Source: Halobacteriales archaeon YIM A00010 (GTDB lineage Archaea > Halobacteriota > Halobacteria > Halobacteriales > Haloarculaceae). Taken from it: 64,000 nt of DNA. The notes beneath the pieces are model-generated. The model was given only the letters and a program-made list of their open reading frames with translations. It had not been told where the DNA came from and made no database searches. How positions within the stretch are numbered: position 1 is the first letter of the stretch; each line of letters begins with the position of its first letter. The stretch covers positions 310,001 to 374,000 of the forward strand of contig JAKCFJ010000002.1 of the NCBI GenBank assembly GCA_025041175.1, given 5' to 3'. Below, piece by piece: positions 1-64,000 of the stretch. A program made the position numbers and the translations under genes.

Positions 1-1
1 C

Positions 2-379
2 TCGGAGCTTCCGGGGTCTCCTGTCGGTGAAGCCGAAAGCGGCGATGGGCGATTCCTCGTGCGGAGACTCGATGCGCCACCGGAAGGGATCGACGGATCG
101 GATCCCTACCTCGCCGTCTCGCCCCGGACGCCGTACAACCGGCATCCGTTGCCGTTCATGTCCCTCTCGGGAACGATCGAACGCGACGGGAACGCCGTGT
201 TCGAGGGAGCGCTCTCTCCGACGATCGATCCCGGACTCGGATACCACTACGGGACCGTTGCGGACGCACGACCGGGGGATGCGCTCGCGCTCACTGTGGA
301 CACGCCACCCCAGGTCTCCCGCCACGAAGGGTACGAAACGGCATTTTTCGACACGCCACCGATGGAGTTCTCGCTGTGA
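2..379 (+). CDS. C-terminal fragment of a haloarchaeal conserved protein (possibly P19/iron-transport-like)
   Basis: The reading frame is open from the left window edge to a TGA at 377-379, so only the last 125 residues are present and the true start lies outside. Motifs such as PYNRHPLPFM and the ending HEGYETAFFDTPPMEFSL recall the C-terminal beta-sandwich half of haloarchaeal Fe-transport/P19-like proteins (family DUF7350 in my memory), but no metal ligand can be assigned from this fragment. It is convergent with the Tat-secreted protein at 399-1709, 19 bases away. The coding frame is clear; the function is a weak guess. Confidence 0.6.
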   Translation, partial: SELPGSPVGEAESGDGRFLVRRLDAPPEGIDGSDPYLAVSPRTPYNRHPLPFMSLSGTIERDGNAVFEGALSPTIDPGLGYHYGTVADARPGDALALTVDTPPQVSRHEGYETAFFDTPPMEFSL

Positions 380-398
380 CCGGACGGGGCCAACCGGG

Positions 399-1709
399 CT
401 ACGGGGACGCCGGCGGAAGCGCGCGCAGCGACCGGGGTGGAAGGAGGTAGTTGCCTCTCCGTTCGACGGTCATGTACTGGAGAATGCCGTTGTTGGTTCG
501 CTGGCCGACGGCCGTTTCTTCCGAGAGATCCGTTCCGTTCATCGCCTCACGCGTCTCCACGAAATCGCCGATCGTCCGATGGAGCGAGAGGAAATGCAGG
601 CTCGCGGTGTCATCGTCGGTCGAATCGAAGTCCCGCCGGAGGATGATGGGGTCGTCGTTTTCGCGCGCTCGTGCTGATTTCTGGGAGTGGCCGACGACGC
701 CGTGCTCGCGCGCGTGCTGTTCGGTGTGGGCCGGACAGTCCGTTTCGGTCATCTTGCTGGAATCGCCTAGGTTCTCGCCAGTCCCCTCAACGAGATCCCG
801 TTCGGCGTGGACCGGACAGAACATCGTTGCGACGCGGTGGTACCGGCTGTCCTGTTCGTACCACTGCTGGAGGTGGAGCCGGATCAACGAGACGTGTTGG
901 GTGGTTCCACCGGCGAACGGGCCGTCGCGGATCGTCACCCGGTCCTCGCTCGCCTGGTTCTTCCGGAAGTTCGATTCGAAGCCCATGTACAGCGGTGTGT
1001 CCTCCGACACCGGCTCCGAATCCGGAACGCCCGCAACGTCCTGGTTCGCCGCGGGCAGCCCCGCGCCGACGAACCCCGTCCGCCGATCCACTCGATCGAA
1101 CGCGTCGGTGAGTCGTTCGCTGACCTCGACGCCGTTCAGCGTCTCTTTGTCGCCCAACAGCGCCTCCTCGGCACCGAGCACCACTGAGCCGTAATCGCTA
1201 GCGAGGTGGACCACCGCGTCCGGACGGTCGAACGACGGATCTTCGAAGGGAGCGAGCGCTTCCGGCTCGGGGAGATCGACCGTTTCCGGTAGGGAAACAT
1301 CGAACCGCTCGAAGTACGCGGGCGAGTAGCTCGCGGTGAACAACAAGCCCTCGTTGCTCCGTGGATACGCCCGTTCGAGCGTCCGGAACGCCTCCTCGAC
1401 GGTCCGTCGATCCTCGGGCGTCGGGCGCTCATCGCGCGCGTAGTCGAGAGACAACAGCAGGCGGTGGCGAGGGGGAACGTGATTCCCGTGGTCGTCGGTG
1501 GCGAGCGATTCGTTCCACGCGTGTTGGCGCTCGGGCAGCTCAGAGAGATCCGTCGGACCCTGGGGCAGTTCCGGCGGTTCTTCCCGATCGAGACACGCCG
1601 CCAACGCTGCACCTCCTCCGATCGAAACGGCCGTCTTCACGAACGTGCGCCGTGGAATGGTCCGTTCTCTTCCTGTGGTGTCCGCCGGTTGGTCCGAACG
1701 ATCCGCCAT
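399..1709 (-). CDS. Tat-exported lipoprotein of the DUF7405 type, distantly Dyp-peroxidase-like
   Basis: This is a 436-residue protein. The N-terminus has a Tat motif at residues 20-25 (RRTFVK), a hydrophobic stretch and a lipobox ending at Cys39, so it is probably a membrane-anchored extracellular lipoprotein. The body contains GFVGAGLPAANQD, PLYMGFESNF and a TQHVSLIRLHLQQWYEQ segment that I associate with haloarchaeal Tat proteins (DUF7405) related at a distance to Dyp-type haem peroxidases. The canonical GxxDG motif is not evident, so catalytic activity is unproven. It is the first annotated gene left of a 590-base non-coding stretch and converges on the preceding gene. Confidence 0.75.
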   Translation of the reverse strand: MADRSDQPADTTGRERTIPRRTFVKTAVSIGGGAALAACLDREEPPELPQGPTDLSELPERQHAWNESLATDDHGNHVPPRHRLLLSLDYARDERPTPEDRRTVEEAFRTLERAYPRSNEGLLFTASYSPAYFERFDVSLPETVDLPEPEALAPFEDPSFDRPDAVVHLASDYGSVVLGAEEALLGDKETLNGVEVSERLTDAFDRVDRRTGFVGAGLPAANQDVAGVPDSEPVSEDTPLYMGFESNFRKNQASEDRVTIRDGPFAGGTTQHVSLIRLHLQQWYEQDSRYHRVATMFCPVHAERDLVEGTGENLGDSSKMTETDCPAHTEQHAREHGVVGHSQKSARARENDDPIILRRDFDSTDDDTASLHFLSLHRTIGDFVETREAMNGTDLSEETAVGQRTNNGILQYMTVERRGNYLLPPRSLRALPPASP

Positions 1710-2298
1710 TGGCTGGCTGTAGGGTCGAGCGAGTCAAAGGATCTTTGGGTACCGTTCCCGAACGACGTATCTCGGGACTGTTGGGTGTGATCTACGCGAG
1801 ATGGCTTCGCTATTCTGGCAATCGTTGGTTCCCCGTGCGTCCGGGTCGGTTCACACCTCGTCGACAGCCTAGTTATCGACGCTGTACGACTGATCATATC
1901 ATAGTTACATTTATTATTGAAATACATCATAAATGCATTCAGTGATCGCTAATCGACGTTTACTGTTTCATATTCCATCCCAAATTATCTGAAAGATAAA
2001 CTAATAGGCGATAATAATCTCTGTTTGAGTCGATATGGGGGATATTTTTTGATTATTCTGGAGTTTCTAGTATCGAAGTTGTGTTATCTGTCCGTGTGAA
2101 CAGTGTGTCGGATGTTGTTGTGTTAGTATGGTTGTTCCACCGTGATGGTGAAAATTACTGAATATTGTTATATCTGAATGAACCTCAAAAATACGTTAAG
2201 TAGGTTCCGAGCATTCCGGCGTTGCGTCTGGCTCTGTCGGGCGACGCGAACGCGAGGAACCGCTCACCGAGGATACCCGGAAGGGGACGGCGAGGTCG
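1710..2298. other. Intergenic stretch, AT-rich in the middle
   Basis: No convincing gene was found on either strand. Bases about 1880-2200 are markedly AT-rich against the surrounding coding DNA and could hold the promoter of the minus-strand gene at 399-1709 or the remains of an inserted element. I saw no terminal repeats, transposase relics or tRNA here. Confidence 0.5.
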
Positions 2299-2949
2299 TT
2301 ACTGGTCGGGGAGCGGCGGGGTGAGGCTGCTGATGAACCACGCGGTGAGGTTGTAGAACACCACGGCGAAGCAGATGATTACGATGAGGACGCCGAACAG
2401 CAGTCCTTGTCGGAGGAGTTCGAGCGCGTTCACGATGAGATAGCCGAGACCCCCAGTCGTGGCGATGAATTCGATGACGATAGCGCCGACGATGGCCTGT
2501 TGCACCGCCACTTTCAGACCGCTTGCACTGTAGGGGAGTGCCTCCCAGAATTCGATCTTGCGGACGAACTGCGACGGCGTCGCCCCGAAAACGTCACCGA
2601 GGTGGTAGAGTTCCTGACGAACGTGACTGAAACCGGTGATCGTGTTGATGAGGATCGGGAAAAAAGACACCCACGCCACGAACACGCTCGCCGCCACGGT
2701 GTAGGAGTCGAACCAGAGGACGAAAATGGGTGCGAGAATGGTGGCCGGCAGTTCGTCAGTCCCGGCGGCGTTCGCCGGAGCGTCGCTGTTGCCCAAACAG
2801 CCAGCGAACCCTCCGAAAGTCAGCGTCGCCGTTCCGAGAAGAAACGACCGGCGATCGAGATTCTCCGGTAAGATGCCGTCTAACTTCCTCACCTCTTCAT
2901 CAATCGCTATGCTGTCACTTCTCCGTATGGAACAGAGTAACAAAACCAT
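2299..2949 (-). pseudogene. In-frame fusion relic: binding-protein Tat signal joined to an SsuC/TauC-like permease C-terminus
   Basis: The 216-residue frame joins two unrelated parts. Residues about 33-68 are a typical Tat-lipoprotein start (DRRSFLLGTATLTFGGFAGC, then an acidic/Ala linker), as in substrate-binding proteins of nitrate/sulfonate/taurine ABC importers. From LPATILAPIFVLWF onward the sequence is the C-terminal half of a BPD permease, with the EAA-like loop (ATPSQFVRKIEFWEALPYSASGLKVA) and further membrane helices. This looks like a deletion between a binding-protein gene and a permease gene, with the ATPase also missing. The start is uncertain: a GTG at 2892 would place translation just before the Tat motif. 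It is very unlikely to be a working transporter subunit. Confidence 0.75.
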
Positions 2950-3040
2950 CTGTGATACGTTTTTCTGTGGGGTGTTCTCTGATTCGTGTGGTCTTCAGGC
3001 ATCCCGCTGCTCTTGCAAACGGAACGATCTCGCCGGCAGC

Positions 3041-3460
3041 TCACTCCGATCGATCCATCAACTCGACGATGTTGCCGTCCGGATCCTGGAGGTACGCGAT
3101 CAACAGATCCTCCACCTGCTGTGGTTCGCTGATGAATCGATCGGGGCCGAGCCGGTCGTAGCACGCGTCGAGATCGTCCACTGCCAGACAGAAGTGGGGA
3201 ACGCCGACATCGTGGGGAGAGGCAGCCTCATTGCTGTTTTCGTTCGGGGGAGCCTCATACGCGATGAGTTCGATCTCGAACCCGTTGGCGTCGAGGAACG
3301 CGATCTCCCCTTCAACGCCGTTCACCCCGATGATGTCGCCCTGAACGGCGCTGATGGAGAATCGCCGGGTGACGGTGCATCCCAGTTCGTCGCGGTAAAA
3401 CGACAGTGCTGTTTCCATATCGGAAACGTTCAGACCGTAGTGCGTGGCTGTGCCGAGCAT
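3041..3460 (-). CDS. VOC-family (glyoxalase/bleomycin-resistance/dioxygenase-fold) protein
   Basis: This 139-residue protein is a single vicinal-oxygen-chelate module pair. The paired beta-alpha-beta halves are visible as THYGLNVSDMETALSFYRDELG and VPHFCLAVDDLDACYDRL, followed by DPDGNIVELMD. Candidate metal ligands are the His in the first strand, the His in VPHF and the Glu in IVEL, which is the usual VOC pattern. The size fits lactoylglutathione-lyase or small ring-cleavage relatives; the substrate cannot be read. It lies 9 bases downstream of the SDR gene, so the two are probably co-transcribed. Confidence 0.85.
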   Translation of the reverse strand: MLGTATHYGLNVSDMETALSFYRDELGCTVTRRFSISAVQGDIIGVNGVEGEIAFLDANGFEIELIAYEAPPNENSNEAASPHDVGVPHFCLAVDDLDACYDRLGPDRFISEPQQVEDLLIAYLQDPDGNIVELMDRSE

Positions 3461-3469
3461 GGTTTCGTA

Positions 3470-4291
3470 TTATCGCTCTTCGAGATCGTCGGTGATGTAG
3501 TCGAGTGCCCGTCCGGCGACGTCCCCGATGCCCCGAACCGACCGGCCGAGATCCGCAGTGATGATCGTCCCAGTCATTGGTCGGGCGTTTTCCTCCGATG
3601 CGAGCAGCACGTAGGTTCCGGTGTAATCCGACGGCTGGGGCACGATGTCCAGCGGGTGGACGGACGGATCGAACTCCGATTCGGAGACGGCATCGGCGCG
3701 GTCGAGCGAATCGACCGTCGAGAAGTTCGTCGGGATGTATCCGGGGGCGACGCCGTTGACGCTGATCGCCGGCGCGAGTTCGAACGCGAGCTGCCGGACG
3801 AGTCCGGCGACAGCGTGTTTCGATGGAACGTACAGCACTCCACCACCGTCCGGGTCGAAGCTCGCGCCCGACGCGGTGAACACCATTCGTCCGTCGGTTT
3901 CGAGGAGCTCCGGTAGGGCGGCTTTCGCGCCGAGGATGTACCCCAACACGTTGACATCGAAGAGGCGGTGGAACTCCGCTTCGGCATCGGAGAGTTCCGG
4001 AAGCGTCACGTTCCCGTCGAAGCGGCCGGCGTTCCCGACGAACACGTCCAACCCCCCGAACGCCTCGACGGTTCGTGTCACGGCGCGTTCGTTGTCCGCA
4101 AGGCGGGTGACATCGCCCTGAACGGTTTCCACGCGCGCTTTGTGGGCATCGTCGATGGCTTCGAGCCTCTCCTCGTCGATATCGAGCACACCGACCGACG
4201 CCCCCTCCTCGACGAACCGATCGACGACCGCGCGCCCGATCCCGGAGCCGCCACCAGTGACGAGCACAGTGGTGTCTTCGAGCCACCCCAT
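3470..4291 (-). CDS. Short-chain dehydrogenase/reductase (SDR)
   Basis: This is a 273-residue classical SDR. The N-terminal Rossmann motif is TVLVTGGGSGIGRAV, the NAG motif is VGNAGRF, and the catalytic Ser-Tyr-Lys set is seen in FTASGASFD and YVPSKHA. The acidic residue after the second strand (VLDID) favours NAD(H). I chose the ATG at 4291 (MGWLEDTTVLVTGG) rather than the longer frame opening at 4417, because the SDR fold begins there and the extra 42 residues look non-coding and overlap the upstream gene. It probably oxidises an alcohol or dihydrodiol in the catabolic set around it, perhaps a product of the Rieske oxygenase at 10.4-12.3 kb. Confidence 0.88.
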   Translation of the reverse strand: MGWLEDTTVLVTGGGSGIGRAVVDRFVEEGASVGVLDIDEERLEAIDDAHKARVETVQGDVTRLADNERAVTRTVEAFGGLDVFVGNAGRFDGNVTLPELSDAEAEFHRLFDVNVLGYILGAKAALPELLETDGRMVFTASGASFDPDGGGVLYVPSKHAVAGLVRQLAFELAPAISVNGVAPGYIPTNFSTVDSLDRADAVSESEFDPSVHPLDIVPQPSDYTGTYVLLASEENARPMTGTIITADLGRSVRGIGDVAGRALDYITDDLEER

Positions 4292-4397
4292 GGTTACGAG
4301 GGGCGTCCTCCCGTTAGATGCGTTTCGGTGCGCATCGCACGACTGGACTGTGGCACACCACCGTGTGTGTGTCCATTGTTCCGTTTCATGCGGTTCA

Positions 4398-4988
4398 CTA
4401 CTCGGAGTTGGCCTCACCGAGATCCTCAGTGTTCAACCAGACGTTCCAGGTGTCGGGCGTTTGGGGCCACCGTTTTGCCGGTTTGCCGCCCATCTCGGGA
4501 GCTGCCTCCATCTCCGCCGTCAGTTCGATCGGGTAGCCGTCCGGATCGGGGAAGTAGAGGAAGATGTTGTTCCCCGGACCGTGTCGCCCCGGTCCTCGGT
4601 AGATCGGGTGGTCCCGAGCGCGCAACTCCTCTGCAGCGTGCTCGATCGCCTCGAAATCCGGCACCTCGAAGGCAATGTGGTAGATCGGTCCGGTCGTCGG
4701 GAGCATCGGCGGCCCGTCTTCAGGAATATCGCGCTCGAACGCGTGGAGATCCAGTTCGAGCTCGTCGCGTTCGTCAAGCGCCGCCAGCTCCGCCTCGGAC
4801 ATCTGGGTAAGGTTGAGCTCGTGGTGCTCCGACTGTTCGGCGACCGCGGGGGTGCGCAGAAAGGCGACGCCATCACCGATCCGGTCCGACACCGCCATGT
4901 TCAGGGTGTCACGGTAAAATTCGATCGATGCCTCTAGATCCCTCACCTTGATCGCAACGTGGTCTAAGCCCATGTTCTCGACGACCAT
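4398..4988 (-). CDS. VOC-family protein resembling type I extradiol ring-cleavage dioxygenases
   Basis: This 196-residue protein has two VOC modules. The first begins GLDHVAIKVRDLEASIEFYRD and the second GPIYHIAFEVPDFEAIEHAA, with the closing strand YFPDPDGYPIELTAEME. The His of LDHVAI, the His of YHIAF and the Glu of IELTAE match the His-His-Glu metal site of extradiol dioxygenases and related VOC enzymes. A charged insertion between the modules makes it longer than simple glyoxalases. The start at 4988 (MVVENMGLDHVAIK) is preferred over 5087, which would add an unlikely leader; the ATG at 4973 is also possible. Three bases separate the longest frame from the aspartate dehydrogenase-like gene upstream, which suggests an operon. 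Confidence 0.82.
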   Translation of the reverse strand: MVVENMGLDHVAIKVRDLEASIEFYRDTLNMAVSDRIGDGVAFLRTPAVAEQSEHHELNLTQMSEAELAALDERDELELDLHAFERDIPEDGPPMLPTTGPIYHIAFEVPDFEAIEHAAEELRARDHPIYRGPGRHGPGNNIFLYFPDPDGYPIELTAEMEAAPEMGGKPAKRWPQTPDTWNVWLNTEDLGEANSE

Positions 4989-5090
4989 GTATTGAGACCT
5001 CAAACCACGATAATATGTATCTTTCGATACCGGAGGGTCATCCGGCGAGGACGACAGGGTGGACGGCGTCTCGATGGTTGTGAGCACCGT

Positions 5091-5906
5091 TTACGTGCCG
5101 ACCCGAACCGTCCGATCCTCACGGAGCAACTCGATGGCCGACAGCACTGCGAGGTAGCTGGTCTTTGGGTTGGAGGGCGACGGACTGTTTCGGACCGTCG
5201 TCTCGATCTCGCCCATCGCACCCGTTGCTGTTATCCGATGGACGTTTTGTTGTTGGTCGGGATCGGCGATGATGCGCACCGTCGTCCGATCCGGTCCGAT
5301 TCCCGCGAGACCCAACGCCAGGGCGACGTTGATGTTCGAAGGGAAGCCCTCAGCTGCCTCCGCTGCGGTGCCCTCGAAAACGACGGTCGGTTCGGTGCTG
5401 TCGTGGACATCGATCCCGTGGCTGTCGAGATACGGCGCGCCCTCGATCCCTTCGGGAGGTTTGGTTGTCGTCAACGAGACCGATTCGATCTCACCGTTTC
5501 CCGCGGCTTTGATCGCATCGAGCCCGGCGATGGCTCCCGACGGCACGAACACCGTTCGCCCGGTCTCCTCGGCAGCCTCGATCACCCGCTCTCGGAGTGA
5601 CCGGTCTGCGAGCGCACCCACGCTCAACACCACGAGGTCACAGTTGGCGCGGAGAATATCGACGGCGTACTTCCGGACGGCGCCCTGTCCCGCCGCTTCC
5701 ACGACGAGATCGGCGTCGAGCAGCCGATCGACCTCGCGAACGACCGATATCTTGCCAGTCTCGGTCTGTTCGACGAACGCCTCGACGCGATCGGGGTGCC
5801 GATCGAAGATCCGGACGGCCGACACCGAAACCGTTCCGTCCCGGACCGCTGTCGTGAGTTCGTGGCCGATCGTTCCAAACCCGAGGATGCCGATAGCGCG
5901 ACTCAT
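5091..5906 (-). CDS. nadX: L-aspartate dehydrogenase-like NAD(P)-dependent enzyme
   Basis: This 271-residue protein has the NadX architecture. The N-terminal Rossmann domain starts IGILGFGTIGHELT. A VVEAAGQGAVRKYA segment follows, then a PSGAIAGLDAIKAA segment, and a C-terminal domain with FPSNINVALALGLAG and the catalytic-His motif QNVHRITATG. NadX oxidises L-aspartate to iminoaspartate for NAD synthesis or amino-acid catabolism. In this neighbourhood of ring-cleavage and oxygenase genes a catabolic or nitrogen-releasing role is possible, but that is inference. It is divergent from the NicX-like gene; the 128-base gap should hold both promoters. Confidence 0.85.
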   Translation of the reverse strand: MSRAIGILGFGTIGHELTTAVRDGTVSVSAVRIFDRHPDRVEAFVEQTETGKISVVREVDRLLDADLVVEAAGQGAVRKYAVDILRANCDLVVLSVGALADRSLRERVIEAAEETGRTVFVPSGAIAGLDAIKAAGNGEIESVSLTTTKPPEGIEGAPYLDSHGIDVHDSTEPTVVFEGTAAEAAEGFPSNINVALALGLAGIGPDRTTVRIIADPDQQQNVHRITATGAMGEIETTVRNSPSPSNPKTSYLAVLSAIELLREDRTVRVGT

Positions 5907-6034
5907 ACTTCGAGCAATCTCGAGCGATCGGATGTAGCTGTCGGATCCGTCCTATGGGAGCGCCCCAGTCTGAGTGTGCGACCGATCCCATCGAGCTGTT
6001 GTACGATACCAACAGTTATGGTACTTCGCTCTGG

Positions 6035-7102
6035 ATGAATAGACGCAGCATGGAAGAGGCAGGCTTACTAGCCCCGCTGTTCCGTCGTCAGATGGAACAC
6101 TGCGAGGTCACGGCAGACGAGACTGTCGCGCTCGTCACGGACGTACAGAGCAAACGCGAGTTCGTCGGCGCGAGCTTCGCCGCCGCCACCGATCTCGGCG
6201 CGGAGGTTTTCGAGGTGAAAGTTCCCGAATACGGCCGCAATTCGGTCGGTGCCGACGTGTCGGCCGGGCAAGGAGGGACGCTCCGGTTGCCGGGTGGACC
6301 GGTCGAAGCGTGTAAATCAGCCGACATGGTGTTCGATTTCACTCTCGAAGGGTTCATCCACGTTCCAGAACGGACCGAGATCCGGGACGCAGACACGCGG
6401 ATCCTCCGTGTCGGCGCTCGCCCGCCGTTCGTGCTCCGTCGGCTGATGCCGTGGGAAGCGGAGGAGGCCCAGGCGGTCAAAGAGCGGGTCCAAGCGGCCG
6501 CCGAGCGGCTCGCAGCGACGGATGAGATGCGCATAACGAGCGACTACGGGACCGACGTCACGATGGAAGTCGAGGCCGACACCGCGTTCGACTCCTACGG
6601 CTTCGTCGACGAGCCCGGTAAGTGGGACGTGTGGGGCCAGAACATGGTGTCGAACTACCCGACGAACGTCAACGGCACCATCGTCATCGCGCCCGGCGAT
6701 TACAACGTCGTCCCATTCCACGACTACTACGACGCCGCCGTCGAGTGCGTCGTCGAAGACGGATTCATCACCGAGATCAACGGCGAGAGCGGAGACGCAG
6801 AGCTGATGCGCGGCCACATGGAGAGCTACGACGACCGCGACGTGTTTGCGACCAGCCACTTCGGGTGGGGATTGAACCCGAACGGGGAGTTCTACAACAT
6901 GGCGATTCACGACCGCAAGCCCGACGAGACCGGTGTGAGTGCGAGCGAAGGCCGCGTCTGGGAGGGGAACATGCTCTGGAGCACGGGACCGAACACTCAC
7001 CAGGAACGGTACACCGACTGCCACTACGACATCGCCCAGAAGGGGTGTACCGTCCAGTTGGACGGCGAGACGGTCGTCGAAGACGGCCAGCTCGTGGCGT
7101 AG
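6035..7102 (+). CDS. 2,5-dihydroxypyridine 5,6-dioxygenase (NicX)-like / M29-fold protein
   Basis: The 355-residue protein (starting at the ATG at 6035; the ATG at 6050 is an alternative) has the aminopeptidase-T-like fold shared by M29 peptidases and NicX. The iron ligands known for NicX (His265, His318, Asp320 in Pseudomonas) have clear counterparts: His275 in SHFGWG, and His330 and Asp332 in the motif CHYDI. The spacing is almost the same (55 and 57 residues against 53 and 55), and the length agrees with NicX (about 350). NicX opens 2,5-dihydroxypyridine to N-formylmaleamate in nicotinate breakdown. The neighbouring hydrolase, Rieske oxygenase and symporter fit a heteroaromatic pathway. 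The later nicotinate genes (maleamate amidase, maleate isomerase) are not seen here. Confidence 0.75.
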   Translation: MNRRSMEEAGLLAPLFRRQMEHCEVTADETVALVTDVQSKREFVGASFAAATDLGAEVFEVKVPEYGRNSVGADVSAGQGGTLRLPGGPVEACKSADMVFDFTLEGFIHVPERTEIRDADTRILRVGARPPFVLRRLMPWEAEEAQAVKERVQAAAERLAATDEMRITSDYGTDVTMEVEADTAFDSYGFVDEPGKWDVWGQNMVSNYPTNVNGTIVIAPGDYNVVPFHDYYDAAVECVVEDGFITEINGESGDAELMRGHMESYDDRDVFATSHFGWGLNPNGEFYNMAIHDRKPDETGVSASEGRVWEGNMLWSTGPNTHQERYTDCHYDIAQKGCTVQLDGETVVEDGQLVA

Positions 7103-7227
7103 CCGCCTGAAGAACGACGCGCTCCGCACTCTATTTCTCTTCGGGCCGACTTCGGTCGGTTCGTTCGCTAACACGCCGCTTCACGGGGTTACAAACTTTT
7201 ATGCACCGGTGTGTGTTCTGGTGTAGT

Positions 7228-8889
7228 ATGTCAACCGGAGGCACTGCTGTCGCACGGGTACTGGTAGATAACGACGTCTCGTCGGTGTTCGCGCTGCTCG
7301 GAAACCAGACAGTGAGCACCGCGGACGGGCTGCACGAACGCGGGGTTGAGGTCGTGTCCGCGCGCCACGAGTACAACGCGGCCGTTATGGCCGACACGTA
7401 CGGCCGGCTGACGGGGACAGCGGGGGTTGCGCTCACCGTCGCTGGACCCGGCGCGACCAACGCGCTCACCGGCGTCGCACAGGCGTACACAGCCGCATCG
7501 CCGATGGTTTGTATCAGTGCGGTTCTGGAAGAAGACGCACCCACCGAGGCGCTGCATGGGGTGGACGATCCCCACTTCCTCGAAACGGCCTTCGAGCCGG
7601 CGACGAAGTGGAGCACGCAGGTTCACACGCCCGATCGAATCCCTGCTGCCATCAACCGCGGCTTCGACGTTGCGACAAGCGGGCGTCCCGGTCCCGTGTT
7701 CATCGGGATCGACGAGGCGTTGCTCATGAACGAACTCGACCTTCCGGACGGGGCGTTCGACTGGGACCGACAGGCGGCAGTCGGACCCGACCCGGACGGG
7801 GTCGCAAACGCGCTCTCGCCGCTCTCTCAGACGGATCGGCGCGCGCTCTACGTCGGAAAGGGCGTTTCACGGGCGTTCGCGTGGGATAGTGTCGTCGAGA
7901 CCGCCGAGTCGCTCGGGTGTCCCGTAGTCTGTCCGCGCCACTACCCGGATTCGTTCCCGAACGACCACGAGCTGTTCGCCGGCACCGTCGGAATGGCCGA
8001 CCACCCGGCGGCAGTTAGCGCACTCGAGGGGGCCGACACCGTGCTCTCGATCGGGGTACGTCCCAGCTCACACGAGGCGTCAGTGCTCGGCGACCGCGCC
8101 GGCGCGAACACGGAGTTCGTCTACCTGCACGCGGGACCCCAGGAATTCCCGCAAACGTCCGCAACGGCGGTCGTCGGGGGTCGGTTGGACAAGAGCATCG
8201 AAACCGCTCGGCGCGTCGTCGAGGACGGTGCCGGAGAGACGGCCGACGGTTATCTCAGTGCGGTCCAACAACGGAGAACGCGAGTGCGCGACGACACCGC
8301 AGCGTATCTCGAGGCGGTGAAAGACCAGACACCGATCCATCCGCTGCTCGTGATGGCGCGGCTCCGTGAGGTCGCCCCCGACGACGTGATCGTGACCGGC
8401 GACGCCGGTGCCGCCGGTGGCGCGTGGCCGAACGACGCCTTCGAATACCGGACGCCGAACACGTTTCACCACTCCCGGCTGTACGACTCGATGGGGTTCC
8501 CCGTCCCTGCCGGTAACGCAGCCAAGCTGGTCGACCCGGACCGAGCGGTCGTCAACCTCATCGGCGACGGCGGATTCTTGATGTGTAACATGGAGCTGGC
8601 GACCGCCGTCGCAACCGATACCGACGCCGTCACGGTCGTGATGAACGACGCGAAATACGGGATGATCTGGAACTACCAGCGTGCAAGCGGCCACAACGAG
8701 GTCGCAACCGACATTCCAGCTGTGGACATCGCGATGATGGCCGAAGCCTACGGCGTTCGTGGCGTTCGCGTCGAGGAGCCGGACGACGTGAAACCGGCGC
8801 TCGAAGCGGCGTTTTCGGCTGACGAACACGTGGTGGTGGACATCGTGACCGATCCGGCTGCGGAGTACGTCTCACGGACGATTTGGTAG
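7228..8889 (+). CDS. Thiamine-diphosphate-dependent enzyme (acetolactate synthase / benzoylformate decarboxylase superfamily)
   Basis: This is a 553-residue three-domain ThDP enzyme. The catalytic Glu is in ARHEYNAAVMADTYGRL (about residue 48). The central domain follows GRPGPVFIGID. The cofactor site is GDGGFLMCNMELATAV followed by NDAKYGMIW, which fits the GDG-x(~25)-N metal/ThDP motif. The ATG at 7228 (MSTGGTAVARVL) is preferred to 7201, because the extra nine residues are atypical. The reaction may be decarboxylation or carboligation of a 2-oxo acid made by ring cleavage; the exact substrate is unknown. A paralogue lies at 54020-55735. Confidence 0.85.
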   Translation: MSTGGTAVARVLVDNDVSSVFALLGNQTVSTADGLHERGVEVVSARHEYNAAVMADTYGRLTGTAGVALTVAGPGATNALTGVAQAYTAASPMVCISAVLEEDAPTEALHGVDDPHFLETAFEPATKWSTQVHTPDRIPAAINRGFDVATSGRPGPVFIGIDEALLMNELDLPDGAFDWDRQAAVGPDPDGVANALSPLSQTDRRALYVGKGVSRAFAWDSVVETAESLGCPVVCPRHYPDSFPNDHELFAGTVGMADHPAAVSALEGADTVLSIGVRPSSHEASVLGDRAGANTEFVYLHAGPQEFPQTSATAVVGGRLDKSIETARRVVEDGAGETADGYLSAVQQRRTRVRDDTAAYLEAVKDQTPIHPLLVMARLREVAPDDVIVTGDAGAAGGAWPNDAFEYRTPNTFHHSRLYDSMGFPVPAGNAAKLVDPDRAVVNLIGDGGFLMCNMELATAVATDTDAVTVVMNDAKYGMIWNYQRASGHNEVATDIPAVDIAMMAEAYGVRGVRVEEPDDVKPALEAAFSADEHVVVDIVTDPAAEYVSRTIW

Positions 8890-8936
8890 TCGAGTAGTCC
8901 CTCGATTTTATAGTTCTCTGGTCCATCGATTCGGGC

Positions 8937-9812
8937 ATGGTGGTTATGGAGCCGACGCCAGGAGACGTTACCCTGGAATCGATGCGGTACGAAAGCGACG
9001 ATGGACGCCGGTTCGACGGATTTCACATTACGAGTGAATCGACCGCTGAAGGCAAACGGACCGGCGTGGTGTTGTTACACGGGCTCAGGGGAACGGCGCT
9101 CAGCGGCGGGATCGCTGCCGTCGCGTACGCGCTCGCACGCCGGGGGATGGAGTGTCTGGCAATCAACAAGCGCAACACCGGGAAGCTGTACGAAGTGTCC
9201 GACTTTTCGTCGATCGACCACGACATTCGTGGGGCGGTCAAGTGGTTACGGGCGGCGGGCTGTGATGAGATCGTGCTGTGGGGTCGAAGCCTCGGTGCCA
9301 CTGAAGCGGCCTACTACCAGGGAAAACGAAACGATTCGGACGTGGACAGCGTCGTGCTCGCCGCGCCGTTTGCGGATATCAGAGAGCGTTCGACCAGGGG
9401 ATATTTCGAGGCCGTTTCCGAGAATCCCGAACAGGCGTATGCGGAGTTCGTCGAGAACGCCCGCGACCTCGTTGCGGAGGATCGTGGCAACGAGATCGTC
9501 GCGCTCCCGCGACCGGTCGGTGACGACATCGAGTACATCCCGATGACCGCACAAGCGTTCCTCTCCTATCGCTCGCCCGAGAGCGACTGTGCGACCATCG
9601 ATTGGACGCCCTCGATCGGCGTTCCCGTGTTGCTCGTTCCCCACGCCGAGGACAGAAACGTCACGCCCGAGGAGGCCACGGAGATCAAAGAGTCGGCCAC
9701 GAACAGCCCGCTCGTTTCCGTTCGGCCGATCGAATCGGATCACTTCTTTTCCGGCCACGAGGACGAAGTTGCCGACGCCACAGTCGAATTCGTCCGGCAG
9801 ACGCGGGATTAG
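8937..9812 (+). CDS. Alpha/beta-hydrolase
   Basis: This 291-residue serine hydrolase has the oxyanion segment VVLLHGLRGTA, the nucleophile elbow GRSLGAT, the acid in PHAEDRN and the catalytic His in ESDHFFSGHE. It follows the ThDP enzyme by 47 bases on the same strand and probably belongs to the same unit. In the nicotinate pathway the step after NicX is a deformylation by NicD, itself an alpha/beta-hydrolase. This gene is therefore a candidate for that step, although nothing in the sequence fixes the substrate. Its TAG stop overlaps the TAA stop of the convergent gene at 9809-10447. Confidence 0.85.
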   Translation: MVVMEPTPGDVTLESMRYESDDGRRFDGFHITSESTAEGKRTGVVLLHGLRGTALSGGIAAVAYALARRGMECLAINKRNTGKLYEVSDFSSIDHDIRGAVKWLRAAGCDEIVLWGRSLGATEAAYYQGKRNDSDVDSVVLAAPFADIRERSTRGYFEAVSENPEQAYAEFVENARDLVAEDRGNEIVALPRPVGDDIEYIPMTAQAFLSYRSPESDCATIDWTPSIGVPVLLVPHAEDRNVTPEEATEIKESATNSPLVSVRPIESDHFFSGHEDEVADATVEFVRQTRD

Positions 9813-10447
9813 TGGAACTCGACCAGGTCGTCGGGTTCCGGTCCGAGCGGCGTTTCGAGCAGTGCCGAGAAAAACGACGGATTCTGTCGTGCGAGCGTCG
9901 CTAGCTCGCTCGGTCCCAACACGATCGTGTAGCCCATTTTCACCGACGCGACGAGCAGCCGCTCGTCGCTGTCGCCAGAAATCTTCGATTTCTGGTTGCT
10001 AACCGAGCTTCGCTCGGTGATGTCGTCGGCCCGCGGCCGACTGCTTGAGGAGCTTTGCTCCTCTCTGTCGCCGGGCAAAGCCCGGCTGCTTGCTGAGCTT
10101 TGCTCAGCTCTGGTAATCTCGATCGCGCGCACTTCGACGAGCGCGTACTCGTTGCCGACCTGGATGGTGGCGCGTGGCTCGACGGATGCCGGATCTACTC
10201 CCTCCGTAGAAGCGGCTGTCGATGGGTGGGGGCGACGATCGTCGGGATGGATGAGATCATCGAGAAACCCCTCGGATTGCCACGTCACGCTCTCCAGTTC
10301 GAGCGCATCGAGGCGGCGCTCGGGTCCTTGCTCGGGACGGATCGACAGCCGGCTACCGTTTGGCGTGGTGTGCTTACTGATCGTAACGGTCGCGTGCTCG
10401 TCCGAGAGCACGACGCTTTGTGCGCCCTGGGGTTCCTCCTGTGTCAT
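9809..10447 (-). CDS. Unknown protein carried with the Rieske genes, interrupted in frame by a hairpin array
   Basis: The 212-residue frame is translationally coupled to the Rieske beta subunit (ATGA overlap at 10444-10447), so it belongs to that operon. I recognise no family. The outer parts look like ordinary acidic haloarchaeal protein: residues 1-112 contain ATIQVGNEYALVEVRAIEI, and the last 50 residues contain ERLLVASVKMGYTIVLGPSELATLARQ. Between them sits a Ser/Arg-rich stretch (EQSSASSRALPGD...SSSSSRPRADD...) encoded by six consecutive palindromes at 9975-10108. That insert keeps the frame open but is unlike its flanks, so the ancestral protein was probably about 165 residues. Confidence 0.7.
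   Translation of the reverse strand: MTQEEPQGAQSVVLSDEHATVTISKHTTPNGSRLSIRPEQGPERRLDALELESVTWQSEGFLDDLIHPDDRRPHPSTAASTEGVDPASVEPRATIQVGNEYALVEVRAIEITRAEQSSASSRALPGDREEQSSSSSRPRADDITERSSVSNQKSKISGDSDERLLVASVKMGYTIVLGPSELATLARQNPSFFSALLETPLGPEPDDLVEFH
9975..10108. repeat. Tandem array of six short perfect hairpins inside a coding region
   Basis: Six perfect inverted repeats, each with a 7-9 bp stem and a 3-base loop, follow one another every 22-25 bases. Arms and positions are ccagaaatc/gatttctgg (9975-9995), accgagc/gctcggt (10002-10018), gtcggcc/ggccgac (10025-10041), gaggagc/gctcctc (10047-10063), gccgggc/gcccggc (10070-10086) and gctgagc/gctcagc (10092-10108). Loops are ttc, ttc, cgc, ttt, aaa and ttt. 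The spacers are 5-6 bases; tgctt occurs twice and xxtgtc twice. The stems differ in sequence but share form and spacing. Unlike CRISPR, the repeats are not conserved in sequence and there are no 30-base spacers. Confidence 0.9.
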
Positions 10448-10953
10448 AGGATGATCGAAAGGGAGTTGGTCGGGAGCACGGTGTGATCAAGCAACACGGT
10501 CCGGGCGGCCAGTCGGAGCCTATCGTCGGTCCGACGGAGCGTATCCCGGCGCTCGGCCGACAGCAGATCCGGCGATGTCTCATCCTCGTGAGAGCGGTGG
10601 ACGAGGAGATTGCACCGAACGTCGATCTCCGCATCGTCCACGCCCAACACAGCGACGTTGGAGACGAACCGCCGATTCCGCGATGGGGGGTTTTCCGACC
10701 ACGCAAAGTCGTTTTCGAGGCGTTCGATGCGGACGCGAAGCGATTCGTGGTCCTCTTTGAGGTGGTAGGATTGATCGCTGAACTCGTCCTCAGCCGACCG
10801 CTCGCGCGTCGTTCGAACGGGAACGCGGTAGTCGATGTCCTCGGTTACGAGATCGAACCACTCGGAGACGCGGCGATCGTCGAGCAGGTGGGCCTCGTGA
10901 TACAGGAACTCCTCACACGCCGATCGTCGGGCATGCTCGGTGTCCCCGTTCAT
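10444..10953 (-). CDS. Aromatic-ring-hydroxylating dioxygenase, beta subunit
   Basis: This is a 169-residue protein with the SnoaL/NTF2-like fold of Rieske oxygenase small subunits. Typical features are ACEEFLYHEAHLLDDRRVSEWFDLVTEDIDYRVPV near the N-terminus and RVRIERLENDFAWSENPPSRNRRFVSNV in the middle, the usual ...W.e.P.sr.R..vsNv pattern. I use the ATG at 10953, which overlaps the alpha-subunit stop as ATGA, not the long upstream frame to 11502, which is a shadow of the alpha gene. It has a structural role in the alpha-beta oxygenase complex. Confidence 0.92.
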   Translation of the reverse strand: MNGDTEHARRSACEEFLYHEAHLLDDRRVSEWFDLVTEDIDYRVPVRTTRERSAEDEFSDQSYHLKEDHESLRVRIERLENDFAWSENPPSRNRRFVSNVAVLGVDDAEIDVRCNLLVHRSHEDETSPDLLSAERRDTLRRTDDRLRLAARTVLLDHTVLPTNSLSIIL

Positions 10954-12326
10954 CGGTCCGGTTCCTCCTGCATCGCGTCGTACCACGACCGGTAGAACGT
11001 GAGCTGGTTCTCGTCGGTCAGCCCGCCGTGAACGTACACCTCCCCCGGTCCGGGCCAGTCGGGCACCCGCTCCGGAGCCGCATCTCCGAACCGACCCATC
11101 GTGAAGTTCGTCGTGGTGCCGTGTTGCTCCGCGAAGACGCTCCCTGCGGCCTCGGTGATCCCGTTCCAGATCGCGATGTCGTCCACTTCGAAGTTCCCCG
11201 ACGCACTGAACGTCCCCATCCCGGACTCGTACACGCGCTCTTTGTACGCATCGGAGGCGTTCTCCGGTGCGAGGATCCAGTTCCATACCTCCATCCGTCC
11301 CGGTCCTTTGGGCTGCCACTGGCGCAACACGAACGTCCCGACGGACTCCTTTTCTGGCGTGTTGGTCCCGCCCAGATGGATGAACGAGAGGTTTGGGAAG
11401 ATCGTTCCGAGCGTGACGCCCGATTTCCGCGCGACTTCGTACTGCTCGTCCGAAAGCCGCTCGGGATGGAACCCATCGACGACCTCGGGTGGATGGCCCC
11501 AAAAGCTCGGCTCCTCGGACTCGATCTGGTAGAGGCTGAAGGAGTGGCCGCTCGCCTCCGCGATGGCGTACAGGTCGCTTTGCTTTTCGCCGGTTGCCGT
11601 GTCGCTCCCGATGCCGGCGTCGATGGCCGACTTGTGCCCCATCGGGATGTGGTAGTTGTCACCGGCGAAGTTCTCGGCGGGCGTCTTCCAGTCCGTCTCG
11701 ACCTCCCACCGGTGGGGATCGCCGATGACCTCCATGTCGATGAACTTCACGTACATGTCGAGATACCACGTCGCATCCCCGAGAGACGCTTCGAGCGAGG
11801 GCGCGTTAGAATCGAGCGCCGCGAACACCAGCCCGTGGTAGCTCTCGACGCGCGGGGCCTCGTGCAGCCCGTGATCGGCGGTGTCGAGGTGCTGGTAGGC
11901 GTTGCGCTGTTGGGGAACGCCGACGAGATCGCCGCTCGTCGTGTACGTCCACCCGTGATACGGACACCGAAAGTGTGAGGAGTTCCCCTTTTCCGACCGA
12001 CACACCTTCGATCCCCGGTGGCGACAGCTGTTGAACAGCACCTGTATCTCGCTGTTCTCGTCACGGACGAAGATGAACGGGTCGGTGCCGATGTATCGCT
12101 GGCGGTAATCACCCGGCTCCGGAATTTCGGTCTCGTGCCCGACGAAGACCCAGTTCCGACCGAAGATTCGCCGTCGCTCCTGCTCGTACACCGCCTCGTT
12201 GTGCAGGATCGACACCGGAAGCTGTCCGTTCTCGATCTGCTCCCCGACACTCCCGATCAGCGCCTCGATCTCGTCCGTTGGCGGGGTTGTCCCGTCAGTA
12301 GTACGCGTCGCTTCGTTGTTGGACAT
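10950..12326 (-). CDS. Aromatic-ring-hydroxylating dioxygenase, alpha subunit (Rieske non-haem iron)
   Basis: This is a 458-residue catalytic subunit. The Rieske [2Fe-2S] site is CRHRG...CPYHGW (Cys-x-His, 17 residues, Cys-x2-His). The mononuclear iron site follows in ENFAGDNYHIPMGH. The length fits alpha subunits of benzoate/biphenyl-type oxygenases. The start at 12326 (MSNNEATRTTDG) is preferred to 12668, because a TATA-like ATTAAATATA lies about 25-30 bases upstream and the longer N-terminus is shadow sequence. It would hydroxylate an aromatic acid or N-heterocycle using an electron-transfer partner that is not encoded in this window. The operon order is alpha, beta, unknown. Confidence 0.93.
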   Translation of the reverse strand: MSNNEATRTTDGTTPPTDEIEALIGSVGEQIENGQLPVSILHNEAVYEQERRRIFGRNWVFVGHETEIPEPGDYRQRYIGTDPFIFVRDENSEIQVLFNSCRHRGSKVCRSEKGNSSHFRCPYHGWTYTTSGDLVGVPQQRNAYQHLDTADHGLHEAPRVESYHGLVFAALDSNAPSLEASLGDATWYLDMYVKFIDMEVIGDPHRWEVETDWKTPAENFAGDNYHIPMGHKSAIDAGIGSDTATGEKQSDLYAIAEASGHSFSLYQIESEEPSFWGHPPEVVDGFHPERLSDEQYEVARKSGVTLGTIFPNLSFIHLGGTNTPEKESVGTFVLRQWQPKGPGRMEVWNWILAPENASDAYKERVYESGMGTFSASGNFEVDDIAIWNGITEAAGSVFAEQHGTTTNFTMGRFGDAAPERVPDWPGPGEVYVHGGLTDENQLTFYRSWYDAMQEEPDR

Positions 12327-12350
12327 GCTATGGCTAATCAATGACACTCC

Positions 12351-12360
12351 TATATTTAAT
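12351..12360 (-). promoter_or_regulatory. TATA box of the Rieske oxygenase operon
   Basis: Read on the minus strand the element is ATTAAATATA, centred about 29 bases upstream of the ATG at 12326. This predicts a leaderless or near-leaderless transcript, which is common in haloarchaea, and supports the chosen alpha-subunit start. Confidence 0.65.
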
Positions 12361-12433
12361 AGTTGTTGTGAACGGTTTCGACGTGCCCTCCGAGGGATTC
12401 GATACGGCCGGACGAATCGCTCGCTCCTGGCGG

Positions 12434-13975
12434 TTACAGCCGGTCGTGGATCAGGCCGTGATACTGTTCGATCGTGGACAACGGCTGTGGCTTGGTGAGA
12501 TAGCTGATCCCGACGAACAGGAGAAGATTGGCGATCGATGCCGTCACGAGCCCAGGAACCATCGGGGTGGGAAACGGGTTCGGGATGAGCTGTAGCTGGA
12601 ACACCGCCAGCAGGACGGTCCCGATCGCCGGCGCGATGATTGCAGCTTCGGTCGAGGCCCGCGGCCACGCAACGGCTCCGATCAGCGGAGAGAGCAACTG
12701 CACGGCAACGCCACCGACGATGAGCGCGAGGGGCGTGATCAGCCCCGGATAGAACAGCGCTCCACCCAGACCAACGAGCATCGTGAGAGCCATCACCGCC
12801 TTGTTCACCTTCAGCTCGGTCGTCTCGTCGAGATCGGGAACGATGATCGCCCTGATGAAATCACGACTGATCGTCGCTGCCATCACGTGTGTGTACGAAT
12901 CAGTCGTAGAGATGACCGCGGCGAGGATCCCGACGAGAAACAGCGCAGCCAGCGTGAACGGCATGACTTCGAACGCGAGCAGCGACGAGACGGTGTCGGG
13001 ATTGACTGTCGAAGGGAGCGTGCTTCGGCCATACAGACCGATGATGATCGTCCCGAAGACGTAGATGAGCGTAAAGACGGTGATTATGGTGCCCGCAACC
13101 CGGGCGAAGCTTTTCTCGCTATCGAGCGCGTACATCCGAACCCAGGCGGCCGGGGCGAGGAGGGAGTTCCCCAGTGTGACAAAGATCCCAAAGAGGATGA
13201 TCACCTCCGGGGAGAACACACCGGCGACGCCGGGCACAGTCGTGTAGGCGGCTTGATCCGTCCCGAGCGAGGTGAATATTTCCGGGACCCCACCGGCGCT
13301 CATCATGATGAAAAACGCGAACACACCGATGAGAACGGTGATCAACGCCCCGTTGAAGGTGTCGAGATACGCGATCCCTTTCATTCCCGTTCCCGAAACG
13401 TGGAGCGTCACGACACACGCGACGATCACCATGCTGAGATCGAACGGGATAAGTCCGCCCGTCAGCACCGTGAGAACGATCCCTCCGGCGAGCAGCTGTG
13501 CGACCACGTACGTCGTGTTGAACGCGACGCTTGCGATGACGGTGTACAGACGGACGGTATCGCTCCCATAATACTCCCCGAGAAGATCCCCCGGCGTATT
13601 GAATCCATACGCCTCCCCGAGCACCCACATCCGGCGTCCGAAGTACCATATCGCCGGCGCGGTGACGGCGTAGCCGATGATGATGAGCGCGATGAACGGG
13701 ATCCCGACGGAGTAGACGGTTCCCGGAAATCCAGCCATCCCAACACCGCTCAGAACCGTTGCAACGAGCGTGAGCGAGGCGACGAGCCAGCCCAACCCCC
13801 GCGATGCGACTACGTAATCACCCAGGCTACTGTCGTAGTCCCGTCTCGACACGTATGTGATGGCGAGGAACACGAGAATGTACACCCCGAGTGCGGTCAG
13901 GGCGGTGGGAAGCCGGGTCGAGATGGCGGTCGAGAGATCCGGTGGAACGATCTGAGCGCTGGCGATCGGGTCCAT
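12434..13975 (-). CDS. Sodium:solute symporter (SSS family)
   Basis: This 513-residue membrane protein has about 13 predicted helices. The SSS signature region is visible as DYVVASRGLGWLVASLTLVATVLSGVGMAGFPGTVYSVG and ILAAVISTTDSYTHVMAATISRD; the latter holds the Ser/Thr pair of the second Na+ site. It probably imports the organic acid used by the adjacent oxygenase pathway, but the substrate cannot be read. Its ATG at 13975 overlaps by one base the TAA of the small membrane protein upstream, so both are one operon. The gene converges on nothing and is followed after about 107 bases by the Rieske promoter. Confidence 0.92.
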   Translation of the reverse strand: MDPIASAQIVPPDLSTAISTRLPTALTALGVYILVFLAITYVSRRDYDSSLGDYVVASRGLGWLVASLTLVATVLSGVGMAGFPGTVYSVGIPFIALIIIGYAVTAPAIWYFGRRMWVLGEAYGFNTPGDLLGEYYGSDTVRLYTVIASVAFNTTYVVAQLLAGGIVLTVLTGGLIPFDLSMVIVACVVTLHVSGTGMKGIAYLDTFNGALITVLIGVFAFFIMMSAGGVPEIFTSLGTDQAAYTTVPGVAGVFSPEVIILFGIFVTLGNSLLAPAAWVRMYALDSEKSFARVAGTIITVFTLIYVFGTIIIGLYGRSTLPSTVNPDTVSSLLAFEVMPFTLAALFLVGILAAVISTTDSYTHVMAATISRDFIRAIIVPDLDETTELKVNKAVMALTMLVGLGGALFYPGLITPLALIVGGVAVQLLSPLIGAVAWPRASTEAAIIAPAIGTVLLAVFQLQLIPNPFPTPMVPGLVTASIANLLLFVGISYLTKPQPLSTIEQYHGLIHDRL

Positions 13976-14286
13976 TATTCTGCCTCTTCGCCCATCGGGG
14001 CGACATCCATACTAGTCGTGTCCGACTGCTGGCGATGCACCGCGAGATACAACCCGAAAACAATGAGCACCGCGATGGCGACCAGCAGCCACTGTAACAC
14101 GGGCACACCGGCGACCAACGTCGGACGCGTCCCAACCGTGGCCAACAACACGTACGCCAGCCCAATGACTCCCGTAAAATACCCGAACACGATGCTGTTC
14201 GACCGGTCGACCAGTAGACCGTACTCCTCCGGTATCTGATCGGCATCCGGCCGTTCCTGATGCCGCCAGGTCTCACGCCAAGGCAT
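13975..14286 (-). CDS. Small two-helix membrane partner of the SSS symporter
   Basis: This is a 103-residue protein starting at the ATG at 14286 (MPWRETWRHQERPDADQIPEEYGLL). It has two hydrophobic helices, about residues 31-50 (SIVFGYFTGVIGLAYVLLA) and 60-80 (GVPVLQWLLVAIAVLIVFGLY), and an acidic tail. Small two-helix partners encoded just upstream of SSS transporters are common in archaea and bacteria. Its function, perhaps assembly or stability of the symporter, is inferred from the overlap. The longer frame to 14568 runs into the divergent promoter and is not credible. Confidence 0.8.
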   Translation of the reverse strand: MPWRETWRHQERPDADQIPEEYGLLVDRSNSIVFGYFTGVIGLAYVLLATVGTRPTLVAGVPVLQWLLVAIAVLIVFGLYLAVHRQQSDTTSMDVAPMGEEAE

Positions 14287-14349
14287 AGTGGGTAGAAATA
14301 GCGTGCCACAATAAATCTTTACCTCCGTCTCAAACGAGCGTATAGTCGT

Positions 14350-14409
14350 CATCCCACCGAAACCGCCGTCTCTCCACGGTTTTCTATAGGGAAACTCAGA
14401 AGTGGGATG
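14350..14409. promoter_or_regulatory. Candidate operator between the symporter operon and the IclR gene
   Basis: A perfect 8-bp inverted repeat (catcccac at 14350-14357 and gtgggatg at 14402-14409) brackets a second, inner repeat (aaccg/cggtt). It lies in the 139-base gap between the divergent small membrane protein/SSS operon and the IclR gene. Its position suits autoregulation and control of transport by the IclR protein, but the spacing (44 bases between outer arms) is wider than usual IclR sites. Confidence 0.4.
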
Positions 14410-14425
14410 GGGCGATAGATAGCTC

Positions 14426-15196
14426 ATGACACCACCGACCGATACGAAATGGCCGTTACGGACGCTCACTGTGGCGATTCGGATCATCGAGGCGCTGCAA
14501 TCGCTAGATGGGGCCGGCATCACAGAACTGGCAACCCAGCTTGATCTCGCAAAAAGCACCGTCCACAATCACCTTCGCACCCTCGAACATCACCACTACG
14601 TCATCAGGGATGGTGATGAGTACCGGCTGAGCCTGAAATTCCTCGATCACGGCGGCTACGTCCGGCATCGAGACGAACGTTTCGAGTTGATCCGTCAGAA
14701 GGTCAAATACGTCGCCGAAGAAACGGATGAACTGTGCCAGTTTGTCACTGAAGAACACGGGACGTGTGTCTTCGTGTTCCGAGAGCGAGGCACCCAAGCG
14801 GTGAACACCCAAACGCGAACCGGTTCTCGCGTCCCGCTTCACCACACGACTGCTGGTAAAGCGATTCTCGCCTCGTTGCCCGACGAGCGTGTCGAGGCGA
14901 TAATCGAACGCTGGGGGCTTCCCGATAAGACCGAACACACCGTGAGCACCCCCGAAGATCTTTTCGAGGAACTCCAAACGATCCGATCACAAGGATACGC
15001 ATTCGACAAAGATGAGCACATTCGAGGACTGAACGCGCTCGGTGTCGCGATAGAAGACGAAACGGATGCTGTCCTCGGTGCTATCAGTGTCGCAACCCCC
15101 CAACACCGGCTGCGATCGAAATCACGCGAGAACGAACTCTCTGACTTCCTCCTCGGCGTTGTCAACGAGCTCGAACTGAACATCAGATACTCGTAG
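14426..15196 (+). CDS. IclR-family transcriptional regulator
   Basis: This 256-residue protein has an N-terminal winged helix-turn-helix (about residues 14-70; GITELATQLDLAKSTVHNHLRTLE contains the recognition helix) and a C-terminal IclR effector-binding domain (SRVPLHHTTAGKAILASLPDERV, and later HIRGLNALGVAIED). It is divergent from the symporter operon, so it probably senses the aromatic substrate or an intermediate and controls the symporter, Rieske and perhaps NicX-like genes. The second IclR gene of the window, at 24809-25582, has the same layout. Confidence 0.92.
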   Translation: MTPPTDTKWPLRTLTVAIRIIEALQSLDGAGITELATQLDLAKSTVHNHLRTLEHHHYVIRDGDEYRLSLKFLDHGGYVRHRDERFELIRQKVKYVAEETDELCQFVTEEHGTCVFVFRERGTQAVNTQTRTGSRVPLHHTTAGKAILASLPDERVEAIIERWGLPDKTEHTVSTPEDLFEELQTIRSQGYAFDKDEHIRGLNALGVAIEDETDAVLGAISVATPQHRLRSKSRENELSDFLLGVVNELELNIRYS

Positions 15197-15735
15197 TGAT
15201 GCGAACAAGTGTTTCCCCTACGGAAACGTGTCGAGAGCTTCCTCGTTTACCCGCGAAAGCGGAGGGTACCAAGCCCGTTACAGGCGCAGTATTGTAACGA
15301 TTCTGTTGGTGCGTGATTCTTCATCCCGCGTCTCGACGGAGCGGACCATTACAATAGTACTAATGTAATCCCTCCGTTGGAAGACGGACGGGGCGGTGTT
15401 CGATGTACGGGAACGATTCCCGAACCGAGACCGGCCGAGCATCGGGGAGAAAACACATTCGCATCTATCACACGTTTCGGGTGAAATTACAGCAGCACGA
15501 CTGTAATCACCATCGCTGCGTGTACTCGCAGACAGGAGAGATTCGAGACCGTACTGTTCTCTTACCGGGAACAGACTCCTCTCGACGATCGCTTTGTTCC
15601 ATTTCTTTCGGACGAACCACCGGAAGAAAGACCCGTATGCGACGGATACGTCCGTATTCGTACATCACCAGTTCGTTCTGACAGGGGGAACGAAAGATGG
15701 CGTCGATCTCGACGGACGGTCGTGTGTCCGCCGAA
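15197..15735. other. Intergenic stretch with small inverted repeats
   Basis: No gene is supported here. Short palindromes are present: gtttcc/ggaaac just after the IclR stop (a possible terminator), attaca/tgtaat at about 15351-15371, and atacg/cgtat near 15650. The region lies between the 3' ends of two convergent genes, so no promoter is required. Short open frames have no protein-like composition. Confidence 0.5.
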
Positions 15736-16872
15736 TCAGCCACCGGTTCGGTGTTCCTCGATCGCGTCCCCATCGACGGTGATCCCGAGTCCCGGCTCCT
15801 GTGGAACGTCGAGCGTTCCCCCAGTCGGATCGAAGGGCGATTCCAACAGCTCCGACCGGAGGGGGTTGGGGCTACGATCGAATTCGAGGAACGTCGGCTC
15901 CGGAACGTTTCGGGCGTGGGGATAGGCGGGCAGGCTCGCGGCGAACTGGACAGCAGCAGCGAGCCCGACCGCGCTGTTCCAGACGTGGGGAGCGACGCCG
16001 ACGTTTTCGGTCGTGGCCAGATCGGCAATGCGCCGGGCCTCCGAGAGACCGCCACACCGCGCGAGGTTCGGTTGGACGATGTCGACCAGCCGGTCGTCGA
16101 CGAGCCGCTTGAACGCAAACCGTCCGTAGTGGGCCTCGCCGGCAGCGACCGGCGTGTCGATCGCCCGATCGATCTCCCGATACCCAGATAGGTTTTCCGG
16201 TGGCACCGGCTCTTCGATCCACGCGAGATCGAACTCCGCGAGCGCCGTAGCGCTTTGGATCGCCTGGTCGGGCCGGTAGTTCCCGTTCATGTCGGCCATG
16301 AGGTGGGCGTCCTCACCGAGGATCTCCCGCGCAGTGCGCACCCGTTCGACGTCGTCACCGAGTCCGCTCCCGATCTTGATCTTCGCGGCGGTGAATCCCT
16401 CCTCGACAGCGGTCTCGATCGGCTCCTCGATCGGTCGGTCCCGTTCGGTGAAGTACATCGTGGAGGCGTAGGGCGTGAGCGACGCGCGCTCTCTGCCCCC
16501 GAGCAGCCGGTGGATCGGCTGCCCGACGGTTTTTCCGATGATGTCCCAACAGGCGATGTCGACCGCGCTGAGCACGCTCTGGACGAACACGCTCCCACCG
16601 AAGTGGTAGGGATCGGTGTAGGTGCGCTCGGCGAGGGATTCGACGGTGAACGGATCCATGCCGATCACGTCGTCCCGAAACAGTTCATCCACGGTGGCCC
16701 GTGCGATCGATCCGGGAACGAACGCCTCTCCCCAGCCGACCGTTCCGTCCGTGGTCACTAGGCGCAGCAGGGTCGTCGATCGCGTTCGGCCGAATCCACG
16801 CGCATCACCGAGTCCTGCCCCCTCGGGCAGCGAGTGAGTCAGTCCGATCACTCGAACGTCGGCTATCTCCAT
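15736..16872 (-). CDS. Mandelate racemase/muconate lactonizing enzyme family (enolase superfamily), probable sugar-acid dehydratase
   Basis: This is a 378-residue enolase-superfamily protein. The capping domain is followed by the barrel with the KxK pair (AAKIKIG), the three metal ligands (Asp in LMADMNGNY, Glu in WIEEPV, Glu in AAGEAHYG), and the His that with an Asp forms the mandelate-racemase-type dyad (APHVWNS). This KxK plus His arrangement is typical of sugar-acid dehydratases in the MR subgroup (galactarate, gluconate, fuconate and others). It could feed the DapA-family enzyme at 56343-57281. It is divergent from the ThuA-like gene, with 108 bases between them. Confidence 0.88.
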   Translation of the reverse strand: MEIADVRVIGLTHSLPEGAGLGDARGFGRTRSTTLLRLVTTDGTVGWGEAFVPGSIARATVDELFRDDVIGMDPFTVESLAERTYTDPYHFGGSVFVQSVLSAVDIACWDIIGKTVGQPIHRLLGGRERASLTPYASTMYFTERDRPIEEPIETAVEEGFTAAKIKIGSGLGDDVERVRTAREILGEDAHLMADMNGNYRPDQAIQSATALAEFDLAWIEEPVPPENLSGYREIDRAIDTPVAAGEAHYGRFAFKRLVDDRLVDIVQPNLARCGGLSEARRIADLATTENVGVAPHVWNSAVGLAAAVQFAASLPAYPHARNVPEPTFLEFDRSPNPLRSELLESPFDPTGGTLDVPQEPGLGITVDGDAIEEHRTGG

Positions 16873-16980
16873 GGACGGAGGGGCGGCGGGCCACCGGATA
16901 TACGTTTCGCTTTACTGATCGATGCACATCCCGCGCGTCGTGGCGGAGGACTTATCACGATCGCCGTCGGGCACACGTGT

Positions 16981-17706
16981 ATGACCGCACAGGTCACCGT
17001 CTGGAACGAACACGTCCACGAACGGGAAGACGACGACGTTGCGGAGATCTATCCGGAGGGGATCCACGGCGCCATCGCGGACGGCCTCGAAGCCGACGGC
17101 CACGCCGTCCGCACGGCGACCCTCCACGATCCCGAGCACGGACTCGACCGGTCGGCGCTCGCGGAGACCGACGTGTTGGTGTGGTGGTCCCACTGCGCCA
17201 ACGACGAGGTCAGCGATAGCGTGGCCGACCGGGTCGTCGACCGCGTGCAGGAGGGAATGGGGTTCATCGCGCTGCACTCGGGCAAGAACTCCAAACCATT
17301 CAAACAGCTGATGGGAACGTCGTGTGACATCAAGTATCGCCACGGCGGGGAGTTAGAGCGCGTCTGGGTAGTCGATCCCGGCCACCCGATCGCGGACGGG
17401 CTACACGAGCAGTTCGAGATCCCCTCGACGGAGATGTACGGTGAGCCGTACGACGTGCCCGAACCCGACCGGACCGTCTTCACCTCGTGGTTCGAGGGCG
17501 GGGAGGTGTTCCGGTCGGGCCTGTGTTACCGTCGCGGTCGGGGACGGATCTTCGCGTTTCGGCCCGGTCACGAGGCGTATCCGATCTACCACCAACCGGC
17601 GGTCAAACGGGTGCTGAGCAACGCCGTGGCGTGGGCGACACCGACCGAGGGAGCCACTACCACCTCGGGAGCCGTCGATCCCATCGAGTCGATCGAAGAG
17701 TCGTAA
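16981..17706 (+). CDS. ThuA-like protein, cytosolic
   Basis: This 241-residue ThuA-domain protein has no signal peptide. It shows the class I glutamine-amidotransferase-like fold: VTVWNEHVHER at the first strand, ETDVLVWWSHCANDEVSD, and GMGFIALHSGKNSKPFKQLMG. His residues in WSHC, ALHSG and FRPGHEAYP are in the places conserved in ThuA. ThuA proteins act with 3-keto-trehalose or other 3-keto sugars in rhizobia. I chose the ATG at 16981; a longer frame from 16834 overlaps the divergent gene. The unknown 626-aa gene follows after 68 bases and is likely co-transcribed. Confidence 0.88.
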   Translation: MTAQVTVWNEHVHEREDDDVAEIYPEGIHGAIADGLEADGHAVRTATLHDPEHGLDRSALAETDVLVWWSHCANDEVSDSVADRVVDRVQEGMGFIALHSGKNSKPFKQLMGTSCDIKYRHGGELERVWVVDPGHPIADGLHEQFEIPSTEMYGEPYDVPEPDRTVFTSWFEGGEVFRSGLCYRRGRGRIFAFRPGHEAYPIYHQPAVKRVLSNAVAWATPTEGATTTSGAVDPIESIEES

Positions 17707-17774
17707 CAAGAGCGGCCGTCTGTCGACGGCGAGTGATCCGAACCTTGATTGTCGAGCGCGTCCGGACACCGATC

Positions 17775-19655
17775 ATGGTCGAGATAGCGGCCCGAACGCC
17801 GATCAGTCAGCCGCCCGAGTGGGCGCTGCTCCAGCGCAGCCTGTTCGATCTGCTCGCTGACGCCGTCGATCGGTTCGTCGCGGAGTACTTCGAGGAGAAC
17901 GGCGAGCCGTTCTGGCCACCGGAAGGACACGTCGGGTGCGATGGGTTCGACGACGTGGTCGAGGGGTTTTACAACTGGCCGCTGGTGTACGCCATGGGCG
18001 GCCACGAGCGAATCCTGACCCAGGCCCGAACCGTGTACGAGGGGGCGCTCAGACGGGGTGAGCGAACGGACACGCCGTTTGGTCACCCGATGGTGGTCGA
18101 AGAATTCGAACACTGCCGAGACTGGTTCCACATGGGCGAGGGAAACCAGTACACGTACAACATGGGGCTTGCAGCACCCGACGACGACCGCGTTACGGAG
18201 CGGGCAGAACGGTTCGCACAGCTGTACTTCGGGGACAGCGACACCGACAACTACGACGCCGAGAAGCGTCTGGTTCGCGGACCGATGAACGGCGGAATGG
18301 GACCGGAGTACTGTGATTTCTCGGCGTACGAACACCATCCCTACGGCGCTGACTACCGGTGGGCGCGTCACGGACTTCCGTGGCGGGATCTGGAGTTCGA
18401 CAGCGCCGCTGATCTGCTCGATCCCGACAACGAAGAACGCCTGTTCGAGGTGCTCGAACAGCGGTGTTCGAAGGGTGACATCCCACTCAACCTCAACGTG
18501 ACGAGCCTGATGACCAACGCGTATCTCCACACCGGCGACGACCGGTACCGCGAGTGGGTGTTGGAGTATCTCGCGGCGTGGCGCGAACGGACCGACGCAA
18601 ACGGCGGAATCGTTCCGGACAACGTGGGTCGGTCGGGAGAGATCGGGGAGTACACCGATGGCTCGTGGTACGGCGGCTACTACGGCTGGTCGTGGGGCGG
18701 CTGGCACTACGTCGGCATTGGGCCGGTCGTCGCCGCCGAGAACGCCGTGTTGCTGGACGGTGACCGGGAGCACCTGTCGTTTCCGCGCTCCCAGCTGGAC
18801 GTTTTGATAGACGAGGGCATCCCGGTGAGCGACGGCGAGGGCCACGAGACGCTGTACGTCCCACACAAGCACGGCGATCCCGGCGACTACCAGTACGACG
18901 CTTCGGGCGTGCTCACCGACGACGGCGACGTGCTCTGGCGCGACGGCTGGTACGAGTTCCGCCCTCACCGCGACGATCCGTACGCCGTTCACCTCTGGTA
19001 CGCGTCGATGGACGACGACGACCGCGAGCGCGTGCGCCGGCTCCGGGATTGGGGAGCACAGCCGTGGACCGGGGTCGATCCGACGCCGTCGACGAAACAC
19101 GGTGCCGGAGAGGAGTACGCGTGGCTCGCTCACCTCGACGGCGAGTTCCCGAACTACCCGGAGCGGCTTCTCGAGGCCACCCATTCGCGCGTCCACCAGC
19201 GGCTCACACGCATGCGCGAAGAAAACACGATCGAGATCGACGAGGACTACCTCCGCGACCGCAACCCCGTGTTCCACCGGGCGTTGCTCCAGCTCACCAT
19301 GGGCGCGCCCCAGCCGGTGTACTACGGCGGACTCGTGATGGCGCAGGTGCGCCACTTCGACGCGGACCGAGGACGGCCCGGACTCCCGCCGGGCGTTGAG
19401 GCGCTCGTCACCGGTGTGAACGCCACCGGGATCGGACTGACGCTCGTCAACACCGGCGCCAAACCCCGGGAGCTAGTCGTGCAGGCCGGCGCTTACGGCG
19501 AACACCGGTTTGGGCGAATCGCGTACGACGAGGAGACGGTCGTCCCCGACTCGAACGCCGTTCGGATCGCGCTCCCGAGCGGGACGAAACTGTCCCTCGA
19601 GGCCGAACTCGATCGTTTCGCGAACGATCCGACGTACGACAGCCCCGTCGCCTGA
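17775..19655 (+). CDS. Unknown 626-residue protein, possibly an alpha/alpha-barrel carbohydrate-active enzyme
   Basis: No family is recognised with confidence. The protein is soluble, acidic and has no signal peptide. It is rich in aromatic residues in repeated helical-hairpin-like segments: EGFYNWPLVYAMGG, EHCRDWFHMGEGNQYTYNMGL, GGYYGWSWGGWHYVGIGP and YAVHLWYASMDD. This suggests an alpha/alpha toroid like six-hairpin glycosidases or lyases, but that is inference. The last about 80 residues (GVNATGIGLTLVNTGAKPRELVVQAGAYGEH) look like a beta-sandwich. The start at 17775 is 68 bases after the ThuA gene, so it probably acts on the same sugar-like compound. Confidence 0.8.
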   Translation: MVEIAARTPISQPPEWALLQRSLFDLLADAVDRFVAEYFEENGEPFWPPEGHVGCDGFDDVVEGFYNWPLVYAMGGHERILTQARTVYEGALRRGERTDTPFGHPMVVEEFEHCRDWFHMGEGNQYTYNMGLAAPDDDRVTERAERFAQLYFGDSDTDNYDAEKRLVRGPMNGGMGPEYCDFSAYEHHPYGADYRWARHGLPWRDLEFDSAADLLDPDNEERLFEVLEQRCSKGDIPLNLNVTSLMTNAYLHTGDDRYREWVLEYLAAWRERTDANGGIVPDNVGRSGEIGEYTDGSWYGGYYGWSWGGWHYVGIGPVVAAENAVLLDGDREHLSFPRSQLDVLIDEGIPVSDGEGHETLYVPHKHGDPGDYQYDASGVLTDDGDVLWRDGWYEFRPHRDDPYAVHLWYASMDDDDRERVRRLRDWGAQPWTGVDPTPSTKHGAGEEYAWLAHLDGEFPNYPERLLEATHSRVHQRLTRMREENTIEIDEDYLRDRNPVFHRALLQLTMGAPQPVYYGGLVMAQVRHFDADRGRPGLPPGVEALVTGVNATGIGLTLVNTGAKPRELVVQAGAYGEHRFGRIAYDEETVVPDSNAVRIALPSGTKLSLEAELDRFANDPTYDSPVA

Positions 19656-19743
19656 GAGGGACGCGCCACGGGATTCGATCGCTGTGTCCGTTCGGAACGG
19701 CCGAACGTCCCGACCGCTCGTTCGAGGGTTTCACTGGGAGAAA

Positions 19744-21213
19744 TCACCGATGCTCCAGGACGACCGGCGTCACCAGTGATACGCCCGCCAGCAGTAGTAT
19801 CGCTACGGCAACCGGGCTCGTGTAGATGATGTCCCAGCTCCCGTTCGAGAGTTCGAGCGATCGCCGGAGATTCTGCTCGGCGATCGGTCCCAGGATCAGG
19901 CCCAGAACCATCGGAGCCAGTGGGTACTCATCCATCCGCAAAAGGAAGCCGATCACGCCGGCAGCGACCATCACCCACATGTCCAAGACGCTCGCCCGGA
20001 GCGCGAACGCGCCGACGACACAGAAGACGAGGATGCTCGGCCACAAATACTTCGGCGGGAAGTTGATGACCCGGACCCAAAGGTGTGCTCCGAGCAGCCC
20101 GAGGAGGAGAATGACGACGTACACAACGAAGAATCCGATGAAGATCGAGAACACGAGCCCTGGTTCCTTTTCGAACAGCCCCGGTCCCGGCTGAATCCCG
20201 TGAACGAGGAGCGCGCCGATCAGGATGGCCGTAACGGAGTCCCCAGGGATCCCCAACGTCAGCGTTGGCACCAGTGCTCCGGCGGTGCTCGAATTGTTCC
20301 CGGATTCGGCGGCTGCGACCCCTTTGACGTTTCCCTCCCCGAACGCTGGTGTCGCGTCGGTCACCCATCGCTTGGCCTCGTTGTACGTCACGAAGGCGGC
20401 GATGTCTCCGCCTGCGCCCGGAATCGCGCCGATGAGCGTTCCCGCAACGCTCGATCCCAGCGTGACGTTCCGTATGTTTTTCAGATCCGAAAGCGACGGT
20501 GTGATACCAGCTACGTCCTGTTTCACGTCGAGCGATCCGATTCCCTCCCGGTACCGGTCGAGCCCTTCGGCCAACCCGAAGAGACCGATCATCACCGCGA
20601 TGAATTCGATCCCGGCGCTCAGTTCCGGAACCCCGAAGGTGAACCGAGGCTGACCCAGCGTCGGATCCAAGCCGACCGTCGCGATCAACATTCCTAGCAG
20701 TCCCGAAAGCATTCCTTTGGCGACCGAGTCGCCACTGATGCTCGCGATGATCGTCAATCCGAAAAACGCGATCGCAAAGTACTCCGGCGAACCCATGCTG
20801 AGCGCGACGGTTGCGATCTGTGGGGACAGAAACGTGATGAGAACGACGGAGACGACCCCGCCCACGAACGAGGCGACAGTCGCAACACCGATCGCCCTTC
20901 CGGCCGATCCCTGTTCGGACAGCGGGAACCCATCGAAGATCGTCGCCGCAGCACTCGGCGTTCCCGGAGTCCGAATGAGAATTGCCGGGATCGACCCCGC
21001 GTACAGGGCACCCCCGTAGACGCCGAGCAACAGCATCATTCCTTCTGTGGGATTCATTCCGAACGTCAGCGAAACGAGCACTGCGACCGTCATCGTCGCC
21101 GTCATCCCCGGAATCGAACCCATGACAATCCCGATCGTAACCCCGAGAACGATCAACGAGAGCGCGAGGGGTTGGAACACCAACGACAGCCCCTCGAAGA
21201 AGCCGGCGAGCAC
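19744..21213 (-). CDS. tctA: Tripartite tricarboxylate transporter, large permease TctA
   Basis: This is a 489-residue membrane protein with about 12 helices and classic TctA motifs: VLGVTIGIVMGSIPGMTATMTVAVLVSLTFGM, YGGALYAGSIPAILIRTPGTPSAAATIFDGFPL and TLIGAIPGAGGDIAAFVTYNEAKRW. It forms the channel of a secondary, ion-driven importer together with TctB and the binding protein TctC. It is the last gene of the tctC-tctB-tctA operon; one base separates its start from the TctB stop. Confidence 0.95.
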   Translation of the reverse strand: MLAGFFEGLSLVFQPLALSLIVLGVTIGIVMGSIPGMTATMTVAVLVSLTFGMNPTEGMMLLLGVYGGALYAGSIPAILIRTPGTPSAAATIFDGFPLSEQGSAGRAIGVATVASFVGGVVSVVLITFLSPQIATVALSMGSPEYFAIAFFGLTIIASISGDSVAKGMLSGLLGMLIATVGLDPTLGQPRFTFGVPELSAGIEFIAVMIGLFGLAEGLDRYREGIGSLDVKQDVAGITPSLSDLKNIRNVTLGSSVAGTLIGAIPGAGGDIAAFVTYNEAKRWVTDATPAFGEGNVKGVAAAESGNNSSTAGALVPTLTLGIPGDSVTAILIGALLVHGIQPGPGLFEKEPGLVFSIFIGFFVVYVVILLLGLLGAHLWVRVINFPPKYLWPSILVFCVVGAFALRASVLDMWVMVAAGVIGFLLRMDEYPLAPMVLGLILGPIAEQNLRRSLELSNGSWDIIYTSPVAVAILLLAGVSLVTPVVLEHR

Positions 21214-21214
21214 G

Positions 21215-21724
21215 TCAGTAGAGCACCCCGTGTCCGGCGTGAATCAGCCCGGGCAGTATCGCTCTCACCGGAATGAACGGGCTTTCGGGCAGGGGGACCC
21301 GGAGGAAAACGACAAAGAGGTAGTACAGCAGTAGCGATACGCCGACGGCGCTCGTACCGATGCGCACAACTGACCTCGCACCCGAGTACACCATACAGAC
21401 GACGAGAAACGTCGTCGTTGCGGTAACGAACCCGAGCCACGGTAACGACAGCACGTAGATCGCAACCAACGCCGCCACTGCTCCCACCGTTTTGACCTGA
21501 CCACTTCGTATCGTGTGCGCGTTCGCTTCCGCCTCGTACACGCTTCGTCCGAGCTGGAGCAACGCGAACCCCCCGATCAGGACGGCAATAACCCTCGGAT
21601 AAAACGCCGGTCCCGTCTCTGCCGTCCCGACAGGGAGGTCCTCCGACGCGAGGAAGATGCCCCCGGCTAACAGCAGCCAGAGGATCGATCCGACCGTGTC
21701 GGTGTGCCGTATCTCCGCTTTCAT
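21215..21724 (-). CDS. tctB: Tripartite tricarboxylate transporter, small permease TctB
   Basis: This 169-residue protein has four hydrophobic segments, including TVGSILWLLLAGGIFLASE, FYPRVIAVLIGGFALLQLG and TVGAVAALVAIYVLSLPWLGFVTATTTFLV, the usual TctB organisation. The motif ETGPAFYPRVIA is typical. It is positioned between tctC and tctA in the standard order. Confidence 0.9.
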   Translation of the reverse strand: MKAEIRHTDTVGSILWLLLAGGIFLASEDLPVGTAETGPAFYPRVIAVLIGGFALLQLGRSVYEAEANAHTIRSGQVKTVGAVAALVAIYVLSLPWLGFVTATTTFLVVCMVYSGARSVVRIGTSAVGVSLLLYYLFVVFLRVPLPESPFIPVRAILPGLIHAGHGVLY

Positions 21725-21738
21725 TCTCTATCAGATCC

Positions 21739-22743
21739 TCATTCTCCCTTGATGCCGAGCTCGTCGATGAGATCACCGAACCGAGTGGATTCGTCCTGCA
21801 TGAACTGCTCGAACTCCCCGGAATCCCTGTGCACTCGCCCGAAGTTGTTGTTCTGCATGAACTCTTTGAACGCGTCGGAATCGTAGATCTCGTCGAAGGC
21901 CTCCTCGAGCGTCGTGACAATTTCCTCGTCCATTCCTGCGGGTCCACCGATCCCTCGCCAGGCGCCGATCGTCACGTCGTGTCCTTCTTCGACCAGCGTC
22001 GGAACGTCCTCGAACGCCGGATGACGTTCTTCGCCGAAGAACGCGAGCATCTCGAGGGGACCGTCCTGCACCTGTGATGAGACCTCCGCTGCGCTAGACG
22101 TCGTCGCTTCGGTCTCCCCGCTGAGAACCGCTTCGGTCGCCGGGGCGGCACCGTCGTATCCGATGTGATCCAGCTCGATGTCGGCCGCCTGTTCGAACGC
22201 CGCTGCTGCAAGGTGCCAGATCGCGCCTGTCCCGGAGTTCGAGACGCTGATCGATCCCGGGTTCTCCGACGCGTGATCGATGAACTCCGCGAGCGTACCG
22301 TACGGAGCGTCCTCGTGGACTGTGAGCGCTGCCGGATCGAAATTGTACTGCAGTATCGGCGTCATGTCCTCGTGCGTAACGTCACCGATGTCGAGGTGGG
22401 AAATCGTACAGATCTCGACTGTGAGGATCCCGATCGTGTGGCCGTCGGGCGAAGCGGTAGCGATCTTGTCGAACCCGACGCTTCCCGAACCGCCGGTCGT
22501 GTTCGTCACGTACGATGACGTATCTAACTGGTTTTCCACCTGATCAGCCAGCTGGCGCGCAGTGAGATCCGTTCCGCCACCCTCAGAGAACGGACAGATA
22601 ATTTCGATATCATCAGATGGGAAGTCGGACGCTCCCCCGTTCCCGCTATCGGGAGTCAACACATCAGTACAGCCCGCCAAACCGAGTGTCGTGCCCGCAG
22701 CAACCGCTGCAATAAATTCGCGTCTCCCGTTACCCTGTGACAT
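21739..22743 (-). CDS. tctC: Tripartite tricarboxylate transporter substrate-binding lipoprotein TctC
   Basis: This is a 334-residue Bug/TctC-type binding protein. It begins MSQGNGRREFIAAVAAG with a Tat motif and a lipobox ending in LAGC, then the acidic/Ser linker and the domain opening DIEIICPFSEGGGTDLTARQLADQVE, the Bug-family signature region. The start at 22743 puts the twin arginines seven to eight residues in; the longer frame to 22800 adds an unlikely leader. It delivers an unidentified carboxylate to TctAB. A perfect gtgaattcac palindrome lies at about 22807-22816 upstream. Confidence 0.92.
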   Translation of the reverse strand: MSQGNGRREFIAAVAAGTTLGLAGCTDVLTPDSGNGGASDFPSDDIEIICPFSEGGGTDLTARQLADQVENQLDTSSYVTNTTGGSGSVGFDKIATASPDGHTIGILTVEICTISHLDIGDVTHEDMTPILQYNFDPAALTVHEDAPYGTLAEFIDHASENPGSISVSNSGTGAIWHLAAAAFEQAADIELDHIGYDGAAPATEAVLSGETEATTSSAAEVSSQVQDGPLEMLAFFGEERHPAFEDVPTLVEEGHDVTIGAWRGIGGPAGMDEEIVTTLEEAFDEIYDSDAFKEFMQNNNFGRVHRDSGEFEQFMQDESTRFGDLIDELGIKGE

Positions 22744-23017
22744 ATCGTTGATCAACTGTCGTGAATACATAGTCGTTTTGGTGCTGACACTATTGGTCAT
22801 AATTATGTGAATTCACGGTGGCGTTGTCGGGAGCACGCTCTGTCTGAACCGGCGACAGAGTGTTCACAGACCGATAACCGACAGTATCAGTCAACGACTG
22901 TGCCGCTATTCACAACAGTCCCTATCACAGCCCGCCGCAAAACTATGAGTTAAGAGGCAGGCACAACAATCTGAACCCGAATGTCGACCAAAACGCTACC
23001 AGCGAGAGGTGATATCG

Positions 23018-23989
23018 ATGGCTGACGATCCGGACGTGGGCGTCCTACGGCGCGGGGTACACGGGCTGTCCACCGAGGACTTGGCCCAGCGACTCCGCGA
23101 ACGGCTCCCAGAGCGCGACGTCGTCCGTGCCGAAACTCCGCGTGCCGAGCGCGACCTCGTCGCCACTGCTCCCATCGTGGTGGGCCATCGGTTCCGGGAG
23201 GAGCTACTCGACCACGCCGAGGGGCTGGAGCTGTTCGCCTGTGCCGCGGCGGGCGTCGGCCACCTTCCCTTAGAGGGGATGAAGTCCCACGATATCGCCG
23301 TCACGAACGCCTCCGGCGTCCACGGCCCGCCTATCGCCGAGCAGGTCATCGGCAACATCCTCGTCTTCGTGCGCAACCTCCACGTCGGGTGGGAGCGCGG
23401 ACGAAACAGCGAATGGCGCCACTACCGGAGTTTTCAGAAGGAACTCGGCGACAGCACCGTCACTGTGGTGGGGCTCGGCGCTATCGGGCTGGCGACCGTC
23501 GAACGGCTCGAACCGTTCGGGCCACACACCATCGGCGTCCGTTACACGCCGTCGAAGGGCGGTCCTACGGACGAAGTCGTCGGCTTCGACGAGGCCGATC
23601 GCCACGACGCTCTTGCGCGCACTGATTACCTCGTTTTGGCTTGTCCGCTGACGGAAACGACGCGCGGTCTCATCGCCGGCGCGGAGTTCGACACGCTCCC
23701 GCCCGAGTCGGTGCTCATCAACGTCGGTCGCGGTCCCATCGTCGATACGGACGCGCTCACCGCTGCGGTCAAGAAAAACGCCATCCGCGGGGCAGCGTTG
23801 GATGTGACCGATCCCGAACCGCTCCCGGCCGATCACGACCTCTGGCGGATGCCGAACGTCCACATCACGCCGCACAACGCCGGCCACACGCCCCAATACT
23901 ACCCCCGCGTCGCCAACATCGTCGCTCGAAACGCCGAACGCGCGGCCGAGACTGGCACGTACGACGGACTCGAAAATCAGGTCGTCTGA
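23018..23989 (+). CDS. D-isomer-specific 2-hydroxyacid dehydrogenase
   Basis: This 323-residue protein has the family layout: a substrate-binding domain with ASGVHGPPIAEQVIGNIL, an NAD domain with VTVVGLGAIGLATVERLEPFG, the catalytic Arg in LINVGRGPIVDTDALTAA, the Glu in DVTDPEPLPADHDLW and the His in ITPHNAGHTPQ. The Gly-rich motif is close to GxGxxG. It is divergent from tctCBA, so it may reduce or oxidise the imported hydroxy- or keto-acid. The ATG at 23018 follows within ten bases of the longest start. Confidence 0.9.
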   Translation: MADDPDVGVLRRGVHGLSTEDLAQRLRERLPERDVVRAETPRAERDLVATAPIVVGHRFREELLDHAEGLELFACAAAGVGHLPLEGMKSHDIAVTNASGVHGPPIAEQVIGNILVFVRNLHVGWERGRNSEWRHYRSFQKELGDSTVTVVGLGAIGLATVERLEPFGPHTIGVRYTPSKGGPTDEVVGFDEADRHDALARTDYLVLACPLTETTRGLIAGAEFDTLPPESVLINVGRGPIVDTDALTAAVKKNAIRGAALDVTDPEPLPADHDLWRMPNVHITPHNAGHTPQYYPRVANIVARNAERAAETGTYDGLENQVV

Positions 23990-24808
23990 ACCTTTGTGCG
24001 GGTCTCTGCGTCCCCGTCCGGTATCGTACGAGCGACCACTCCGGCACGACCGTCTTCCGATCGGATTTCCCCCGTCCATCGTCGGTGAACAAGAGTTCCG
24101 TGTGACGGAACTACTTCGAGAGAAACCGGGAACGACGGCATATCTTTCGATCACCCAGGGAGCGAAGATTTCAGTCGTCGGCTTGCCGACCAGCGCACGG
24201 CCTCGTCTCTTTACGGTTGTACCCCGAGCGGGCACGCGACCGCCTGTTCACCAGGCGGGGACAATCGTTCACCAGTTCTCGAAGCCCGGTGTGGTGATAA
24301 TCGGGGGCATGGGCGACTCTGTGGACCAACGGAACACTGACCTCTCCGATTGGATACTGGACTCGTTGCCATGACAACAGTACGTTTGTTAGGGGGGAGA
24401 CCGGAGCGGATCACGCCCGATAAAACGTGTTTCAGAGCAGCATCGTTCGCTCACCGGCGTTCGAACGGGTGGAACGATTGCTGCGGCTCAGCGATGCAGA
24501 CATGTTCTACAATTTGTACTGTTGGTATGTATTCAGTACTCATATACGAATGAAGATTGTCCTCAATCGTTGAAAATTCATCGGTGCCGATTGTGTATCA
24601 CGGGGTCGTCGACAGCGGCCGGTGGAGAGAAACTCGAACAGAGCCACGAGAGGCGAGTCGTTTCGACGACCACATCCCGTCGAGATCGAACGAAGACAGT
24701 GGTAGCAGGCAAGTCTTAACGAATCTGAGCACGAGCACCATGCGGGTAACAGCTACCGGCTAGGACCGCCGAAAACGGCGCTACGTTCGTGGCAACTGGG
24801 GACGGGGG
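23990..24808. other. Long gap with an IclR-like relic in its left half
   Basis: Apart from the relic at 23994-24374 I see no gene. The right half (about 24380-24780) is non-coding, with an AT-rich patch near 24500-24560. It lies between the 3' end of the dehydrogenase gene and the 3' end of the convergent IclR gene. Confidence 0.5.
23994..24374 (+). pseudogene. Relic of an IclR-type effector-binding domain
   Basis: The frame encodes a segment (about residues 37-95) that follows the IclR ligand-domain pattern: TELLREKPGTTAYLSITQG, AKISVVGLPTSARPRLFTVV, then PRAGTRPPVHQAGTIVHQF. This parallels the family's eTGe.a.lav..G..vvv..ve.prpLr...rvGtr.PlH.ta.GKa. The HTH domain before it and the rest of the effector domain after it are missing, and the ends are not protein-like. 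It is best read as a decayed fragment, not a working gene. Confidence 0.5.
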
Positions 24809-25582
24809 TTACGAGTAGGTTGCCTGCAACTGGATCGATTTTGCGGTGGTGAGAACGAGGTCCGGATACTCCGATCGGAACGTATCACCCCACAACCGTC
24901 GGGTCGAGGACGAAATCGTGAGCGCGCCGAACGGGTATCCGTCGCTGTCCAGAACCGGTGCAGCGACGCACCGCACGCCCTCGACGCGCTCTTCGTCGTC
25001 CAGGGCGACTTCCTCCTTGCGGATCTCGGCCAGTTCGTCGTACAGCTTCTCTCGGTCCGTGATCGTGTTCTGCGTGCGTCGGGGAAGACCGTGCTCGTCG
25101 ATGATTCGTTCGACGCGTTTCTCGGGCAGATAGGCCAGTATCGCCTTCCCGGACGCCGTACAGTGCATGTGAACGCGACTCCCGACGTGGGTATCGGTCG
25201 GAAGGGCGCGACCACCCTGCGTCTGATACACGTAAACGCCTTTTCCCCGCCGTTCGGCGATCACCTGCACGCGGTCGTCCGTTTCCATCGCAAGCTCGTC
25301 GACAGCGATTTGGGCCGCCGACACGATCGGATGATTGCTCGCCTTGTATCCGCCGAACTCGAGGAACGAAAGGCTGATATCGTACGTATCGCCGTTCGAA
25401 GTCAGATACCCCTCCTCGGCCCACGATTGCAGGTGGCTGTGAACGGTGCTTTTCGGAAGGTCGAGCTGTTCTGCCAACTCCGTTACGCCCGCCCCCCCAA
25501 GCTCCCGAAGCCCCTGCAGAATGCGGATGGTCCGGCTGATCGTTTTGATCCCGCTTTGATTTCGGTTTGACGTCTGTGCCAT
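24809..25582 (-). CDS. IclR-family transcriptional regulator
   Basis: This is a 257-residue IclR protein. The winged HTH spans about residues 12-70 (GVTELAEQLDLPKSTVHSHLQSW), and the effector domain has GSRVHMHCTASGKAILAYLPEKRVERI and VEGVRCVAAPVLD. It is the last gene of the minus-strand group next to the phosphodiesterase and cyclase genes, and may control the ebo-like cluster. A perfect 9+9 bp palindrome lies about 50-70 bases upstream of its start. Confidence 0.93.
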   Translation of the reverse strand: MAQTSNRNQSGIKTISRTIRILQGLRELGGAGVTELAEQLDLPKSTVHSHLQSWAEEGYLTSNGDTYDISLSFLEFGGYKASNHPIVSAAQIAVDELAMETDDRVQVIAERRGKGVYVYQTQGGRALPTDTHVGSRVHMHCTASGKAILAYLPEKRVERIIDEHGLPRRTQNTITDREKLYDELAEIRKEEVALDDEERVEGVRCVAAPVLDSDGYPFGALTISSSTRRLWGDTFRSEYPDLVLTTAKSIQLQATYS

Positions 25583-25632
25583 GAACGACTAGTATGAGAA
25601 CAAGACAATAACTCTTTCCAACAATCCGATCC

Positions 25633-25652
25633 CATTGAACAGTTGTTCAATG
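25633..25652. promoter_or_regulatory. Perfect palindrome, probable IclR operator
   Basis: The arms CATTGAACA (25633-25641) and TGTTCAATG (25644-25652) are a perfect inverted repeat around a 2-base centre, the size and symmetry expected of an IclR dimer or tetramer half-site. It lies 51 bases upstream of the IclR start at 25582 and just downstream of the phosphodiesterase stop at 25718. I infer autoregulation. Confidence 0.6.
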
Positions 25653-25717
25653 CCTGTCAACGCCACAACGCCGGAGGTTGGGGACAGACCGACTGTTGGG
25701 CACGCGACGCGTGTCGT

Positions 25718-27076
25718 TCACCGCTCTATCAACGGGGCACGACTGAACGACGCTGGTATCGATTCAGTGATCCCCAACAGCTCCGCGATCGTCGGCGCCA
25801 CGGCCCGTGCGTCGATGCTGTCGGTGGCCGGTATTTCGGGTGCCTTCGGCCCACCGAGTCCGTACACGCCGCATGTGTCGGTTCGCCCGTGAGAGCCACC
25901 GACCTTCGTCGGGTCGAGTGACACGAGTCCCGATTCACCGACGAACAGTTCACACGGATCGAATCCGGGTTTGGCGTGAATGTCCATGTCGGTCGCGTAG
26001 TAGGGGGCGTTTTCGTGTTCGTGCCACCAGTAGTACTGAAACCACGCGTCGGATTCCGCGACCAGGACGAGATCGCCAGCGTTCGGGTGATCGATCCCCC
26101 GTTCGACCTTTCCCGCCTCGCCGAGCACCGCCTCGACGCCGTCGAGCGCGTCGAGCGTTGCGCGGGCGTCCGCGACGCGTTCCTCGACGTAAACGTGTGC
26201 AACCTGGTGGTCGACCATGGCGAACGCCGCCGAGCCGGGGGTGTCCACTTCTTCGCCTCCCTCCCCGTCGTCCTTGACGGACAACAGCCCCGCCTCGCGG
26301 AGCGCGCGGTTCGGAAACACGGGTGTGTCGACACCGTGGAACCCATACTCGCTGACGACGTTCACGACGGTCTCCTCCCACCGACCGTCTGCTCGGAGCG
26401 AATCGAGGAACCTCCCGAGGAGTTCGTCGACGGTGCTGACCGCCTCGCGCAGTTCTTCACCAGGTCCGTGTCGGAGGCCCGCGTAGTCGAGATGGGGGAC
26501 GTACACCCACAGGAGATCGGGATCGACGCGCTCGATCCCCTCGGTTGCAGCGTCGAGGATCCACTTGCTGCTTATTTCGTCCGCAGCAGGTCCCCAGTAC
26601 CGGTGTAACGGGAAGTGACCGTGCTCCGCTCGCAGCTCCTCATACAATCCCTCGGGGTTCGTCCAGCAGTCCATCTCCAGGAGGTTGTTGTCCTCGTCCT
26701 CGATGGGCGAGGGGGTGATCGCAACGTCGGCGTCCGTTCCGATGAGGTGCTGGAAGCAGAGCACCCCTGTCGTCGTTCCGGCGGCTCGTGCCGTCTCCCA
26801 CAGACGCTGACGCTCTCCGCGGTCGCGCTCCCAGAACGCCGCCTCGTCCGTCTCCCGGTCGTACTCGCCGCTGGAGACGTCCCCGTGATCGCCTGGGGAC
26901 AGCCCCGTTGCGAGCGTCGTCTGGGCGGGAAGCGTCAGCGCGGGAAACGACGGGCGCAACGCAGTCACGTCCCCGAGAAGCGACGCGAGATGCGGCGCGA
27001 CCGCCTCGGTAACGTGCTCGGGTTGGAGTCCAATAACGTCGACGACGACGACCCGCGTGGAGCGAGCGTCGCTCAT
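25718..27076 (-). CDS. Type I phosphodiesterase / nucleotide pyrophosphatase (EboF-like)
   Basis: This 452-residue alkaline-phosphatase-superfamily protein carries the metal-site Asp in VVVVDVIGLQPEHV, the catalytic Thr in FPALTLPAQTTLATGLSPGDHG, the Asp/His in VYVPHLDYAGLRHGP and the His in GGSHGRTDTCGVYG. No signal peptide is present. It overlaps the cyclase gene upstream by 4 bases (ATGA). In bacterial ebo/edb clusters a phosphodiesterase of this family (EboF) accompanies TatD, TIM-barrel, prenyltransferase and cyclase proteins, which is the set found here. The substrate is unknown. Confidence 0.87.
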   Translation of the reverse strand: MSDARSTRVVVVDVIGLQPEHVTEAVAPHLASLLGDVTALRPSFPALTLPAQTTLATGLSPGDHGDVSSGEYDRETDEAAFWERDRGERQRLWETARAAGTTTGVLCFQHLIGTDADVAITPSPIEDEDNNLLEMDCWTNPEGLYEELRAEHGHFPLHRYWGPAADEISSKWILDAATEGIERVDPDLLWVYVPHLDYAGLRHGPGEELREAVSTVDELLGRFLDSLRADGRWEETVVNVVSEYGFHGVDTPVFPNRALREAGLLSVKDDGEGGEEVDTPGSAAFAMVDHQVAHVYVEERVADARATLDALDGVEAVLGEAGKVERGIDHPNAGDLVLVAESDAWFQYYWWHEHENAPYYATDMDIHAKPGFDPCELFVGESGLVSLDPTKVGGSHGRTDTCGVYGLGGPKAPEIPATDSIDARAVAPTIAELLGITESIPASFSRAPLIER

Positions 27077-28263
27077 GTCTCACCCTCGTGACGGTCCACG
27101 TAACTGTCGAGCATGTCGAACTGTCGTGAAAGGTCGTGTTCGTCGACGCCGAGCGGAGATTTGAAGAAGGAAGCCAACTGCGGCTGGAGACCGCCCTCAC
27201 CGTGCTCGTCGGCGTGGGCGATCAACCGAACGAGATCGAGGACGAGCGGTGCAGCCAGAACGGAGTCCGACCCCTCCCACGTGAACTGCATCTTCATCTG
27301 GGTGCCGAGAAACCCCCTGAACCGGATGTCGTCCCACGCGGTTTTCCAATCCCCGAGCGGCGGCGTGTAGTCGATTCGCACGCGGTTGTGAAACTCCCCT
27401 TCGAGAATGCCGTCGAGGACCCCGCCTTTGCTCGCTAGTTTCCCAGCTTTGTTCGCGTCGTCTTCGAGGACTTGGCCGTCCGCGTTGCCGAGGATGTTGT
27501 GTCCCTCCCACGACAGGACCTGGAGGTTACGCTGGGCGAACATCGGTGCCAACGCGGATTTCAAGAGCGTCTCCCCCGTTTTGCCGTCCCGCCCCATGTG
27601 GGGCACGTTCGTTCGCTCGGCTAGCTCTTTGAGACCCCCGAGAGCGGCTCCCGTGCTCGGCGTGAAGTTGATGTACGGGTGGTCGTCGACGAGGGCGGCG
27701 TACGCGTACAGGCTGCTTGCGGGAAGCTCCCGATCGTCCTCCTCGATGGCCCGCTCGAACGCGTTCAGGGTGTCGTACCGCTCCGGGCTAGAGAGCCGGG
27801 GCTCGGTGGAGGAGACGTTCACCACGACGAGGCGATCCACGTTCTGCTCGCTGGCGAACGTCCGGTAATCCTCTCGAATCCGGTCGACAGCGTTCGAGAA
27901 AGACGTCCCTGACATCGTCTCGGACGCAAGCTCTTCCACCGCGCGCCCGCAGTTGACTGTCGTTCCGGCCGTGATGCGCTCCTCGACCCGTTCGAGATCG
28001 TCGCTCACCGCCTGCACAACGTTCAGTGGTACGGTGGCGCTTTCAGCCAGCGATCGCGCCGTTGAGAGGACGGATGTCTCGGAGATATCGTGCCCGCCGA
28101 AGACGAACTCTTCGACGGGTGGGAGATCGAGACGAGCGTACGGGTCCCGTGCCGTGACCAGTCCTGTCGTCTCCGTCTCCCCGGCGGCGAGAGCACGCGC
28201 CCCGACTATCGCTGTCGTCGCAACGTTCCCGTGTGCTCCGATGAGCCAGACGCCCGTTCTCAT
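27073..28263 (-). CDS. myo-Inositol-1-phosphate-synthase-family sugar-phosphate cyclase
   Basis: This 396-residue protein has the NAD-binding start VWLIGAHGNVATTAIVGA, the motif DGKTGETLLKSALAPMFAQR, the segment WEGHNILGNADGQVL and the KGGVLDGIL...HNRVRIDYTPPLGDWKTAWD region, all signatures of inositol-3-phosphate synthases. Canonical enzymes cyclise glucose 6-phosphate. Here the gene is coupled to the phosphodiesterase and divergent from TatD, TIM-barrel and UbiA genes. It may therefore serve the ebo-like pathway, in the place of the dehydroquinate-synthase-type cyclase EboD of most bacterial clusters, and not general inositol-lipid synthesis. Confidence 0.88.
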   Translation of the reverse strand: MRTGVWLIGAHGNVATTAIVGARALAAGETETTGLVTARDPYARLDLPPVEEFVFGGHDISETSVLSTARSLAESATVPLNVVQAVSDDLERVEERITAGTTVNCGRAVEELASETMSGTSFSNAVDRIREDYRTFASEQNVDRLVVVNVSSTEPRLSSPERYDTLNAFERAIEEDDRELPASSLYAYAALVDDHPYINFTPSTGAALGGLKELAERTNVPHMGRDGKTGETLLKSALAPMFAQRNLQVLSWEGHNILGNADGQVLEDDANKAGKLASKGGVLDGILEGEFHNRVRIDYTPPLGDWKTAWDDIRFRGFLGTQMKMQFTWEGSDSVLAAPLVLDLVRLIAHADEHGEGGLQPQLASFFKSPLGVDEHDLSRQFDMLDSYVDRHEGET

Positions 28264-28525
28264 CCGTTCTCCCAGTGACGATCCGTGGTCGGACAGGTCT
28301 GCTCACCGGTCGGGTTTCGTGCTCCTGTTTCTTCTATCAATTCACTACGTGGAATATCCATTCGATACAATAATAAATCCATGCTCTATTAAATTTTCTG
28401 ATTTTATTACGTATGTTCTTGGCAAAAATATATAACTATAATATTGTTATATTAATATTAAATTTGTAATATAGATATATTATCAAAACATATATTGTCC
28501 TTGGATCAAATGTTGTGAACGGACT
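28264..28525. promoter_or_regulatory. Divergent promoter region of the ebo-like cluster
   Basis: The 262-base gap separates the cyclase/phosphodiesterase pair (minus) from the TatD/TIM/UbiA genes (plus). It is very AT-rich from 28360 to 28500. A TATA-like aacatatatt at 28487-28496 lies about 30 bases before the TatD ATG at 28526 and predicts a nearly leaderless transcript. Confidence 0.65.
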
Positions 28526-29326
28526 ATGCAAATCATCGATCCGCATATGCATATGATTTCCCGCTCGAGCAACGACTACAAGCGAGCGCGTCGGGCGGGA
28601 ATCGAGTGTTGTGTGGAGCCTGCCTTCTGGAGCGGACAGGACAAGCACAATGCGGGTTCCTTTTTCGACTACTTCGAACAGATCATCGAACACGAGACCG
28701 ATCGCGCCGAGCGGGCGGCCGGGATGGACCACTACGTCACCATCGGTCTCGAACCCAAGGAGGCGAACTACCGGGAAATGGCCGAGGAGGTCCTCGACCG
28801 GATTCCGGAGTATCTCGACCGGGATCCCGTCGTCGGCGTCGGCGAGATCGGATACGATCAACAGACCGAAGACGAGGACTACGCCTTCCGGAAACAGCTG
28901 CGAATCGCCGAGGAGCACGAGCTTCCAGTCATCGTCCACACGCCCCACGAGGACAAGCCGTCGGGCACGGAGCGCATCGTGGATGTCATCGAGGAAGAGG
29001 GCGTCACACAACAGCGCATCATCATCGACCACAACACCGAAGAAACGATCGACATTGCCGCACAAACGGATTGTTGGCTGGGGTTCACGCTCTATCCGGG
29101 GAAAATAGAAGACGAAGTCGCCATCGATCTGCTAGAGGAGTACGGAACCGACAGGATGATCCTCAACAGCGCCGCCGACTGGGATCCATCGGATCCGCTG
29201 GCCGTTCCGAAAGCTCGTGACAAGATGCTCGACCGCGGCTGGGACCGCAACGCGGTTCAGACGGTCGTCTTCGACAACCCCTACGAGTTCTTCGACCAAT
29301 CCCCGAACTTCGATTACGAACGATAA
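28526..29326 (+). CDS. TatD-family metal-dependent hydrolase (EboB-like)
   Basis: This 266-residue amidohydrolase-fold protein starts MQIIDPHMHMISRS (the HxH metal motif of TatD proteins), followed by VVGVGEIGYD (Glu ligand), LPVIVHTPHED (His) and RIIIDHNTEET (His). The final Asp is expected near ILNSAADWDPSD. TatD members are nucleases or hydrolases; EboB of the ebo cluster is a TatD relative. The next gene begins two bases after its stop, so they are tightly coupled. Confidence 0.88.
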   Translation: MQIIDPHMHMISRSSNDYKRARRAGIECCVEPAFWSGQDKHNAGSFFDYFEQIIEHETDRAERAAGMDHYVTIGLEPKEANYREMAEEVLDRIPEYLDRDPVVGVGEIGYDQQTEDEDYAFRKQLRIAEEHELPVIVHTPHEDKPSGTERIVDVIEEEGVTQQRIIIDHNTEETIDIAAQTDCWLGFTLYPGKIEDEVAIDLLEEYGTDRMILNSAADWDPSDPLAVPKARDKMLDRGWDRNAVQTVVFDNPYEFFDQSPNFDYER

Positions 29327-29328
29327 CA

Positions 29329-30204
29329 ATGCGATTTGGGTTTTCCACAAACGCGTTCCGGGAGCACAGCCTCGAGAACACCATCGAAACACTCGCCAAC
29401 GCCGGCTACGACGGCATCGAGATCCTTCTCGACGAGCCACACCTGTATCCGGGCAGCGCGGACGAAAGCGACGTACGACGCGTTCGGCAGTTACTTGAGG
29501 ACAACGGCCTTGCCGTCAGCAACTGCAACGCGTTCATGCTCAGTGCCATCGAGCCCAGCGAGACGAGCCGAGCGGCCGAGTACACCCGCGAGACGGAGGC
29601 GTTTCACCACCCCTCGTTCATCGAACCCGACGAGGCCGACCGCAGTGCCCGCGTCGAACACACCAAAGCCGCGCTGGAGACGGCCAGCGCCCTCGGCGCA
29701 CCGCAGATCTCCGTCCCGCCCGGCGGGCCGGTTCCGAAGTGGAAGTCCGACGACAAGGCCGTGGACGAGTTCGTCGACGGACTCCGGTCGGTCGCAACGA
29801 CGGCCGAAACTGTCGGTGTCGATGTGTTGGTCGAACCCGAACCCGATCTTCTCGTGGAAACGTCCGATCAGTTCCTCGACCTCATGGAGCGCGTCGATTC
29901 GCCGCGCGTCGGCTGTAACTTCGACGCCGGGCACTTTTTCTCCTCGGGGGAAGATCCCACTGCGCTCATCGAGACGCTCGCCGACCACACCCACCACTAC
30001 CACCTCGAGGACATCCCTGCCGACCGGACCCACGAACACACACAGCTCGGCGAGGGAGCGATGGACATCGACGGCTTCCTCGAGACCGTCCACGACAGCG
30101 GCTACGACGGGTTCGTCACCGTTGAACTCTACCCCTACGAGGCGACGGCCGCAGAGACCGCCCGCGATGCGATGCGATACTTAGAAGAGCACGGGTGGGC
30201 GTGA
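29329..30204 (+). CDS. Xylose-isomerase-like TIM-barrel protein (EboE-like sugar phosphate isomerase/epimerase)
   Basis: This 291-residue AP-endonuclease-2/xylose-isomerase-like barrel starts MRFGFSTNAFREHSLENTIETLANAGYDGIEILLDEPH. Metal-ligand Glu/Asp/His residues appear in DVLVEPEPDLL, GCNFDAGHFFS and HHYHLEDIPAD, and the last Glu in FVTVELYPYE. It belongs to the same family as EboE. A close paralogue with the same opening (FSTNAYTRFGLAEAI) lies at 37066-37914. Confidence 0.88.
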   Translation: MRFGFSTNAFREHSLENTIETLANAGYDGIEILLDEPHLYPGSADESDVRRVRQLLEDNGLAVSNCNAFMLSAIEPSETSRAAEYTRETEAFHHPSFIEPDEADRSARVEHTKAALETASALGAPQISVPPGGPVPKWKSDDKAVDEFVDGLRSVATTAETVGVDVLVEPEPDLLVETSDQFLDLMERVDSPRVGCNFDAGHFFSSGEDPTALIETLADHTHHYHLEDIPADRTHEHTQLGEGAMDIDGFLETVHDSGYDGFVTVELYPYEATAAETARDAMRYLEEHGWA

Positions 30205-30225
30205 GAGCGCTTCGATGGATTGGAA

Positions 30226-31146
30226 ATGATCGAAAATCGGGATCTCCGGGGTTCGCTCGCGGCGTACGCGACGCTGGTTCGTCTCCCGAACCTCTTTACG
30301 GCCCCGCCGGATATCGTGCTCGGTGTGACGCTCGCAGTCGGTGCCGGCGGGGTCGCTACCGACGCCGTTACTGTTGGTGGACTCGCGGTTGCCTCTGTAC
30401 TGCTGTATGCCGCCGGAACGACGCTCAACGACTTCTTCGATGCGAGCGAAGACGCCCGCGAGCGTCCCGAACGGCCGATCCCGTCGGGCGACGTGAGCCG
30501 TCCCCGGGCGCTCGGGTTCGGCCTCGCGTTACTCCTCGCTGGCATCGTGATCGCTTTTATCGCCGCCGGAACCGCCGCTGGTGTGGTGTCTGGTGTGCTC
30601 GCGCTCACTATTCTGCTCTACGACGGCATGCTCAAAGGATCGGCTGTCGGTTTCTTGGCGATGGGAGCAAGCAGAGGGCTCAACGTTCTCCTCGGCGTGA
30701 CGGCAGCACTCCTGCCCACTTCGCTTCCTCTGTGGGCAGTTGGCGTCCCCGTTACCGTCGCCATCTTCATCGCGGGCGTGACGTACACGGCAGAAAGCGA
30801 GACCCGAAAAAGCGACCGAACCGTCGTCCTGCCCGCGATCGGCGGCGTTGTCGTCGCCGCGCTCGGGGTCGGTGGCCTGCTCATCGTCCGTTCTCCACGA
30901 TCGGTCACCGTCGTTTTCGCCCTGCTCCTCCTCGCGGGTTTTCTCGGCTGGACAGGCCGGGCGCTGCGTTCGGCGTACGAGACACCGACACCGGAGTCCA
31001 TCGGGCCGGCTATTGGCGTGTGCGTGCTCGGATTGACCGTGCTTGACGGCGCGTTCGCTGCGGCTATCGATCCCGGCTCGGCGCTCGTGATAGTGGCGTT
31101 CCTCGTCCCCGCACTAGGATTCTCTCGGGCAATTAGCGTCAGCTAA
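30226..31146 (+). CDS. UbiA-family prenyltransferase (EboC-like)
   Basis: This 306-residue integral membrane protein has about nine helices. The first aspartate-rich motif is intact (NDFFDASEDARERPERPIPSG). The second is reduced to LLYDGMLKGSAVG, as often seen in SCO3242/EboC-type relatives. It would transfer a prenyl group onto an acceptor, possibly the product of the cyclase and isomerase genes next to it. The ATG at 30226 (MIENRDLRG) is preferred to the TTG six bases upstream. It is the last gene of the plus-strand half of the cluster. Confidence 0.88.
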   Translation: MIENRDLRGSLAAYATLVRLPNLFTAPPDIVLGVTLAVGAGGVATDAVTVGGLAVASVLLYAAGTTLNDFFDASEDARERPERPIPSGDVSRPRALGFGLALLLAGIVIAFIAAGTAAGVVSGVLALTILLYDGMLKGSAVGFLAMGASRGLNVLLGVTAALLPTSLPLWAVGVPVTVAIFIAGVTYTAESETRKSDRTVVLPAIGGVVVAALGVGGLLIVRSPRSVTVVFALLLLAGFLGWTGRALRSAYETPTPESIGPAIGVCVLGLTVLDGAFAAAIDPGSALVIVAFLVPALGFSRAISVS

Positions 31147-31395
31147 CCCGGCCGAAGCCACGAGTATCCAATCGAACATGATGTTTTATATTACTGTCCA
31201 CCTACAGCGAACGGCACCGGATGTTGCGAAAGCGGGTGGATTGTCCGTGGTCATTGGCCTGTTCCCAACGGCCGTTCCATTGGCGTCCCGAACAGTGGTG
31301 CTCGGTACGTCCTCGGAGGGAGTGATCCGCTGCGTTGGACTCTCTTCGGATTAGGATGCCGGACGGTGCGACGCCGGTCTCGTTCTGTGCACCGG

Positions 31396-34300
31396 TTAGA
31401 CCACCTCGACGTCGCCCACCATCGAGCTCGGATGGACGGTGCAGATGTACTGGACCATCTCCGCGGAAGCGGTGAACGTCAGCGGAATGGTGGCACCTTC
31501 TTCCGAAACGATGTCTGTTTTCGCAAGGTTGTTGCCATCAGCGTCCTGGAGGGCGAAGTCGTGGGGCGCTCCATCGATGTTCGTCCACTCGACCGTGTAT
31601 TCTTCCCCTTCCTGGAGCGTCAGCGTCGGGTTCTCTTGGCCATTGATCCCGTCGGGCGCGACACCCTGCCAGGCCTGGATGTCGCCATCGACCTGGATCG
31701 TGGTCGACGGATCGATGGGGTCTCCATCCCCTCCACCACCACCGCCATCGTCGTTCTTGGGAACGGTGACCATCGCACTCGCTGCGACTGCCTCCTCGTT
31801 GCCCTCGTGGACGAACGTGATCTCGGCCTCCAGACCGTAGGTCCCTTGCGTCGCGTCTGTGCCGACTGCGATGTCGTACTCGACTGCCTGACTCTCACCG
31901 GGCGCGAGCGAATCGAAATTCGTCTGTGATGGGGCCGTGATCTGGATCACGTTGCTGCTGGACGTGGCCGTGAACTGGATGTCAGACAGATCGCTGTTCG
32001 AGATATTCTCGAGCTGGACGGTTCCGGTCGTCGACTCCTCGGGATCCAGCGTGTCGTTGTCGAGGGTGAACGAGGCTGACGCGATCTTTGAGGTTTCGAC
32101 GGAGTGTTCGATCCGGTAGATGCCCGAATCGGAGTTCTCACCGTTGAAACCACTGCCCCAATCGATGACGTACAGCGCGCCATCCGGACCGACCTTCATG
32201 TCCATCGGGCGGACGAGATTCAGGGTCGGTAGGAACGGATCGATCTCCATCACGTTGCCGTCGTCATCGAACGAGACGCACTTGATCCACCCGATGTTCC
32301 ATTCCATGATGAACAGCTTGCCATCGAACGCTCGGGTGAGCGCTCGATTGGGATCGTGTCCGTCCTGATGCCGGTAGAGCGGCCCGGCCATCGGGGCCCC
32401 GCCCTGGAGCTGCGGAAACGGCGGCTCGTCAGGAAGGTACTGCTCGGCGTAGTCGGGAGCATTCAGAAGGTTGCTCCACATCGCGGGGTAGTAGATCATT
32501 GCCTCCTCGGACGTTGGGAGGTCAGTGAGTCCATCGTTGTTCGGCGACTCGTTGGTCGGGCTGCTCGGATCGAACGGATCGCCGGATTCCCCTGTGTCAA
32601 AGTCGTACTCCTTGTAGGGAACGTTCGGGCCGACGAAGTACGGCCAGCCGTAGAAGCCGGGAGCATCGGCTTTGTTGAATTCGACGGTTGCGGGGGGCCC
32701 GCGCTCGGCGTTCCAACTGCCAGCGTCAGGGCCGTAGTCACCCCAGTAGAGCGTACCGGTCTCCTGATCGACGGACGCCCGGTACGGGTTGCGGTTGCCC
32801 ATTGTGTAGATCTCGGGGCGGACAAGCCCCTCTTCGATTTCCTCGGCGTAGCCCCCGTCCTCGGTGAAGAGATTATCGTCGGGGATCGCATAGGAACCGT
32901 CGTCCTGCGGGATAATGCGCAGTATCTTCCCACGAAGATCGGCTGTGTTCGCCGCTGTGCGCTGGGCGTCGTAGGGTTTCCGACCATCCCGTTCGTCGAT
33001 CGGGGTGTATCCGTCTGATTCGAACGGGTTGGTGTCGTCGCCGGTCGTGAGATAGAGCTGCTCTCCATTGGGTCCCCAGTGCATATCACCGCCAGTGTGA
33101 CAGCACGTCTGGCGCTGCGTATGCACTTTCTGGATCGTGACTTCGGAGCTGGGATCGATCGATCCGTTTTCCATCGTGAACCGCGAGAGCCGGTTGTGCG
33201 GTTCGTCAATGGCAGCATTCGGCGGGGAGTAGTACAGATACACCCAACCGGTGTTCTCGAACTCCGAATCGAGGAGGAGACCGAGGAGTCCGTCCTCTTG
33301 ACCGGCGTAGATGGACAGTTCGAGCGCAGTGGTTGCTTCACCTGTCTCCGGATCGATGACGACGACCTCCCCAGTCTGTTCTTCCTCGCCGTTGAAGGTC
33401 CCGCGCTCGATGTAGAAGACCCGGCCATCGGGCGCGATATCGAGTATCGCGGGGTTGGCGGTGTCTGTATAGAGTGGGGTGGTTTCGTAGTTGTTCCAGA
33501 TGGTACCGGTGGCCGAGTCGTTGGCGAACCCGCCGGACCAGAGGATGCCGCCGAGGACGTGCTCAATGAAGCCGTCCTCGTCGAACGCGCTCTCGGTGTG
33601 GCCGCGCCCGGTGTACCACGCGCGGCCGCCCTGGAACGTCTGACACCACGCGATCGGGTGGTCGCTGCCGTACCCGCCGTCCATCGTCGCCCCGTTGTAG
33701 CTGTCCTCATCGAGGGACGCAAGAACGTGAACGTCTCCGCGGGGGTTGTTCTGGTAGTCGTACCACTCGTCGGTACCGGTCCAGCGAGCCGGCAGGTGGT
33801 CGGTCGAGGGGTGAGTCCGGTCGGTGACGTGGATTTCGGCCTCCTGGACCTCGGGATGGTTGGCGAAGTAGGCTCCTCCGAGCATGTCGCCGTAGAAATT
33901 CCAATCGTACTCGGTGTCGGACGCGGCGTGAATGCCGGCGTATCCGCCACCGTTTTGGATGTACTCCTCGAAGGCCGTCTGCTGGTCGGCGTTGAGCACG
34001 TCACCCGTGGTGTTGAACCAGATGATCGTGTCGTATTTCCCGAGCTCGGTGGCGTTCGAAGGGAACGCAGAGGCGTCTTGTGGAATCGTGTCGATGGTGA
34101 CGGAATCGGCCCCGGTCTCGGCGGCGATGCGATCCGTGAGGCCCTGGAGCTGTTGGATGCCGTATTCGATGTTCCCATGGCGGTAGCCGGCGGTTGCCGA
34201 GAACACCAAGATGTTGATATCGAAGCTGGCTTGGTCGTCGACCTGGATGGTCCCCCGCATATCGTGGGGGTGTGGCTGGCAGTAGTATTCGGCCATCTCT

Positions 34301-34809
34301 TCGGTCGCGGTGAACTCGACGGTCTGTGTCGCACCCGTCTCAGGCAGAACTTTGGACGAGACGAGCTTCTTGCCGTTGGTATCCTCAATGGTGAAGTTGT
34401 GGGGGCGTCCGTCGGTGTTCGTCCACTCGACGGTGTAGTCTTCACCCGCGACCAAAGAGAGGGTGGGGTTCGTCTCGTCTGCTATCTCCTCCGGTTCGAC
34501 CCCGACCCACGCGTGATCCGGATCGTTTGCGTGATCCGGTGGACCCTGTTGACCGCTGTGGTCCGGAGGGCCCGGTTGTCCTGCGTGATCCGGTGGACCT
34601 TGCCGGCGTTCATCCCCAACACGAACTGCTTCGAGTTTGATTACGTTGTCATCGGTAGCTCCCTGTGCATTGAGCGCCCCACTACTGAGAAGACCGGCTG
34701 CACCAAGTCCCCCTGTCACCTGCATGAACCGTCGCCTGCTGGTGGTCACCAGTGTCGATTCGGTAGTCTCCGGGTTTCTCGTGCTGTCCGCCTCTTGCTT
34801 GTCTACCAT
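31396..34809 (-). CDS. Tat-exported PQQ-type sugar dehydrogenase with two cupredoxin domains and a ThuA domain
   Basis: This is a 1137-residue secreted protein. Domains in order: Tat signal (SRRRFMQVTGG), three GPPDH(A/S)G repeats (about 55-90), a cupredoxin (about 95-190; PHNF and YYCQPHPHDM are the copper His, Cys, His and Met), a ThuA domain (about 195-430; ILVFSATAGYRHG), a six-bladed sorbosone/glucose dehydrogenase propeller (about 440-905; TCCHTGGDMHWGPNG, YLTTGDDTNPF), a CARDB-like beta domain, a Gly6 linker and a second cupredoxin (APHDF, YICTVHPSSM). Substrate electrons could pass from PQQ to copper within one chain. The start at 34809 is favoured; ATGs at 34839-34842 are nearer to a TATA-like sequence. 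The multicopper oxidase gene lies 182 bases upstream on the same strand. Confidence 0.88.
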   Translation of the reverse strand: MVDKQEADSTRNPETTESTLVTTSRRRFMQVTGGLGAAGLLSSGALNAQGATDDNVIKLEAVRVGDERRQGPPDHAGQPGPPDHSGQQGPPDHANDPDHAWVGVEPEEIADETNPTLSLVAGEDYTVEWTNTDGRPHNFTIEDTNGKKLVSSKVLPETGATQTVEFTATEEMAEYYCQPHPHDMRGTIQVDDQASFDINILVFSATAGYRHGNIEYGIQQLQGLTDRIAAETGADSVTIDTIPQDASAFPSNATELGKYDTIIWFNTTGDVLNADQQTAFEEYIQNGGGYAGIHAASDTEYDWNFYGDMLGGAYFANHPEVQEAEIHVTDRTHPSTDHLPARWTGTDEWYDYQNNPRGDVHVLASLDEDSYNGATMDGGYGSDHPIAWCQTFQGGRAWYTGRGHTESAFDEDGFIEHVLGGILWSGGFANDSATGTIWNNYETTPLYTDTANPAILDIAPDGRVFYIERGTFNGEEEQTGEVVVIDPETGEATTALELSIYAGQEDGLLGLLLDSEFENTGWVYLYYSPPNAAIDEPHNRLSRFTMENGSIDPSSEVTIQKVHTQRQTCCHTGGDMHWGPNGEQLYLTTGDDTNPFESDGYTPIDERDGRKPYDAQRTAANTADLRGKILRIIPQDDGSYAIPDDNLFTEDGGYAEEIEEGLVRPEIYTMGNRNPYRASVDQETGTLYWGDYGPDAGSWNAERGPPATVEFNKADAPGFYGWPYFVGPNVPYKEYDFDTGESGDPFDPSSPTNESPNNDGLTDLPTSEEAMIYYPAMWSNLLNAPDYAEQYLPDEPPFPQLQGGAPMAGPLYRHQDGHDPNRALTRAFDGKLFIMEWNIGWIKCVSFDDDGNVMEIDPFLPTLNLVRPMDMKVGPDGALYVIDWGSGFNGENSDSGIYRIEHSVETSKIASASFTLDNDTLDPEESTTGTVQLENISNSDLSDIQFTATSSSNVIQITAPSQTNFDSLAPGESQAVEYDIAVGTDATQGTYGLEAEITFVHEGNEEAVAASAMVTVPKNDDGGGGGGDGDPIDPSTTIQVDGDIQAWQGVAPDGINGQENPTLTLQEGEEYTVEWTNIDGAPHDFALQDADGNNLAKTDIVSEEGATIPLTFTASAEMVQYICTVHPSSMVGDVEVV
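34500..34620 (-). repeat. GPPDHAG-type coding repeats, copy 1
   Basis: Three units (GPPDHAGQPGPPDHSGQQ, then GPPDHAN) lie just after the Tat signal of the 1137-residue dehydrogenase and before its first cupredoxin. The composition (Pro, Gly, His, Asp) suggests a flexible, possibly metal-binding spacer. Confidence 0.8.
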
Positions 34810-34991
34810 ATTCCTCACTACAACCAGATAGTGATCCATCATTATACATCCTCTTGCTGCAAATAATGCTGGTATTCGATGACAAGAATAAACAACATTT
34901 AAATATAATTGGTAAATAAATCCCAAATCATCTAACGTTATCCGCTAGCCATCACGCGAAATGAAGGCTTTAGCGCAGCGTGTCGGGTGGA

Positions 34992-36734
34992 TTACTTATC
35001 GGTCCCTCTGTCGTCACCGTTCTTCCGTCCCTGTCCGCGCCCTCGTCCCTGCCCTTGTCCTCGTCCTTGGCCCTGTCCACGTCCTTGCCCCTTTCCTCGT
35101 CCCTGCCCTCGTCCGGCGGTCACTTCGAAGCGAAGCATCATCTTGTTGTCCTCGTGTTCGAGCATATGACAATGCCAGGGGAATTCCCCCTTGTAGCCAT
35201 CAAAGCGCGTGATGATTCGCACTGTTTCGTCCGGTTCGACCCGAACAGTATCCTTCTGTCCGCGCTCGTTTGGATCGGGAGCGTCGGTTCCGTCCGGTCC
35301 ACGTCCGATCACTCTGAATGTGACGAGGTGAAGGTGGATCGGATGCGAGCCACTCGTGTTGTTTGTGAATTCCCATATCTCAGTCGTTCCGAGCTGCGGT
35401 CGTACGATCGCGTCCTCGTCACCGAATCCGGTCCCGTTCAATTGGTACGTGATTAACTCGTCTTTCACAGCCGAATCAAGACTCATTTTCCGGGTCTCGA
35501 TCGCGCTGTTTTTGTTGAACGTATGGTGGGACGGGAGCTTCAGATTCGTTGGATCCGCGCTGTCGTCGACCGGATTTACAGTCGGGTCGGTGACTCGAAT
35601 CTGCAGGAGTTCGCTGAGATCACTCCCCGAGTTTTCGCCCACATACGGTAGCTCGGCGTTGTTGGTGAGCGTGAACGTTTCGCCCGCGTGCTTGGAGAAA
35701 TCAACAATGACTTCCCCGCGCTCGAACGCTTGGAGAACGAGCGAATCGAGGTCCCCAGCTGGTCCGATCGGGACCACCGACTCCAAAAACCCGTGGTCGG
35801 GAGCGATCTGATGTAGGGTCGGGATGCCCTGACTGGATTCGTTCCTGAGTTGCAGGCTGAACGTGCGATGGTTCGCACCGTTCACTATCCGGAAGCGATA
35901 TCGACGGGGTTCGACCTCCAGATACGGCCACACAGCTCCGTTGACAACCGCCGTATCGCCAGCAAACGTCGGCGTCCACGACTCCGGGTAGTCCAACGAC
36001 CCATCCGAGTTGAACGACTTATCTTGCAGCAAGAGCGGGATATCGTACTCACCGCTCGGTAAGTCAAGCTTCGCTTCCGATTGGCTCCGGATGGAGTACA
36101 GGCCGACGAGTCCGGCGTAGGCGTTGAGCCGAACGATACCAAGCGTGTGGTCGTGGTACGTCGATGTCAACCTCGATTGGCGCATCGGGAGCTCGTGCCA
36201 CTGATCGGTACCGCGCGGGCCCTCAACACCGTCGGGAGACGTCCACATATCAGCTTGACCATCGTTTTCGGGAGCGACGTTAAGCCCGTGAAAATGAGTC
36301 ACCGTCCGAACCTCCGGAACGGGAACGGACGCATCGTACCCAGGATGGTTCTCGGCCGTCGTTCCACCGATCCGTTCGTCGACGTCTAAGAGGTGATTGG
36401 TCGGGAGGTGACTGTTGTCAAAGTGTACCTGTATCCGCTGATTCCGCCGCGACTCGATGAGCGGTCCAGGATAGGCGCTGTCGAAGCCCCAGAGCGTGGT
36501 ATCTGGAAGGTGTGGGTGGAGATTTTGCGCGAATTCCCGCAATGATATCTCATAGGAATCGGCCCCGTTTCGTTTCCCATCAGGCTCTCGAACGTCTGGA
36601 ATCGGTAGCGGCTGTACGTATTTTTCGAGGTTCAGGGATTGCGCGGCTACCCTGCTCGATGTTTGCGGGATCGACCCGGCTATTCCTAGGTATGCACCAG
36701 CTTGGAGCAAGCGGCGTCTGGATAGTTTCTTCAT
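34992..36734 (-). CDS. Tat-exported multicopper oxidase (CotA/bilirubin-oxidase type)
   Basis: This 580-residue protein has three cupredoxin-like domains. After the Tat signal (LSRRRLLQAGAY) come the copper motifs THFHG, TYHDHTLG, GSHPIHLHLV and FPWHCHMLEHEDNKMM, which supply the type 1, 2 and 3 copper ligands. The final Met gives a classic type 1 site. The protein oxidises donors and reduces O2 to water outside the cell. The tail (about residues 540-580) is an unusual, basic Gly/Gln/Arg low-complexity run (GRGQGRGKGQG...). The gene precedes the PQQ dehydrogenase on the same strand, and the fused cupredoxins there are plausible electron donors. Confidence 0.93.
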   Translation of the reverse strand: MKKLSRRRLLQAGAYLGIAGSIPQTSSRVAAQSLNLEKYVQPLPIPDVREPDGKRNGADSYEISLREFAQNLHPHLPDTTLWGFDSAYPGPLIESRRNQRIQVHFDNSHLPTNHLLDVDERIGGTTAENHPGYDASVPVPEVRTVTHFHGLNVAPENDGQADMWTSPDGVEGPRGTDQWHELPMRQSRLTSTYHDHTLGIVRLNAYAGLVGLYSIRSQSEAKLDLPSGEYDIPLLLQDKSFNSDGSLDYPESWTPTFAGDTAVVNGAVWPYLEVEPRRYRFRIVNGANHRTFSLQLRNESSQGIPTLHQIAPDHGFLESVVPIGPAGDLDSLVLQAFERGEVIVDFSKHAGETFTLTNNAELPYVGENSGSDLSELLQIRVTDPTVNPVDDSADPTNLKLPSHHTFNKNSAIETRKMSLDSAVKDELITYQLNGTGFGDEDAIVRPQLGTTEIWEFTNNTSGSHPIHLHLVTFRVIGRGPDGTDAPDPNERGQKDTVRVEPDETVRIITRFDGYKGEFPWHCHMLEHEDNKMMLRFEVTAGRGQGRGKGQGRGQGQGRGQGQGRGRGQGRKNGDDRGTDK

Positions 36735-37065
36735 CGTTGCGTAACGTGCGGTGTTGGTGATCGGTGACGGTGGCTACTCATCAGTGACAACCCTGCTACC
36801 GGCATTGTTCCGGTACTATGCTGACACACAGTCTACTGATAACTGGAATTATTTAAAGCTATGGTTTCAAACAGTATCTAGTTGGACTGTATGGAAAGCG
36901 AGGCGGCGCGTTCGCTGTGACCATCGAACACGGCCTACGCCCGACACGTTCCTCGTCATCTCCAACGGATTCTCTCGGGTGGTTCGTGTCAGCTGTCCTG
37001 GCAGTCAGTTCGGAAGAGCGTCCGACTGGAGCAAGATATTTGGTTTGGGAGATTTATCGCTTGGT
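36735..37065. other. Divergent promoter region between the multicopper oxidase and a TIM-barrel gene
   Basis: No gene is supported. An AT-rich patch at about 36845-36860 (ttatttaaagc, or its complement) is the best TATA candidate for the multicopper oxidase, and the stretch near 37033-37055 for the plus-strand gene. Longer plus-strand frames entering this region lack protein-like composition. Confidence 0.45.
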
Positions 37066-37914
37066 ATGGTTCAACTCGCGTTCTCTACGAACGCCTACAC
37101 TCGCTTCGGACTCGCGGAGGCCATTCGACGCATCGCGGACTGTGGGTACGACGGCGTCGAGCTGTTGGCTGATGTTCCCCACGCATATCTTCCGGAATTC
37201 GACGACGACCGCGAAGAACTCCACGAAACCCTCGAAGCGACCGGAATCTCCGTCTCGAACATCAACGCGAACACCGCAGCGGGCTACTACGACGACGCTC
37301 CGGACTCCTCGTTTTTCGATCCGACGCTCATTACCGACGACGACGAGGAACGGGCGTGGCGCGTCTCCTACACGAAAGACGCGATCGATCTCGCTGGGGC
37401 GGTTGGCGCACCGGCCGTCTGTGTCGCTACGGGCCGTCCCGAGCCGGGAAATCCGCCCGAGCAAGCCAGAGAGTACCTTCTCGACTCGCTGCACGAGATT
37501 CTCGACCACGCCGAATCGGTGGGTGTCGACGTTGGGATCGAATTCGAACCGGAACTCCTCATCGAGTGCACCGACGAAGTCCTCGACCTCATCGATGTGG
37601 TCGGCCGCGACGCGCTTGGGGTCAACCTCGACATCGGCCACGCAGCCGTCTACGGCGAGGATCCCGCTGAAAGCGTTCGTCAGTGCGCTGGACAGATCAC
37701 GGGGGTCCACGTCGAGGACATCGTCGGTGGTCGACGGGGAAAACACTACCATCGAGTCCCTGGAGAGGGGGACCTGAATTTCGAAGCGATCTTCCGGACG
37801 CTCGACGATATCGGCTACGACGGCTTTGCGACGCTGGAGCTGTACACGTATCCTGATGCTCCAGACCGGGCTGCCCAACGATCCCTCGACGTGCTCAGAC
37901 AGTACACTCCCTAA
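37066..37914 (+). CDS. Xylose-isomerase-like TIM-barrel protein, cytosolic
   Basis: This is a 282-residue AP-endonuclease-2-type barrel: MVQLAFSTNAYTRFGLAEAIRRIADCGYDGVELL at the start, metal-binding residues in DVGIEFEPELLIE, GVNLDIGHAAVYG and ITGVHVEDIVGG, and the last Glu in FATLELYTYPD. It is a clear paralogue of the ebo-like barrel at 29329-30204. I take the ATG at 37066; the longer frame from 36751 is not protein-like. It probably isomerises or epimerises a sugar or keto-sugar; the partner genes suggest oxidised sugars. Confidence 0.88.
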   Translation: MVQLAFSTNAYTRFGLAEAIRRIADCGYDGVELLADVPHAYLPEFDDDREELHETLEATGISVSNINANTAAGYYDDAPDSSFFDPTLITDDDEERAWRVSYTKDAIDLAGAVGAPAVCVATGRPEPGNPPEQAREYLLDSLHEILDHAESVGVDVGIEFEPELLIECTDEVLDLIDVVGRDALGVNLDIGHAAVYGEDPAESVRQCAGQITGVHVEDIVGGRRGKHYHRVPGEGDLNFEAIFRTLDDIGYDGFATLELYTYPDAPDRAAQRSLDVLRQYTP

Positions 37915-38240
37915 TCTAATATATCACATATAAAAGACTAGTATATAGTAAATGATATTTATATAAAATTTATTAAGGTGTGGTATGAATTACGTTAGCC
38001 CGTTTCAATTGGGTCAGCGTCGAGGTGTCCAATGAGGCAGAAGCGTTCACCATCGAAACAACTATGAGTGATACTGACGTGGAGCCGACGGTGGTCTGTG
38101 TCGCGGAGATGGGACGCGTGGTGAACGGGCAACTGCGTGGTCGACGGACCATGACCGACAGTATGAGGACCACTCCGAGGACAACGTCAGTAGCACAGTG
38201 AACGGCCGTCTTTCCTCCGCAAAGCGACGGACAGCGTGCT

Positions 38241-38262
38241 CCCCAGAGAGAAGTCTCTGGGG
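38241..38262. other. Strong hairpin (9-bp stem, GAAG loop)
   Basis: ccccagaga (38241-38249) pairs perfectly with tctctgggg (38254-38262). Downstream, gtatcc and ggatac (about 38309-38334) can also pair, so the stretch may form a structured RNA or be the end of a lost IS200/IS605-like element. It lies about 100 bases upstream of the BMP operon TATA box, so it is not part of the predicted mRNA. Confidence 0.5.
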
Positions 38263-38360
38263 CAGTTCCGTTTGAGACCTGTTCAGAACCGCTCTAGAAC
38301 GGGCGTGTATCCCTTTGGGCGTACGTGGATACCATCACTGCTCCAGTCTGCGCGTCCATG

Positions 38361-38372
38361 AAATATTTATAT
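38361..38372 (+). promoter_or_regulatory. TATA box of the BMP-type ABC transporter operon
   Basis: The element aaatatttatat is followed by the ATG at 38401 about 30-35 bases later. This supports the start at 38401 and a nearly leaderless transcript. Confidence 0.65.
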
Positions 38373-38400
38373 GTGGAAGAGTAACATCTCGTCGGATAAT

Positions 38401-39537
38401 ATGACTGGTTATTCGAATACAGATACGGAATATGAGCACGTTTACAGACAGGAATCGTCCGGTGTTAATCGGCGTCGTTTTCTCACTACAGGAGCTGCTC
38501 TCGTCGGGGGTATGAGTCTCGCTGGCTGTCTCGGTGGTGACGATTCGGATGACAGCGGTGGCTCCGGAGACGGAACGAACATCGCGATCGTCTCGAGTCC
38601 TGCTGGTTTCGACGACAACGCGTTCAACGACCTCGCGCTCGGGGGGCTTGAGAGCGCCAAGGAAGACCACGAGATCGAGATCAACCAGGTCGAGGAGACC
38701 CAACAGGCACAGTACCAATCGACTCAGTCGGAGCTCGCTCAAAGCGGTGAGTACGGTCTCATCGTGCTGGTCTCGTACAATCATACCGAGGCACTGACCC
38801 AAAACGCCGCGGACTACCCCGACCAGAACTGGATGCTCATCAACGACCACGTTGAAGAAGACAACGTCGCGGGCTACATCTGGGCCAATCATCAGATGTC
38901 CTATCTAGGGGGCGTTCTTGCGGGCACGATGACCACCGAGGAATTCTCCGAGGGAAGCGGCGTGACGGCCCCATCGAGCCCCCAAATCGGCTTCGTCGGC
39001 GGTGTCGACGAATCGCTTATCAACGCGTACGAGCGGTCATACGTCGCCGGCGCTGAGTGGGTCAACGGGGATGTCGAGGTCGATGTCGGCTACATTGGCA
39101 ACTACACCGACACGGACACGGCGGCCGACATCGCCAGCTCACAGTACGGTGCTGGTGCCGACATCGTGTATCACGCCGCCGCGGCTGCGGGCCGTGGTGT
39201 CTTCGAGGCCGCACAGGCCGAAGGTCGGTACGCCATCGGTGTCGATTCCGATCAGTCCCAGGCGCTCCCCGACTTCCAGGACGTTATCCTCGGATCCGCC
39301 GTCAAATACATCAACGAGGGGACTCGGGAGGCCGCAACGGCGGTCGCCGAAGACGACTTCGGGAGCATCACCGGCAACAACACCCTGTCACTCGAGCAGG
39401 AGGCCGTCGACTGCGTGATTGGTCAGGCGTTCGAGGGGAACCTCCCGGATGCCGTCGGTCAAAACATACAGGAAGCCAAGCAGGGGATCCTCGACGGCGA
39501 TATCACGGTTCCCTGTGCTGCGACCGGGTGTAACTAA
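38401..39537 (+). CDS. BMP-family ABC transporter substrate-binding lipoprotein
   Basis: This 378-residue protein has a Tat motif (NRRRFLTTGAAL) and a lipobox ending in LAGC, followed by an acidic linker. The mature part is a BMP/PnrA-like periplasmic-binding fold: IAIVSSPAGFDDNAFNDLALGGLESAKED, QIGFVGGVDESLINAYERSYVAG and YAIGVDSDQSQALPDFQDVILGSAVK. BMP-family proteins bind nucleosides or related compounds, but members linked to sugar-like substrates are known. It is the first gene of a four-gene operon with the two-domain ATPase and two permeases. Confidence 0.92.
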   Translation: MTGYSNTDTEYEHVYRQESSGVNRRRFLTTGAALVGGMSLAGCLGGDDSDDSGGSGDGTNIAIVSSPAGFDDNAFNDLALGGLESAKEDHEIEINQVEETQQAQYQSTQSELAQSGEYGLIVLVSYNHTEALTQNAADYPDQNWMLINDHVEEDNVAGYIWANHQMSYLGGVLAGTMTTEEFSEGSGVTAPSSPQIGFVGGVDESLINAYERSYVAGAEWVNGDVEVDVGYIGNYTDTDTAADIASSQYGAGADIVYHAAAAAGRGVFEAAQAEGRYAIGVDSDQSQALPDFQDVILGSAVKYINEGTREAATAVAEDDFGSITGNNTLSLEQEAVDCVIGQAFEGNLPDAVGQNIQEAKQGILDGDITVPCAATGCN

Positions 39538-39574
39538 CCTCACGTATATATGTCGGGATTACTGCATTCACGCC

Positions 39575-41251
39575 ATGAGTAGAGATAGTCCCCAGGAGCC
39601 TGCGGTCCGCCTCGAGGGCATCACCAAACGCTTCGGTGATGTTGTGGCTAACGACGATATCGACTTCACGCTCGAGCGAGGCACGGTCCACACCCTGCTG
39701 GGTGAAAACGGATCGGGGAAGACGACGCTAATGAGCGTTCTTTATGGACTGTACGACCAGGACAAGGGAACGATTCACGTCGACGGCGAGTCACGTGAAT
39801 TCGACGCCCCACGGGATGCGATAGACGCAGGCGTCGGGATGATCCACCAGCACTTCCAGCTGGTCGAACCGATGACTGTTCTGCAAAATATCATTTTGGG
39901 ACACGAACCGACATCGAACGGGTTGGTAGACGAATCGTCCGCCCGCGAGGATATCGAGGCGATCTGCTCGCGCTACGGGTTCGACATCGATCAGCATCTC
40001 GATACCCCGGTCCGTAACATCGATCTCGGTGCCCGCCAGCGCGTCGAGATCGTCAAAACCCTTTATCGGGGCGCCGAGATCCTCATTTTCGATGAACCGA
40101 CGGCAGTCCTAACGCCACAGGAAATAGATCAGCTCCTCGAGATGATGACTGAGCTGACCGAGACCGGCTGCTCGCTGGTCTTTATCACTCACAAGCTCGA
40201 CGAGGCACTCTCGGTCGCCGATCAGATCACTGTCCTTCGTGACGGGGAGGGCGTCGATACCGTGGCTGTCCCAGAAACCACCGAACAGGAGCTCGCGCGC
40301 ATGATGGTCGGTCGAGAGGTGAAGTTCGATCGTGCGGCCCGCGAAACCACGCCCGGTGCCCCCGTCTTCGGGGTCGATGGCGTGCGAGTCGACGGGGATC
40401 GGGGTCGCGAGCGGGTCAGTGGTGTCGACTTCACCGTTCGAGCGGGCGAGATTCTCGGCATTGCGGGCGTCCAAGGTAACGGCCAGTCCGAGCTGATCGA
40501 GGGGATTACTGGACTGCGACCCCTGACGGCGGGGACAGTCCGTTTTGATGGCAACGATATCACCGGGATGAGCCGGCGTCGGCGCATCGAATCGGGGATC
40601 GCCTACATCCCCGAGGATCGCCAAACTGAGGGACTAGTTCAAGACTACAGCCTGGTCCACAATGCGTTGCTTGGCAACCAGACGATCAGCCCGTACACTA
40701 CTCACGGGTTCGTCGATTGGGGTGCGGTTCGTGACCACGCCGAGGAGATCATCGAGGAGTACGACGTCCAGCCACCGAACCCCGATACCGATGCGATGTC
40801 TCTGTCCGGTGGCAATCAACAGAAGTTCATTGTCGGGCGGGAAATTGAGCACGATCCGGACGTCATGATAGCCTCTCACCCGACTCGCGGGGTCGACATC
40901 GGGTCGATCGAATTCATCCACAACCGGCTGATAGAACTGCGTAACGAGGGACTCGCGGTCGTGGTCGTCTCCTCGAAGCTCGAGGAGATCCAGCAGCTCG
41001 CCGATCGTATCGCGGTTATGTACGAAGGCGCGTTTATCGATGTCGTCGATCCCGACACCATCACCGAGGAGGAACTCGGTCTCCTGATGGCCGGCCGCGG
41101 CCGTGACGAGGACAGCGATGTGAACCCCCGACCACCGGACGCGGATGAAAGCGACCGAGCCACGACAACAGGAGATGAGACGGGAGCCCCGCTCCGAGAT
41201 GAGGACGATCGACCAGGTACAGACTCCCATAACGGGGGCGTGCAGACGTGA
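39575..41251 (+). CDS. ABC transporter ATP-binding protein, duplicated ATPase (sugar/nucleoside type)
   Basis: This 558-residue protein has two ATPase halves. The first has Walker A GENGSGKT, the signature-region NIDLGARQRVEIVKTL and Walker B ILIFDEPTAVLT. The second has a degenerate P-loop (GVQGNGQSE) and LSGGNQQKFIVGREI, then ASHPTRGVDIGS. This matches the RbsA/YufO-type proteins of BMP importers. The ATG at 39575 is used; the longer frame overlaps the binding-protein gene. The last about 60 residues are an acidic/Thr-rich, probably disordered tail. Its TGA overlaps the GTG of the first permease. Confidence 0.93.
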   Translation: MSRDSPQEPAVRLEGITKRFGDVVANDDIDFTLERGTVHTLLGENGSGKTTLMSVLYGLYDQDKGTIHVDGESREFDAPRDAIDAGVGMIHQHFQLVEPMTVLQNIILGHEPTSNGLVDESSAREDIEAICSRYGFDIDQHLDTPVRNIDLGARQRVEIVKTLYRGAEILIFDEPTAVLTPQEIDQLLEMMTELTETGCSLVFITHKLDEALSVADQITVLRDGEGVDTVAVPETTEQELARMMVGREVKFDRAARETTPGAPVFGVDGVRVDGDRGRERVSGVDFTVRAGEILGIAGVQGNGQSELIEGITGLRPLTAGTVRFDGNDITGMSRRRRIESGIAYIPEDRQTEGLVQDYSLVHNALLGNQTISPYTTHGFVDWGAVRDHAEEIIEEYDVQPPNPDTDAMSLSGGNQQKFIVGREIEHDPDVMIASHPTRGVDIGSIEFIHNRLIELRNEGLAVVVVSSKLEEIQQLADRIAVMYEGAFIDVVDPDTITEEELGLLMAGRGRDEDSDVNPRPPDADESDRATTTGDETGAPLRDEDDRPGTDSHNGGVQT

Positions 41252-42381
41252 GCAGCCCTGATTCGAGCGTTGCCCGGGACGTTCTTGATCGCGCCGCCGC
41301 TGCAATGTTGAAAATGTCGTTTATCGAACGATTAGCCGTCTCAACGGTTGCAACGGTGTTGGCACTGCTGGTTGGGTTGGTCGTCGTGGCTGTAACGGGA
41401 TACGACCCGGTCGTATTCAGCCGTAATCTGCTCGAAGGGTCCGTTGGCAGTGAGGCTGCTATCGCACGGACGCTCATGTTCACGACGCTGTTTATCCTGA
41501 CTGGCGTCTCCGTTGCGATCGCCTTCCGGGCTGGCGTGTTCAACATTGGTGTTCAGGGGCAGTTCGTCATCGGTGGGTTTGCGACGGTGCTTGCCGTTCT
41601 TAAGACTGCTCCGTTGCTCCCCGAGGGGACGATCGGCGGTGTTGTACTCCTGATCGTCGGCACTCTCGCGGCCATCGTCGCCGGTGGTGTGTACGCAGCG
41701 GTACCCGGTATCCTGAAAGCGTACGGTGGCGCAAACGAGATCGTCACGACGATCATGCTGAACTTCATCGCGATCGGGGCCGTCGGGTGGCTCGTCGAAG
41801 GCCCGTTCCGGGGGGAAGGACAGTCCGCGCCGAACACGGAGCGACTCCCGGAGTACGTCGGGTTACCCCAACTCATCTATGATTCTCCCAGCTTCTCGAT
41901 CATCGGCCTGGGCATCGCACTCGCGGTAGCCGCACTGATCGCTGTTCTCCTGCGCCGGACCAGCTTCGGTTACGACATGGTTACCAGTGGCCATCAGGAA
42001 TCCGCCGCGGGGTATGCGGGCGTCGATGCCAAGCGAATGATCGTTGCGACGATGACCGTCTCCGGGATGGTCGCTGGGATCGCGGGTGCGGTCTTCACGA
42101 TCATGATCCAGGGCTACTACAGCGACCCAGCCGGTATCGGGACCTATGGCTACGATGCGATCGCCGTTAGCCTGTTGGCGGCGAACAATCCGCTCGGGGC
42201 TATCCCAGCCGGCCTCCTGTTCGGTGGTCTCGATTCCGCTGGCTCCTACATCGGCATCAGCAGCGACGTGCCGGCGCAGTTGATCGATGGGATCATCGGT
42301 CTCGTCGTCCTGTTCATCTCTGCCCCGGAGCTGTTCCGGATGGCCGCAAAGCGAACCGGGCTCGGGGGTGACGAGCAGTGA
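41248..42381 (+). CDS. BMP-type ABC transporter permease 1 (YufP-like)
   Basis: This 377-residue membrane protein has about 9-10 helices and the BPD_transp_2 motifs RAGVFNIGVQGQFVIGGFATVLAV, GGANEIVTTIMLNFIAIGAVGWLVEGPF and LLAANNPLGAIPAGLLFGGLDSAG. The start is a GTG that overlaps the preceding stop by 4 bases (GTGA), so translation is coupled. Confidence 0.93.
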   Translation: MSSPDSSVARDVLDRAAAAMLKMSFIERLAVSTVATVLALLVGLVVVAVTGYDPVVFSRNLLEGSVGSEAAIARTLMFTTLFILTGVSVAIAFRAGVFNIGVQGQFVIGGFATVLAVLKTAPLLPEGTIGGVVLLIVGTLAAIVAGGVYAAVPGILKAYGGANEIVTTIMLNFIAIGAVGWLVEGPFRGEGQSAPNTERLPEYVGLPQLIYDSPSFSIIGLGIALAVAALIAVLLRRTSFGYDMVTSGHQESAAGYAGVDAKRMIVATMTVSGMVAGIAGAVFTIMIQGYYSDPAGIGTYGYDAIAVSLLAANNPLGAIPAGLLFGGLDSAGSYIGISSDVPAQLIDGIIGLVVLFISAPELFRMAAKRTGLGGDEQ

Positions 42382-43427
42382 CCGTCCTCGATCGTGCGGC
42401 CCGGAACCGTGTTCGGCTCGGGGCTGGCGCTGTGATCGTCCTCCTCGGCGTGATACTGATCACCTGGCTGGATCTGCCACTGTCGGATCTCTTCACCGTG
42501 GGCTTTCTTAGCCGATCGCTCCAGGCGGCGGCCCCGATCGCGCTCACAGCGATCGGTGGGCTGTACGCCGAGAAAAGCGGCGTGTTCAACATCGGCGTTG
42601 AAGGCTTCATGATCTTCGGCGCGGTCAACACGGCAGCGCTCACGTGGCTCATCGGAGGCGAGACGGCCGGCCAGGGTGCTCTCTGGATGGCCATACTCGC
42701 ATCGCTGGTAGTCGTCTCGGTGTACGCCGTGCTCTTCGCTGTGTTGGTGATCCGGTACAAGGCCGATCAGATCGTGGCGGGCCTGGCGGTTTGGTTTATC
42801 GGTCTCGGCTTCGGACCGTTTATGGCTGTGCTCCTCTGGGGCAGTCGGAACAGCCCCGGGCTCGTGAGCGTCGACAACCTAACGGTTCCGGGACTTTCGG
42901 AGCTTCCGGTCGTCGGGCCACTGTTGTTCGACGCCTCTCCCTTGGTGCTTCTCACCGTTCTCGTGACTGTTGGGGCCTGGGTGGTTCTCTATCACACCCG
43001 CTATGGCTACTGGATCCAGGCAGCCGGCGAGAATCCCGAAGCGCTGGACACGGCGGGCGTTAGCGTGGCGCGCGTGCGCTATGCAGCCGTCGTCTTCTCG
43101 GGTGTGATGGCTGGCTTGGGTGGAGCCGTCCTCCTAGCCCACGCAGGCTCGTTCACTGGTACTGGTGATACGATGGTTAACGGGCGTGGGTGGATCGGGA
43201 TCGTCGCCTACCTGTTTGGCAACTACAATCCGATCGGGGCCGCCGCCGCGGCGCTGCTGTTCGGCGGGCTAGACATGCTACAGATCCAGTTCCAGACGGT
43301 CGGGATCGATCTGCCCAACCGGCTGGTCAACCTGTTCCCGTATCTGGCTGTGATCGTCGTGCTCACGATCTGGGGTTCGACGCGCGTGCCGTCGTCTGTT
43401 GGTGAACCCTACGAAAGCGAAGAGTGA
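42378..43427 (+). CDS. BMP-type ABC transporter permease 2 (YufQ-like)
   Basis: This is a 349-residue membrane protein with about nine helices: TAIGGLYAEKSGVFNIGVEGFMIFGAVNTAA, VRYAAVVFSGVMAGLGGAVLLAHAGSFTG and LFGNYNPIGAAAAALLFGGLDMLQIQFQ. GTG start, 4-base overlap with permease 1. It pairs with that gene to form the membrane channel. Confidence 0.93.
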   Translation: MTVLDRAARNRVRLGAGAVIVLLGVILITWLDLPLSDLFTVGFLSRSLQAAAPIALTAIGGLYAEKSGVFNIGVEGFMIFGAVNTAALTWLIGGETAGQGALWMAILASLVVVSVYAVLFAVLVIRYKADQIVAGLAVWFIGLGFGPFMAVLLWGSRNSPGLVSVDNLTVPGLSELPVVGPLLFDASPLVLLTVLVTVGAWVVLYHTRYGYWIQAAGENPEALDTAGVSVARVRYAAVVFSGVMAGLGGAVLLAHAGSFTGTGDTMVNGRGWIGIVAYLFGNYNPIGAAAAALLFGGLDMLQIQFQTVGIDLPNRLVNLFPYLAVIVVLTIWGSTRVPSSVGEPYESEE

Positions 43428-43630
43428 GTCGGTCGACACGACGTTCGCTTTTCTCCTACGTGGCACTCACGACCACGGAAGTACCGTTGCTCTTGTGTCG
43501 TCTAGCGGAATGCTGACGTGGGCACTGACCGAGACTGAAGGAGATGGAAGTTCTTCCAGTACTGCCGGGGTTGACCTGTGATTCTGGCCAGCCACGGCCA
43601 GAGGTGTAACTGGCCACTTGCGGTATTCTT

Positions 43631-43732
43631 ATGCTCTTCTGGAACCGATTCCCTCACTATAGCTGCCACCGCGCAACCGACCGCTGGCTCCAAGCATTCG
43701 TCACACTCCACAATGCACTCCTCCAGAGGTAA
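43631..43732 (+). pseudogene. C-terminal relic of a DDE-type transposase
   Basis: The 33-codon stretch reads MLFWNRFPHYSCHRATDRW, then LQAFVTLHNALLQR and TAA. This resembles the last helices of haloarchaeal DDE transposases (..RtrlFw.RFP..Ss..stdrWl.aF..lhNallr). The rest of the gene is absent and the frame is closed upstream by stops. The related, more decayed copy at 46500-46695 supports the reading. Confidence 0.5.
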
Positions 43733-43758
43733 CATCTCTATGAGATAAAGGCGTAAGA

Positions 43759-43770
43759 ATTATATTATTA
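43759..43770 (+). promoter_or_regulatory. TATA box of the exported DUF1080 gene
   Basis: The sequence attatattatta lies about 32-43 bases before the ATG at 43802, giving a short leader. This supports that start codon. Confidence 0.55.
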
Positions 43771-43801
43771 GATCATTACTACAACGATAGATCGTCCGAT
43801 C

Positions 43802-44995
43802 ATGAGCGACAATTGCAAATTCACACGTCGATCCGTACTGGGCGCAGCGGGACTAACAATAGCGAGTGGTCTCACCGCTCCGGTCGCAGCGGACCACGAT
43901 GTCGGTACTGGTGATCAATATCCTGAGACCTGCGACGGCCCGGGGTACAACGATACCCCTCGACTCCCCGATTCACCGTGGCAGGTCCACGACCCGTGTC
44001 GTCCCCAGCCACCGATCGTTGATCCGGGAGAGCCCGCGTTCTCCGAATCTCCGGCGGACGCCACAGTTCTCATCGGCGATGGCTCCGATGGTGATATCAC
44101 CCTCGATGCCTGGGAGCAACCCGACGGCAGCGAGCCCGCATGGGACACTACCGACAGTTATGCGGAGGTAAATGGCGGGTCAATCCAGACGACGAGCGAT
44201 ATCGGTAGCGCTCACTATCACGTCGAATGGCGGGCCCCCTCGGATGTCGAAGGGAGTGGTCAACACCCCGGCAACAGCGGGGCTTTCCTCGCAAATCGCT
44301 ACGAGGTCCAGATCTTGAACAACTACGAGAACCCGACGTATGCGGATGGCTATGCCGCGGCGGTCTACGGCCAGCATCCCCCGCTGGTCAACGCCAGCCG
44401 TCCTCCGGGAGAGTGGCAGTCGTATGATATTTTCTGGCACGCACCACGCTTTACCGACGACGGGGACCTGGACTCTCCCGGTGTCCTGACCGTCTACTGG
44501 AACGGCGTGTTGGTCCAGAGCCAGACCGTCCTTAACGGACCTACCCGCCACCGGGATATCGCTGACTACAGCCAACACTCACCAGCAGCCCCGCTCAGCC
44601 TCCAGGATCACGGCCAGGCGGTTCGGTACCGGAATGTTTGGTATCGGTCTCTCCCGGTTCCCTCTTCAGTAATCACGTTCGACGACGACCAACTCACCGC
44701 CGAAAACACCACTAGCACCCTCGAGGCCTCGCTCACCAATCCCTACGACTCGGCGATGACCCACGGCGAGGTCACCCTCACCGCGTCGAGCGAGTCGGGC
44801 GTCGAGGTCACGCCCCACGAGACGAGTTTCCATCCCCTCACGCCCGGCAGCTCCCAGTCGGTGTCGTGGGAGGTGACACGCCCGAACGCCGAGAGCGGAC
44901 CCCACTTGTTGAGCATCTCGGCGTCCTATATGGTCGAAGGCGAACAACAGACGATCGACTTCCGCGTCCCTATCTATCCCGAACCGTCGCCCTAG
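43802..44995 (+). CDS. Tat-exported DUF1080 (3-keto-disaccharide hydrolase family) protein
   Basis: This 397-residue secreted protein has a Tat signal (FTRRSVLGAAG...) and an Ala-rich h-region. The core is a DUF1080/GH16-like jelly roll (about residues 75-285): HYHVEWRAPSDVEGSGQHPGNSGAFL, NRYEVQILNNYENPTYADG and GEWQSYDIFWHAPRF are typical of the family. The last about 110 residues look like a CARDB/Ig-like domain (FDDDQLTAENTTSTLEASLTN). The Pfam family is now named 3-keto-disaccharide hydrolase. It stands alone after the BMP importer and before the second oxidation locus. Confidence 0.88.
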   Translation: MSDNCKFTRRSVLGAAGLTIASGLTAPVAADHDVGTGDQYPETCDGPGYNDTPRLPDSPWQVHDPCRPQPPIVDPGEPAFSESPADATVLIGDGSDGDITLDAWEQPDGSEPAWDTTDSYAEVNGGSIQTTSDIGSAHYHVEWRAPSDVEGSGQHPGNSGAFLANRYEVQILNNYENPTYADGYAAAVYGQHPPLVNASRPPGEWQSYDIFWHAPRFTDDGDLDSPGVLTVYWNGVLVQSQTVLNGPTRHRDIADYSQHSPAAPLSLQDHGQAVRYRNVWYRSLPVPSSVITFDDDQLTAENTTSTLEASLTNPYDSAMTHGEVTLTASSESGVEVTPHETSFHPLTPGSSQSVSWEVTRPNAESGPHLLSISASYMVEGEQQTIDFRVPIYPEPSP

Positions 44996-45372
44996 CGCGC
45001 TGTCAACCACGAGCTAAACGAGTTATTGGTGTATTGTGGGTGGCAGTGGGACGGTCGAATTTCTCGATAGAGCTAACAAATGAAGAGCGTATCGAGAGCG
45101 TCGAGCGAGAAATCGACCACCTCTTCACCCACACTGAGGAGTGTTTATAAAGTGAGAAGCTGAACCGTCACCTAGTCTCTTTAGGATCTCGGCAGCGCTC
45201 ATCGGATGGCCCTCATCCGGGTGGTTTTCCGTCCGGTGGTCCTCGTCCCTCGTCGGGCGGATGAGTTGTGCTGTCTTCTACCTCGAATCTAATCATCATT
45301 TGTTGCCACACCTCCAAACCTGCTCTGGACGGAGGAGCACCGAAACGAGTAGGAGACCTTACGGCCCGCCGA
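44996..45372. other. Gap holding a multicopper-oxidase relic
   Basis: Apart from the relic at 45213-45317, a plus-strand frame ending at about 45150 (NEERIESVEREIDHLFTHTEECL, then stop) looks protein-like at its end, but its family is not recognised and its start is lost. No promoter or terminator was identified beyond AT-rich bits. Confidence 0.45.
45213..45317 (-). pseudogene. C-terminal relic of a multicopper oxidase
   Basis: Minus-strand codons from 45317 read LEVWQQMMIRFEVEDSTTH, then PPDEGRGPPDGKPPG and a TGA at 45213-45215. The MMIRFEV segment matches the end of the multicopper oxidase at 34992-36734 (LEHEDNKMMLRFEV), followed by a Pro/Gly-rich tail. The copper-binding HCHMLEHE part is lost or mutated. 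It indicates that a second oxidase gene once stood next to this second dehydrogenase locus. Confidence 0.55.
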
Positions 45373-46368
45373 TCAGGAGGGGCTGTAGAGCTTGGCGGGG
45401 TGGGTGTCTGCGCCTTCGATGGCGCAGATACCGCCAGGTTGCCAGGGCTGGTTCAGCTTTTCGAGCCAGTAGGCACCAATCCGCATCGACTCGAGGGGAT
45501 CCTCCGGGTCGTCGTGTTCAAAGACGAGATAATCGGTGTCCCCGGCGTTGCGGAAGGCCGTCGCTACCGCGCGCATGTTGACGTCACCCTCGTCAATATC
45601 GGTGAACTCCTGCGGATCGACGGTCATGTTCTTTGCGTGAATCGACCTGACACTCGTCGGGTGCTCCGCGACGAAGCTGATCGGATCCCGGCCGGCGACC
45701 AATGCCCAGCCGGCATCGAGCTGGATCTGGACCTGATCGTCGAGGTTCTCGGCAAAGACATCGTAGCCGGTCGTGTCGCCGATCTCCGCGAACTCGGCAT
45801 CGTGGTTGTGGTGCCCGAACTCGAGGTCGTGCTCGGCCAGCAGGTCCGCTGCCGCGTTACACCGCTCGGCGAAGTCGATGACTGCGGCTTCGTCGCTCCA
45901 ATCGTCGGGACCAGCACCCGGGTCGATGAGGGTGGGGGTGCCGAACTGCGAGAAGGTGTTGGCCATTGCCTCGGTGTTGTTTTCGACGGCGCTGATACTG
46001 ATGTGGGCGCTGCTCATCCCGAGACCGGTGTCGTCCATCGCTTCGAGGATCGGGTCCACGTCGGTATCGGCGCCGACCGAATAGGGCTCGAAAGCGTCGT
46101 AGCCAACGTCGGCGGCCTCCTGGATCAACTCCGGGATCGAGAGGTCGGTGCTCCGGTACGAGTAGAACTGCGTGGAGATGGGAACGTCCTCGTCCGTCTC
46201 CTGCGCGGCGGTCGCCCGTGCCTGCCTGGCGTCGCCTTGCGCGCTGACCGAGCCGGATGTGATCGCAATACCCATGCTAGCCGCACCGATCCCCTGCAGG
46301 ACTTGCCGGCGATTCACGTTGAGATACTCGCTGTCTGTACTATTCTGCGCACCCGATTTTCGTGGCAT
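45373..46368 (-). CDS. Tat-exported xylose-isomerase-like TIM-barrel protein
   Basis: This 331-residue protein has a Tat motif (NVNRRQVLQGIGAA), unusual for this family. The mature part is an AP-endonuclease-2-like barrel: ISTQFYSYRSTDLSIPELIQEAADVGYDAFEPY, DLEFGHHNHDAEF, QIQLDAGWALVAGRDP and YLVFEHDDPEDP, with metal-binding Glu/His/Asp in the usual places. Exported members occur beside DUF1080 and ThuA proteins in bacteria that process 3-keto sugars. It is divergent from the ThuA-DUF1080-dehydrogenase gene. The ATG at 46368 is preferred to 46377. Confidence 0.88.
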   Translation of the reverse strand: MPRKSGAQNSTDSEYLNVNRRQVLQGIGAASMGIAITSGSVSAQGDARQARATAAQETDEDVPISTQFYSYRSTDLSIPELIQEAADVGYDAFEPYSVGADTDVDPILEAMDDTGLGMSSAHISISAVENNTEAMANTFSQFGTPTLIDPGAGPDDWSDEAAVIDFAERCNAAADLLAEHDLEFGHHNHDAEFAEIGDTTGYDVFAENLDDQVQIQLDAGWALVAGRDPISFVAEHPTSVRSIHAKNMTVDPQEFTDIDEGDVNMRAVATAFRNAGDTDYLVFEHDDPEDPLESMRIGAYWLEKLNQPWQPGGICAIEGADTHPAKLYSPS

Positions 46369-46499
46369 CGCGTACATGTTTTCACCAAAGGTATTAATTG
46401 TTTGGATCGGGATGATGAGTGTTTGGTTTAGAGCGCTGTACCAGCGAGCGAAGATCTGGAGCTATGATTCGGCTGATTGAGCCGCGTCCCTGTCCAGAC

Positions 46500-46695
46500 T
46501 GCAGTGAGCAGAATCACCGGAAACACGATTTCAAGGACGACCGTATCTCGATGGCGTTCCTGATCGAGGCGTGGTTCGGCCTGCTGAAATACAGAACCAT
46601 GCTCTTCAGGCATCGATTTCCTCACTACAGCTCACTGGAATCGACCGACAGCCGGCTTACTACCTTTGCTGCCCCTCTACAGTGCGCTTCTCCAA
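46500..46695 (+). pseudogene. Decayed C-terminal relic of a DDE-type transposase
   Basis: A plus-strand frame reads FLIEAWFGLLKYRTMLFRHRF, then PHYSSLESTDSRLTTFAA. The homologous ending continues only after a +1 shift (LYSALLQ). It lines up with the relic at 43631-43732 (LFWNRFPHYS...) and has the helix pattern of transposase ends. The upstream catalytic part is not present. Confidence 0.45.
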
Positions 46696-46817
46696 TCCAC
46701 TTTCAGTTCCTCACGACGAGCCGGTTATTCCGTTCCTCTCCGACGATTTTACGCTGGACAGGAAGAAAAAGCGTTTTCGAATTAATCTTGAGATGGTGGA
46801 AATAAAATATAAGGATA

Positions 46818-46829
46818 GTATTTATAATA
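46818..46829 (+). promoter_or_regulatory. TATA box of the ThuA-DUF1080-dehydrogenase gene
   Basis: The sequence agtatttataat in an AT-rich patch lies about 45-55 bases before the ATG at 46874. It gives the gene its own promoter, divergent from the exported TIM-barrel gene. Confidence 0.5.
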
Positions 46830-46873
46830 ATAAAAACCATAATCTTTTTCTACAAGCATCTGGCATACATCAT

Positions 46874-49800
46874 ATGAGCAACCATAATAGTGATCTAGAT
46901 GTTAATACATCGATCGGGATATCGAGGCGAAGCATTCTCCAGACAATCGGCGGACTCGGCGCGGCCGGGCTCGCCGGTGTCGGCTCGGCCACTACCGGCG
47001 GAATGGGACAGTTGCAGACCCAAGGCCCGAGCCTCGACGAGAGCCCCGCTATCCTCGTGTTCTCGGCAACTGCGGGCTATCGCCACGGGGCGATCCCCAC
47101 CGGCAACGACACGATCAAGACACTGGCCACCGAGATCGGTAACGAGAACGACACCGAGATCACCGTCGATGTCATCGAAAGCGACGCGTCACAGTTCCCC
47201 ACCAGCGCCGACGAACTGTCACAGTACGACGTGGTGGTCTGGAACAGCACCACTGGGGACGTCCTGAACGACCAACAGCAGACCGCCTTCGAGCAGTACA
47301 TCCAGAACGGTGGCGGATATATGGGTATTCACGCCGCCGCCGACACCGAGTACGACTGGGAGTTCTACGGCGACCTCGTCGGCGCCTACTTCGAGAGCCA
47401 TCCCTCCCAGCAGACTGCCACCGTCAACGTCACGGATCAGAGCCATTCCTCCACGGATCACCTTCCCGCAACGTGGGAACGCTACGACGAGTGGTACAAC
47501 TACCAGGAAAACCCCCGAGCGGACGTCAACGTCCTCGCTACCCTCGACGAATCCTCCTACGACGAAGGCGATGGTACCCCTGACCAGGCCGACGATCACC
47601 CCATCGCCTGGTATCACACCTACGAGGGTGCCCGCTCCTGGTACACTGGTATGGGCCACACGACCGACAGCTACAGTAACGAGGAGTTCCGCCAGCACCT
47701 CAAGGGCGGCCTCATGTGGGCTGCCGGCTACGTAAACGAGTGGATCCAACTGTTCAACGGCGAGAACCTCGACAACTGGACGCGAAAATTCTCGGGGCAC
47801 GCTCCCGGTGAAGGATACAAGAATACGTTCACCGTCGAAGACGGCCTGCTGACGGTCAATTACGATCAGTACGACCAATGGAACAGCACCTTCGGCCATC
47901 TCTTCTACAACGAGCAGGAGTTCTCGCATTACATTCTTCGCGCGGAGTATCGCTTCGTCGGCGAGCAAGTCCCCGAGGCCCCCAGTTGGGCCGTCCGGAA
48001 CAACGGCCTGATGCTCCACGGCCAAACGCCCGAGGAAATGGACATCGACCAGGACTATCCCGACTCCATCGAGGTCCAATTGCTCGGTGGGGCGGCCGAC
48101 AGCGACACCGAGCGCACGACCGCCAACGTCTGTACCCCAGGCACCCACATCGTCATGGACGGTGAACTGCACACGCAACACTGTACCTCCTCGAGTTCCG
48201 ACACCTACCGGGGGGACGAGTGGGTGACCGTCACCATCGTCGTGCGTGGCAACGAATCCATTCACCACATCATCGAGGACGACGGTGTGGTCATGAACTA
48301 TACCAACCCTCAGCTCGAGGACGGCACCCCGCTCAGTGATGGCACGATCTCCATTCAGTCCGAAAGCCATCCCACCCAGTTTCGCTCGATCGAAGTCAAG
48401 CCGCTCGATCCGACCGACGACGACCCCATCTGGAGTAGCTACACGAAGACGGAACTGGCTTCCAGCCTGCAGGAGCCGATGGCGCTCGATATCGCGCCCG
48501 ATGGACGGGTATTCTTCACCAATCGCGGTGTGGATGGCGGAACGGCGCGGGTCGGCGTGATCGATCCCGAAACCACCGAGATCACCACCGCCCTCGAACT
48601 CGACGTCTATATCAGCGGCGAGGACGGCCTGCAGGGCATCGTCCTCGATCCGGAGTTCGAGCAAAATGGCTGGGTGTATCTGTATTACTCCGTCCCGACC
48701 AGCGAGACCGGCGACGATCAGTACGACCGGTTGTCACGATTCACGGTCGATGGCGATACGATCGATCCTGATTCCGAAACCGAAATTCTCACCGTACCAT
48801 CGGGGCCCGATCCGTGTTGTCACGTGGGTGGTGACCTCGAGTTCGGTCCGGAGGGGAACCTCTACATCTCGACCGGTGACGACACGAGTCCGTTCCAATC
48901 CAGCGGTTACACGCCGATCGACGAACGTGACGGCCGTGAACTGTTCGATGCCCAGCGCTCGGCGAGCAACACCAACGATCTCCGGGGGAACATCCTCCGG
49001 ATCACGCCCCAAGACGACGGTAGTTACACGGTGCCCGACGGCAATCTCTTCACTGGCGAAGAGTACGCCGATGCGCGCGCAAACAACAAAGTCAAAACCG
49101 AGATCTACGTCATGGGCTGTCGCAACCCCTTCCGGATGGGCGTCGATCAAGAAACCGGGGTCCTGTACTGGGGTGATTACGGACCCGACGCACGGTTGTG
49201 GGACGCTCAGCGCGGGCCCCCCGGAATTGTGGAGTTCAACCGCGCTAGCGACCCCGGCTACTACGGGTGGCCGTACGTGATCGGACCGAACATCCCCTAC
49301 ATCGACGGGCAGTTCGCGACTGACGATCAGGGAGATAGGATCTTCAACTCATCCGGCGAGCCGTTCGATCCACAGAACCTGGTCAACGATTCCCCGAACA
49401 ACGACGGGCTCACGCAACTGCCAGAACCTAAAGAGCCAGCGCTTTGGTACACGTACTCGTGGGACGCGCTCCTGGATTCGCCGCCCGAGTACGCCCGGGA
49501 GTACTTGCCCGACGAGCCCCCCTTCCCGCAACTCGAAGGCGGGGCTCCGATGGGCGGGCCGGTCTACCGCTCCGATGGTGAGTCAGCAGCACTGCCCGAA
49601 TATCTGGATGGTAAGCAGTTCATCGCGGAGTGGGGGGCGGACTGGATCAAGTACGTCTCCTATGGGGCCAACGGGGAGGTGCTCGACATTAACCCGTTCA
49701 TGCCCGACGAGACCTTCCTCTCGCCGATGGAGATGGCGATCGGACCGGAGGGGGCGATGTACCTCCTCGAGTACGGCCAAGGCTACGCAACGCCCGGAAC

Positions 49801-49981
49801 TCCAGACTCCGGCATCTACCGGATCGCTGGCGGCGCCGAAGGAGACGATGGCGACGGGCCGCCGAGCGAAGAACATGGCCCACCAGACCATGCGGGCGAA
49901 CAGGGCCCGCCGGACCACGCAGGCGAACAGGGCCCACCGGATCACGCAAATGGCAACGGCCCACCGAACAAAAAGAAGTAA
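46874..49981 (+). CDS. Tat-exported ThuA-DUF1080-PQQ-type sugar dehydrogenase fusion
   Basis: This is a 1035-residue secreted protein. Domains in order: Tat signal (GISRRSILQTIGG), ThuA (about residues 58-292; ILVFSATAGYRHGAIPTG, GIHAAADTEYDWEFYG), DUF1080 (about 293-515; EWIQLFNGENLDNWTRKF, SWAVRNNGLMLHGQ, DSIEVQLLGG), a sorbosone/glucose-dehydrogenase-like propeller (about 520-990; PCCHVGGDLEFGPEG, YISTGDDTSPF, YGWPYVIGPNIPY), and a short C-terminal run of GPPDHAG-type repeats. No cupredoxin is fused. The combination suggests oxidation of a sugar and hydrolysis of the keto-glycoside on one chain. The ATG at 46874 is used; longer frames enter the promoter. Confidence 0.9.
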   Translation: MSNHNSDLDVNTSIGISRRSILQTIGGLGAAGLAGVGSATTGGMGQLQTQGPSLDESPAILVFSATAGYRHGAIPTGNDTIKTLATEIGNENDTEITVDVIESDASQFPTSADELSQYDVVVWNSTTGDVLNDQQQTAFEQYIQNGGGYMGIHAAADTEYDWEFYGDLVGAYFESHPSQQTATVNVTDQSHSSTDHLPATWERYDEWYNYQENPRADVNVLATLDESSYDEGDGTPDQADDHPIAWYHTYEGARSWYTGMGHTTDSYSNEEFRQHLKGGLMWAAGYVNEWIQLFNGENLDNWTRKFSGHAPGEGYKNTFTVEDGLLTVNYDQYDQWNSTFGHLFYNEQEFSHYILRAEYRFVGEQVPEAPSWAVRNNGLMLHGQTPEEMDIDQDYPDSIEVQLLGGAADSDTERTTANVCTPGTHIVMDGELHTQHCTSSSSDTYRGDEWVTVTIVVRGNESIHHIIEDDGVVMNYTNPQLEDGTPLSDGTISIQSESHPTQFRSIEVKPLDPTDDDPIWSSYTKTELASSLQEPMALDIAPDGRVFFTNRGVDGGTARVGVIDPETTEITTALELDVYISGEDGLQGIVLDPEFEQNGWVYLYYSVPTSETGDDQYDRLSRFTVDGDTIDPDSETEILTVPSGPDPCCHVGGDLEFGPEGNLYISTGDDTSPFQSSGYTPIDERDGRELFDAQRSASNTNDLRGNILRITPQDDGSYTVPDGNLFTGEEYADARANNKVKTEIYVMGCRNPFRMGVDQETGVLYWGDYGPDARLWDAQRGPPGIVEFNRASDPGYYGWPYVIGPNIPYIDGQFATDDQGDRIFNSSGEPFDPQNLVNDSPNNDGLTQLPEPKEPALWYTYSWDALLDSPPEYAREYLPDEPPFPQLEGGAPMGGPVYRSDGESAALPEYLDGKQFIAEWGADWIKYVSYGANGEVLDINPFMPDETFLSPMEMAIGPEGAMYLLEYGQGYATPGTPDSGIYRIAGGAEGDDGDGPPSEEHGPPDHAGEQGPPDHAGEQGPPDHANGNGPPNKKK
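49860..49977 (+). repeat. GPPDHAG-type coding repeats, copy 2
   Basis: The last about 35 codons of the ThuA-DUF1080-dehydrogenase protein repeat EHGPPDHAGEQGPPDHAGEQ and similar units about four times, ending GPPNKKK. The same peptide unit occurs at the N-termini of the other two dehydrogenases (34500-34620 and 50190-50310). Confidence 0.85.
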
Positions 49982-50143
49982 TAATCCAGCACTCCCCCGT
50001 CACGCTCTTCTGTAGCGATAGCTCTCTTCAGTCCAACAATAATAAGAACGTACGCAGTACTACTCATCAATCTACATCATTAAGTGAATAAACCAATAAC
50101 TTTAAGTTCTTTGCGTGAATCGTTGGTTTCGAGCCGTGATAAG

Positions 50144-52846
50144 ATGATAGAACTCGCAGCAGTATCCATCCAGGAGGATGAGAACGGCGAAGGTCCGCCG
50201 GATCATGCAGGTCCGCCAGACCATGCGGGCCCACCGGACCACGCAGGCGGATCTGGCGGTGGTCCGCCGGACCATGCGGGCCCGCCGGACCACGCCGGTC
50301 CACCAGACGACAATGAAGGCTCCCATGCGTGGGTAGGCGTTGCACCAGCGGCGATCGAAGACGAAACGAATCCGACCCTGGAACTGGTCGCGGGGCAAGA
50401 ACACACTATCGAATGGACGAACGAAGACGGGGCATCCCACAACTTCGTGATCGAGGACGCAAATGGCAACACCATCGTCGAGTCCGAGATCATGGATGCA
50501 GAAGGCGAAACGCAAACCGTCGAGTTCACCGCAAGCGAGGAGATGGCCGAATATTACTGCGCGCCCCATCCTCAAGAAATGCGAGGAGCCATCGAGGTTG
50601 AGGCGTCCCCGGAGGCTGGCTTCGAGGTGAGCAACCTTACTCCCACGGAGGCAACCGTCGAACAGGGCGACTCCCTCGACGTCTCCGCGACGATCACCAA
50701 CACCAGTGGTAGCGAAGGAACACAGGAAATCACCCTCCTCATCGACGACAACACTGTCGCCTCACAGGACCTTACCCTTGCTGGGGACGATAGCGCCACC
50801 GTTGCGTTCGAAGACGTCGAGACGGGCGGACTCGACCCGGCCGAGCACACCCACACCGTTGCCACCGCAGACGACGAGGCCAGTGGGACCCTCATCGTCG
50901 AGGAGAAGGTACACTGGAATCGCGACCTCGATGTCCCGCGCAATCCGGAGGAGGCCACCAATTGGGACAACTACAACGTCAGCACCGTCCTCTCGACGGG
51001 AACGCTCGCAAGCGAATACGACCTCCAGGACGGTGAGGAGGGCGAGTGGATGCAGATGGCCGTCGATCCCGAGGACCGCATCTGGGTCATCACCCGCGGT
51101 GCACCCTTCGTCTCGGATGGCGATGGGTACGCCGAGGTTGCGTGGATCGATCCGGCCTCTGGCGAGCACCAACTCGCGCTCGAGCTTCCCGTCATCTTCA
51201 GCGGTGCCGAAGTCGCGGACTCGGGAGAGACGGGCAAATCGCGCGAACTGGGCGGGCAGGGGATCGCCATCGACCCCAACTTCGAGGAGAACGGCTACGT
51301 CTACCTCATGTATCATCCGTCGAGTGGGGACCAGGTGCAGTGGGAGGACAACCCCTACAGCGACGAGATATACTCGGTCTACATGCGTGTTTCCCGGTTC
51401 GAGATGGCCGACGACGGAACGCTCGATGCCGACTCCGAGAAGATCGTCTTCAGAGTTCCCGAACAACTGCACACCTGCTGTCACCACGGCGCGTACCTCA
51501 CCTTCGGCAAGGGCCGCGAGCTCTACATCTCGACGGGCGACAACTCCAGCAACGTCGGGAACCCCGACGAGCTGGTCAACTGGTTCATGGGTGACGAGCG
51601 CCAGGGGATGGTCCACGGCCGGCCCGGTCCGGTCGCCGACGCTCAGCGCACCTCCGGAAACACGGCCGACAAGCGCGGCAAGATCCACCGGATCATCCTC
51701 AACGAGGACGGGAGCTACGACATCCCCGGGGGCAATCTCAAAGAACACTGGGAAACGGAGACCGGCGAGTCCTACTCCGAGGAGAAGTTCTTGCCGGAGA
51801 TCTACGTGATGGGGCTGCGCAACCCGTTCACCATCACCCACGACTCGCACACCGACTACCTCTGGACCGCCCACTACGGCAATGACGGCGATAGCATCAA
51901 CGAGCTGGGGGCGACGGGCTTTGGCGACTACCACCTGTGGTGCGAGCCGGGCAATGCCGGCTACCCCTGGTTCCGGGCGTACTACCCCTACCGCGACTAC
52001 GACTTCGAAACCGGGGAGGTCGGCCAGCCATTCTGGCCCGACAACCTCCGCAACGACTCGGTGAACAACACCGGGATCACGAACATCCCAAACGTCACCC
52101 CCGCGCTTCTCTGGCACCCCCAGAGCTTCACCGACTTCGAGAACCTCACCGGGATCCACCCGTGGCTGGACACGCCTCGCCCTGGCGAGATCACCTACCC
52201 CGAATTCGAGTCCGGCGGCTCGGCGGACGTCGGCGTGATCTACCGCTACTCCGGGGATTACGGCGAGAACGCGCTCGACCCATATTTCGACGGCAAGCCG
52301 TTCATCACGCGCCCGAGCAACTCGGGCGTCACTCGCTACGTCACGTTCAACGACGACGGCAGCATTGAGTTCGACGAGTTCCTTCCCGACGACGACACCA
52401 TCAGCGCCGCCTACGACATGAAGATTCTCTCCGACGGCCGGCTGGCCATCATGGGGATGTATTCGGGTCTCCACGTCGTTGACTATCAAGGTGACGGCGG
52501 TGGCGGTGGCGGCGGCGGGGGCGAGGGACTCGAGCCCGGAACCACGATCGAGCTGGGCGGCAAGATCTCCGAATGGGTCGGCCAAGCCCCGAGTTCGATC
52601 GGGGAGTCGAACCCGACGCTCACTCTCCAGGAAGGTGAGTCCTACACGGTCACGTGGGAGAACCTCGACGGGGTGATTCATGACTTCGTTCTCCTCGACA
52701 GCGAGGGCAGCGAGTTACAGGGTACGGAGGACGTGACCGAGCGAGGCGAAACAGCGACGCTCGAATTCACCGCCACCTCGGAGATGGCCGAGTACTACTG
52801 CTCGTACCACGCGAACACAATGCGTGGCACCATCGAGATCGTGTAG
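50144..52846 (+). CDS. PQQ-type sugar dehydrogenase with two cupredoxin domains, apparently lacking a signal peptide
   Basis: This 900-residue protein (ATG at 50144; a GTG at 50084 is possible) contains six PPDHAG repeats (about residues 16-58), a cupredoxin (60-155; SHNFVIEDANG, YYCAPHPQEM), a CARDB-like domain (about 157-252), a dehydrogenase propeller (about 270-780; TCCHHGAYLTFGKGRELYISTGDNSS) and, after a Gly9 linker, a second cupredoxin (VIHDFVLLD, YYCSYHANTM). Unlike its two relatives it shows no Tat or Sec signal, although the segment KMIELAAVSIQEDENGEG aligns with what follows the signal of the 31396-34809 protein. The signal-coding part seems to have been lost, so export is doubtful. 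It follows the preceding gene by about 160 bases with its own weak TATA. Confidence 0.85.
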   Translation: MIELAAVSIQEDENGEGPPDHAGPPDHAGPPDHAGGSGGGPPDHAGPPDHAGPPDDNEGSHAWVGVAPAAIEDETNPTLELVAGQEHTIEWTNEDGASHNFVIEDANGNTIVESEIMDAEGETQTVEFTASEEMAEYYCAPHPQEMRGAIEVEASPEAGFEVSNLTPTEATVEQGDSLDVSATITNTSGSEGTQEITLLIDDNTVASQDLTLAGDDSATVAFEDVETGGLDPAEHTHTVATADDEASGTLIVEEKVHWNRDLDVPRNPEEATNWDNYNVSTVLSTGTLASEYDLQDGEEGEWMQMAVDPEDRIWVITRGAPFVSDGDGYAEVAWIDPASGEHQLALELPVIFSGAEVADSGETGKSRELGGQGIAIDPNFEENGYVYLMYHPSSGDQVQWEDNPYSDEIYSVYMRVSRFEMADDGTLDADSEKIVFRVPEQLHTCCHHGAYLTFGKGRELYISTGDNSSNVGNPDELVNWFMGDERQGMVHGRPGPVADAQRTSGNTADKRGKIHRIILNEDGSYDIPGGNLKEHWETETGESYSEEKFLPEIYVMGLRNPFTITHDSHTDYLWTAHYGNDGDSINELGATGFGDYHLWCEPGNAGYPWFRAYYPYRDYDFETGEVGQPFWPDNLRNDSVNNTGITNIPNVTPALLWHPQSFTDFENLTGIHPWLDTPRPGEITYPEFESGGSADVGVIYRYSGDYGENALDPYFDGKPFITRPSNSGVTRYVTFNDDGSIEFDEFLPDDDTISAAYDMKILSDGRLAIMGMYSGLHVVDYQGDGGGGGGGGGEGLEPGTTIELGGKISEWVGQAPSSIGESNPTLTLQEGESYTVTWENLDGVIHDFVLLDSEGSELQGTEDVTERGETATLEFTATSEMAEYYCSYHANTMRGTIEIV
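50190..50310 (+). repeat. GPPDHAG-type coding repeats, copy 3
   Basis: Six PPDHAG units (two blocks of three split by GSGGG) are encoded near the start of the third dehydrogenase. At the DNA level the units are near-identical 18-base repeats (variants of ggtccgccggaccatgcg), so slippage can change their number. Confidence 0.85.
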
Positions 52847-53501
52847 GTCGCCTTCGCTCACTGTTCTCCCGTCTTTTCGTCGCCGCGACCGACGCTGTTC
52901 CGGTGAAAAGCAGATAGATCTCGGACTGTCGGACCTGCGGACGGAGTGCGACGGACGAGCCGCTGTTATCTGGCGAATTCACCAGCAGCCGATATTTGAT
53001 CACCGCTGTCCGACAGTATCAGGCCCCTCCCGGTCGTCCCATCGACCTGCTAGCGATGCAGCCACGGACCACAGCGTCCGAACCGGCCACGTAGCCGTTG
53101 GGTTTATTGGACCATTTCGTTCGTGAATAACGAACGTATTGGGGCTGTTCAGCAGTGAGGAATGATCGTTCAACGGATTCTGATACCGTGTCTGGCCCCC
53201 TACGAAGCAACCCAACGTACGCTCTCCATCGGTAGATACGAATCGACTGCGCGGATATTACAAATGTACGTTTGTCATGGACACGATCCATAGCACCGTC
53301 CGGTGTTTCGAAACCATCGTTCGATACGATCGTCGGGATTGGTACGGACACCATTCTACGAGCGACAACACGGATGGAAAAAGATCCCGACCGACGACCG
53401 CACCGTGTTTCCGCTCCAACGCTTGTTGAATCCCTGTTCGACAAGAATGGATAATAAGGGCTCGAGCGGGATTCCCGGGCCGTGATCGAGGACGATGCCG
53501 T

Positions 53502-53694
53502 TTGTGGGACGATGGCCGGTCGTGTCCGATCTTGCAGCGATGTCTCACCGATGCCGGAGTGCCTGACGGAGGCAAACGATCCCAGACCGGGATGGGTGGG
53601 AAGAACGCGGCCTCCGCTGCCACCACTCTGGCCGTGGATATCGTTTCGAGCGATGCGTTCGGTGTCACGTGTCGGGCCTGGTCTCGTGAACAGC
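53502..53694 (+). pseudogene. Relic of an aldehyde dehydrogenase (ketoglutarate-semialdehyde type)
   Basis: A plus-strand frame reads PILQRCLTDAGVPDGGKRSQ, then TGMGGKNAASA, LAVDIVSSDAFGV and TCRAWSREQ. This follows the aldehyde dehydrogenase line ..L.dAGvPdG, then K..QtElGGKN..vv...aDld.Av..v..gaFg.tGQ.Ct..sR, but with the catalytic GQxC region scrambled and most of the about 480-residue enzyme missing. It sits in a sugar-acid neighbourhood where such an enzyme would finish a Weimberg-like pathway. Confidence 0.55.
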
Positions 53695-53960
53695 CACACG
53701 GGACCGCGAGCCAGCGAGTCAGAACTCGAGGACACGGAGTACGTCCGGATCGGCTGTCGTACGGACGTTCACTCACAGCGAACCGCTCCGTTCCCCGTTT
53801 GTCCGATCGGAGTTACAAACACTCCGATCGTTGCCGGCCGATATCGGCTGTGAAAACCATCCAAGCGAGCGTCGCATCGGTTCCGGTTCCTCAGCGCTCT
53901 CGTTAGACGAACGTCCATCGACCCCGACGCGGGCGTGGCGATTCGTCACCGATCGACCCA

Positions 53961-53970
53961 GTAAATATAA
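53961..53970 (+). promoter_or_regulatory. TATA box of the ThDP enzyme gene
   Basis: The sequence gtaaatataa lies about 55 bases before the ATG at 54020, so a short leader of about 25-30 bases is predicted. Confidence 0.5.
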
Positions 53971-54019
53971 GGCGCGGAGCACGAACTGTATACGTAGACA
54001 GCGAGGCACAGTCTTACAC

Positions 54020-55735
54020 ATGAAACGAACCGAAACGTACGGCGGCGAGTTCGTCTATCGAGCATTGATCGGGGCTAACGTCGATCTTCTGATCGGTCTC
54101 CCCGGAACACAGACCTTGCCACTGGATCGCGCCGTTGCCCACGGCGACGAGATGCGGTACGTGATGGCACGAAACGAGACGGCGATTCCCCACATCGCGT
54201 GGGGCCACTACGAAGCGGGGGGCGCCATGGCGGCGACGCTCACCGTTCCCGGTCCCGGCGACACGAACGTGATGCACGGGCTGAACAACGCCAAGGAGGA
54301 CTGCGTTCCGATCCTCCACTTCTCGGCGGACGTGGATCCCGAGGATCGCGGCAAGGGACCGATCCACGAGATCGACCCGGCGACGTTCGACACGGTCGTC
54401 AAGGAGAACATCACCGTCGAGCGGCCGATCGAGCTGCCCGGTGCGATGGCGCGTGCGGTATCGCTCGCGCGGTCCCCGCCGATGGGTCCGATCCGGATCG
54501 GCGTTCCGAGCCCCGTTCTGAACGCGACGCGGCCCTACGCGGTGGCAGAGCACACCCCCGAATCGACCGCTCACGAGATCGATAGCGGGATCGCGGCGGC
54601 AGCCGACGCCCTCGCGGAAGCGTCGCGTCCGGTCGTGTACGTCGGCGGCGGCGCGCGTCGGTCTCCGGACGGACCGGCCGTCGTTGCGGAACTGAGCGAG
54701 ACGCTCGACGCGCCGGTGATCGCCTCCTACAAGGGGAAAGGCGTTTTTCCCGGGGACGACGACCGTTTCCTCGGCGTTTCCGGCAGCCATCTCCCGACGT
54801 CTTCCCGACAGGTGCTTGCCGCGGCCGACGTCGTCCTCGCGCTGGGAACCGACTTCGACGGCGTTGCCACAGACCACTGGGAGCTTCCCTTTGGCGATAC
54901 GCTGATTCACGTCAACCTCAGCACCGACGACATCGGGCAGGCCTACGACGCCGCCGTCCCGATCGTCGCGGACGTAGGCGATGCGGGCCGGGCGCTGCTC
55001 GACCGGTTGGCCGACCGATCGGTGGACGGCGGGTGGAGTGGGGCTCGGGTCGGGCGTGCTGCGCGAGAGGCCTACGAAACCCACCTGGCCGATGCGGGCC
55101 TGACCGAGGATACCTCTCCCGTGAAAACGCCGGCCGTCCTCCGTTCCGTCCGCGAAGCGACGCCCCGCGACGCGATCGTGACGGTAGACGTCGGTGGCTT
55201 CCGGCTCTGGGCGATGCAGGCGTTCCCCGTGTTCGACCCCGACCAGTTCGTCGCTGCCGGCTCGTGGGCCGGCATGGGCGTCGGTCTGCCCGCGGCGATC
55301 GGGGCGAAGCTGGCAAACCCCGACGCGCCCGTTTTGAGTATGACCGGCGACGGCGGCCTGTTCATGTGTCTCCACGAACTCCACACCGCCGTTGAGGAGG
55401 GACTCGACATAGTGGTCGTCGTTTCCGACAACAGCGATTACGGCGTCATCAGCAAATCCCCGAAGATCGCCGAGCACACCGACAGCCACCGGTTCACGTG
55501 GGCCTCGCCGGACTTCACCAAACTGGCCGAAGGCTTTGGCTGCTGGGCCACGAGCGTCGACGCCGCGAGCGATCTCCAGCCCGCTGTCGAGGCGGCGTTT
55601 GCCCGCGACGATCCAGTCCCGAAGCTGATCAGCGTCGACGTTGCGACGACCGAGCCATCGGCGGCTGAGACCGGGCAGGCGTCGCCACCGATCGATCTCT
55701 CCGAGTTCTCACCGTCCGTCTGTCCGGAAGAGTGA
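54020..55735 (+). CDS. Thiamine-diphosphate-dependent enzyme (acetolactate synthase-like)
   Basis: This is a 571-residue ThDP enzyme. The catalytic Glu is in MARNETAIPHIAWGHYEAGG (the usual RHE becomes RNE). The middle domain follows GPIRIGVPSPVLN, and the cofactor motif is TGDGGLFMCLHELHTAVEEG with SDNSDYGVI. The atypical Asn before the Glu and the SDNSDYGV loop set it apart from true acetolactate synthases, so a different 2-oxo-acid reaction is likely. The ATG at 54020 (MKRTETYGGEFVYRAL) is clear. It is monocistronic and shares only modest similarity with the ThDP enzyme at 7228-8889. Confidence 0.85.
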   Translation: MKRTETYGGEFVYRALIGANVDLLIGLPGTQTLPLDRAVAHGDEMRYVMARNETAIPHIAWGHYEAGGAMAATLTVPGPGDTNVMHGLNNAKEDCVPILHFSADVDPEDRGKGPIHEIDPATFDTVVKENITVERPIELPGAMARAVSLARSPPMGPIRIGVPSPVLNATRPYAVAEHTPESTAHEIDSGIAAAADALAEASRPVVYVGGGARRSPDGPAVVAELSETLDAPVIASYKGKGVFPGDDDRFLGVSGSHLPTSSRQVLAAADVVLALGTDFDGVATDHWELPFGDTLIHVNLSTDDIGQAYDAAVPIVADVGDAGRALLDRLADRSVDGGWSGARVGRAAREAYETHLADAGLTEDTSPVKTPAVLRSVREATPRDAIVTVDVGGFRLWAMQAFPVFDPDQFVAAGSWAGMGVGLPAAIGAKLANPDAPVLSMTGDGGLFMCLHELHTAVEEGLDIVVVVSDNSDYGVISKSPKIAEHTDSHRFTWASPDFTKLAEGFGCWATSVDAASDLQPAVEAAFARDDPVPKLISVDVATTEPSAAETGQASPPIDLSEFSPSVCPEE

Positions 55736-56342
55736 GTACTCTGTTGTACGAACGACGGGAGTTGGGTAGTATAGCCCTACAGCCATCTGAGCGTTTGCGC
55801 GTTCTCGAACAGTCATACTGTCGATCATGTATTTTTGAACACTCGATGGCCTGTTCAGTCAGGCGATTGCTCCATGCGCCCGACAACGCCACTGTCGAGT
55901 CACGTGAGTATGACTGACAGTATCGGTACCGTTCGAGGATCTCACTGGCGAGATGCTCACCGAACGGGAGCGACGACGTGAAACCTGGCGACACGGCGTT
56001 GAGGACGTGCGTCGACTGCTCGGCGTCGCGCTGACAGCGACGTTCGCTTGCCGCGAACGATACAGCTGTACTGTTGTAATCCTCGTCGTGGACCGGGCTG
56101 TGAATCACTCCGCCGACAGGGATACACCACACCGGAGGCTTCGCACGCCGGATTCCGTACCGTCGTTCCCGATGGCCGAACGGCAGTGGATTCGACGCCC
56201 TCGATCGAGCGGCTCTCGACCCCATCAACGAGAGAGCCACGGGGCAGACGGTGATCACACAGCGAATTCCGTTCCCGCTAACGGAACACACCCCAATCCG
56301 TTCCGATATCCATTCGTGGTTTCAGTGGGGCGTCGCTCTTTC
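55736..56342. other. Intergenic stretch, no gene seen
   Basis: This lies between the 3' ends of two convergent genes. No recognisable domain, repeat or RNA was found; open frames here are compositionally unlike genes. Confidence 0.5.
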
Positions 56343-57281
56343 CTACCCGATGAGGGATTCGATGTCGTCATCGAGCTGGTCGTAGAGCTCTTCGGCTTTG
56401 TGCTCCTCCTCGGCGGCGAGCGGTCGGATCGGCTCTCGAACGGCACCGCCGTTGAGACCGGCAAGTTCGAGCCCCTTCTTGACCGCTGAGACGCTGATCG
56501 CGCCCTCGATCTCGTTTTTCTGTCCGGTTTCATCCCGGAAGTTCTGGTAGGGGAGACAGATGTTTCGAATCTGGCAGGCACGCTCCCAGTCGCCCGCAGA
56601 GAGCGCGTCGTACAGCTCGAGACCGATCTCGGGTCTGAAGTTGCTGACCCCCGCCGAAAACCCCTCTGCACCCTCGGCCCAAAAGGAGACGGCAAAGGGT
56701 TCAGCGAGTCCGTCGACCCAGACGACGTCGTCGGCACCGGCACCGATCCCAGCACCGAGTTTCACCGGGTCTTTCAGCGCGTATTTGATACCGACCACAC
56801 CGTCGATGCGGGTGAGTCTGGCGAGATATTCGGCGGACGGATCGAACCCCCGGACGTACGGAACGAGCGGCCGCCCCGTCACCGTGCCGAGTTCGCGGTA
56901 GTACTCCAGTAATCCCCGTTCGTGGATGTACGTGTGATCGGGGGGCATGATCATCATTGCGTCGGCACCGAGACGATCGTACGCGCCGATCAATTCCTGG
57001 GCCTCGGCCGTGCTGCCGCCGACGCCGGCCAGCACACAGGCGTCCGACGGGAGCGCTTGTACCCCCGTCTCGACCACGTCCGTGCGCTCGCTTTTGGCCA
57101 GCGAGTGATACTCGCTGATATTCGCGGCCGCCATAAATGTTCGAACGCCCGCGTCGTACAGCTGTCTGGCGTTCTCAGCGAGCTTGTCGTGTTGGATCTC
57201 GTATTCGTCGTCGAACGGCGTCAACAAACCGACCGTGACGCCCTGGAGACGACTCCGTACCTGCTGGTCTGACAGGGGCAT
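56343..57281 (-). CDS. DapA-family (dihydrodipicolinate synthase-like) aldolase/dehydratase
   Basis: This 312-residue TIM-barrel protein has VTVGLLTPFDDEYEIQHDKL at the start, the AANISEYHSL region replacing the usual GttGE, MMIMPPDHTYIHERGLLEYYREL, and the Schiff-base Lys in VVGIKYALKD. The family includes 2-keto-3-deoxy sugar-acid dehydratases and aldolases, and one acting on a keto-deoxy acid would fit the MR-type dehydratase at 15736-16872. A TATA-like element about 20-30 bases upstream suggests a leaderless transcript of its own. Confidence 0.88.
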   Translation of the reverse strand: MPLSDQQVRSRLQGVTVGLLTPFDDEYEIQHDKLAENARQLYDAGVRTFMAAANISEYHSLAKSERTDVVETGVQALPSDACVLAGVGGSTAEAQELIGAYDRLGADAMMIMPPDHTYIHERGLLEYYRELGTVTGRPLVPYVRGFDPSAEYLARLTRIDGVVGIKYALKDPVKLGAGIGAGADDVVWVDGLAEPFAVSFWAEGAEGFSAGVSNFRPEIGLELYDALSAGDWERACQIRNICLPYQNFRDETGQKNEIEGAISVSAVKKGLELAGLNGGAVREPIRPLAAEEEHKAEELYDQLDDDIESLIG

Positions 57282-57300
57282 AACTCTTCGATGTGTCGCG

Positions 57301-57312
57301 TATAGTATAAAT
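57301..57312 (-). promoter_or_regulatory. TATA box of the DapA-family gene
   Basis: On the minus strand the element reads ATTTATACTATA and is centred about 25 bases before the ATG at 57281. This predicts a leaderless mRNA separate from the ABC operon upstream. Confidence 0.6.
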
Positions 57313-57426
57313 CTATCGTCTGGCTTCCAGAAGCACTGTCTCCGTGGGTGTTCTCACACGCCGAATCGGTGTGAGCGATCGGATCGCCGACGTATTGACC
57401 TCGGACGTTCCGAGAGTGGAAACGGC

Positions 57427-59607
57427 TCAGTCGTCGAATACGGTCTCTTCTGCTCGTGTGATCGACTTGCTGGTCCAGTAGTCGTGATCGTCGTCGACGC
57501 GGAAACACGCGGCGTCGTGGGCCGTCTCGTCAGGAACGTCGAACGATTCAGGGCTTTGGGTTCGACAGATCTCTCTGGCGTTCGGACAGCGGGTGTGGTA
57601 GCGACAGCCACTGGGGGGGTCTGTCGGATCCGGAATATCGATCGTTCGGATCGGCGCTTCCTCTGTATTTTTTTCAACACCCAGTTCCGGCGTCGCCCAG
57701 CACAGCGCCTTCGTGTAGGGGTGTTGTGGGTTGTGGATGATCTGCTCGGGCGTACCGATCTCTACGAGCTGGCCGAGATAGACGACGCCGATCCGTCCCC
57801 CTGTTTTCTCGGCGATGTAGCGGGCGTTCGAGAGATCGTGAGAGACGAACAGATACGACGTGTCGAACGTGTCTTGTAGTTGGATCATGAGATCCATCAT
57901 CTCGACGCGCAGCGACACGTCCAGCGCGCTGACCGGCTCGTCGGCCATGATCAGATCGGGGTTCATCAACATCGCGCGGATGAGCGCGACGCGCTGTTGC
58001 TCACCGCCGCTGAGCTGATGGGGATATCGCTCGATGTAATCATTGGGTGGTGTCATCCCGACGTGTTCGAGCAGGCTCAAAACCCGCTGTGTCCGGTCGT
58101 TGCCATCGAGATCCTTGTTCCACCGCTTGAGCGGCGCTTCGAGGCTTGTCTTGACGCGCCGGTGGGGATTCAGGGCACTCCCGGGGTCCTGGTGGACGAT
58201 CTGGAGCGACCGGCGGATCTCACCCCACTCGATCCCCGTATCGGTCCCTGTCTGGACGTCCCAGATGTCGTGGCCACGGAACTGAACGCTGCCGCCCGTC
58301 GGTTCCTGGAGTCCGACCGCCGTTTTTCCCAGCGTCGTCTTGCCACAGCCCGACTCCCCAACGAGTACGACCACGTCTTTCTCGTAGATGTCCACAGAGA
58401 CGCCGTTGACGGCCTCGACAACGTCGGAGTCGGAGAACATATCGAAAAAGCTCTGCTCTGTCTCGAAATGCACCTCGACATCCTCGAGTGAGACGACCGG
58501 ATCGATCTCCTCGGATTGCGCGCGCGTATCGACAGCTGTCGATTGGAGAACCGACGATACGTCGTAGTCATCAGTCATCGAGATCTCCTCGCGTGCAGTC
58601 GACCAGTGGTGACAGTGGACAGGATGATTGGCGTTGACCTCGTAGGCGCGGGGATCCTCGTGACGACACTGGTCGTCGGCGAGCGGACAGCGCGGGTGGA
58701 ACGAACAGCCAGACGGTACGTTCACCGGGTCCGGCGCGCTCCCCTCGACCGGCTGCATCGTTTCGATCGGTGCCTCGAGATTCGGTGTCGACTTCAAGAG
58801 GAGCCGTGTGTAGGGGTGGGCAGCGTCTTCGAGGATCTCGTCGGTCGGACCGAGTTCGACGAACTCGAAGGCGTACAACACCCCGATCCGGTCCGCGATG
58901 TCCGCGACCAGGGGCAGGTCGTGGGTGATGAACACGATCGTCAGATCGTACTCCGCTTTGATCTCCCGAATCAACGAAATGATCGACCGCTGCATCAACA
59001 GATCCAGCGCCGCCGTCGGCTCGTCCATCACCAGGACCTCCGGCTCCAACACCAGGCTCAGGGCGATCAATGCTCGCTGTTTCATCCCGCCCGACAGCTC
59101 GTGGGGATACGAATCGAGCACTCGGTCTGGCTCGAGATACAGATCCTCGAGAATGCCCTCGGCCCGCTCCATCCCCTCGTCGATGTCGTAATCGTGGGCG
59201 TCGAGCGTCTCGACGAAATGCGTCCGGATCTTGCGGACGGGATTGAACGAGCTCATCGCCCCCTGGAACACCATCGAGATTGTCTCCCAGCGGAGTTCTT
59301 TCAGCCCCTGCTTGTCGAGATCGAGGACATCGACCGGTTCTCCATCGGTCGGGCGATACGTGATATCCCCGTACGCGACGCCCGGATCCACGACCGCGTC
59401 GAGGAGAGCGGATGCGAGCATCGACTTCCCGCTGCCGCTTTCCCCGACGATGCCGAGGATCTCGTTTCGCTGGATGTCCAGCTCCACGTCGTCGAGAACC
59501 CGGGATTCCCCACGATCCATATCGAACGTGACGGACGTGTTCCGTATCTGTAGGATCGGATCGTGGTGTGCTGGTCTGCGTTGGTGGTCGGATTCGGAAA
59601 CGGTCAT
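57427..59607 (-). CDS. Fused peptide/oligosaccharide ABC transporter ATPase (DppD-DppF type)
   Basis: This is a 726-residue protein with two complete ATPase halves. The first has Walker A GESGSGKS, LSGGMKQRALIALS and VLVMDEPTAALD; the second has GESGCGKT, LSGGEQQRVALIRA and LIMADEPVSALD. Each half ends with an oligo_HPY domain containing a CX5CX6C motif (GCSFHPRCPLADDQC and GCRYHTRCPNAREIC) plus a later Cys, which in some oligopeptide permeases binds a [4Fe-4S] cluster. DppD and DppF are usually separate genes; the fusion is seen in other haloarchaea. Its start is three bases after the DppC stop. Confidence 0.92.
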   Translation of the reverse strand: MTVSESDHQRRPAHHDPILQIRNTSVTFDMDRGESRVLDDVELDIQRNEILGIVGESGSGKSMLASALLDAVVDPGVAYGDITYRPTDGEPVDVLDLDKQGLKELRWETISMVFQGAMSSFNPVRKIRTHFVETLDAHDYDIDEGMERAEGILEDLYLEPDRVLDSYPHELSGGMKQRALIALSLVLEPEVLVMDEPTAALDLLMQRSIISLIREIKAEYDLTIVFITHDLPLVADIADRIGVLYAFEFVELGPTDEILEDAAHPYTRLLLKSTPNLEAPIETMQPVEGSAPDPVNVPSGCSFHPRCPLADDQCRHEDPRAYEVNANHPVHCHHWSTAREEISMTDDYDVSSVLQSTAVDTRAQSEEIDPVVSLEDVEVHFETEQSFFDMFSDSDVVEAVNGVSVDIYEKDVVVLVGESGCGKTTLGKTAVGLQEPTGGSVQFRGHDIWDVQTGTDTGIEWGEIRRSLQIVHQDPGSALNPHRRVKTSLEAPLKRWNKDLDGNDRTQRVLSLLEHVGMTPPNDYIERYPHQLSGGEQQRVALIRAMLMNPDLIMADEPVSALDVSLRVEMMDLMIQLQDTFDTSYLFVSHDLSNARYIAEKTGGRIGVVYLGQLVEIGTPEQIIHNPQHPYTKALCWATPELGVEKNTEEAPIRTIDIPDPTDPPSGCRYHTRCPNAREICRTQSPESFDVPDETAHDAACFRVDDDHDYWTSKSITRAEETVFDD

Positions 59608-59609
59608 GA

Positions 59610-60671
59610 TCAGATACCTCCCATCGGTTCGTTCGTCGGTTCCTCGTCGGTCTCACCGCTCTCATCGATATCGGCAGTGGTCTTTTCGTGGCGCGCGCGG
59701 ACCCGTGGGTTGAACACCCGGTCCAGCGATTGGCCCAGTAGCGTCAACCCAATGGAGATCAACACGATCGCGACCATCGGCACCAAAAACCAGTGGAGTG
59801 CGCCGGGTCGGGCGTGAGCGCGGGCCTGGTAGGCCAGCTGTAGCATGGTCCCCCAGTTCAGCTTCTCGAACGGCAAGATTCCGAGATAGTACAGCGCAAC
59901 GGCCTCGAAGATCACTCGCCGTCCTGCGGACGTGAGATTGATCACAACGTACGGCATCAGGTGGGGAAGGATCTCCTTAAAGACGATCGTGGGTGTGCTC
60001 AGCCCCATCGCCTGGGAGGCCTCCACGAACGATTCCTGTCGCAGCGTGAGCATCTGCGACCGGATGGCGCGTGCGAGTCCGCCCCACGCTGCGATGCTCA
60101 ACAACACCCCGACTGCATAGGGGTTGCCCAGGATGTGATCCTCCAGCAACAGCCCGAGCACCATCACCAGCGGAAAGCCCGGCAGGTTGATGAACACGTC
60201 TGTGATCGAGCTCAGCGCCGTATCGATCGGGGTGTCGCTTTTGTAGCCCGCGATGGAGCCGATAGTGGTACCGATGATGACGGTGAATAACGCCCCCGAT
60301 GTCACCATCTTCAGGATTGTATCCGTGGAGTGAACTACCTGTGCGAACAGATCCCGGCCCTGCGCGTCGGTCCCCAGCACGTACTCCCAGTTCTCGAACG
60401 GCCCGACCAACGCCGGCCCCTCGGTCACCCGGGTTGGTTCCACAACCAACGGTCCGATGATTCCAAGCGCCAGGAATCCGAGCACGATCGTCAGCCCGAT
60501 CCGGGCGCGCCAGTCCCTGAGGATGATCGAGAGCGGAGCGTAGACGTACGCATCGTACAGCTTCCGGTAGCGCTCCGATCTGGTTTCTTCGTACTCCGAT
60601 ACCACCTCGAACGGGGAGCTAATCGCCCCGCCGTCGGGCTCGATACTGTCTGAAGATTCGTCGTGTGTCAT
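59610..60671 (-). CDS. Peptide/oligosaccharide ABC transporter permease (DppC type)
   Basis: This 353-residue protein has six helices, an N-terminal OppC-like domain (SIILRDWRARIGLTIVLGFLALGIIGPLVVEP), the motif VLGTDAQGRDLFAQVVHST and the EAA loop (SFVEASQAMGLSTPTIVFKEILPHLMP). The acidic tail is probably cytosolic. Its ATG overlaps the DppB stop by 4 bases. Confidence 0.93.
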   Translation of the reverse strand: MTHDESSDSIEPDGGAISSPFEVVSEYEETRSERYRKLYDAYVYAPLSIILRDWRARIGLTIVLGFLALGIIGPLVVEPTRVTEGPALVGPFENWEYVLGTDAQGRDLFAQVVHSTDTILKMVTSGALFTVIIGTTIGSIAGYKSDTPIDTALSSITDVFINLPGFPLVMVLGLLLEDHILGNPYAVGVLLSIAAWGGLARAIRSQMLTLRQESFVEASQAMGLSTPTIVFKEILPHLMPYVVINLTSAGRRVIFEAVALYYLGILPFEKLNWGTMLQLAYQARAHARPGALHWFLVPMVAIVLISIGLTLLGQSLDRVFNPRVRARHEKTTADIDESGETDEEPTNEPMGGI

Positions 60672-61684
60672 TGTGTTCTCCGTGCGCGTGGATCAACGTA
60701 GCCGTAGGTCAAATCAGCCACCAGTAATGCGATCACTACTGCCACCGTGATAACCATGAATCCACCCATCATCAGCGGGTAGTCACGCTGGTGGGTCGCC
60801 TCAAGCAACACCAATCCAATGCCGCGGTACTGAAATACCTGCTCTAGGACGACCGATCCGCCGAACATCGCGCCGATCCTGATCAACAGCGAGGTGTACA
60901 TCGGCAACACGGCGTTCCGTGCGACGTACTGGGTCGAGATCGTGAGATCCGACAGCCCGCGGAGCCGGGCCACCCGGAGATAATCCTCACCCAGCACGCG
61001 GATGCTGTTGCCGCGCATTCCCAGCGAGGCCATGCCCGAGGCCACCAACATCGACAGTATCGGCAGTGCCGCGTGGTAGACGATCCCCGAGACGTAGGCC
61101 ACCGTAAATCCCGGATCAATCCCGGTTGGCTGGCGCCCATTGCTGGGAAAGAGGTTCCATCTGTAGGCGAGGAAGATCAACAACAGCAGCGCGAGCACGT
61201 AAAACGGGACCGACCCGATCACCACGGCGTAGGATGTCAGTCCAACGTCCAGCTTTCCACCCTCCCAGTAGGCCATCAGCGCGCCAATGGCGATTCCCAG
61301 GAAGAAACTGATGAAGATCGCCCAGCTGAGCACGAACAGCGTCCATGGAAGCGTTTCCGCGATGATCTCGGTCACCGGCCGCGTGAAGTAGATCGACTGT
61401 CCCAGATTCCCCTGTAGGGTGTTCGTGAGGTAGTCCACGTACGCAGCCGGAATCGGTTGGTCGGGATCGATCGTCAGCCGGAGCTCGATGAGCTCCCTCG
61501 CGCGCGCCGGATTGATCCCCTGTCTCGACATCCGCGTGACTAGCGCCCCCATGATGTTGCCAGGCATCATACGCACCATCACGAAGGAGAGTGTGAGCAC
61601 TGCCCACACGGTGAACAACGCTTGGCCAATTCGCCTGATGCGCCAGTCTAGCGTTAACATGAATGTATGCTTGTTCTGAATCAT
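60668..61684 (-). CDS. Peptide/oligosaccharide ABC transporter permease (DppB type)
   Basis: This is a 338-residue permease with six helices; RIRRIGQALFTVWAVLTLSFVMVRMMPGN at the N-terminus and the EAA loop LGEDYLRVARLRGLSDLTISTQYVARNAVLP are typical of DppB. The start may be the ATG at 61660 (MLTLDWRIRR), as the first eight residues are atypical. It lies 54 bases downstream of the small membrane protein. Confidence 0.92.
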   Translation of the reverse strand: MIQNKHTFMLTLDWRIRRIGQALFTVWAVLTLSFVMVRMMPGNIMGALVTRMSRQGINPARARELIELRLTIDPDQPIPAAYVDYLTNTLQGNLGQSIYFTRPVTEIIAETLPWTLFVLSWAIFISFFLGIAIGALMAYWEGGKLDVGLTSYAVVIGSVPFYVLALLLLIFLAYRWNLFPSNGRQPTGIDPGFTVAYVSGIVYHAALPILSMLVASGMASLGMRGNSIRVLGEDYLRVARLRGLSDLTISTQYVARNAVLPMYTSLLIRIGAMFGGSVVLEQVFQYRGIGLVLLEATHQRDYPLMMGGFMVITVAVVIALLVADLTYGYVDPRARRTQ

Positions 61685-61738
61685 TACTAATTAATGTTTC
61701 CAACCGCATCGAACCGACACCCCCGAAAGCATCACTCG

Positions 61739-61933
61739 TTACAGAGGATCCCAGCCCGTGTGGATGATGATGAGGCTCCCGAGCAACCCGCCCACCACAG
61801 GGATGAGCGTTCCTAACATCACGACCCGTGTTCCCGGACCCGGCTGGGAGAACACCAACGAGAACCCCAGGAGGAGCAAAAACAGGATGTTAATGCTGAG
61901 TACCAGCTGTGCGGCAGCCTGAAGGAATCCCAT
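61739..61933 (-). CDS. Small two-helix membrane protein in the ABC operon
   Basis: This 64-residue protein is mostly hydrophobic, with helices at about 5-27 (QAAAQLVLSINILFLLLLGFS) and 37-57 (VVMLGTLIPVVGGLLGSLII). No family is recognised. It sits between the binding protein and the DppB permease with short gaps, so it is probably an accessory component of the transporter. Confidence 0.65.
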   Translation of the reverse strand: MGFLQAAAQLVLSINILFLLLLGFSLVFSQPGPGTRVVMLGTLIPVVGGLLGSLIIIHTGWDPL

Positions 61934-61970
61934 AGCGTCCAGTTGGGGGATACGCTATTAAATGTTGGTC

Positions 61971-63794
61971 TCAACCCGTGTGTTCGATCGTGGCGTCTCC
62001 CATCTTCGGGATGAGATACAGCGCATCCTCGGTGCCATTGATAACGGGATCTGGGGCGTCGAGATTCCAGTTGGCTGCGTTGTAGGCACCGGCGTCGGGC
62101 TGATACATCGCCTCGATCTGTGGAACGTGCTGGTTCCACCACCACATCAGCTCCTTGTGGTACGTATCCTCGTTTGTGATCTGCCACTGGCGGATGTGTT
62201 CCTCGATATTGATCTCCTTGGTGCCGTTTGCGCCCTCGGGGTCACCCACCGGCATCGGGATCTCCGCGTTCATCGGGAAGTGCGCGATCGACTTGATCCA
62301 CACCGGCACCAGATCCAGCGCCCACATCGCGCGGATGCCGTTGGCCGAAGAGCCATCCGGCATGATGTCGTACTCGCCGGCCTGGCGGCGCTCGTCGAAG
62401 GTTGCGTCATCGACCTGCTCCTGGCTGGTGGCGATGCCGAAGTCGTTGAGGTTCTGTTTCAACACGCCGATATCCTTCCGATCGGCGCCGTTCATGACAT
62501 TGACTTCGAAGCGCTCGCCGTTTGGTCTGAGCCAGTTGCCGTCGCCGTCGCGGCTGTAGCCCGCTCCTTCGAGCAACTCGGTGGCGCGTTCGGTGTTGTT
62601 CTGGCCGTATTTGGTGAAATCCGACACCCACTCTGCGGATTTGTGAGTGTTGTTTTCGAGCACGGGACCGGGAATCCGACACGGCGGATGGTCGAAGATC
62701 TCGTTGATCCCCTGGAGCAACTCGGTGACCTGCTGGCGGTCGAAGACGTGACAGACCGCCTTCCGGACGTTCCGGTCGGTGAACGGCGTGTCGTAGCTCA
62801 CGCCCTCCCCGCAGTTGAACGTGAACAGCTTGTTGGTGGAGAAGTTCTCCTTGATAAGGGTGTGTTCTTCGGGGAGCTGGCCCTTCACGTCGTCGGCCAC
62901 TGGGAACATGGTGTGGGCGGCGTCCACCTTGTTGTTGATGTACGGTTGGGTGGGCTTTGTCTGCTCGTACAGATTTATCACGTACTCGTCGAAGTTGATG
63001 TTGTCGGCGTTGGGATGGTCTTCGTAGACCGAAAACACCATCTCGGTGTCGCCGATGTTTTCGACCTCGAATGGCCCGTTGCCCACAGCATCTTGCAACA
63101 GCGGCTCGCCCGTGGTTGTGATCTCCTCGAGCACTGATTCCGTGTCGTTGCCACTTTCCAGCTGCTCTAGCCAGCCGCTCCACTGGTCGTCGGAGTGTTT
63201 GGTGAAGATGCCACGGCTCACATCGCCGATCAGATCTGAGACCGCGTTCTCGACCGCGACCTTGTCGGTCACCGGGTCGTGGAGGCCGATCCGGACGGTC
63301 TGTTCGTCTGGAGCCTCTGCGCTGGCGATGAACTGGTGGGGGCGCTCGTCGTCTTCGGCCTGGTACTCCAGGATTCTCAGCGAGATCTTGAGCTGTGTCA
63401 CCCAATCGTCGGCCACCACCTGATCACCGTCGTGCCAGGTCCAATCTTCGGAGAAGGTCAGCTCAAGGGTGGTGTCGTCGGGCATCCCCCAGTCAGTGGC
63501 GATCAGCCCGAACAGCTCGTCCGCAGACGGGCTATGAATCACGGGGCGATCGAAGATCAGCGCGCCCGGGTGCCACGTTCCGCGCTGGCTCTCGTTCCAC
63601 GGGTTAACGTGGCGCTTGGAGGGGATCGTTTTGCTGGTTTCCGGGTCGAACACCCGGAACCGGTTCGAATTGTTGCCGCTGCCGCTTTCGTTACCGCCGA
63701 GACAGCCAGCGAGCAGCGCCACTCCGCCGGCACCGTATTTGAGGACGGATCGTCGGGTGTGCTTGCTCGTTCGCCAGGTTGTACTATTCGGCAT
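61971..63794 (-). CDS. ABC transporter substrate-binding lipoprotein (SBP family 5)
   Basis: This 607-residue protein has a Tat motif (KHTRRSVLKYGAGG) and a lipobox ending in LAGC, followed by the DppA/OppA-type fold: LTFSEDWTWHDGDQVVADDWVTQLKI, VGNGPFEVENIGDTEMVFSVYEDHPNADNINFDEYV and VRKAVCHVFDRQQV. The family binds peptides, nickel or oligosaccharides; an oligosaccharide role is possible here but not shown. The ATG at 63794 is supported by a TATA box at 63816-63830. The same ending (YNAANW...PKM..ATIEHTG) recurs in the partial gene to its right. Confidence 0.92.
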   Translation of the reverse strand: MPNSTTWRTSKHTRRSVLKYGAGGVALLAGCLGGNESGSGNNSNRFRVFDPETSKTIPSKRHVNPWNESQRGTWHPGALIFDRPVIHSPSADELFGLIATDWGMPDDTTLELTFSEDWTWHDGDQVVADDWVTQLKISLRILEYQAEDDERPHQFIASAEAPDEQTVRIGLHDPVTDKVAVENAVSDLIGDVSRGIFTKHSDDQWSGWLEQLESGNDTESVLEEITTTGEPLLQDAVGNGPFEVENIGDTEMVFSVYEDHPNADNINFDEYVINLYEQTKPTQPYINNKVDAAHTMFPVADDVKGQLPEEHTLIKENFSTNKLFTFNCGEGVSYDTPFTDRNVRKAVCHVFDRQQVTELLQGINEIFDHPPCRIPGPVLENNTHKSAEWVSDFTKYGQNNTERATELLEGAGYSRDGDGNWLRPNGERFEVNVMNGADRKDIGVLKQNLNDFGIATSQEQVDDATFDERRQAGEYDIMPDGSSANGIRAMWALDLVPVWIKSIAHFPMNAEIPMPVGDPEGANGTKEINIEEHIRQWQITNEDTYHKELMWWWNQHVPQIEAMYQPDAGAYNAANWNLDAPDPVINGTEDALYLIPKMGDATIEHTG

Positions 63795-63815
63795 GCCCCA
63801 TAATGACGGGAGGGG

Positions 63816-63830
63816 GTACATATATTTAAC
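63816..63830 (-). promoter_or_regulatory. TATA box of the binding-protein gene
   Basis: On the minus strand the element reads GTTAAATATATGTAC, about 25-35 bases upstream of the ATG at 63794. The binding-protein gene can thus be transcribed apart from the paralogue upstream. Confidence 0.6.
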
Positions 63831-63887
63831 TATAGCTGATAGTCGTATTTCACATAACAATCTCGGAGAAGCTTCCGTCGGTGGCTC

Positions 63888-64000
63888 TCAGCCGGTGTGT
63901 TCGATGGTGGCCTCATTCATCTTCGGCAGCAGGTACAGCAGGTCTTCGACGCCCTGGATAATGGTGTCATCGCCGTTGAGCGACCAGTTGGCTGCGTTGT
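63888..64000 (-). CDS. C-terminal fragment of a second, paralogous SBP family 5 lipoprotein
   Basis: Only the last 36 codons before the TGA at 63888-63890 are inside the window: NAANWSLNGDDTIIQGVEDLLYLLPKMNEATIEHTG without the start. They match the end of the 61971-63794 protein (NAANWNLDAPDPVINGTEDALYLIPKMGDATIEHTG) at most positions, so this is a tandem duplicate of the binding protein, cut by the window edge. Confidence 0.88.
   Translation of the reverse strand, partial: NAANWSLNGDDTIIQGVEDLLYLLPKMNEATIEHTG

Follow-up and report, generated by a model that had tools for sequence, protein, structure and literature searches.

Within the reading frame of a haloarchaeal gene lies a row of perfect hairpins that share one form while differing in sequence, which raises the question of what kind of element they represent and how it came to stand in a coding gene. 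The stretch of DNA analyzed here (the window) comprises 64,000 nucleotides of Halobacteriales archaeon YIM A00010. A preliminary description of it had reported six such hairpins and proposed three explanations: a mobile hairpin family, a site of template-switch mutagenesis, or an mRNA control element.

The hairpin array and its host gene

All six tandem perfect hairpins are present at positions 9975-10108, with stems of 9, 7, 7, 7, 7 and 7 bp, 3-nt loops and 5-6 nt spacers. Folding the DNA of either strand yields exactly six hairpins (z -9.2 and -8.9), and shuffles of the window never produced even two tandem 7-bp hairpins. The Halocatena salina orthologue has no array: aligned with it, the window gene carries an insert of 47 codons, or 141 bp (amino acids ~113-158, missing there), which bears out the in-frame insertion reported earlier, with boundaries uncertain by 1-2 bases (Table 1). 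A Ser/Arg segment without palindromic coding did not turn up in this orthologue comparison. The seventh palindrome of the region is not palindromic in its orthologue counterpart.

The spacers of the array are conserved and alternate, reading TGCTA/GATGTC and TGCTT/TCTGTC on the plus strand and, in order, AAGCA, GACAGA, AAGCA, GACATC, TAGCA(A) and GACA on the minus strand; the repeating unit is therefore two hairpins. The stems differ from each other yet group into a few classes, so that the earlier picture of single hairpins of unrelated sequence holds for the variation of the stems and gives way, for the rest, to a double hairpin with conserved tags. A covariance model was built from 26 real 45-nt units of the source genome, and its best match in the window is unit 2 (72.7 bits, E 4.6e-22, E-values being rough). 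In unit 3, the 9-bp stem of the second hairpin (hpB) is followed by a mismatched tenth pair (A/C). The left end of unit 1, which is also that of the array, is degenerate (TACCAGA) and counts against an explanation by mobile elements. A weak second match of 26 bits lies at 3768-3812 on the plus strand, with an hpB-like stem (CCGGAC/GTCCGG) and a GACA tag, its first hairpin (hpA) being decayed or absent.

Table 1. Features of the host gene and its array in the window, and further insertions with an empty site in a congener
Feature	Position	Strand	Description	Basis
Host gene	9809..10447	-	212 aa hypothetical protein, Rieske/ring-hydroxylating dioxygenase operon	ORF
Inserted array	9975..10115	-	141 bp, three double-hairpin units, in frame	Filled/empty alignment with Halocatena salina (L080)
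Unit 1	10064..10115	-	hpA 10092-10108, AAGCA 10087-10091, hpB 10070-10086, GACAGA tag 10064-10069	
Unit 2	10019..10069	-	GACAGA, hpA 10047-10063, AAGCA 10042-10046, hpB 10025-10041, GACATC	
Unit 3	9970..10024	-	GACATC, hpA 10002-10018, TAGCA, hpB 9975-9995, GACA tag 9970-9973	
Adjacent palindrome	9948..9969	-	9 bp, 4-nt loop, host sequence, outside insertion	
PEP carboxylase			Insert of 153 bp	Empty site in congener
GH3 glycosidase			Insert of 216 bp	Empty site in congener
P-type ATPase			Insert of 45 bp	Empty site in congener
AMP-binding enzyme			Insert of 57 bp	Empty site in congener
Hypothetical gene			Insert of 51 bp	Empty site in congener

Architecture and pairing of the unit

The unit follows the consensus 5'-GACA-WS-[hpA]-WAGCA-[hpB]-GACA-3' in lengths of 45, 51 or 57 bp, and we propose for it (hpA-WAGCA-hpB-GACA) the name double-hairpin element (DHE). 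Units in arrays run head to tail in a single orientation, and every unit is flanked by two tags that point the same way. When units were selected by their tags only, so that pairing was not required for inclusion, 574 of 585 stem cells were Watson-Crick pairs (98.1%) and 5 were G-U, and shuffled DNA gave 0 such units; the observation that form is kept while sequence varies is thereby sustained. Double-sided changes occur at 10 of 14 stem pairs in a comparison of 26 units, which were chosen as perfect, so that their paired percentage reflects selection. Pairing perfection is not strictly enforced after insertion, because one of two related units in a beta-CASP gene already carries a mismatch.

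The closing pair of the hairpins is C-G in 146 of 148, and the loops are GNA or TNC in 104 of 148 (70%). C-GNA-G is the motif of very stable DNA minihairpins, which would thus mostly fall on one strand or the other. Hairpins with the same stem and reverse-complement loops number 33, in excess of the 17.7+/-4.0 expected by chance. Four paralogous gene copies (L025, L030, L039 and L041, reverse strand) have strongly diverged flanks and a unit that is identical except for one loop, one copy differing solely by a clean TTC-to-GAA loop inversion. Together, the excess and the clean inversion point to DNA-level strand exchange at the hairpins.

An RNA element selected for a function in mRNA, such as a terminator, stabilizer or guide RNA scaffold, would be consistent with the strong folding of the array as RNA (z -9.1); we regard it as very unlikely, since the units lie within unrelated coding genes in both orientations, G-U pairs are few, the minimum-energy RNA fold mixes in long-range pairs between distant arms instead of forming six hairpins, and comparison of the units with Rfam families returned nothing above the gathering score. 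The mRNA control element suggested at the outset is set aside on the same grounds, and movement at the DNA level is favored over an RNA role.

Other classes of tandem perfect hairpins were also observed (L013 9295-9440, L017 18944-19141, L024 8975-9157, L020 16751-16967), with spacers TCAGTGA/GACCTC/GCATCTT and AACGTCC/TGTGCGA/CAACGTC; these often adjoin class-1 arrays.

Distribution in haloarchaeal genomes

Units are dispersed copies that form tandem arrays and stand in frame in conserved genes. A DNA similarity search of the source genome returned 47 places, and 40 stretches of 20 kb contained 31 arrays, each with three to nine hairpins, compared with none in shuffled DNA; these stretches were mostly picked around the similarity places, which biases the density of arrays in them. 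The covariance model matched 101 times in this Halocatena genome. Within the Halobacteriales it had matches in 112 genomes out of 146, representing 44 of 57 genera, and among 69 genomes from the rest of the phylum it had none. Units are thus confined to the Halobacteriales among the genomes compared and are widespread there. The genome-wide search proposed by the preliminary description accordingly found other arrays in the source genome and across the order, and the absence of such arrays, the outcome it had named as speaking against its reading, was not observed. Viral contigs gave no match in a narrow test with one exact pattern.

Identical units occur where the flanks are unrelated (e.g., L021/L032 and L024/L034), with shared cores of 39-40 nt. 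In one genus (G037, G075, G144; L237-L254), many arrays lie within larger dispersed repeats that have common flanks such as GACCTCGCGCGTGC.

Insertions in protein-coding genes

Six filled/empty pairs in Halocatena contain inserts of 45, 51, 57, 141, 153 and 216 bp, all multiples of three. Pfam searches confirm that the host genes are real (GH3, PEP carboxylase, AMP-binding, P-type ATPase) and place the inserts within or between domains. In other genera, units stand in frame in PurD, a PEP-utilizing enzyme, a HerA-like helicase, a beta-CASP nuclease, histidine kinases, a molybdopterin oxidoreductase, and others. With an empty site and copies across the genome and the order, the mobile hairpin family is supported as the right one of the three original proposals.

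In the beta-CASP nuclease, most of 30 orthologues have the empty sequence HVLVDDGDTRLL, and a unit occupies the same D-D turn in three families (G066, G133 and the pair G072/G061), two further members of the G072 genus being empty; this pattern indicates that one site was hit independently three times or more, many losses being the less likely alternative. A GACA/GACG-like tetranucleotide is found on both sides of the unit at most filled sites. The alignments thus show that units enter precisely at GAC(A/G)-like sites and end up with such a site on either side. Insertion between near-identical strains was not seen. Two species with ~90% identical flanks differ by one unit in a histidine-kinase array (2 versus 3; L242/L256).

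In some genes (the histidine-kinase N-box, PurD), hpA has a 5' arm that matches the host sequence following the insertion, which simple insertion does not predict. The idea that hpA generally copies the flank of the target was rejected, the resemblance being weak overall and clear only in these two cases. Units at the N-box were observed in histidine-kinase genes of several families (L231, L236, L242, L255, L256), where hpA contains SVEHG codons, and the N-box motif is thereby duplicated or tandemly repeated.

Selection at the protein level for a Ser/Arg linker, with the palindromes as a side effect, would account for the recurrence of hydrophilic peptides of the DSEGLRPSGSRTQSDD type, and its probability is close to negligible: some arrays are intergenic (e.g., L011, spanned by no reading frame), units also occur in other frames, and coding the peptide does not need palindromy.

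Candidate mechanisms of movement

One possibility is a REP/PATE-type element that depends on a trans-acting Y1 (HUH) transposase, an IS200/IS605 enzyme with recognition of hairpin ends. IS605 mobilizes single-stranded DNA hairpins, tandem hairpin groups reach 2.29 per 10 kb at tnpB loci, roughly tenfold the 0.16-0.25 of random DNA, and divergent tnpA and tnpB genes enclose a GACA-hairpin-GCA-hairpin-GACA unit (L088/L145). Nevertheless, we consider this explanation unlikely, as unit copy number is correlated neither with Y1 genes (Spearman -0.23, p 0.11, n 50) nor with tnpB (Spearman -0.17), three genomes that are 99% complete have 25-36 units and no Y1 (G037, G065, G075), and another has 9 units and neither gene (G067). 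Because copy number is untied to these genes and Y1-less genomes have many copies, a resident IS200/IS605 transposase is not required. In a two-copy IS605 element of G033, the unit is an insertion within the right-end palindrome, so that IS605 ends look like targets. The density at tnpB loci had also suggested that the unit is itself an IS605 right end, an idea weakened by this insertion and by the finding of only 2 strong model matches among 63 Y1/tnpB loci. Separately, the vicinity of tnpA/tnpB transposon ends in the source genome and others repeatedly holds double hairpins whose spacers read TSATSA or TGGATACG (L104, L120, L121, L145, L124, L131).

An enzyme that moves the units was not found among the Y1 and tnpB genes compared with copy number; the mover may be an enzyme that has been lost, is plasmid-borne or falls outside PF01797, or the units may spread by strand-switching of the host. 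In the last case, no dedicated enzyme would act, and template switching during replication or repair would copy hairpins from one arm to another as well as into GACA microhomologies. The enriched loop inversions, clean in one of the four paralogues, agree with such copying, as do the host-like hpA arms of the histidine kinases and a chimeric hairpin in the GH3 array (GAGGAGC-AAA-GCTCGGT; L009 9802-10011), whose arms are drawn from two stem classes. This explanation is rather unlikely, though it has a larger share of probability than transposition by Y1: the identical cores at unrelated flanks and the repeated use of one target call for a donor copy and for a choice of site, and tags conserved across families point to a specific recognizer. 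The template-switch site of the preliminary description is thus supported in part, by the loop inversions above chance and the one clean paralogue.

Comparison with known elements

In its behavior, the DHE comes closest to the palindromic elements of Rickettsia (RPE) and to CGTC-tagged REPs. These are short dispersed palindromes with a C/TGTC tag at the hairpin foot that insert in frame in conserved genes, with no dedicated transposase known (PMC3733652, PMC10969869). The tags GACA/GACG of the DHE are TGTC/CGTC on the other strand, and, as in RPE, units are inserted in frame in unrelated protein genes. RPE are ~150 bp long, and CGTC-tagged REPs, found in bacteria only in that survey, have stems of 8-9 bp with A-T pairs at the first two positions, loops of 4-5 nt, and mostly head-head dimers with the tags outside (PMC3733652, PMC10969869). 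In contrast, DHE stems of 7-10 bp mostly start with a G-C or A-T pair followed by C-G, loops have 3 nt, and the units, which are archaeal, combine two unlike hairpins in direct order with direct tags and form tandem arrays. The DHE is not filed as a CGTC-tagged REP, since its stems, loops and dimers depart from the rules of that family.

With GTAG REPs and BIMEs associated with RAYT, the DHE shares clustered hairpin units whose structure is kept through alternative paired bases; it differs in that it has no GTAG tag, occurs without Y1/RAYT, and is often intragenic rather than extragenic. The nearest haloarchaeal categories, compared by description, are the PATE and SMR-A elements of Haloquadratum. 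According to the portion of the source available (PMC3119063), PATEs end in IS605-like palindromes with terminal oligonucleotides, and they resemble the DHE as small non-coding elements with palindromes and an IS605 connection, whereas most strong class-1 units lie away from IS605 ends. In the same portion, SMR-A repeats are ~110 bp long, have terminal inverted repeats, lack a transposase and target duplication, are mobilized in an enigmatic manner, and insert into near-terminal palindromes of IS605 (PMC3119063), as the unit does in G033. They differ in size and, as far as that description extends, show neither in-frame gene insertions nor tandem double hairpins. Our search of the open-access literature found no description of a double-hairpin element in haloarchaea; archaeal REPs are described in the RepRanger paper, whose text contains neither "halo" nor "in-frame".

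A model for the element and its significance

Given the dispersed copies, paired stems and precise empty sites, the DHE is best explained as a miniature mobile element that often forms in-frame tandem arrays, and the window array probably consists of three tandem copies of this non-autonomous element. Its mobile form would be single-stranded DNA folded into two hairpins, which would leave the stem sequence free to drift while pairing is kept. Insertion would be placed after a GACA/GACG-like tetranucleotide, and the GACA end of the unit would recreate the target, allowing more units to join head to tail; from the GACA tags and the 2- versus 3-unit histidine-kinase arrays, we infer that arrays grow by such self-targeting. 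Genic insertions would survive solely if their length is divisible by three and the peptide, hydrophilic and composed of Ser/Arg/Asp, falls in a tolerant surface turn. More tentatively, and with somewhat less than even confidence, the DHE could be a haloarchaea-restricted class of mobile DNA that travels as single-stranded double hairpins independently of known transposases, has its stems kept paired by strand switching, and acts across the lineage as an in-frame generator of peptides in essential enzymes and sensor kinases.

If the explanation by a mobile element is right, an archaeal order owns a counterpart of the Rickettsia palindromic element that is far more widespread, and flexible peptides are inserted by it into core enzymes. 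The many filled and empty sites offer material for asking how a DNA of 45 bp moves, how its hairpins are kept free of mismatches, and how loops arise in proteins. For annotation, a haloarchaeal protein segment rich in Ser/Arg/Asp, SSRTQSDD for example, may be the insert of a mobile element.

Follow-up and report, generated by a model that had tools for sequence, protein, structure and literature searches.

An exported ThuA-DUF1080-GSDH protein of a haloarchaeon, its oxidative neighbours and an Ebo/MIPS-like gene cluster

The three-domain protein and its neighbours

The window, the whole 64-kb stretch of DNA analysed from Halobacteriales archaeon YIM A00010, encodes an exported three-domain protein (hereafter P0001) with the following parts:

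46874..49981, + strand: P0001, exported three-domain protein (ThuA - DUF1080 - GSDH - PPDHA repeats), 1035 aa
46874..47008, + strand: Tat-like signal region, SRRSILQ plus hydrophobic stretch (from the sequence)
47051..47722, + strand: ThuA domain (Pfam PF06283, E 9e-73)
47738..48400, + strand: DUF1080 / 3keto-disac_hyd domain (Pfam PF06439, E 4e-31)
48416..49837, + strand: GSDH beta-propeller domain (Pfam PF07995, E 8e-31)
49871..49948, + strand: tandem repeat with a 27-bp unit, coding the PPDHA repeats

The frame is open without a break from 46571 to 49981 (+), and the ATG at 46874 gives the 1035 aa. As the initial annotation had proposed, ThuA, DUF1080 and GSDH are fused in one polypeptide, and all three Pfam matches exceed their curated cut-offs. 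Those to ThuA (aa 60-283, 245 bits, gathering score 33.4, profile positions 2-209 of 209) and DUF1080 (aa 289-509, 109 bits, gathering score 26.8, positions 1-187 of 187) span whole domains. The GSDH match (aa 532-803, 108 bits, gathering score 25) covers profile positions 1-223 of 332, and relatives still align beyond it up to aa ~988. Profile and fold comparison show that the ThuA domain resembles the ThuA-like structures 4jqs and 4e5v, and the GSDH fold matches 2ism, 3a9g and 1cq1, which are PQQ sugar dehydrogenases or aldose dehydrogenases. The N-terminus carries an RR motif and then a hydrophobic stretch (SRRSILQTIGGLGAAGLAG), in keeping with the export suggested earlier, and scores below the cut-off of the Pfam TAT_signal model (E 0.048).

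That the fusion arose as an assembly or annotation artefact is highly improbable and was rejected, as the frame is uninterrupted and another contig of the same genome carries a second copy with 76% identity across aa 1-989. This paralogue has an identical domain order and adds LamG, cupredoxin and dockerin-like domains; the genome encodes five ThuA multidomain proteins. Around P0001 lie the following genes:

31396..34842, - strand: P0004, Tat - cupredoxin - ThuA - GSDH - cupredoxin
34992..36734, - strand: multicopper oxidase, PhsA/CueO-like
37066..37914, + strand: second cytoplasmic TIM barrel, E-x-E type, IolO-like
38371..43427, + strand: BMP/PnrA-type ABC importer (binding protein, ATPase, two permeases; Pfam)
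43802..44995, + strand: P0007, exported stand-alone DUF1080 protein (Pfam E 1e-28; PDB 4qhz E 1e-45)
45373..46377, - strand: P0008, exported TIM barrel with the AtOGE active-site residues H190, H192, D221, H247 and E287
50144..52846, + strand: P0006, PPDHA repeats - cupredoxin - GSDH - cupredoxin, no recognisable signal peptide

P0008 and P0007 bear out the divergent exported TIM barrel and the nearby second exported DUF1080 protein of the initial annotation. The importer gene set and the multicopper oxidase reappear near relatives.

Relatives of the fusion and their electron carriers

The set of ThuA, DUF1080 and GSDH is widespread in bacteria. Relatives were surveyed as the best 80 of 589 matches from a contig scan, and 74 ORFs in these loci are ThuA-GSDH fusions. 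In the bacterial ThuA-GSDH(-PKD-cytochrome c / CBM6) proteins (Bacteroidota, Actinobacteria, Verrucomicrobia and others), ThuA precedes GSDH as in P0001 (40-51% identity) and an electron carrier or glycan module lies C-terminal of GSDH, but no DUF1080 separates the two. Among the relatives examined, DUF1080 is placed between ThuA and GSDH in no genome but this one. Two actinobacterial ORFs (best 80 of 589) hold all three domains in orders unlike that of P0001, namely GSDH-ThuA-DUF1080 in Streptomyces sp. ODS25 (L136) and ThuA-GSDH-...-DUF1080 in Phytoactinopolyspora halotolerans (L137), each with another DUF1080 subtype. Given these ORFs and the abundance of bacterial ThuA-GSDH fusions, the notion of a unique fusion was rejected. 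The three domains have been joined or placed side by side independently, for example as ThuA-DUF1080 fusions near GSDH genes; other haloarchaeal fusions include DUF1080-GSDH, TIM-DUF1080-DUF1080 and cupredoxin-TIM, and relatives bear LamG and CBM modules.

A CxxCH motif follows GSDH in 31 of the 74 ThuA-GSDH ORFs (best 80 of 589 loci), and a cytochrome c Pfam domain was confirmed in both of the two CxxCH-bearing proteins scanned. Haloarchaeal relatives have cupredoxin (blue-copper) domains where the bacterial ones have cytochrome c; a cupredoxin search gave none in the haloarchaeal ThuA-GSDH proteins L065 and L066.

Of the three domains DUF1080 varies least, with 75-79% identity among seven haloarchaeal copies vs 43-77% for GSDH in a different set of rows. 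A Runella DUF1080 protein encoded on pRUNSL05 has 48% identity in this domain and shares 86 of the 126 haloarchaeal-invariant positions. Its gene adjoins a TIM gene and that of a CxxCH protein which by eye is also beta-propeller-like and HEAT-like; this system differs from P0001 in its separate genes and its cytochrome c. The P0001 DUF1080 domain gave a weak profile match to PDB 3h3l and no phmmer match in the PDB, and the corresponding residues of the AlphaFold model (290-517), covered by a single relative row, have pLDDT <50. The PDB matches of DUF1080 proteins bear no more specific names than "putative glycosyl hydrolase" or "putative sugar hydrolase". Our literature search found no mechanism paper on a characterised DUF1080 member, and nothing joining ThuA to 3-ketotrehalose or sorbosone dehydrogenase, or DUF1080 to a lyase.

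Possible 3-keto chemistry and the site of oxidation

Which of these proteins, then, point to 3-keto-glycoside chemistry? DUF1080 does, in that its members BT2157 and CCNA_01705, the latter periplasmic, are described as acting, or proposed to act, on 3-keto-disaccharides (PMC9007349). The strongest support at the locus comes from P0008, whose best PDB match (8bvk, E 5e-16) is AtOGE, the 3-keto-O-glucoside beta-eliminase of Agrobacterium (PMC10628242). The AtOGE metal ligands H132, D163, H189 and E233 and the catalytic H134 all align with identical residues in P0008. Among exported haloarchaeal TIMs, 9 of 9 retain these five, and both of the cytoplasmic ones examined lack them; since E-x-E takes the place of H-x-H in the two cytoplasmic barrels, a role for them in the 3-keto step was rejected. 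The locus has DUF1080 in common with the known pathway (AtOGE of Agrobacterium, BT2157, Caulobacter LacABC with CCNA_01705), its TIM barrel has the same His-x-His/Asp/His/Glu site as AtOGE, and P0001, P0007 and P0008 are predicted to be exported, much as the location in Caulobacter is periplasmic. It differs in its archaeal host and apparently in having GSDH/cupredoxin in place of a Gfo/Idh-, GlycDH- or LacABC-type dehydrogenase, none of which turned up in those window proteins that were compared with Pfam or NCBIfam.

The initial annotation had tied all three domains to 3-keto-sugar chemistry, and for GSDH this was not supported. The GSDH enzymes studied so far are known to act on C1 of aldoses and are not known to oxidise C3. 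The name PQQ dehydrogenase in that annotation stands for the family; the NCBIfam glucose/sorbosone PQQ dehydrogenase model (TIGR03606) gives 71 bits on P0001 against a cut-off of 434.55. His650, which is catalytic, Arg750 and Asn751 are retained in 25 of 25 sequences, and where 2ism has an RxR at its PQQ site, S/R-P-M stands here, so that this motif is lost; we presume for all of these the roles assigned to them in the PQQ site. A pqqC search with above-cut-off hits in 4 of the 25 genomes it covered detected no pqqC in this genome, which is 99.7% complete, and the pqqE model does not discriminate, its matches lying under the cut-off in every control genome. Use of PQQ by P0001 is doubtful, and supply of PQQ from an external source is possible. 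The earlier proposal of "complete oxidation and cleavage" claims more than the data show, as no hydration or reduction enzyme was identified. The suggestion that such a route is undescribed in haloarchaea agrees with our literature searches, in which no such description was found among the papers listed. The initial annotation did not include the breadth of the three-domain set in bacteria, the cupredoxin partners, the paralogues or the linkage to Ebo/MIPS-like genes.

The Ebo/MIPS-like cluster and possible roles of the locus

The window also contains a cluster of a different kind:

25718..31146, both strands: Ebo/MIPS-like cluster as a whole
25718-27076, - strand: phosphodiesterase (PF01663)
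27073-28263, - strand: myo-inositol-1-phosphate synthase (MIPS)
28613-29326, + strand: TatD
29329-30204, + strand: TIM
30226-31146, + strand: EboC-like UbiA

TatD, EboC-like UbiA, TIM and the phosphodiesterase are common to this cluster and the Ebo cluster of scytonemin export and eustigmatophyte plastids. B-, C-, E- and F-like genes are present and MIPS stands in place of EboD, but neither EboA nor EboD was seen in the window, and EboC (179 of 250 bits) and EboE fall short of their NCBIfam cut-offs. EboD is given as a predicted sugar-phosphate cyclase (PMC5133447), a cyclitol-forming role that MIPS could take over. In Nostoc, ebo is described as exporting the scytonemin monomer for ScyE (PMC6282210), an exported oxidative protein, and the window cluster is likewise paired with exported oxidative proteins.

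This linkage was unexpected and is the most novel lead of the analysis. Of 391 Halobacteria genomes 56 have the EboC-like UbiA, but among the 12 whose P0001 matches are strong (E <= 1.9e-70) it is present in 11 (Fisher p 2e-9, relatedness ignored), and 18 of the 56 have a GSDH gene at most 15 kb away against about 1.2 expected, in a count for which five positions were entered by hand. Linkage of the ThuA/GSDH system to an Ebo-like cluster with MIPS is found in haloarchaea, in Actinobacteria and in a single Bacteroidota genome; the actinobacterial genes are co-directional neighbours, and in L136 a gap of about 155 bp separates the three-domain ORF from the start of MIPS downstream. UbiA was not seen in the surrounding stretch of 73 of 80 loci (best 80 of 589 relatives).

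The locus is perhaps best read as an oxidation/beta-elimination system of known bacterial type, with copper proteins as an archaeal variation. P0001 would then be an exported, folded enzyme of a haloarchaeal system in which glycosides are oxidised and cleaved by elimination rather than hydrolysis, a proposal to which we give about an even chance. Its RR signal suggests export by Tat. The GSDH propeller would oxidise a sugar hydroxyl by two electrons and pass these to the blue-copper domains of the adjacent P0006, as the domain swaps and gene order suggest. The keto-glycoside would be cleaved by DUF1080 and/or P0008, a putative eliminase, via beta-elimination. ThuA may, at a guess, isomerise or hydrate a keto-sugar intermediate, and the conserved neighbourhood points to import of the products by the BMP-type transporter. 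In favour of this scheme are the intact domains, the paralogue of like order, the independent joinings of the three domains, the AtOGE residues of P0008, the swap of electron carriers, the retained GSDH residues and the recurring importer and multicopper oxidase; the C1 oxidation by known GSDH enzymes, the lost RxR, the negative pqqC search, the Ebo linkage and the haloarchaeal proteins L065 and L066 speak against it.

The Ebo-like cluster fits poorly with plain catabolism because its studied relative exports a biosynthetic intermediate. The exported proteins might instead serve that cluster, completing or recycling a cyclitol- or sugar-derived metabolite which it makes and exports, much as scytonemin is reported to be finished after Ebo-dependent export (PMC6282210). 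The UbiA co-occurrence, its proximity to GSDH, the co-directional actinobacterial genes and the possible substitution of MIPS for EboD favour this; an import-type transporter, glycan-binding or dockerin-like domains and five ThuA multidomain proteins suit catabolism better, and the incomplete Ebo set, the 73 loci without UbiA and a P value that ignores relatedness also count against it. We consider it rather unlikely. A little less probable still is that P0001 has no part in 3-keto chemistry, DUF1080 being a mere glycan-binding jelly roll and GSDH oxidising free aldoses at C1 to lactones. The aldose dehydrogenases among its fold matches, the "putative" names of the DUF1080 structures and the LamG and CBM modules of relatives are consistent with this, but the conservation of DUF1080 relative to GSDH, and its linkage to exported TIMs that have the active site of a beta-eliminase, argue against it.

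A broader and equally tentative idea, which we think improbable, is that in Archaea and Bacteria alike Ebo-type clusters are paired with beta-propeller oxidoreductases that are exported, and that the MIPS/EboC-like pathway gives the exported ThuA-DUF1080-GSDH enzymes a substrate or even a non-PQQ redox cofactor. Such a cofactor would account for both the absence of pqqC from most tested ThuA-GSDH genomes and the altered PQQ site. The parts of the locus are known from bacteria, and the archaeal version differs by its copper proteins and by the adjoining, poorly understood gene cluster. If the oxidation/elimination reading is true, haloarchaea would carry out extracellular oxidation and beta-elimination of sugars, with blue-copper for cytochrome c as a swap of electron carrier within one architecture. 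If the Ebo pairing is true, the ScyE of scytonemin would be a single case of a general rule, and the pairing would offer a testable handle on what Ebo clusters make or move, and on the cofactor of the many "PQQ" beta-propellers in organisms unable to make PQQ.

Domain composition and distribution of the fusion

P0001, the exported protein under study, is encoded by an ORF at 46571-49981 (+) with a start ATG at 46874, giving 1035 aa. As the initial annotation proposed, ThuA, 3keto-disac_hyd (DUF1080) and glucose/sorbosone dehydrogenase-type (GSDH) domains are fused in a single polypeptide, each matching above its Pfam cut-off. The N-terminus resembles a Tat signal (a weak match in Pfam), the C-terminus is a PPDHA repeat, and an AlphaFold model places ThuA and GSDH well (pLDDT about 90) and DUF1080 poorly. 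The features discussed here are:

46874-49981 (+), P0001, ThuA-DUF1080-GSDH
50144-52846, P0006, product of the next gene 3' of P0001, cupredoxin-GSDH-cupredoxin
45373-46377 (-), P0008, divergent exported TIM barrel
25718-31146, Ebo/MIPS-like set: phosphodiesterase, myo-inositol-1-phosphate synthase (MIPS), TatD, TIM, EboC-like UbiA

In the host genome (99.7% complete, 5.97 Mb in 7 contigs) there are 3 DUF1080, 8 ThuA and 7 GSDH matches. A paralogue on contig 3 has the P0001 domain order, extended by LamG, cupredoxin and dockerin-like domains; two more proteins are cupredoxin-ThuA-GSDH, one with a second cupredoxin, and a fifth ThuA multidomain protein is ThuA-DUF7133-CBM-cupredoxin-dockerin. 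At locus L019, two exported ThuA proteins (3177-7808 and 8501-12469) end in cupredoxin and dockerin type I-like domains, and the dockerin segment is matched by two ORFs close by as well. ThuA also stands alone, in a small protein with no obvious signal (16981-17706) encoded near a mandelate-racemase-type gene. Several proteins of the system, in the host and in relatives, share (G)PPDHA repeats (49871-49948, 50191-50301, 34545-34599, and L020 around 9492-9543), possibly a linker or metal-binding repeat.

P0006 (region 50084-52846, in-frame stop just 5' of 50084) carries no recognisable signal peptide despite its cupredoxins. It may be exported alongside a Tat partner, since a Natronococcus relative (L054:5172-7871), likewise signal-less, follows a Tat-type TIM gene.

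Across 391 Halobacteria genomes, with two candidates scored per genome, only the host gives a match spanning the three domains in a single frame, in two copies; DUF1080 exceeds its cut-off in 15. Relatives show shuffled orders (cupredoxin-DUF1080-GSDH-LamG-cupredoxin, TIM-DUF1080-DUF1080, GSDH-DUF1080, cupredoxin-TIM). TIM-DUF1080-DUF1080 fusions lie at L053:12941-15238 and L056:1555-3885, the Natronococcus one annotated 'family 16 glycoside hydrolase'.

Among the best 80 of 589 relatives in genome contigs, nearly all bacterial, ThuA and GSDH are joined in 74 ORFs. A CxxCH motif follows GSDH in 31 of these (cytochrome c by Pfam in both proteins scanned), two, both Halorubrum, carry a cupredoxin, and two also contain DUF1080 (Streptomyces sp. 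ODS25 and Phytoactinopolyspora halotolerans). A GSDH gene adjoins a Pfam-confirmed ThuA-DUF1080 protein in a Streptomyces record, and a ThuA protein (ThuA-DUF1080 by eye) in a Nonomuraea record. Because of these bacterial fusions and adjacent genes, the ThuA/DUF1080/GSDH set is already known from bacteria; what is new in the archaeal version is the insertion of DUF1080 between ThuA and GSDH and the blue-copper partners, where bacterial relatives often have CxxCH/cytochrome c behind GSDH.

Evidence for 3-keto chemistry

The name DUF1080 is by itself no proof of 3-keto chemistry, because an excerpt of PMC9007349 also names the domain in an endo-xanthanase/lichenase. The closest bacterial DUF1080 among the matches listed (Runella, 48%) adjoins a TIM gene and a CxxCH protein, propeller-like and HEAT-like by eye. 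Judged from sequence, the strongest evidence is P0008, whose best PDB match is 8bvk, the Agrobacterium enzyme AtOGE. Excerpts of PMC10628242 describe AtOGE as a beta-eliminase of 3-keto O-glucosides, inactivated by H134A. P0008 keeps its His132, His134, Asp163, His189 and Glu233, as does each of the eight further exported haloarchaeal TIMs compared; in the two cytoplasmic TIMs of the window, E-x-E replaces the H-x-H. This signature fits a lyase, but hydratases of that clade may share it.

The P0001 GSDH fold resembles the PQQ aldose dehydrogenases 2ism, 3a9g and 1cq1. The catalytic His and an Arg-Asn pair are conserved in 25/25 sequences, but the C-terminal RxR of the PQQ site is replaced. A vicinal Cys-Cys right before this His (aa 648-650; domain 48416-49837), shared by most relatives though not by every one, recalls the vicinal disulfide of methanol dehydrogenase. 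A profile search found no pqqC in the host genome; of the 25 genomes covered, only 4 gave a pqqC match at the cut-off, and 24 of the 25 were reached via bacterial loci of this protein family. The initial reading of 3-keto oxidation and cleavage is partly supported; C3 oxidation and PQQ use by GSDH are inferred, given the aldose-dehydrogenase fold, the lost RxR and pqqC not found.

The Ebo/MIPS-like set and the overall reading

In haloarchaea, these genes are repeatedly found close to exported TIMs, a multicopper oxidase, a BMP-type ABC importer and the Ebo/MIPS-like set. The set at 25718-31146 is a haloarchaeal Ebo-like cluster in which MIPS stands where EboD would be. Its EboC-like gene (179 bits vs a cut-off of 250) is found in 56/391 Halobacteria genomes and in 11 of the 12 with strong P0001 matches, the exception being G104 (Fisher p 2e-9, a statistic that ignores relatedness). 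In at least 18 of the 56, a GSDH gene is located no more than 15 kb away from it, taking GSDH positions from the matches listed plus five added by hand, vs about 1.2 expected under uniform placement in 4-Mb genomes. Members of the set including UbiA also occur at seven loci among the best 80 of 589 relatives, six of them actinobacterial and one from Bacteroidota. None of the literature matches listed has EboC and ThuA in the same paper. In the excerpts of PMC5133447, EboD is predicted to act as a sugar-phosphate cyclase, and a cyclitol is discussed as its product. MIPS likewise forms a cyclitol. The linkage, near ThuA/GSDH genes in all three groups, and the cyclitol parallel open up a different explanation, to which we give perhaps one chance in four: that the exported enzymes complete a product of the Ebo/MIPS-like cluster, or else that its genes work for these enzymes. 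The reading we favour, at roughly even chances, is that glycosides would be oxidised and then beta-eliminated outside the cell by copper-wired exported enzymes.
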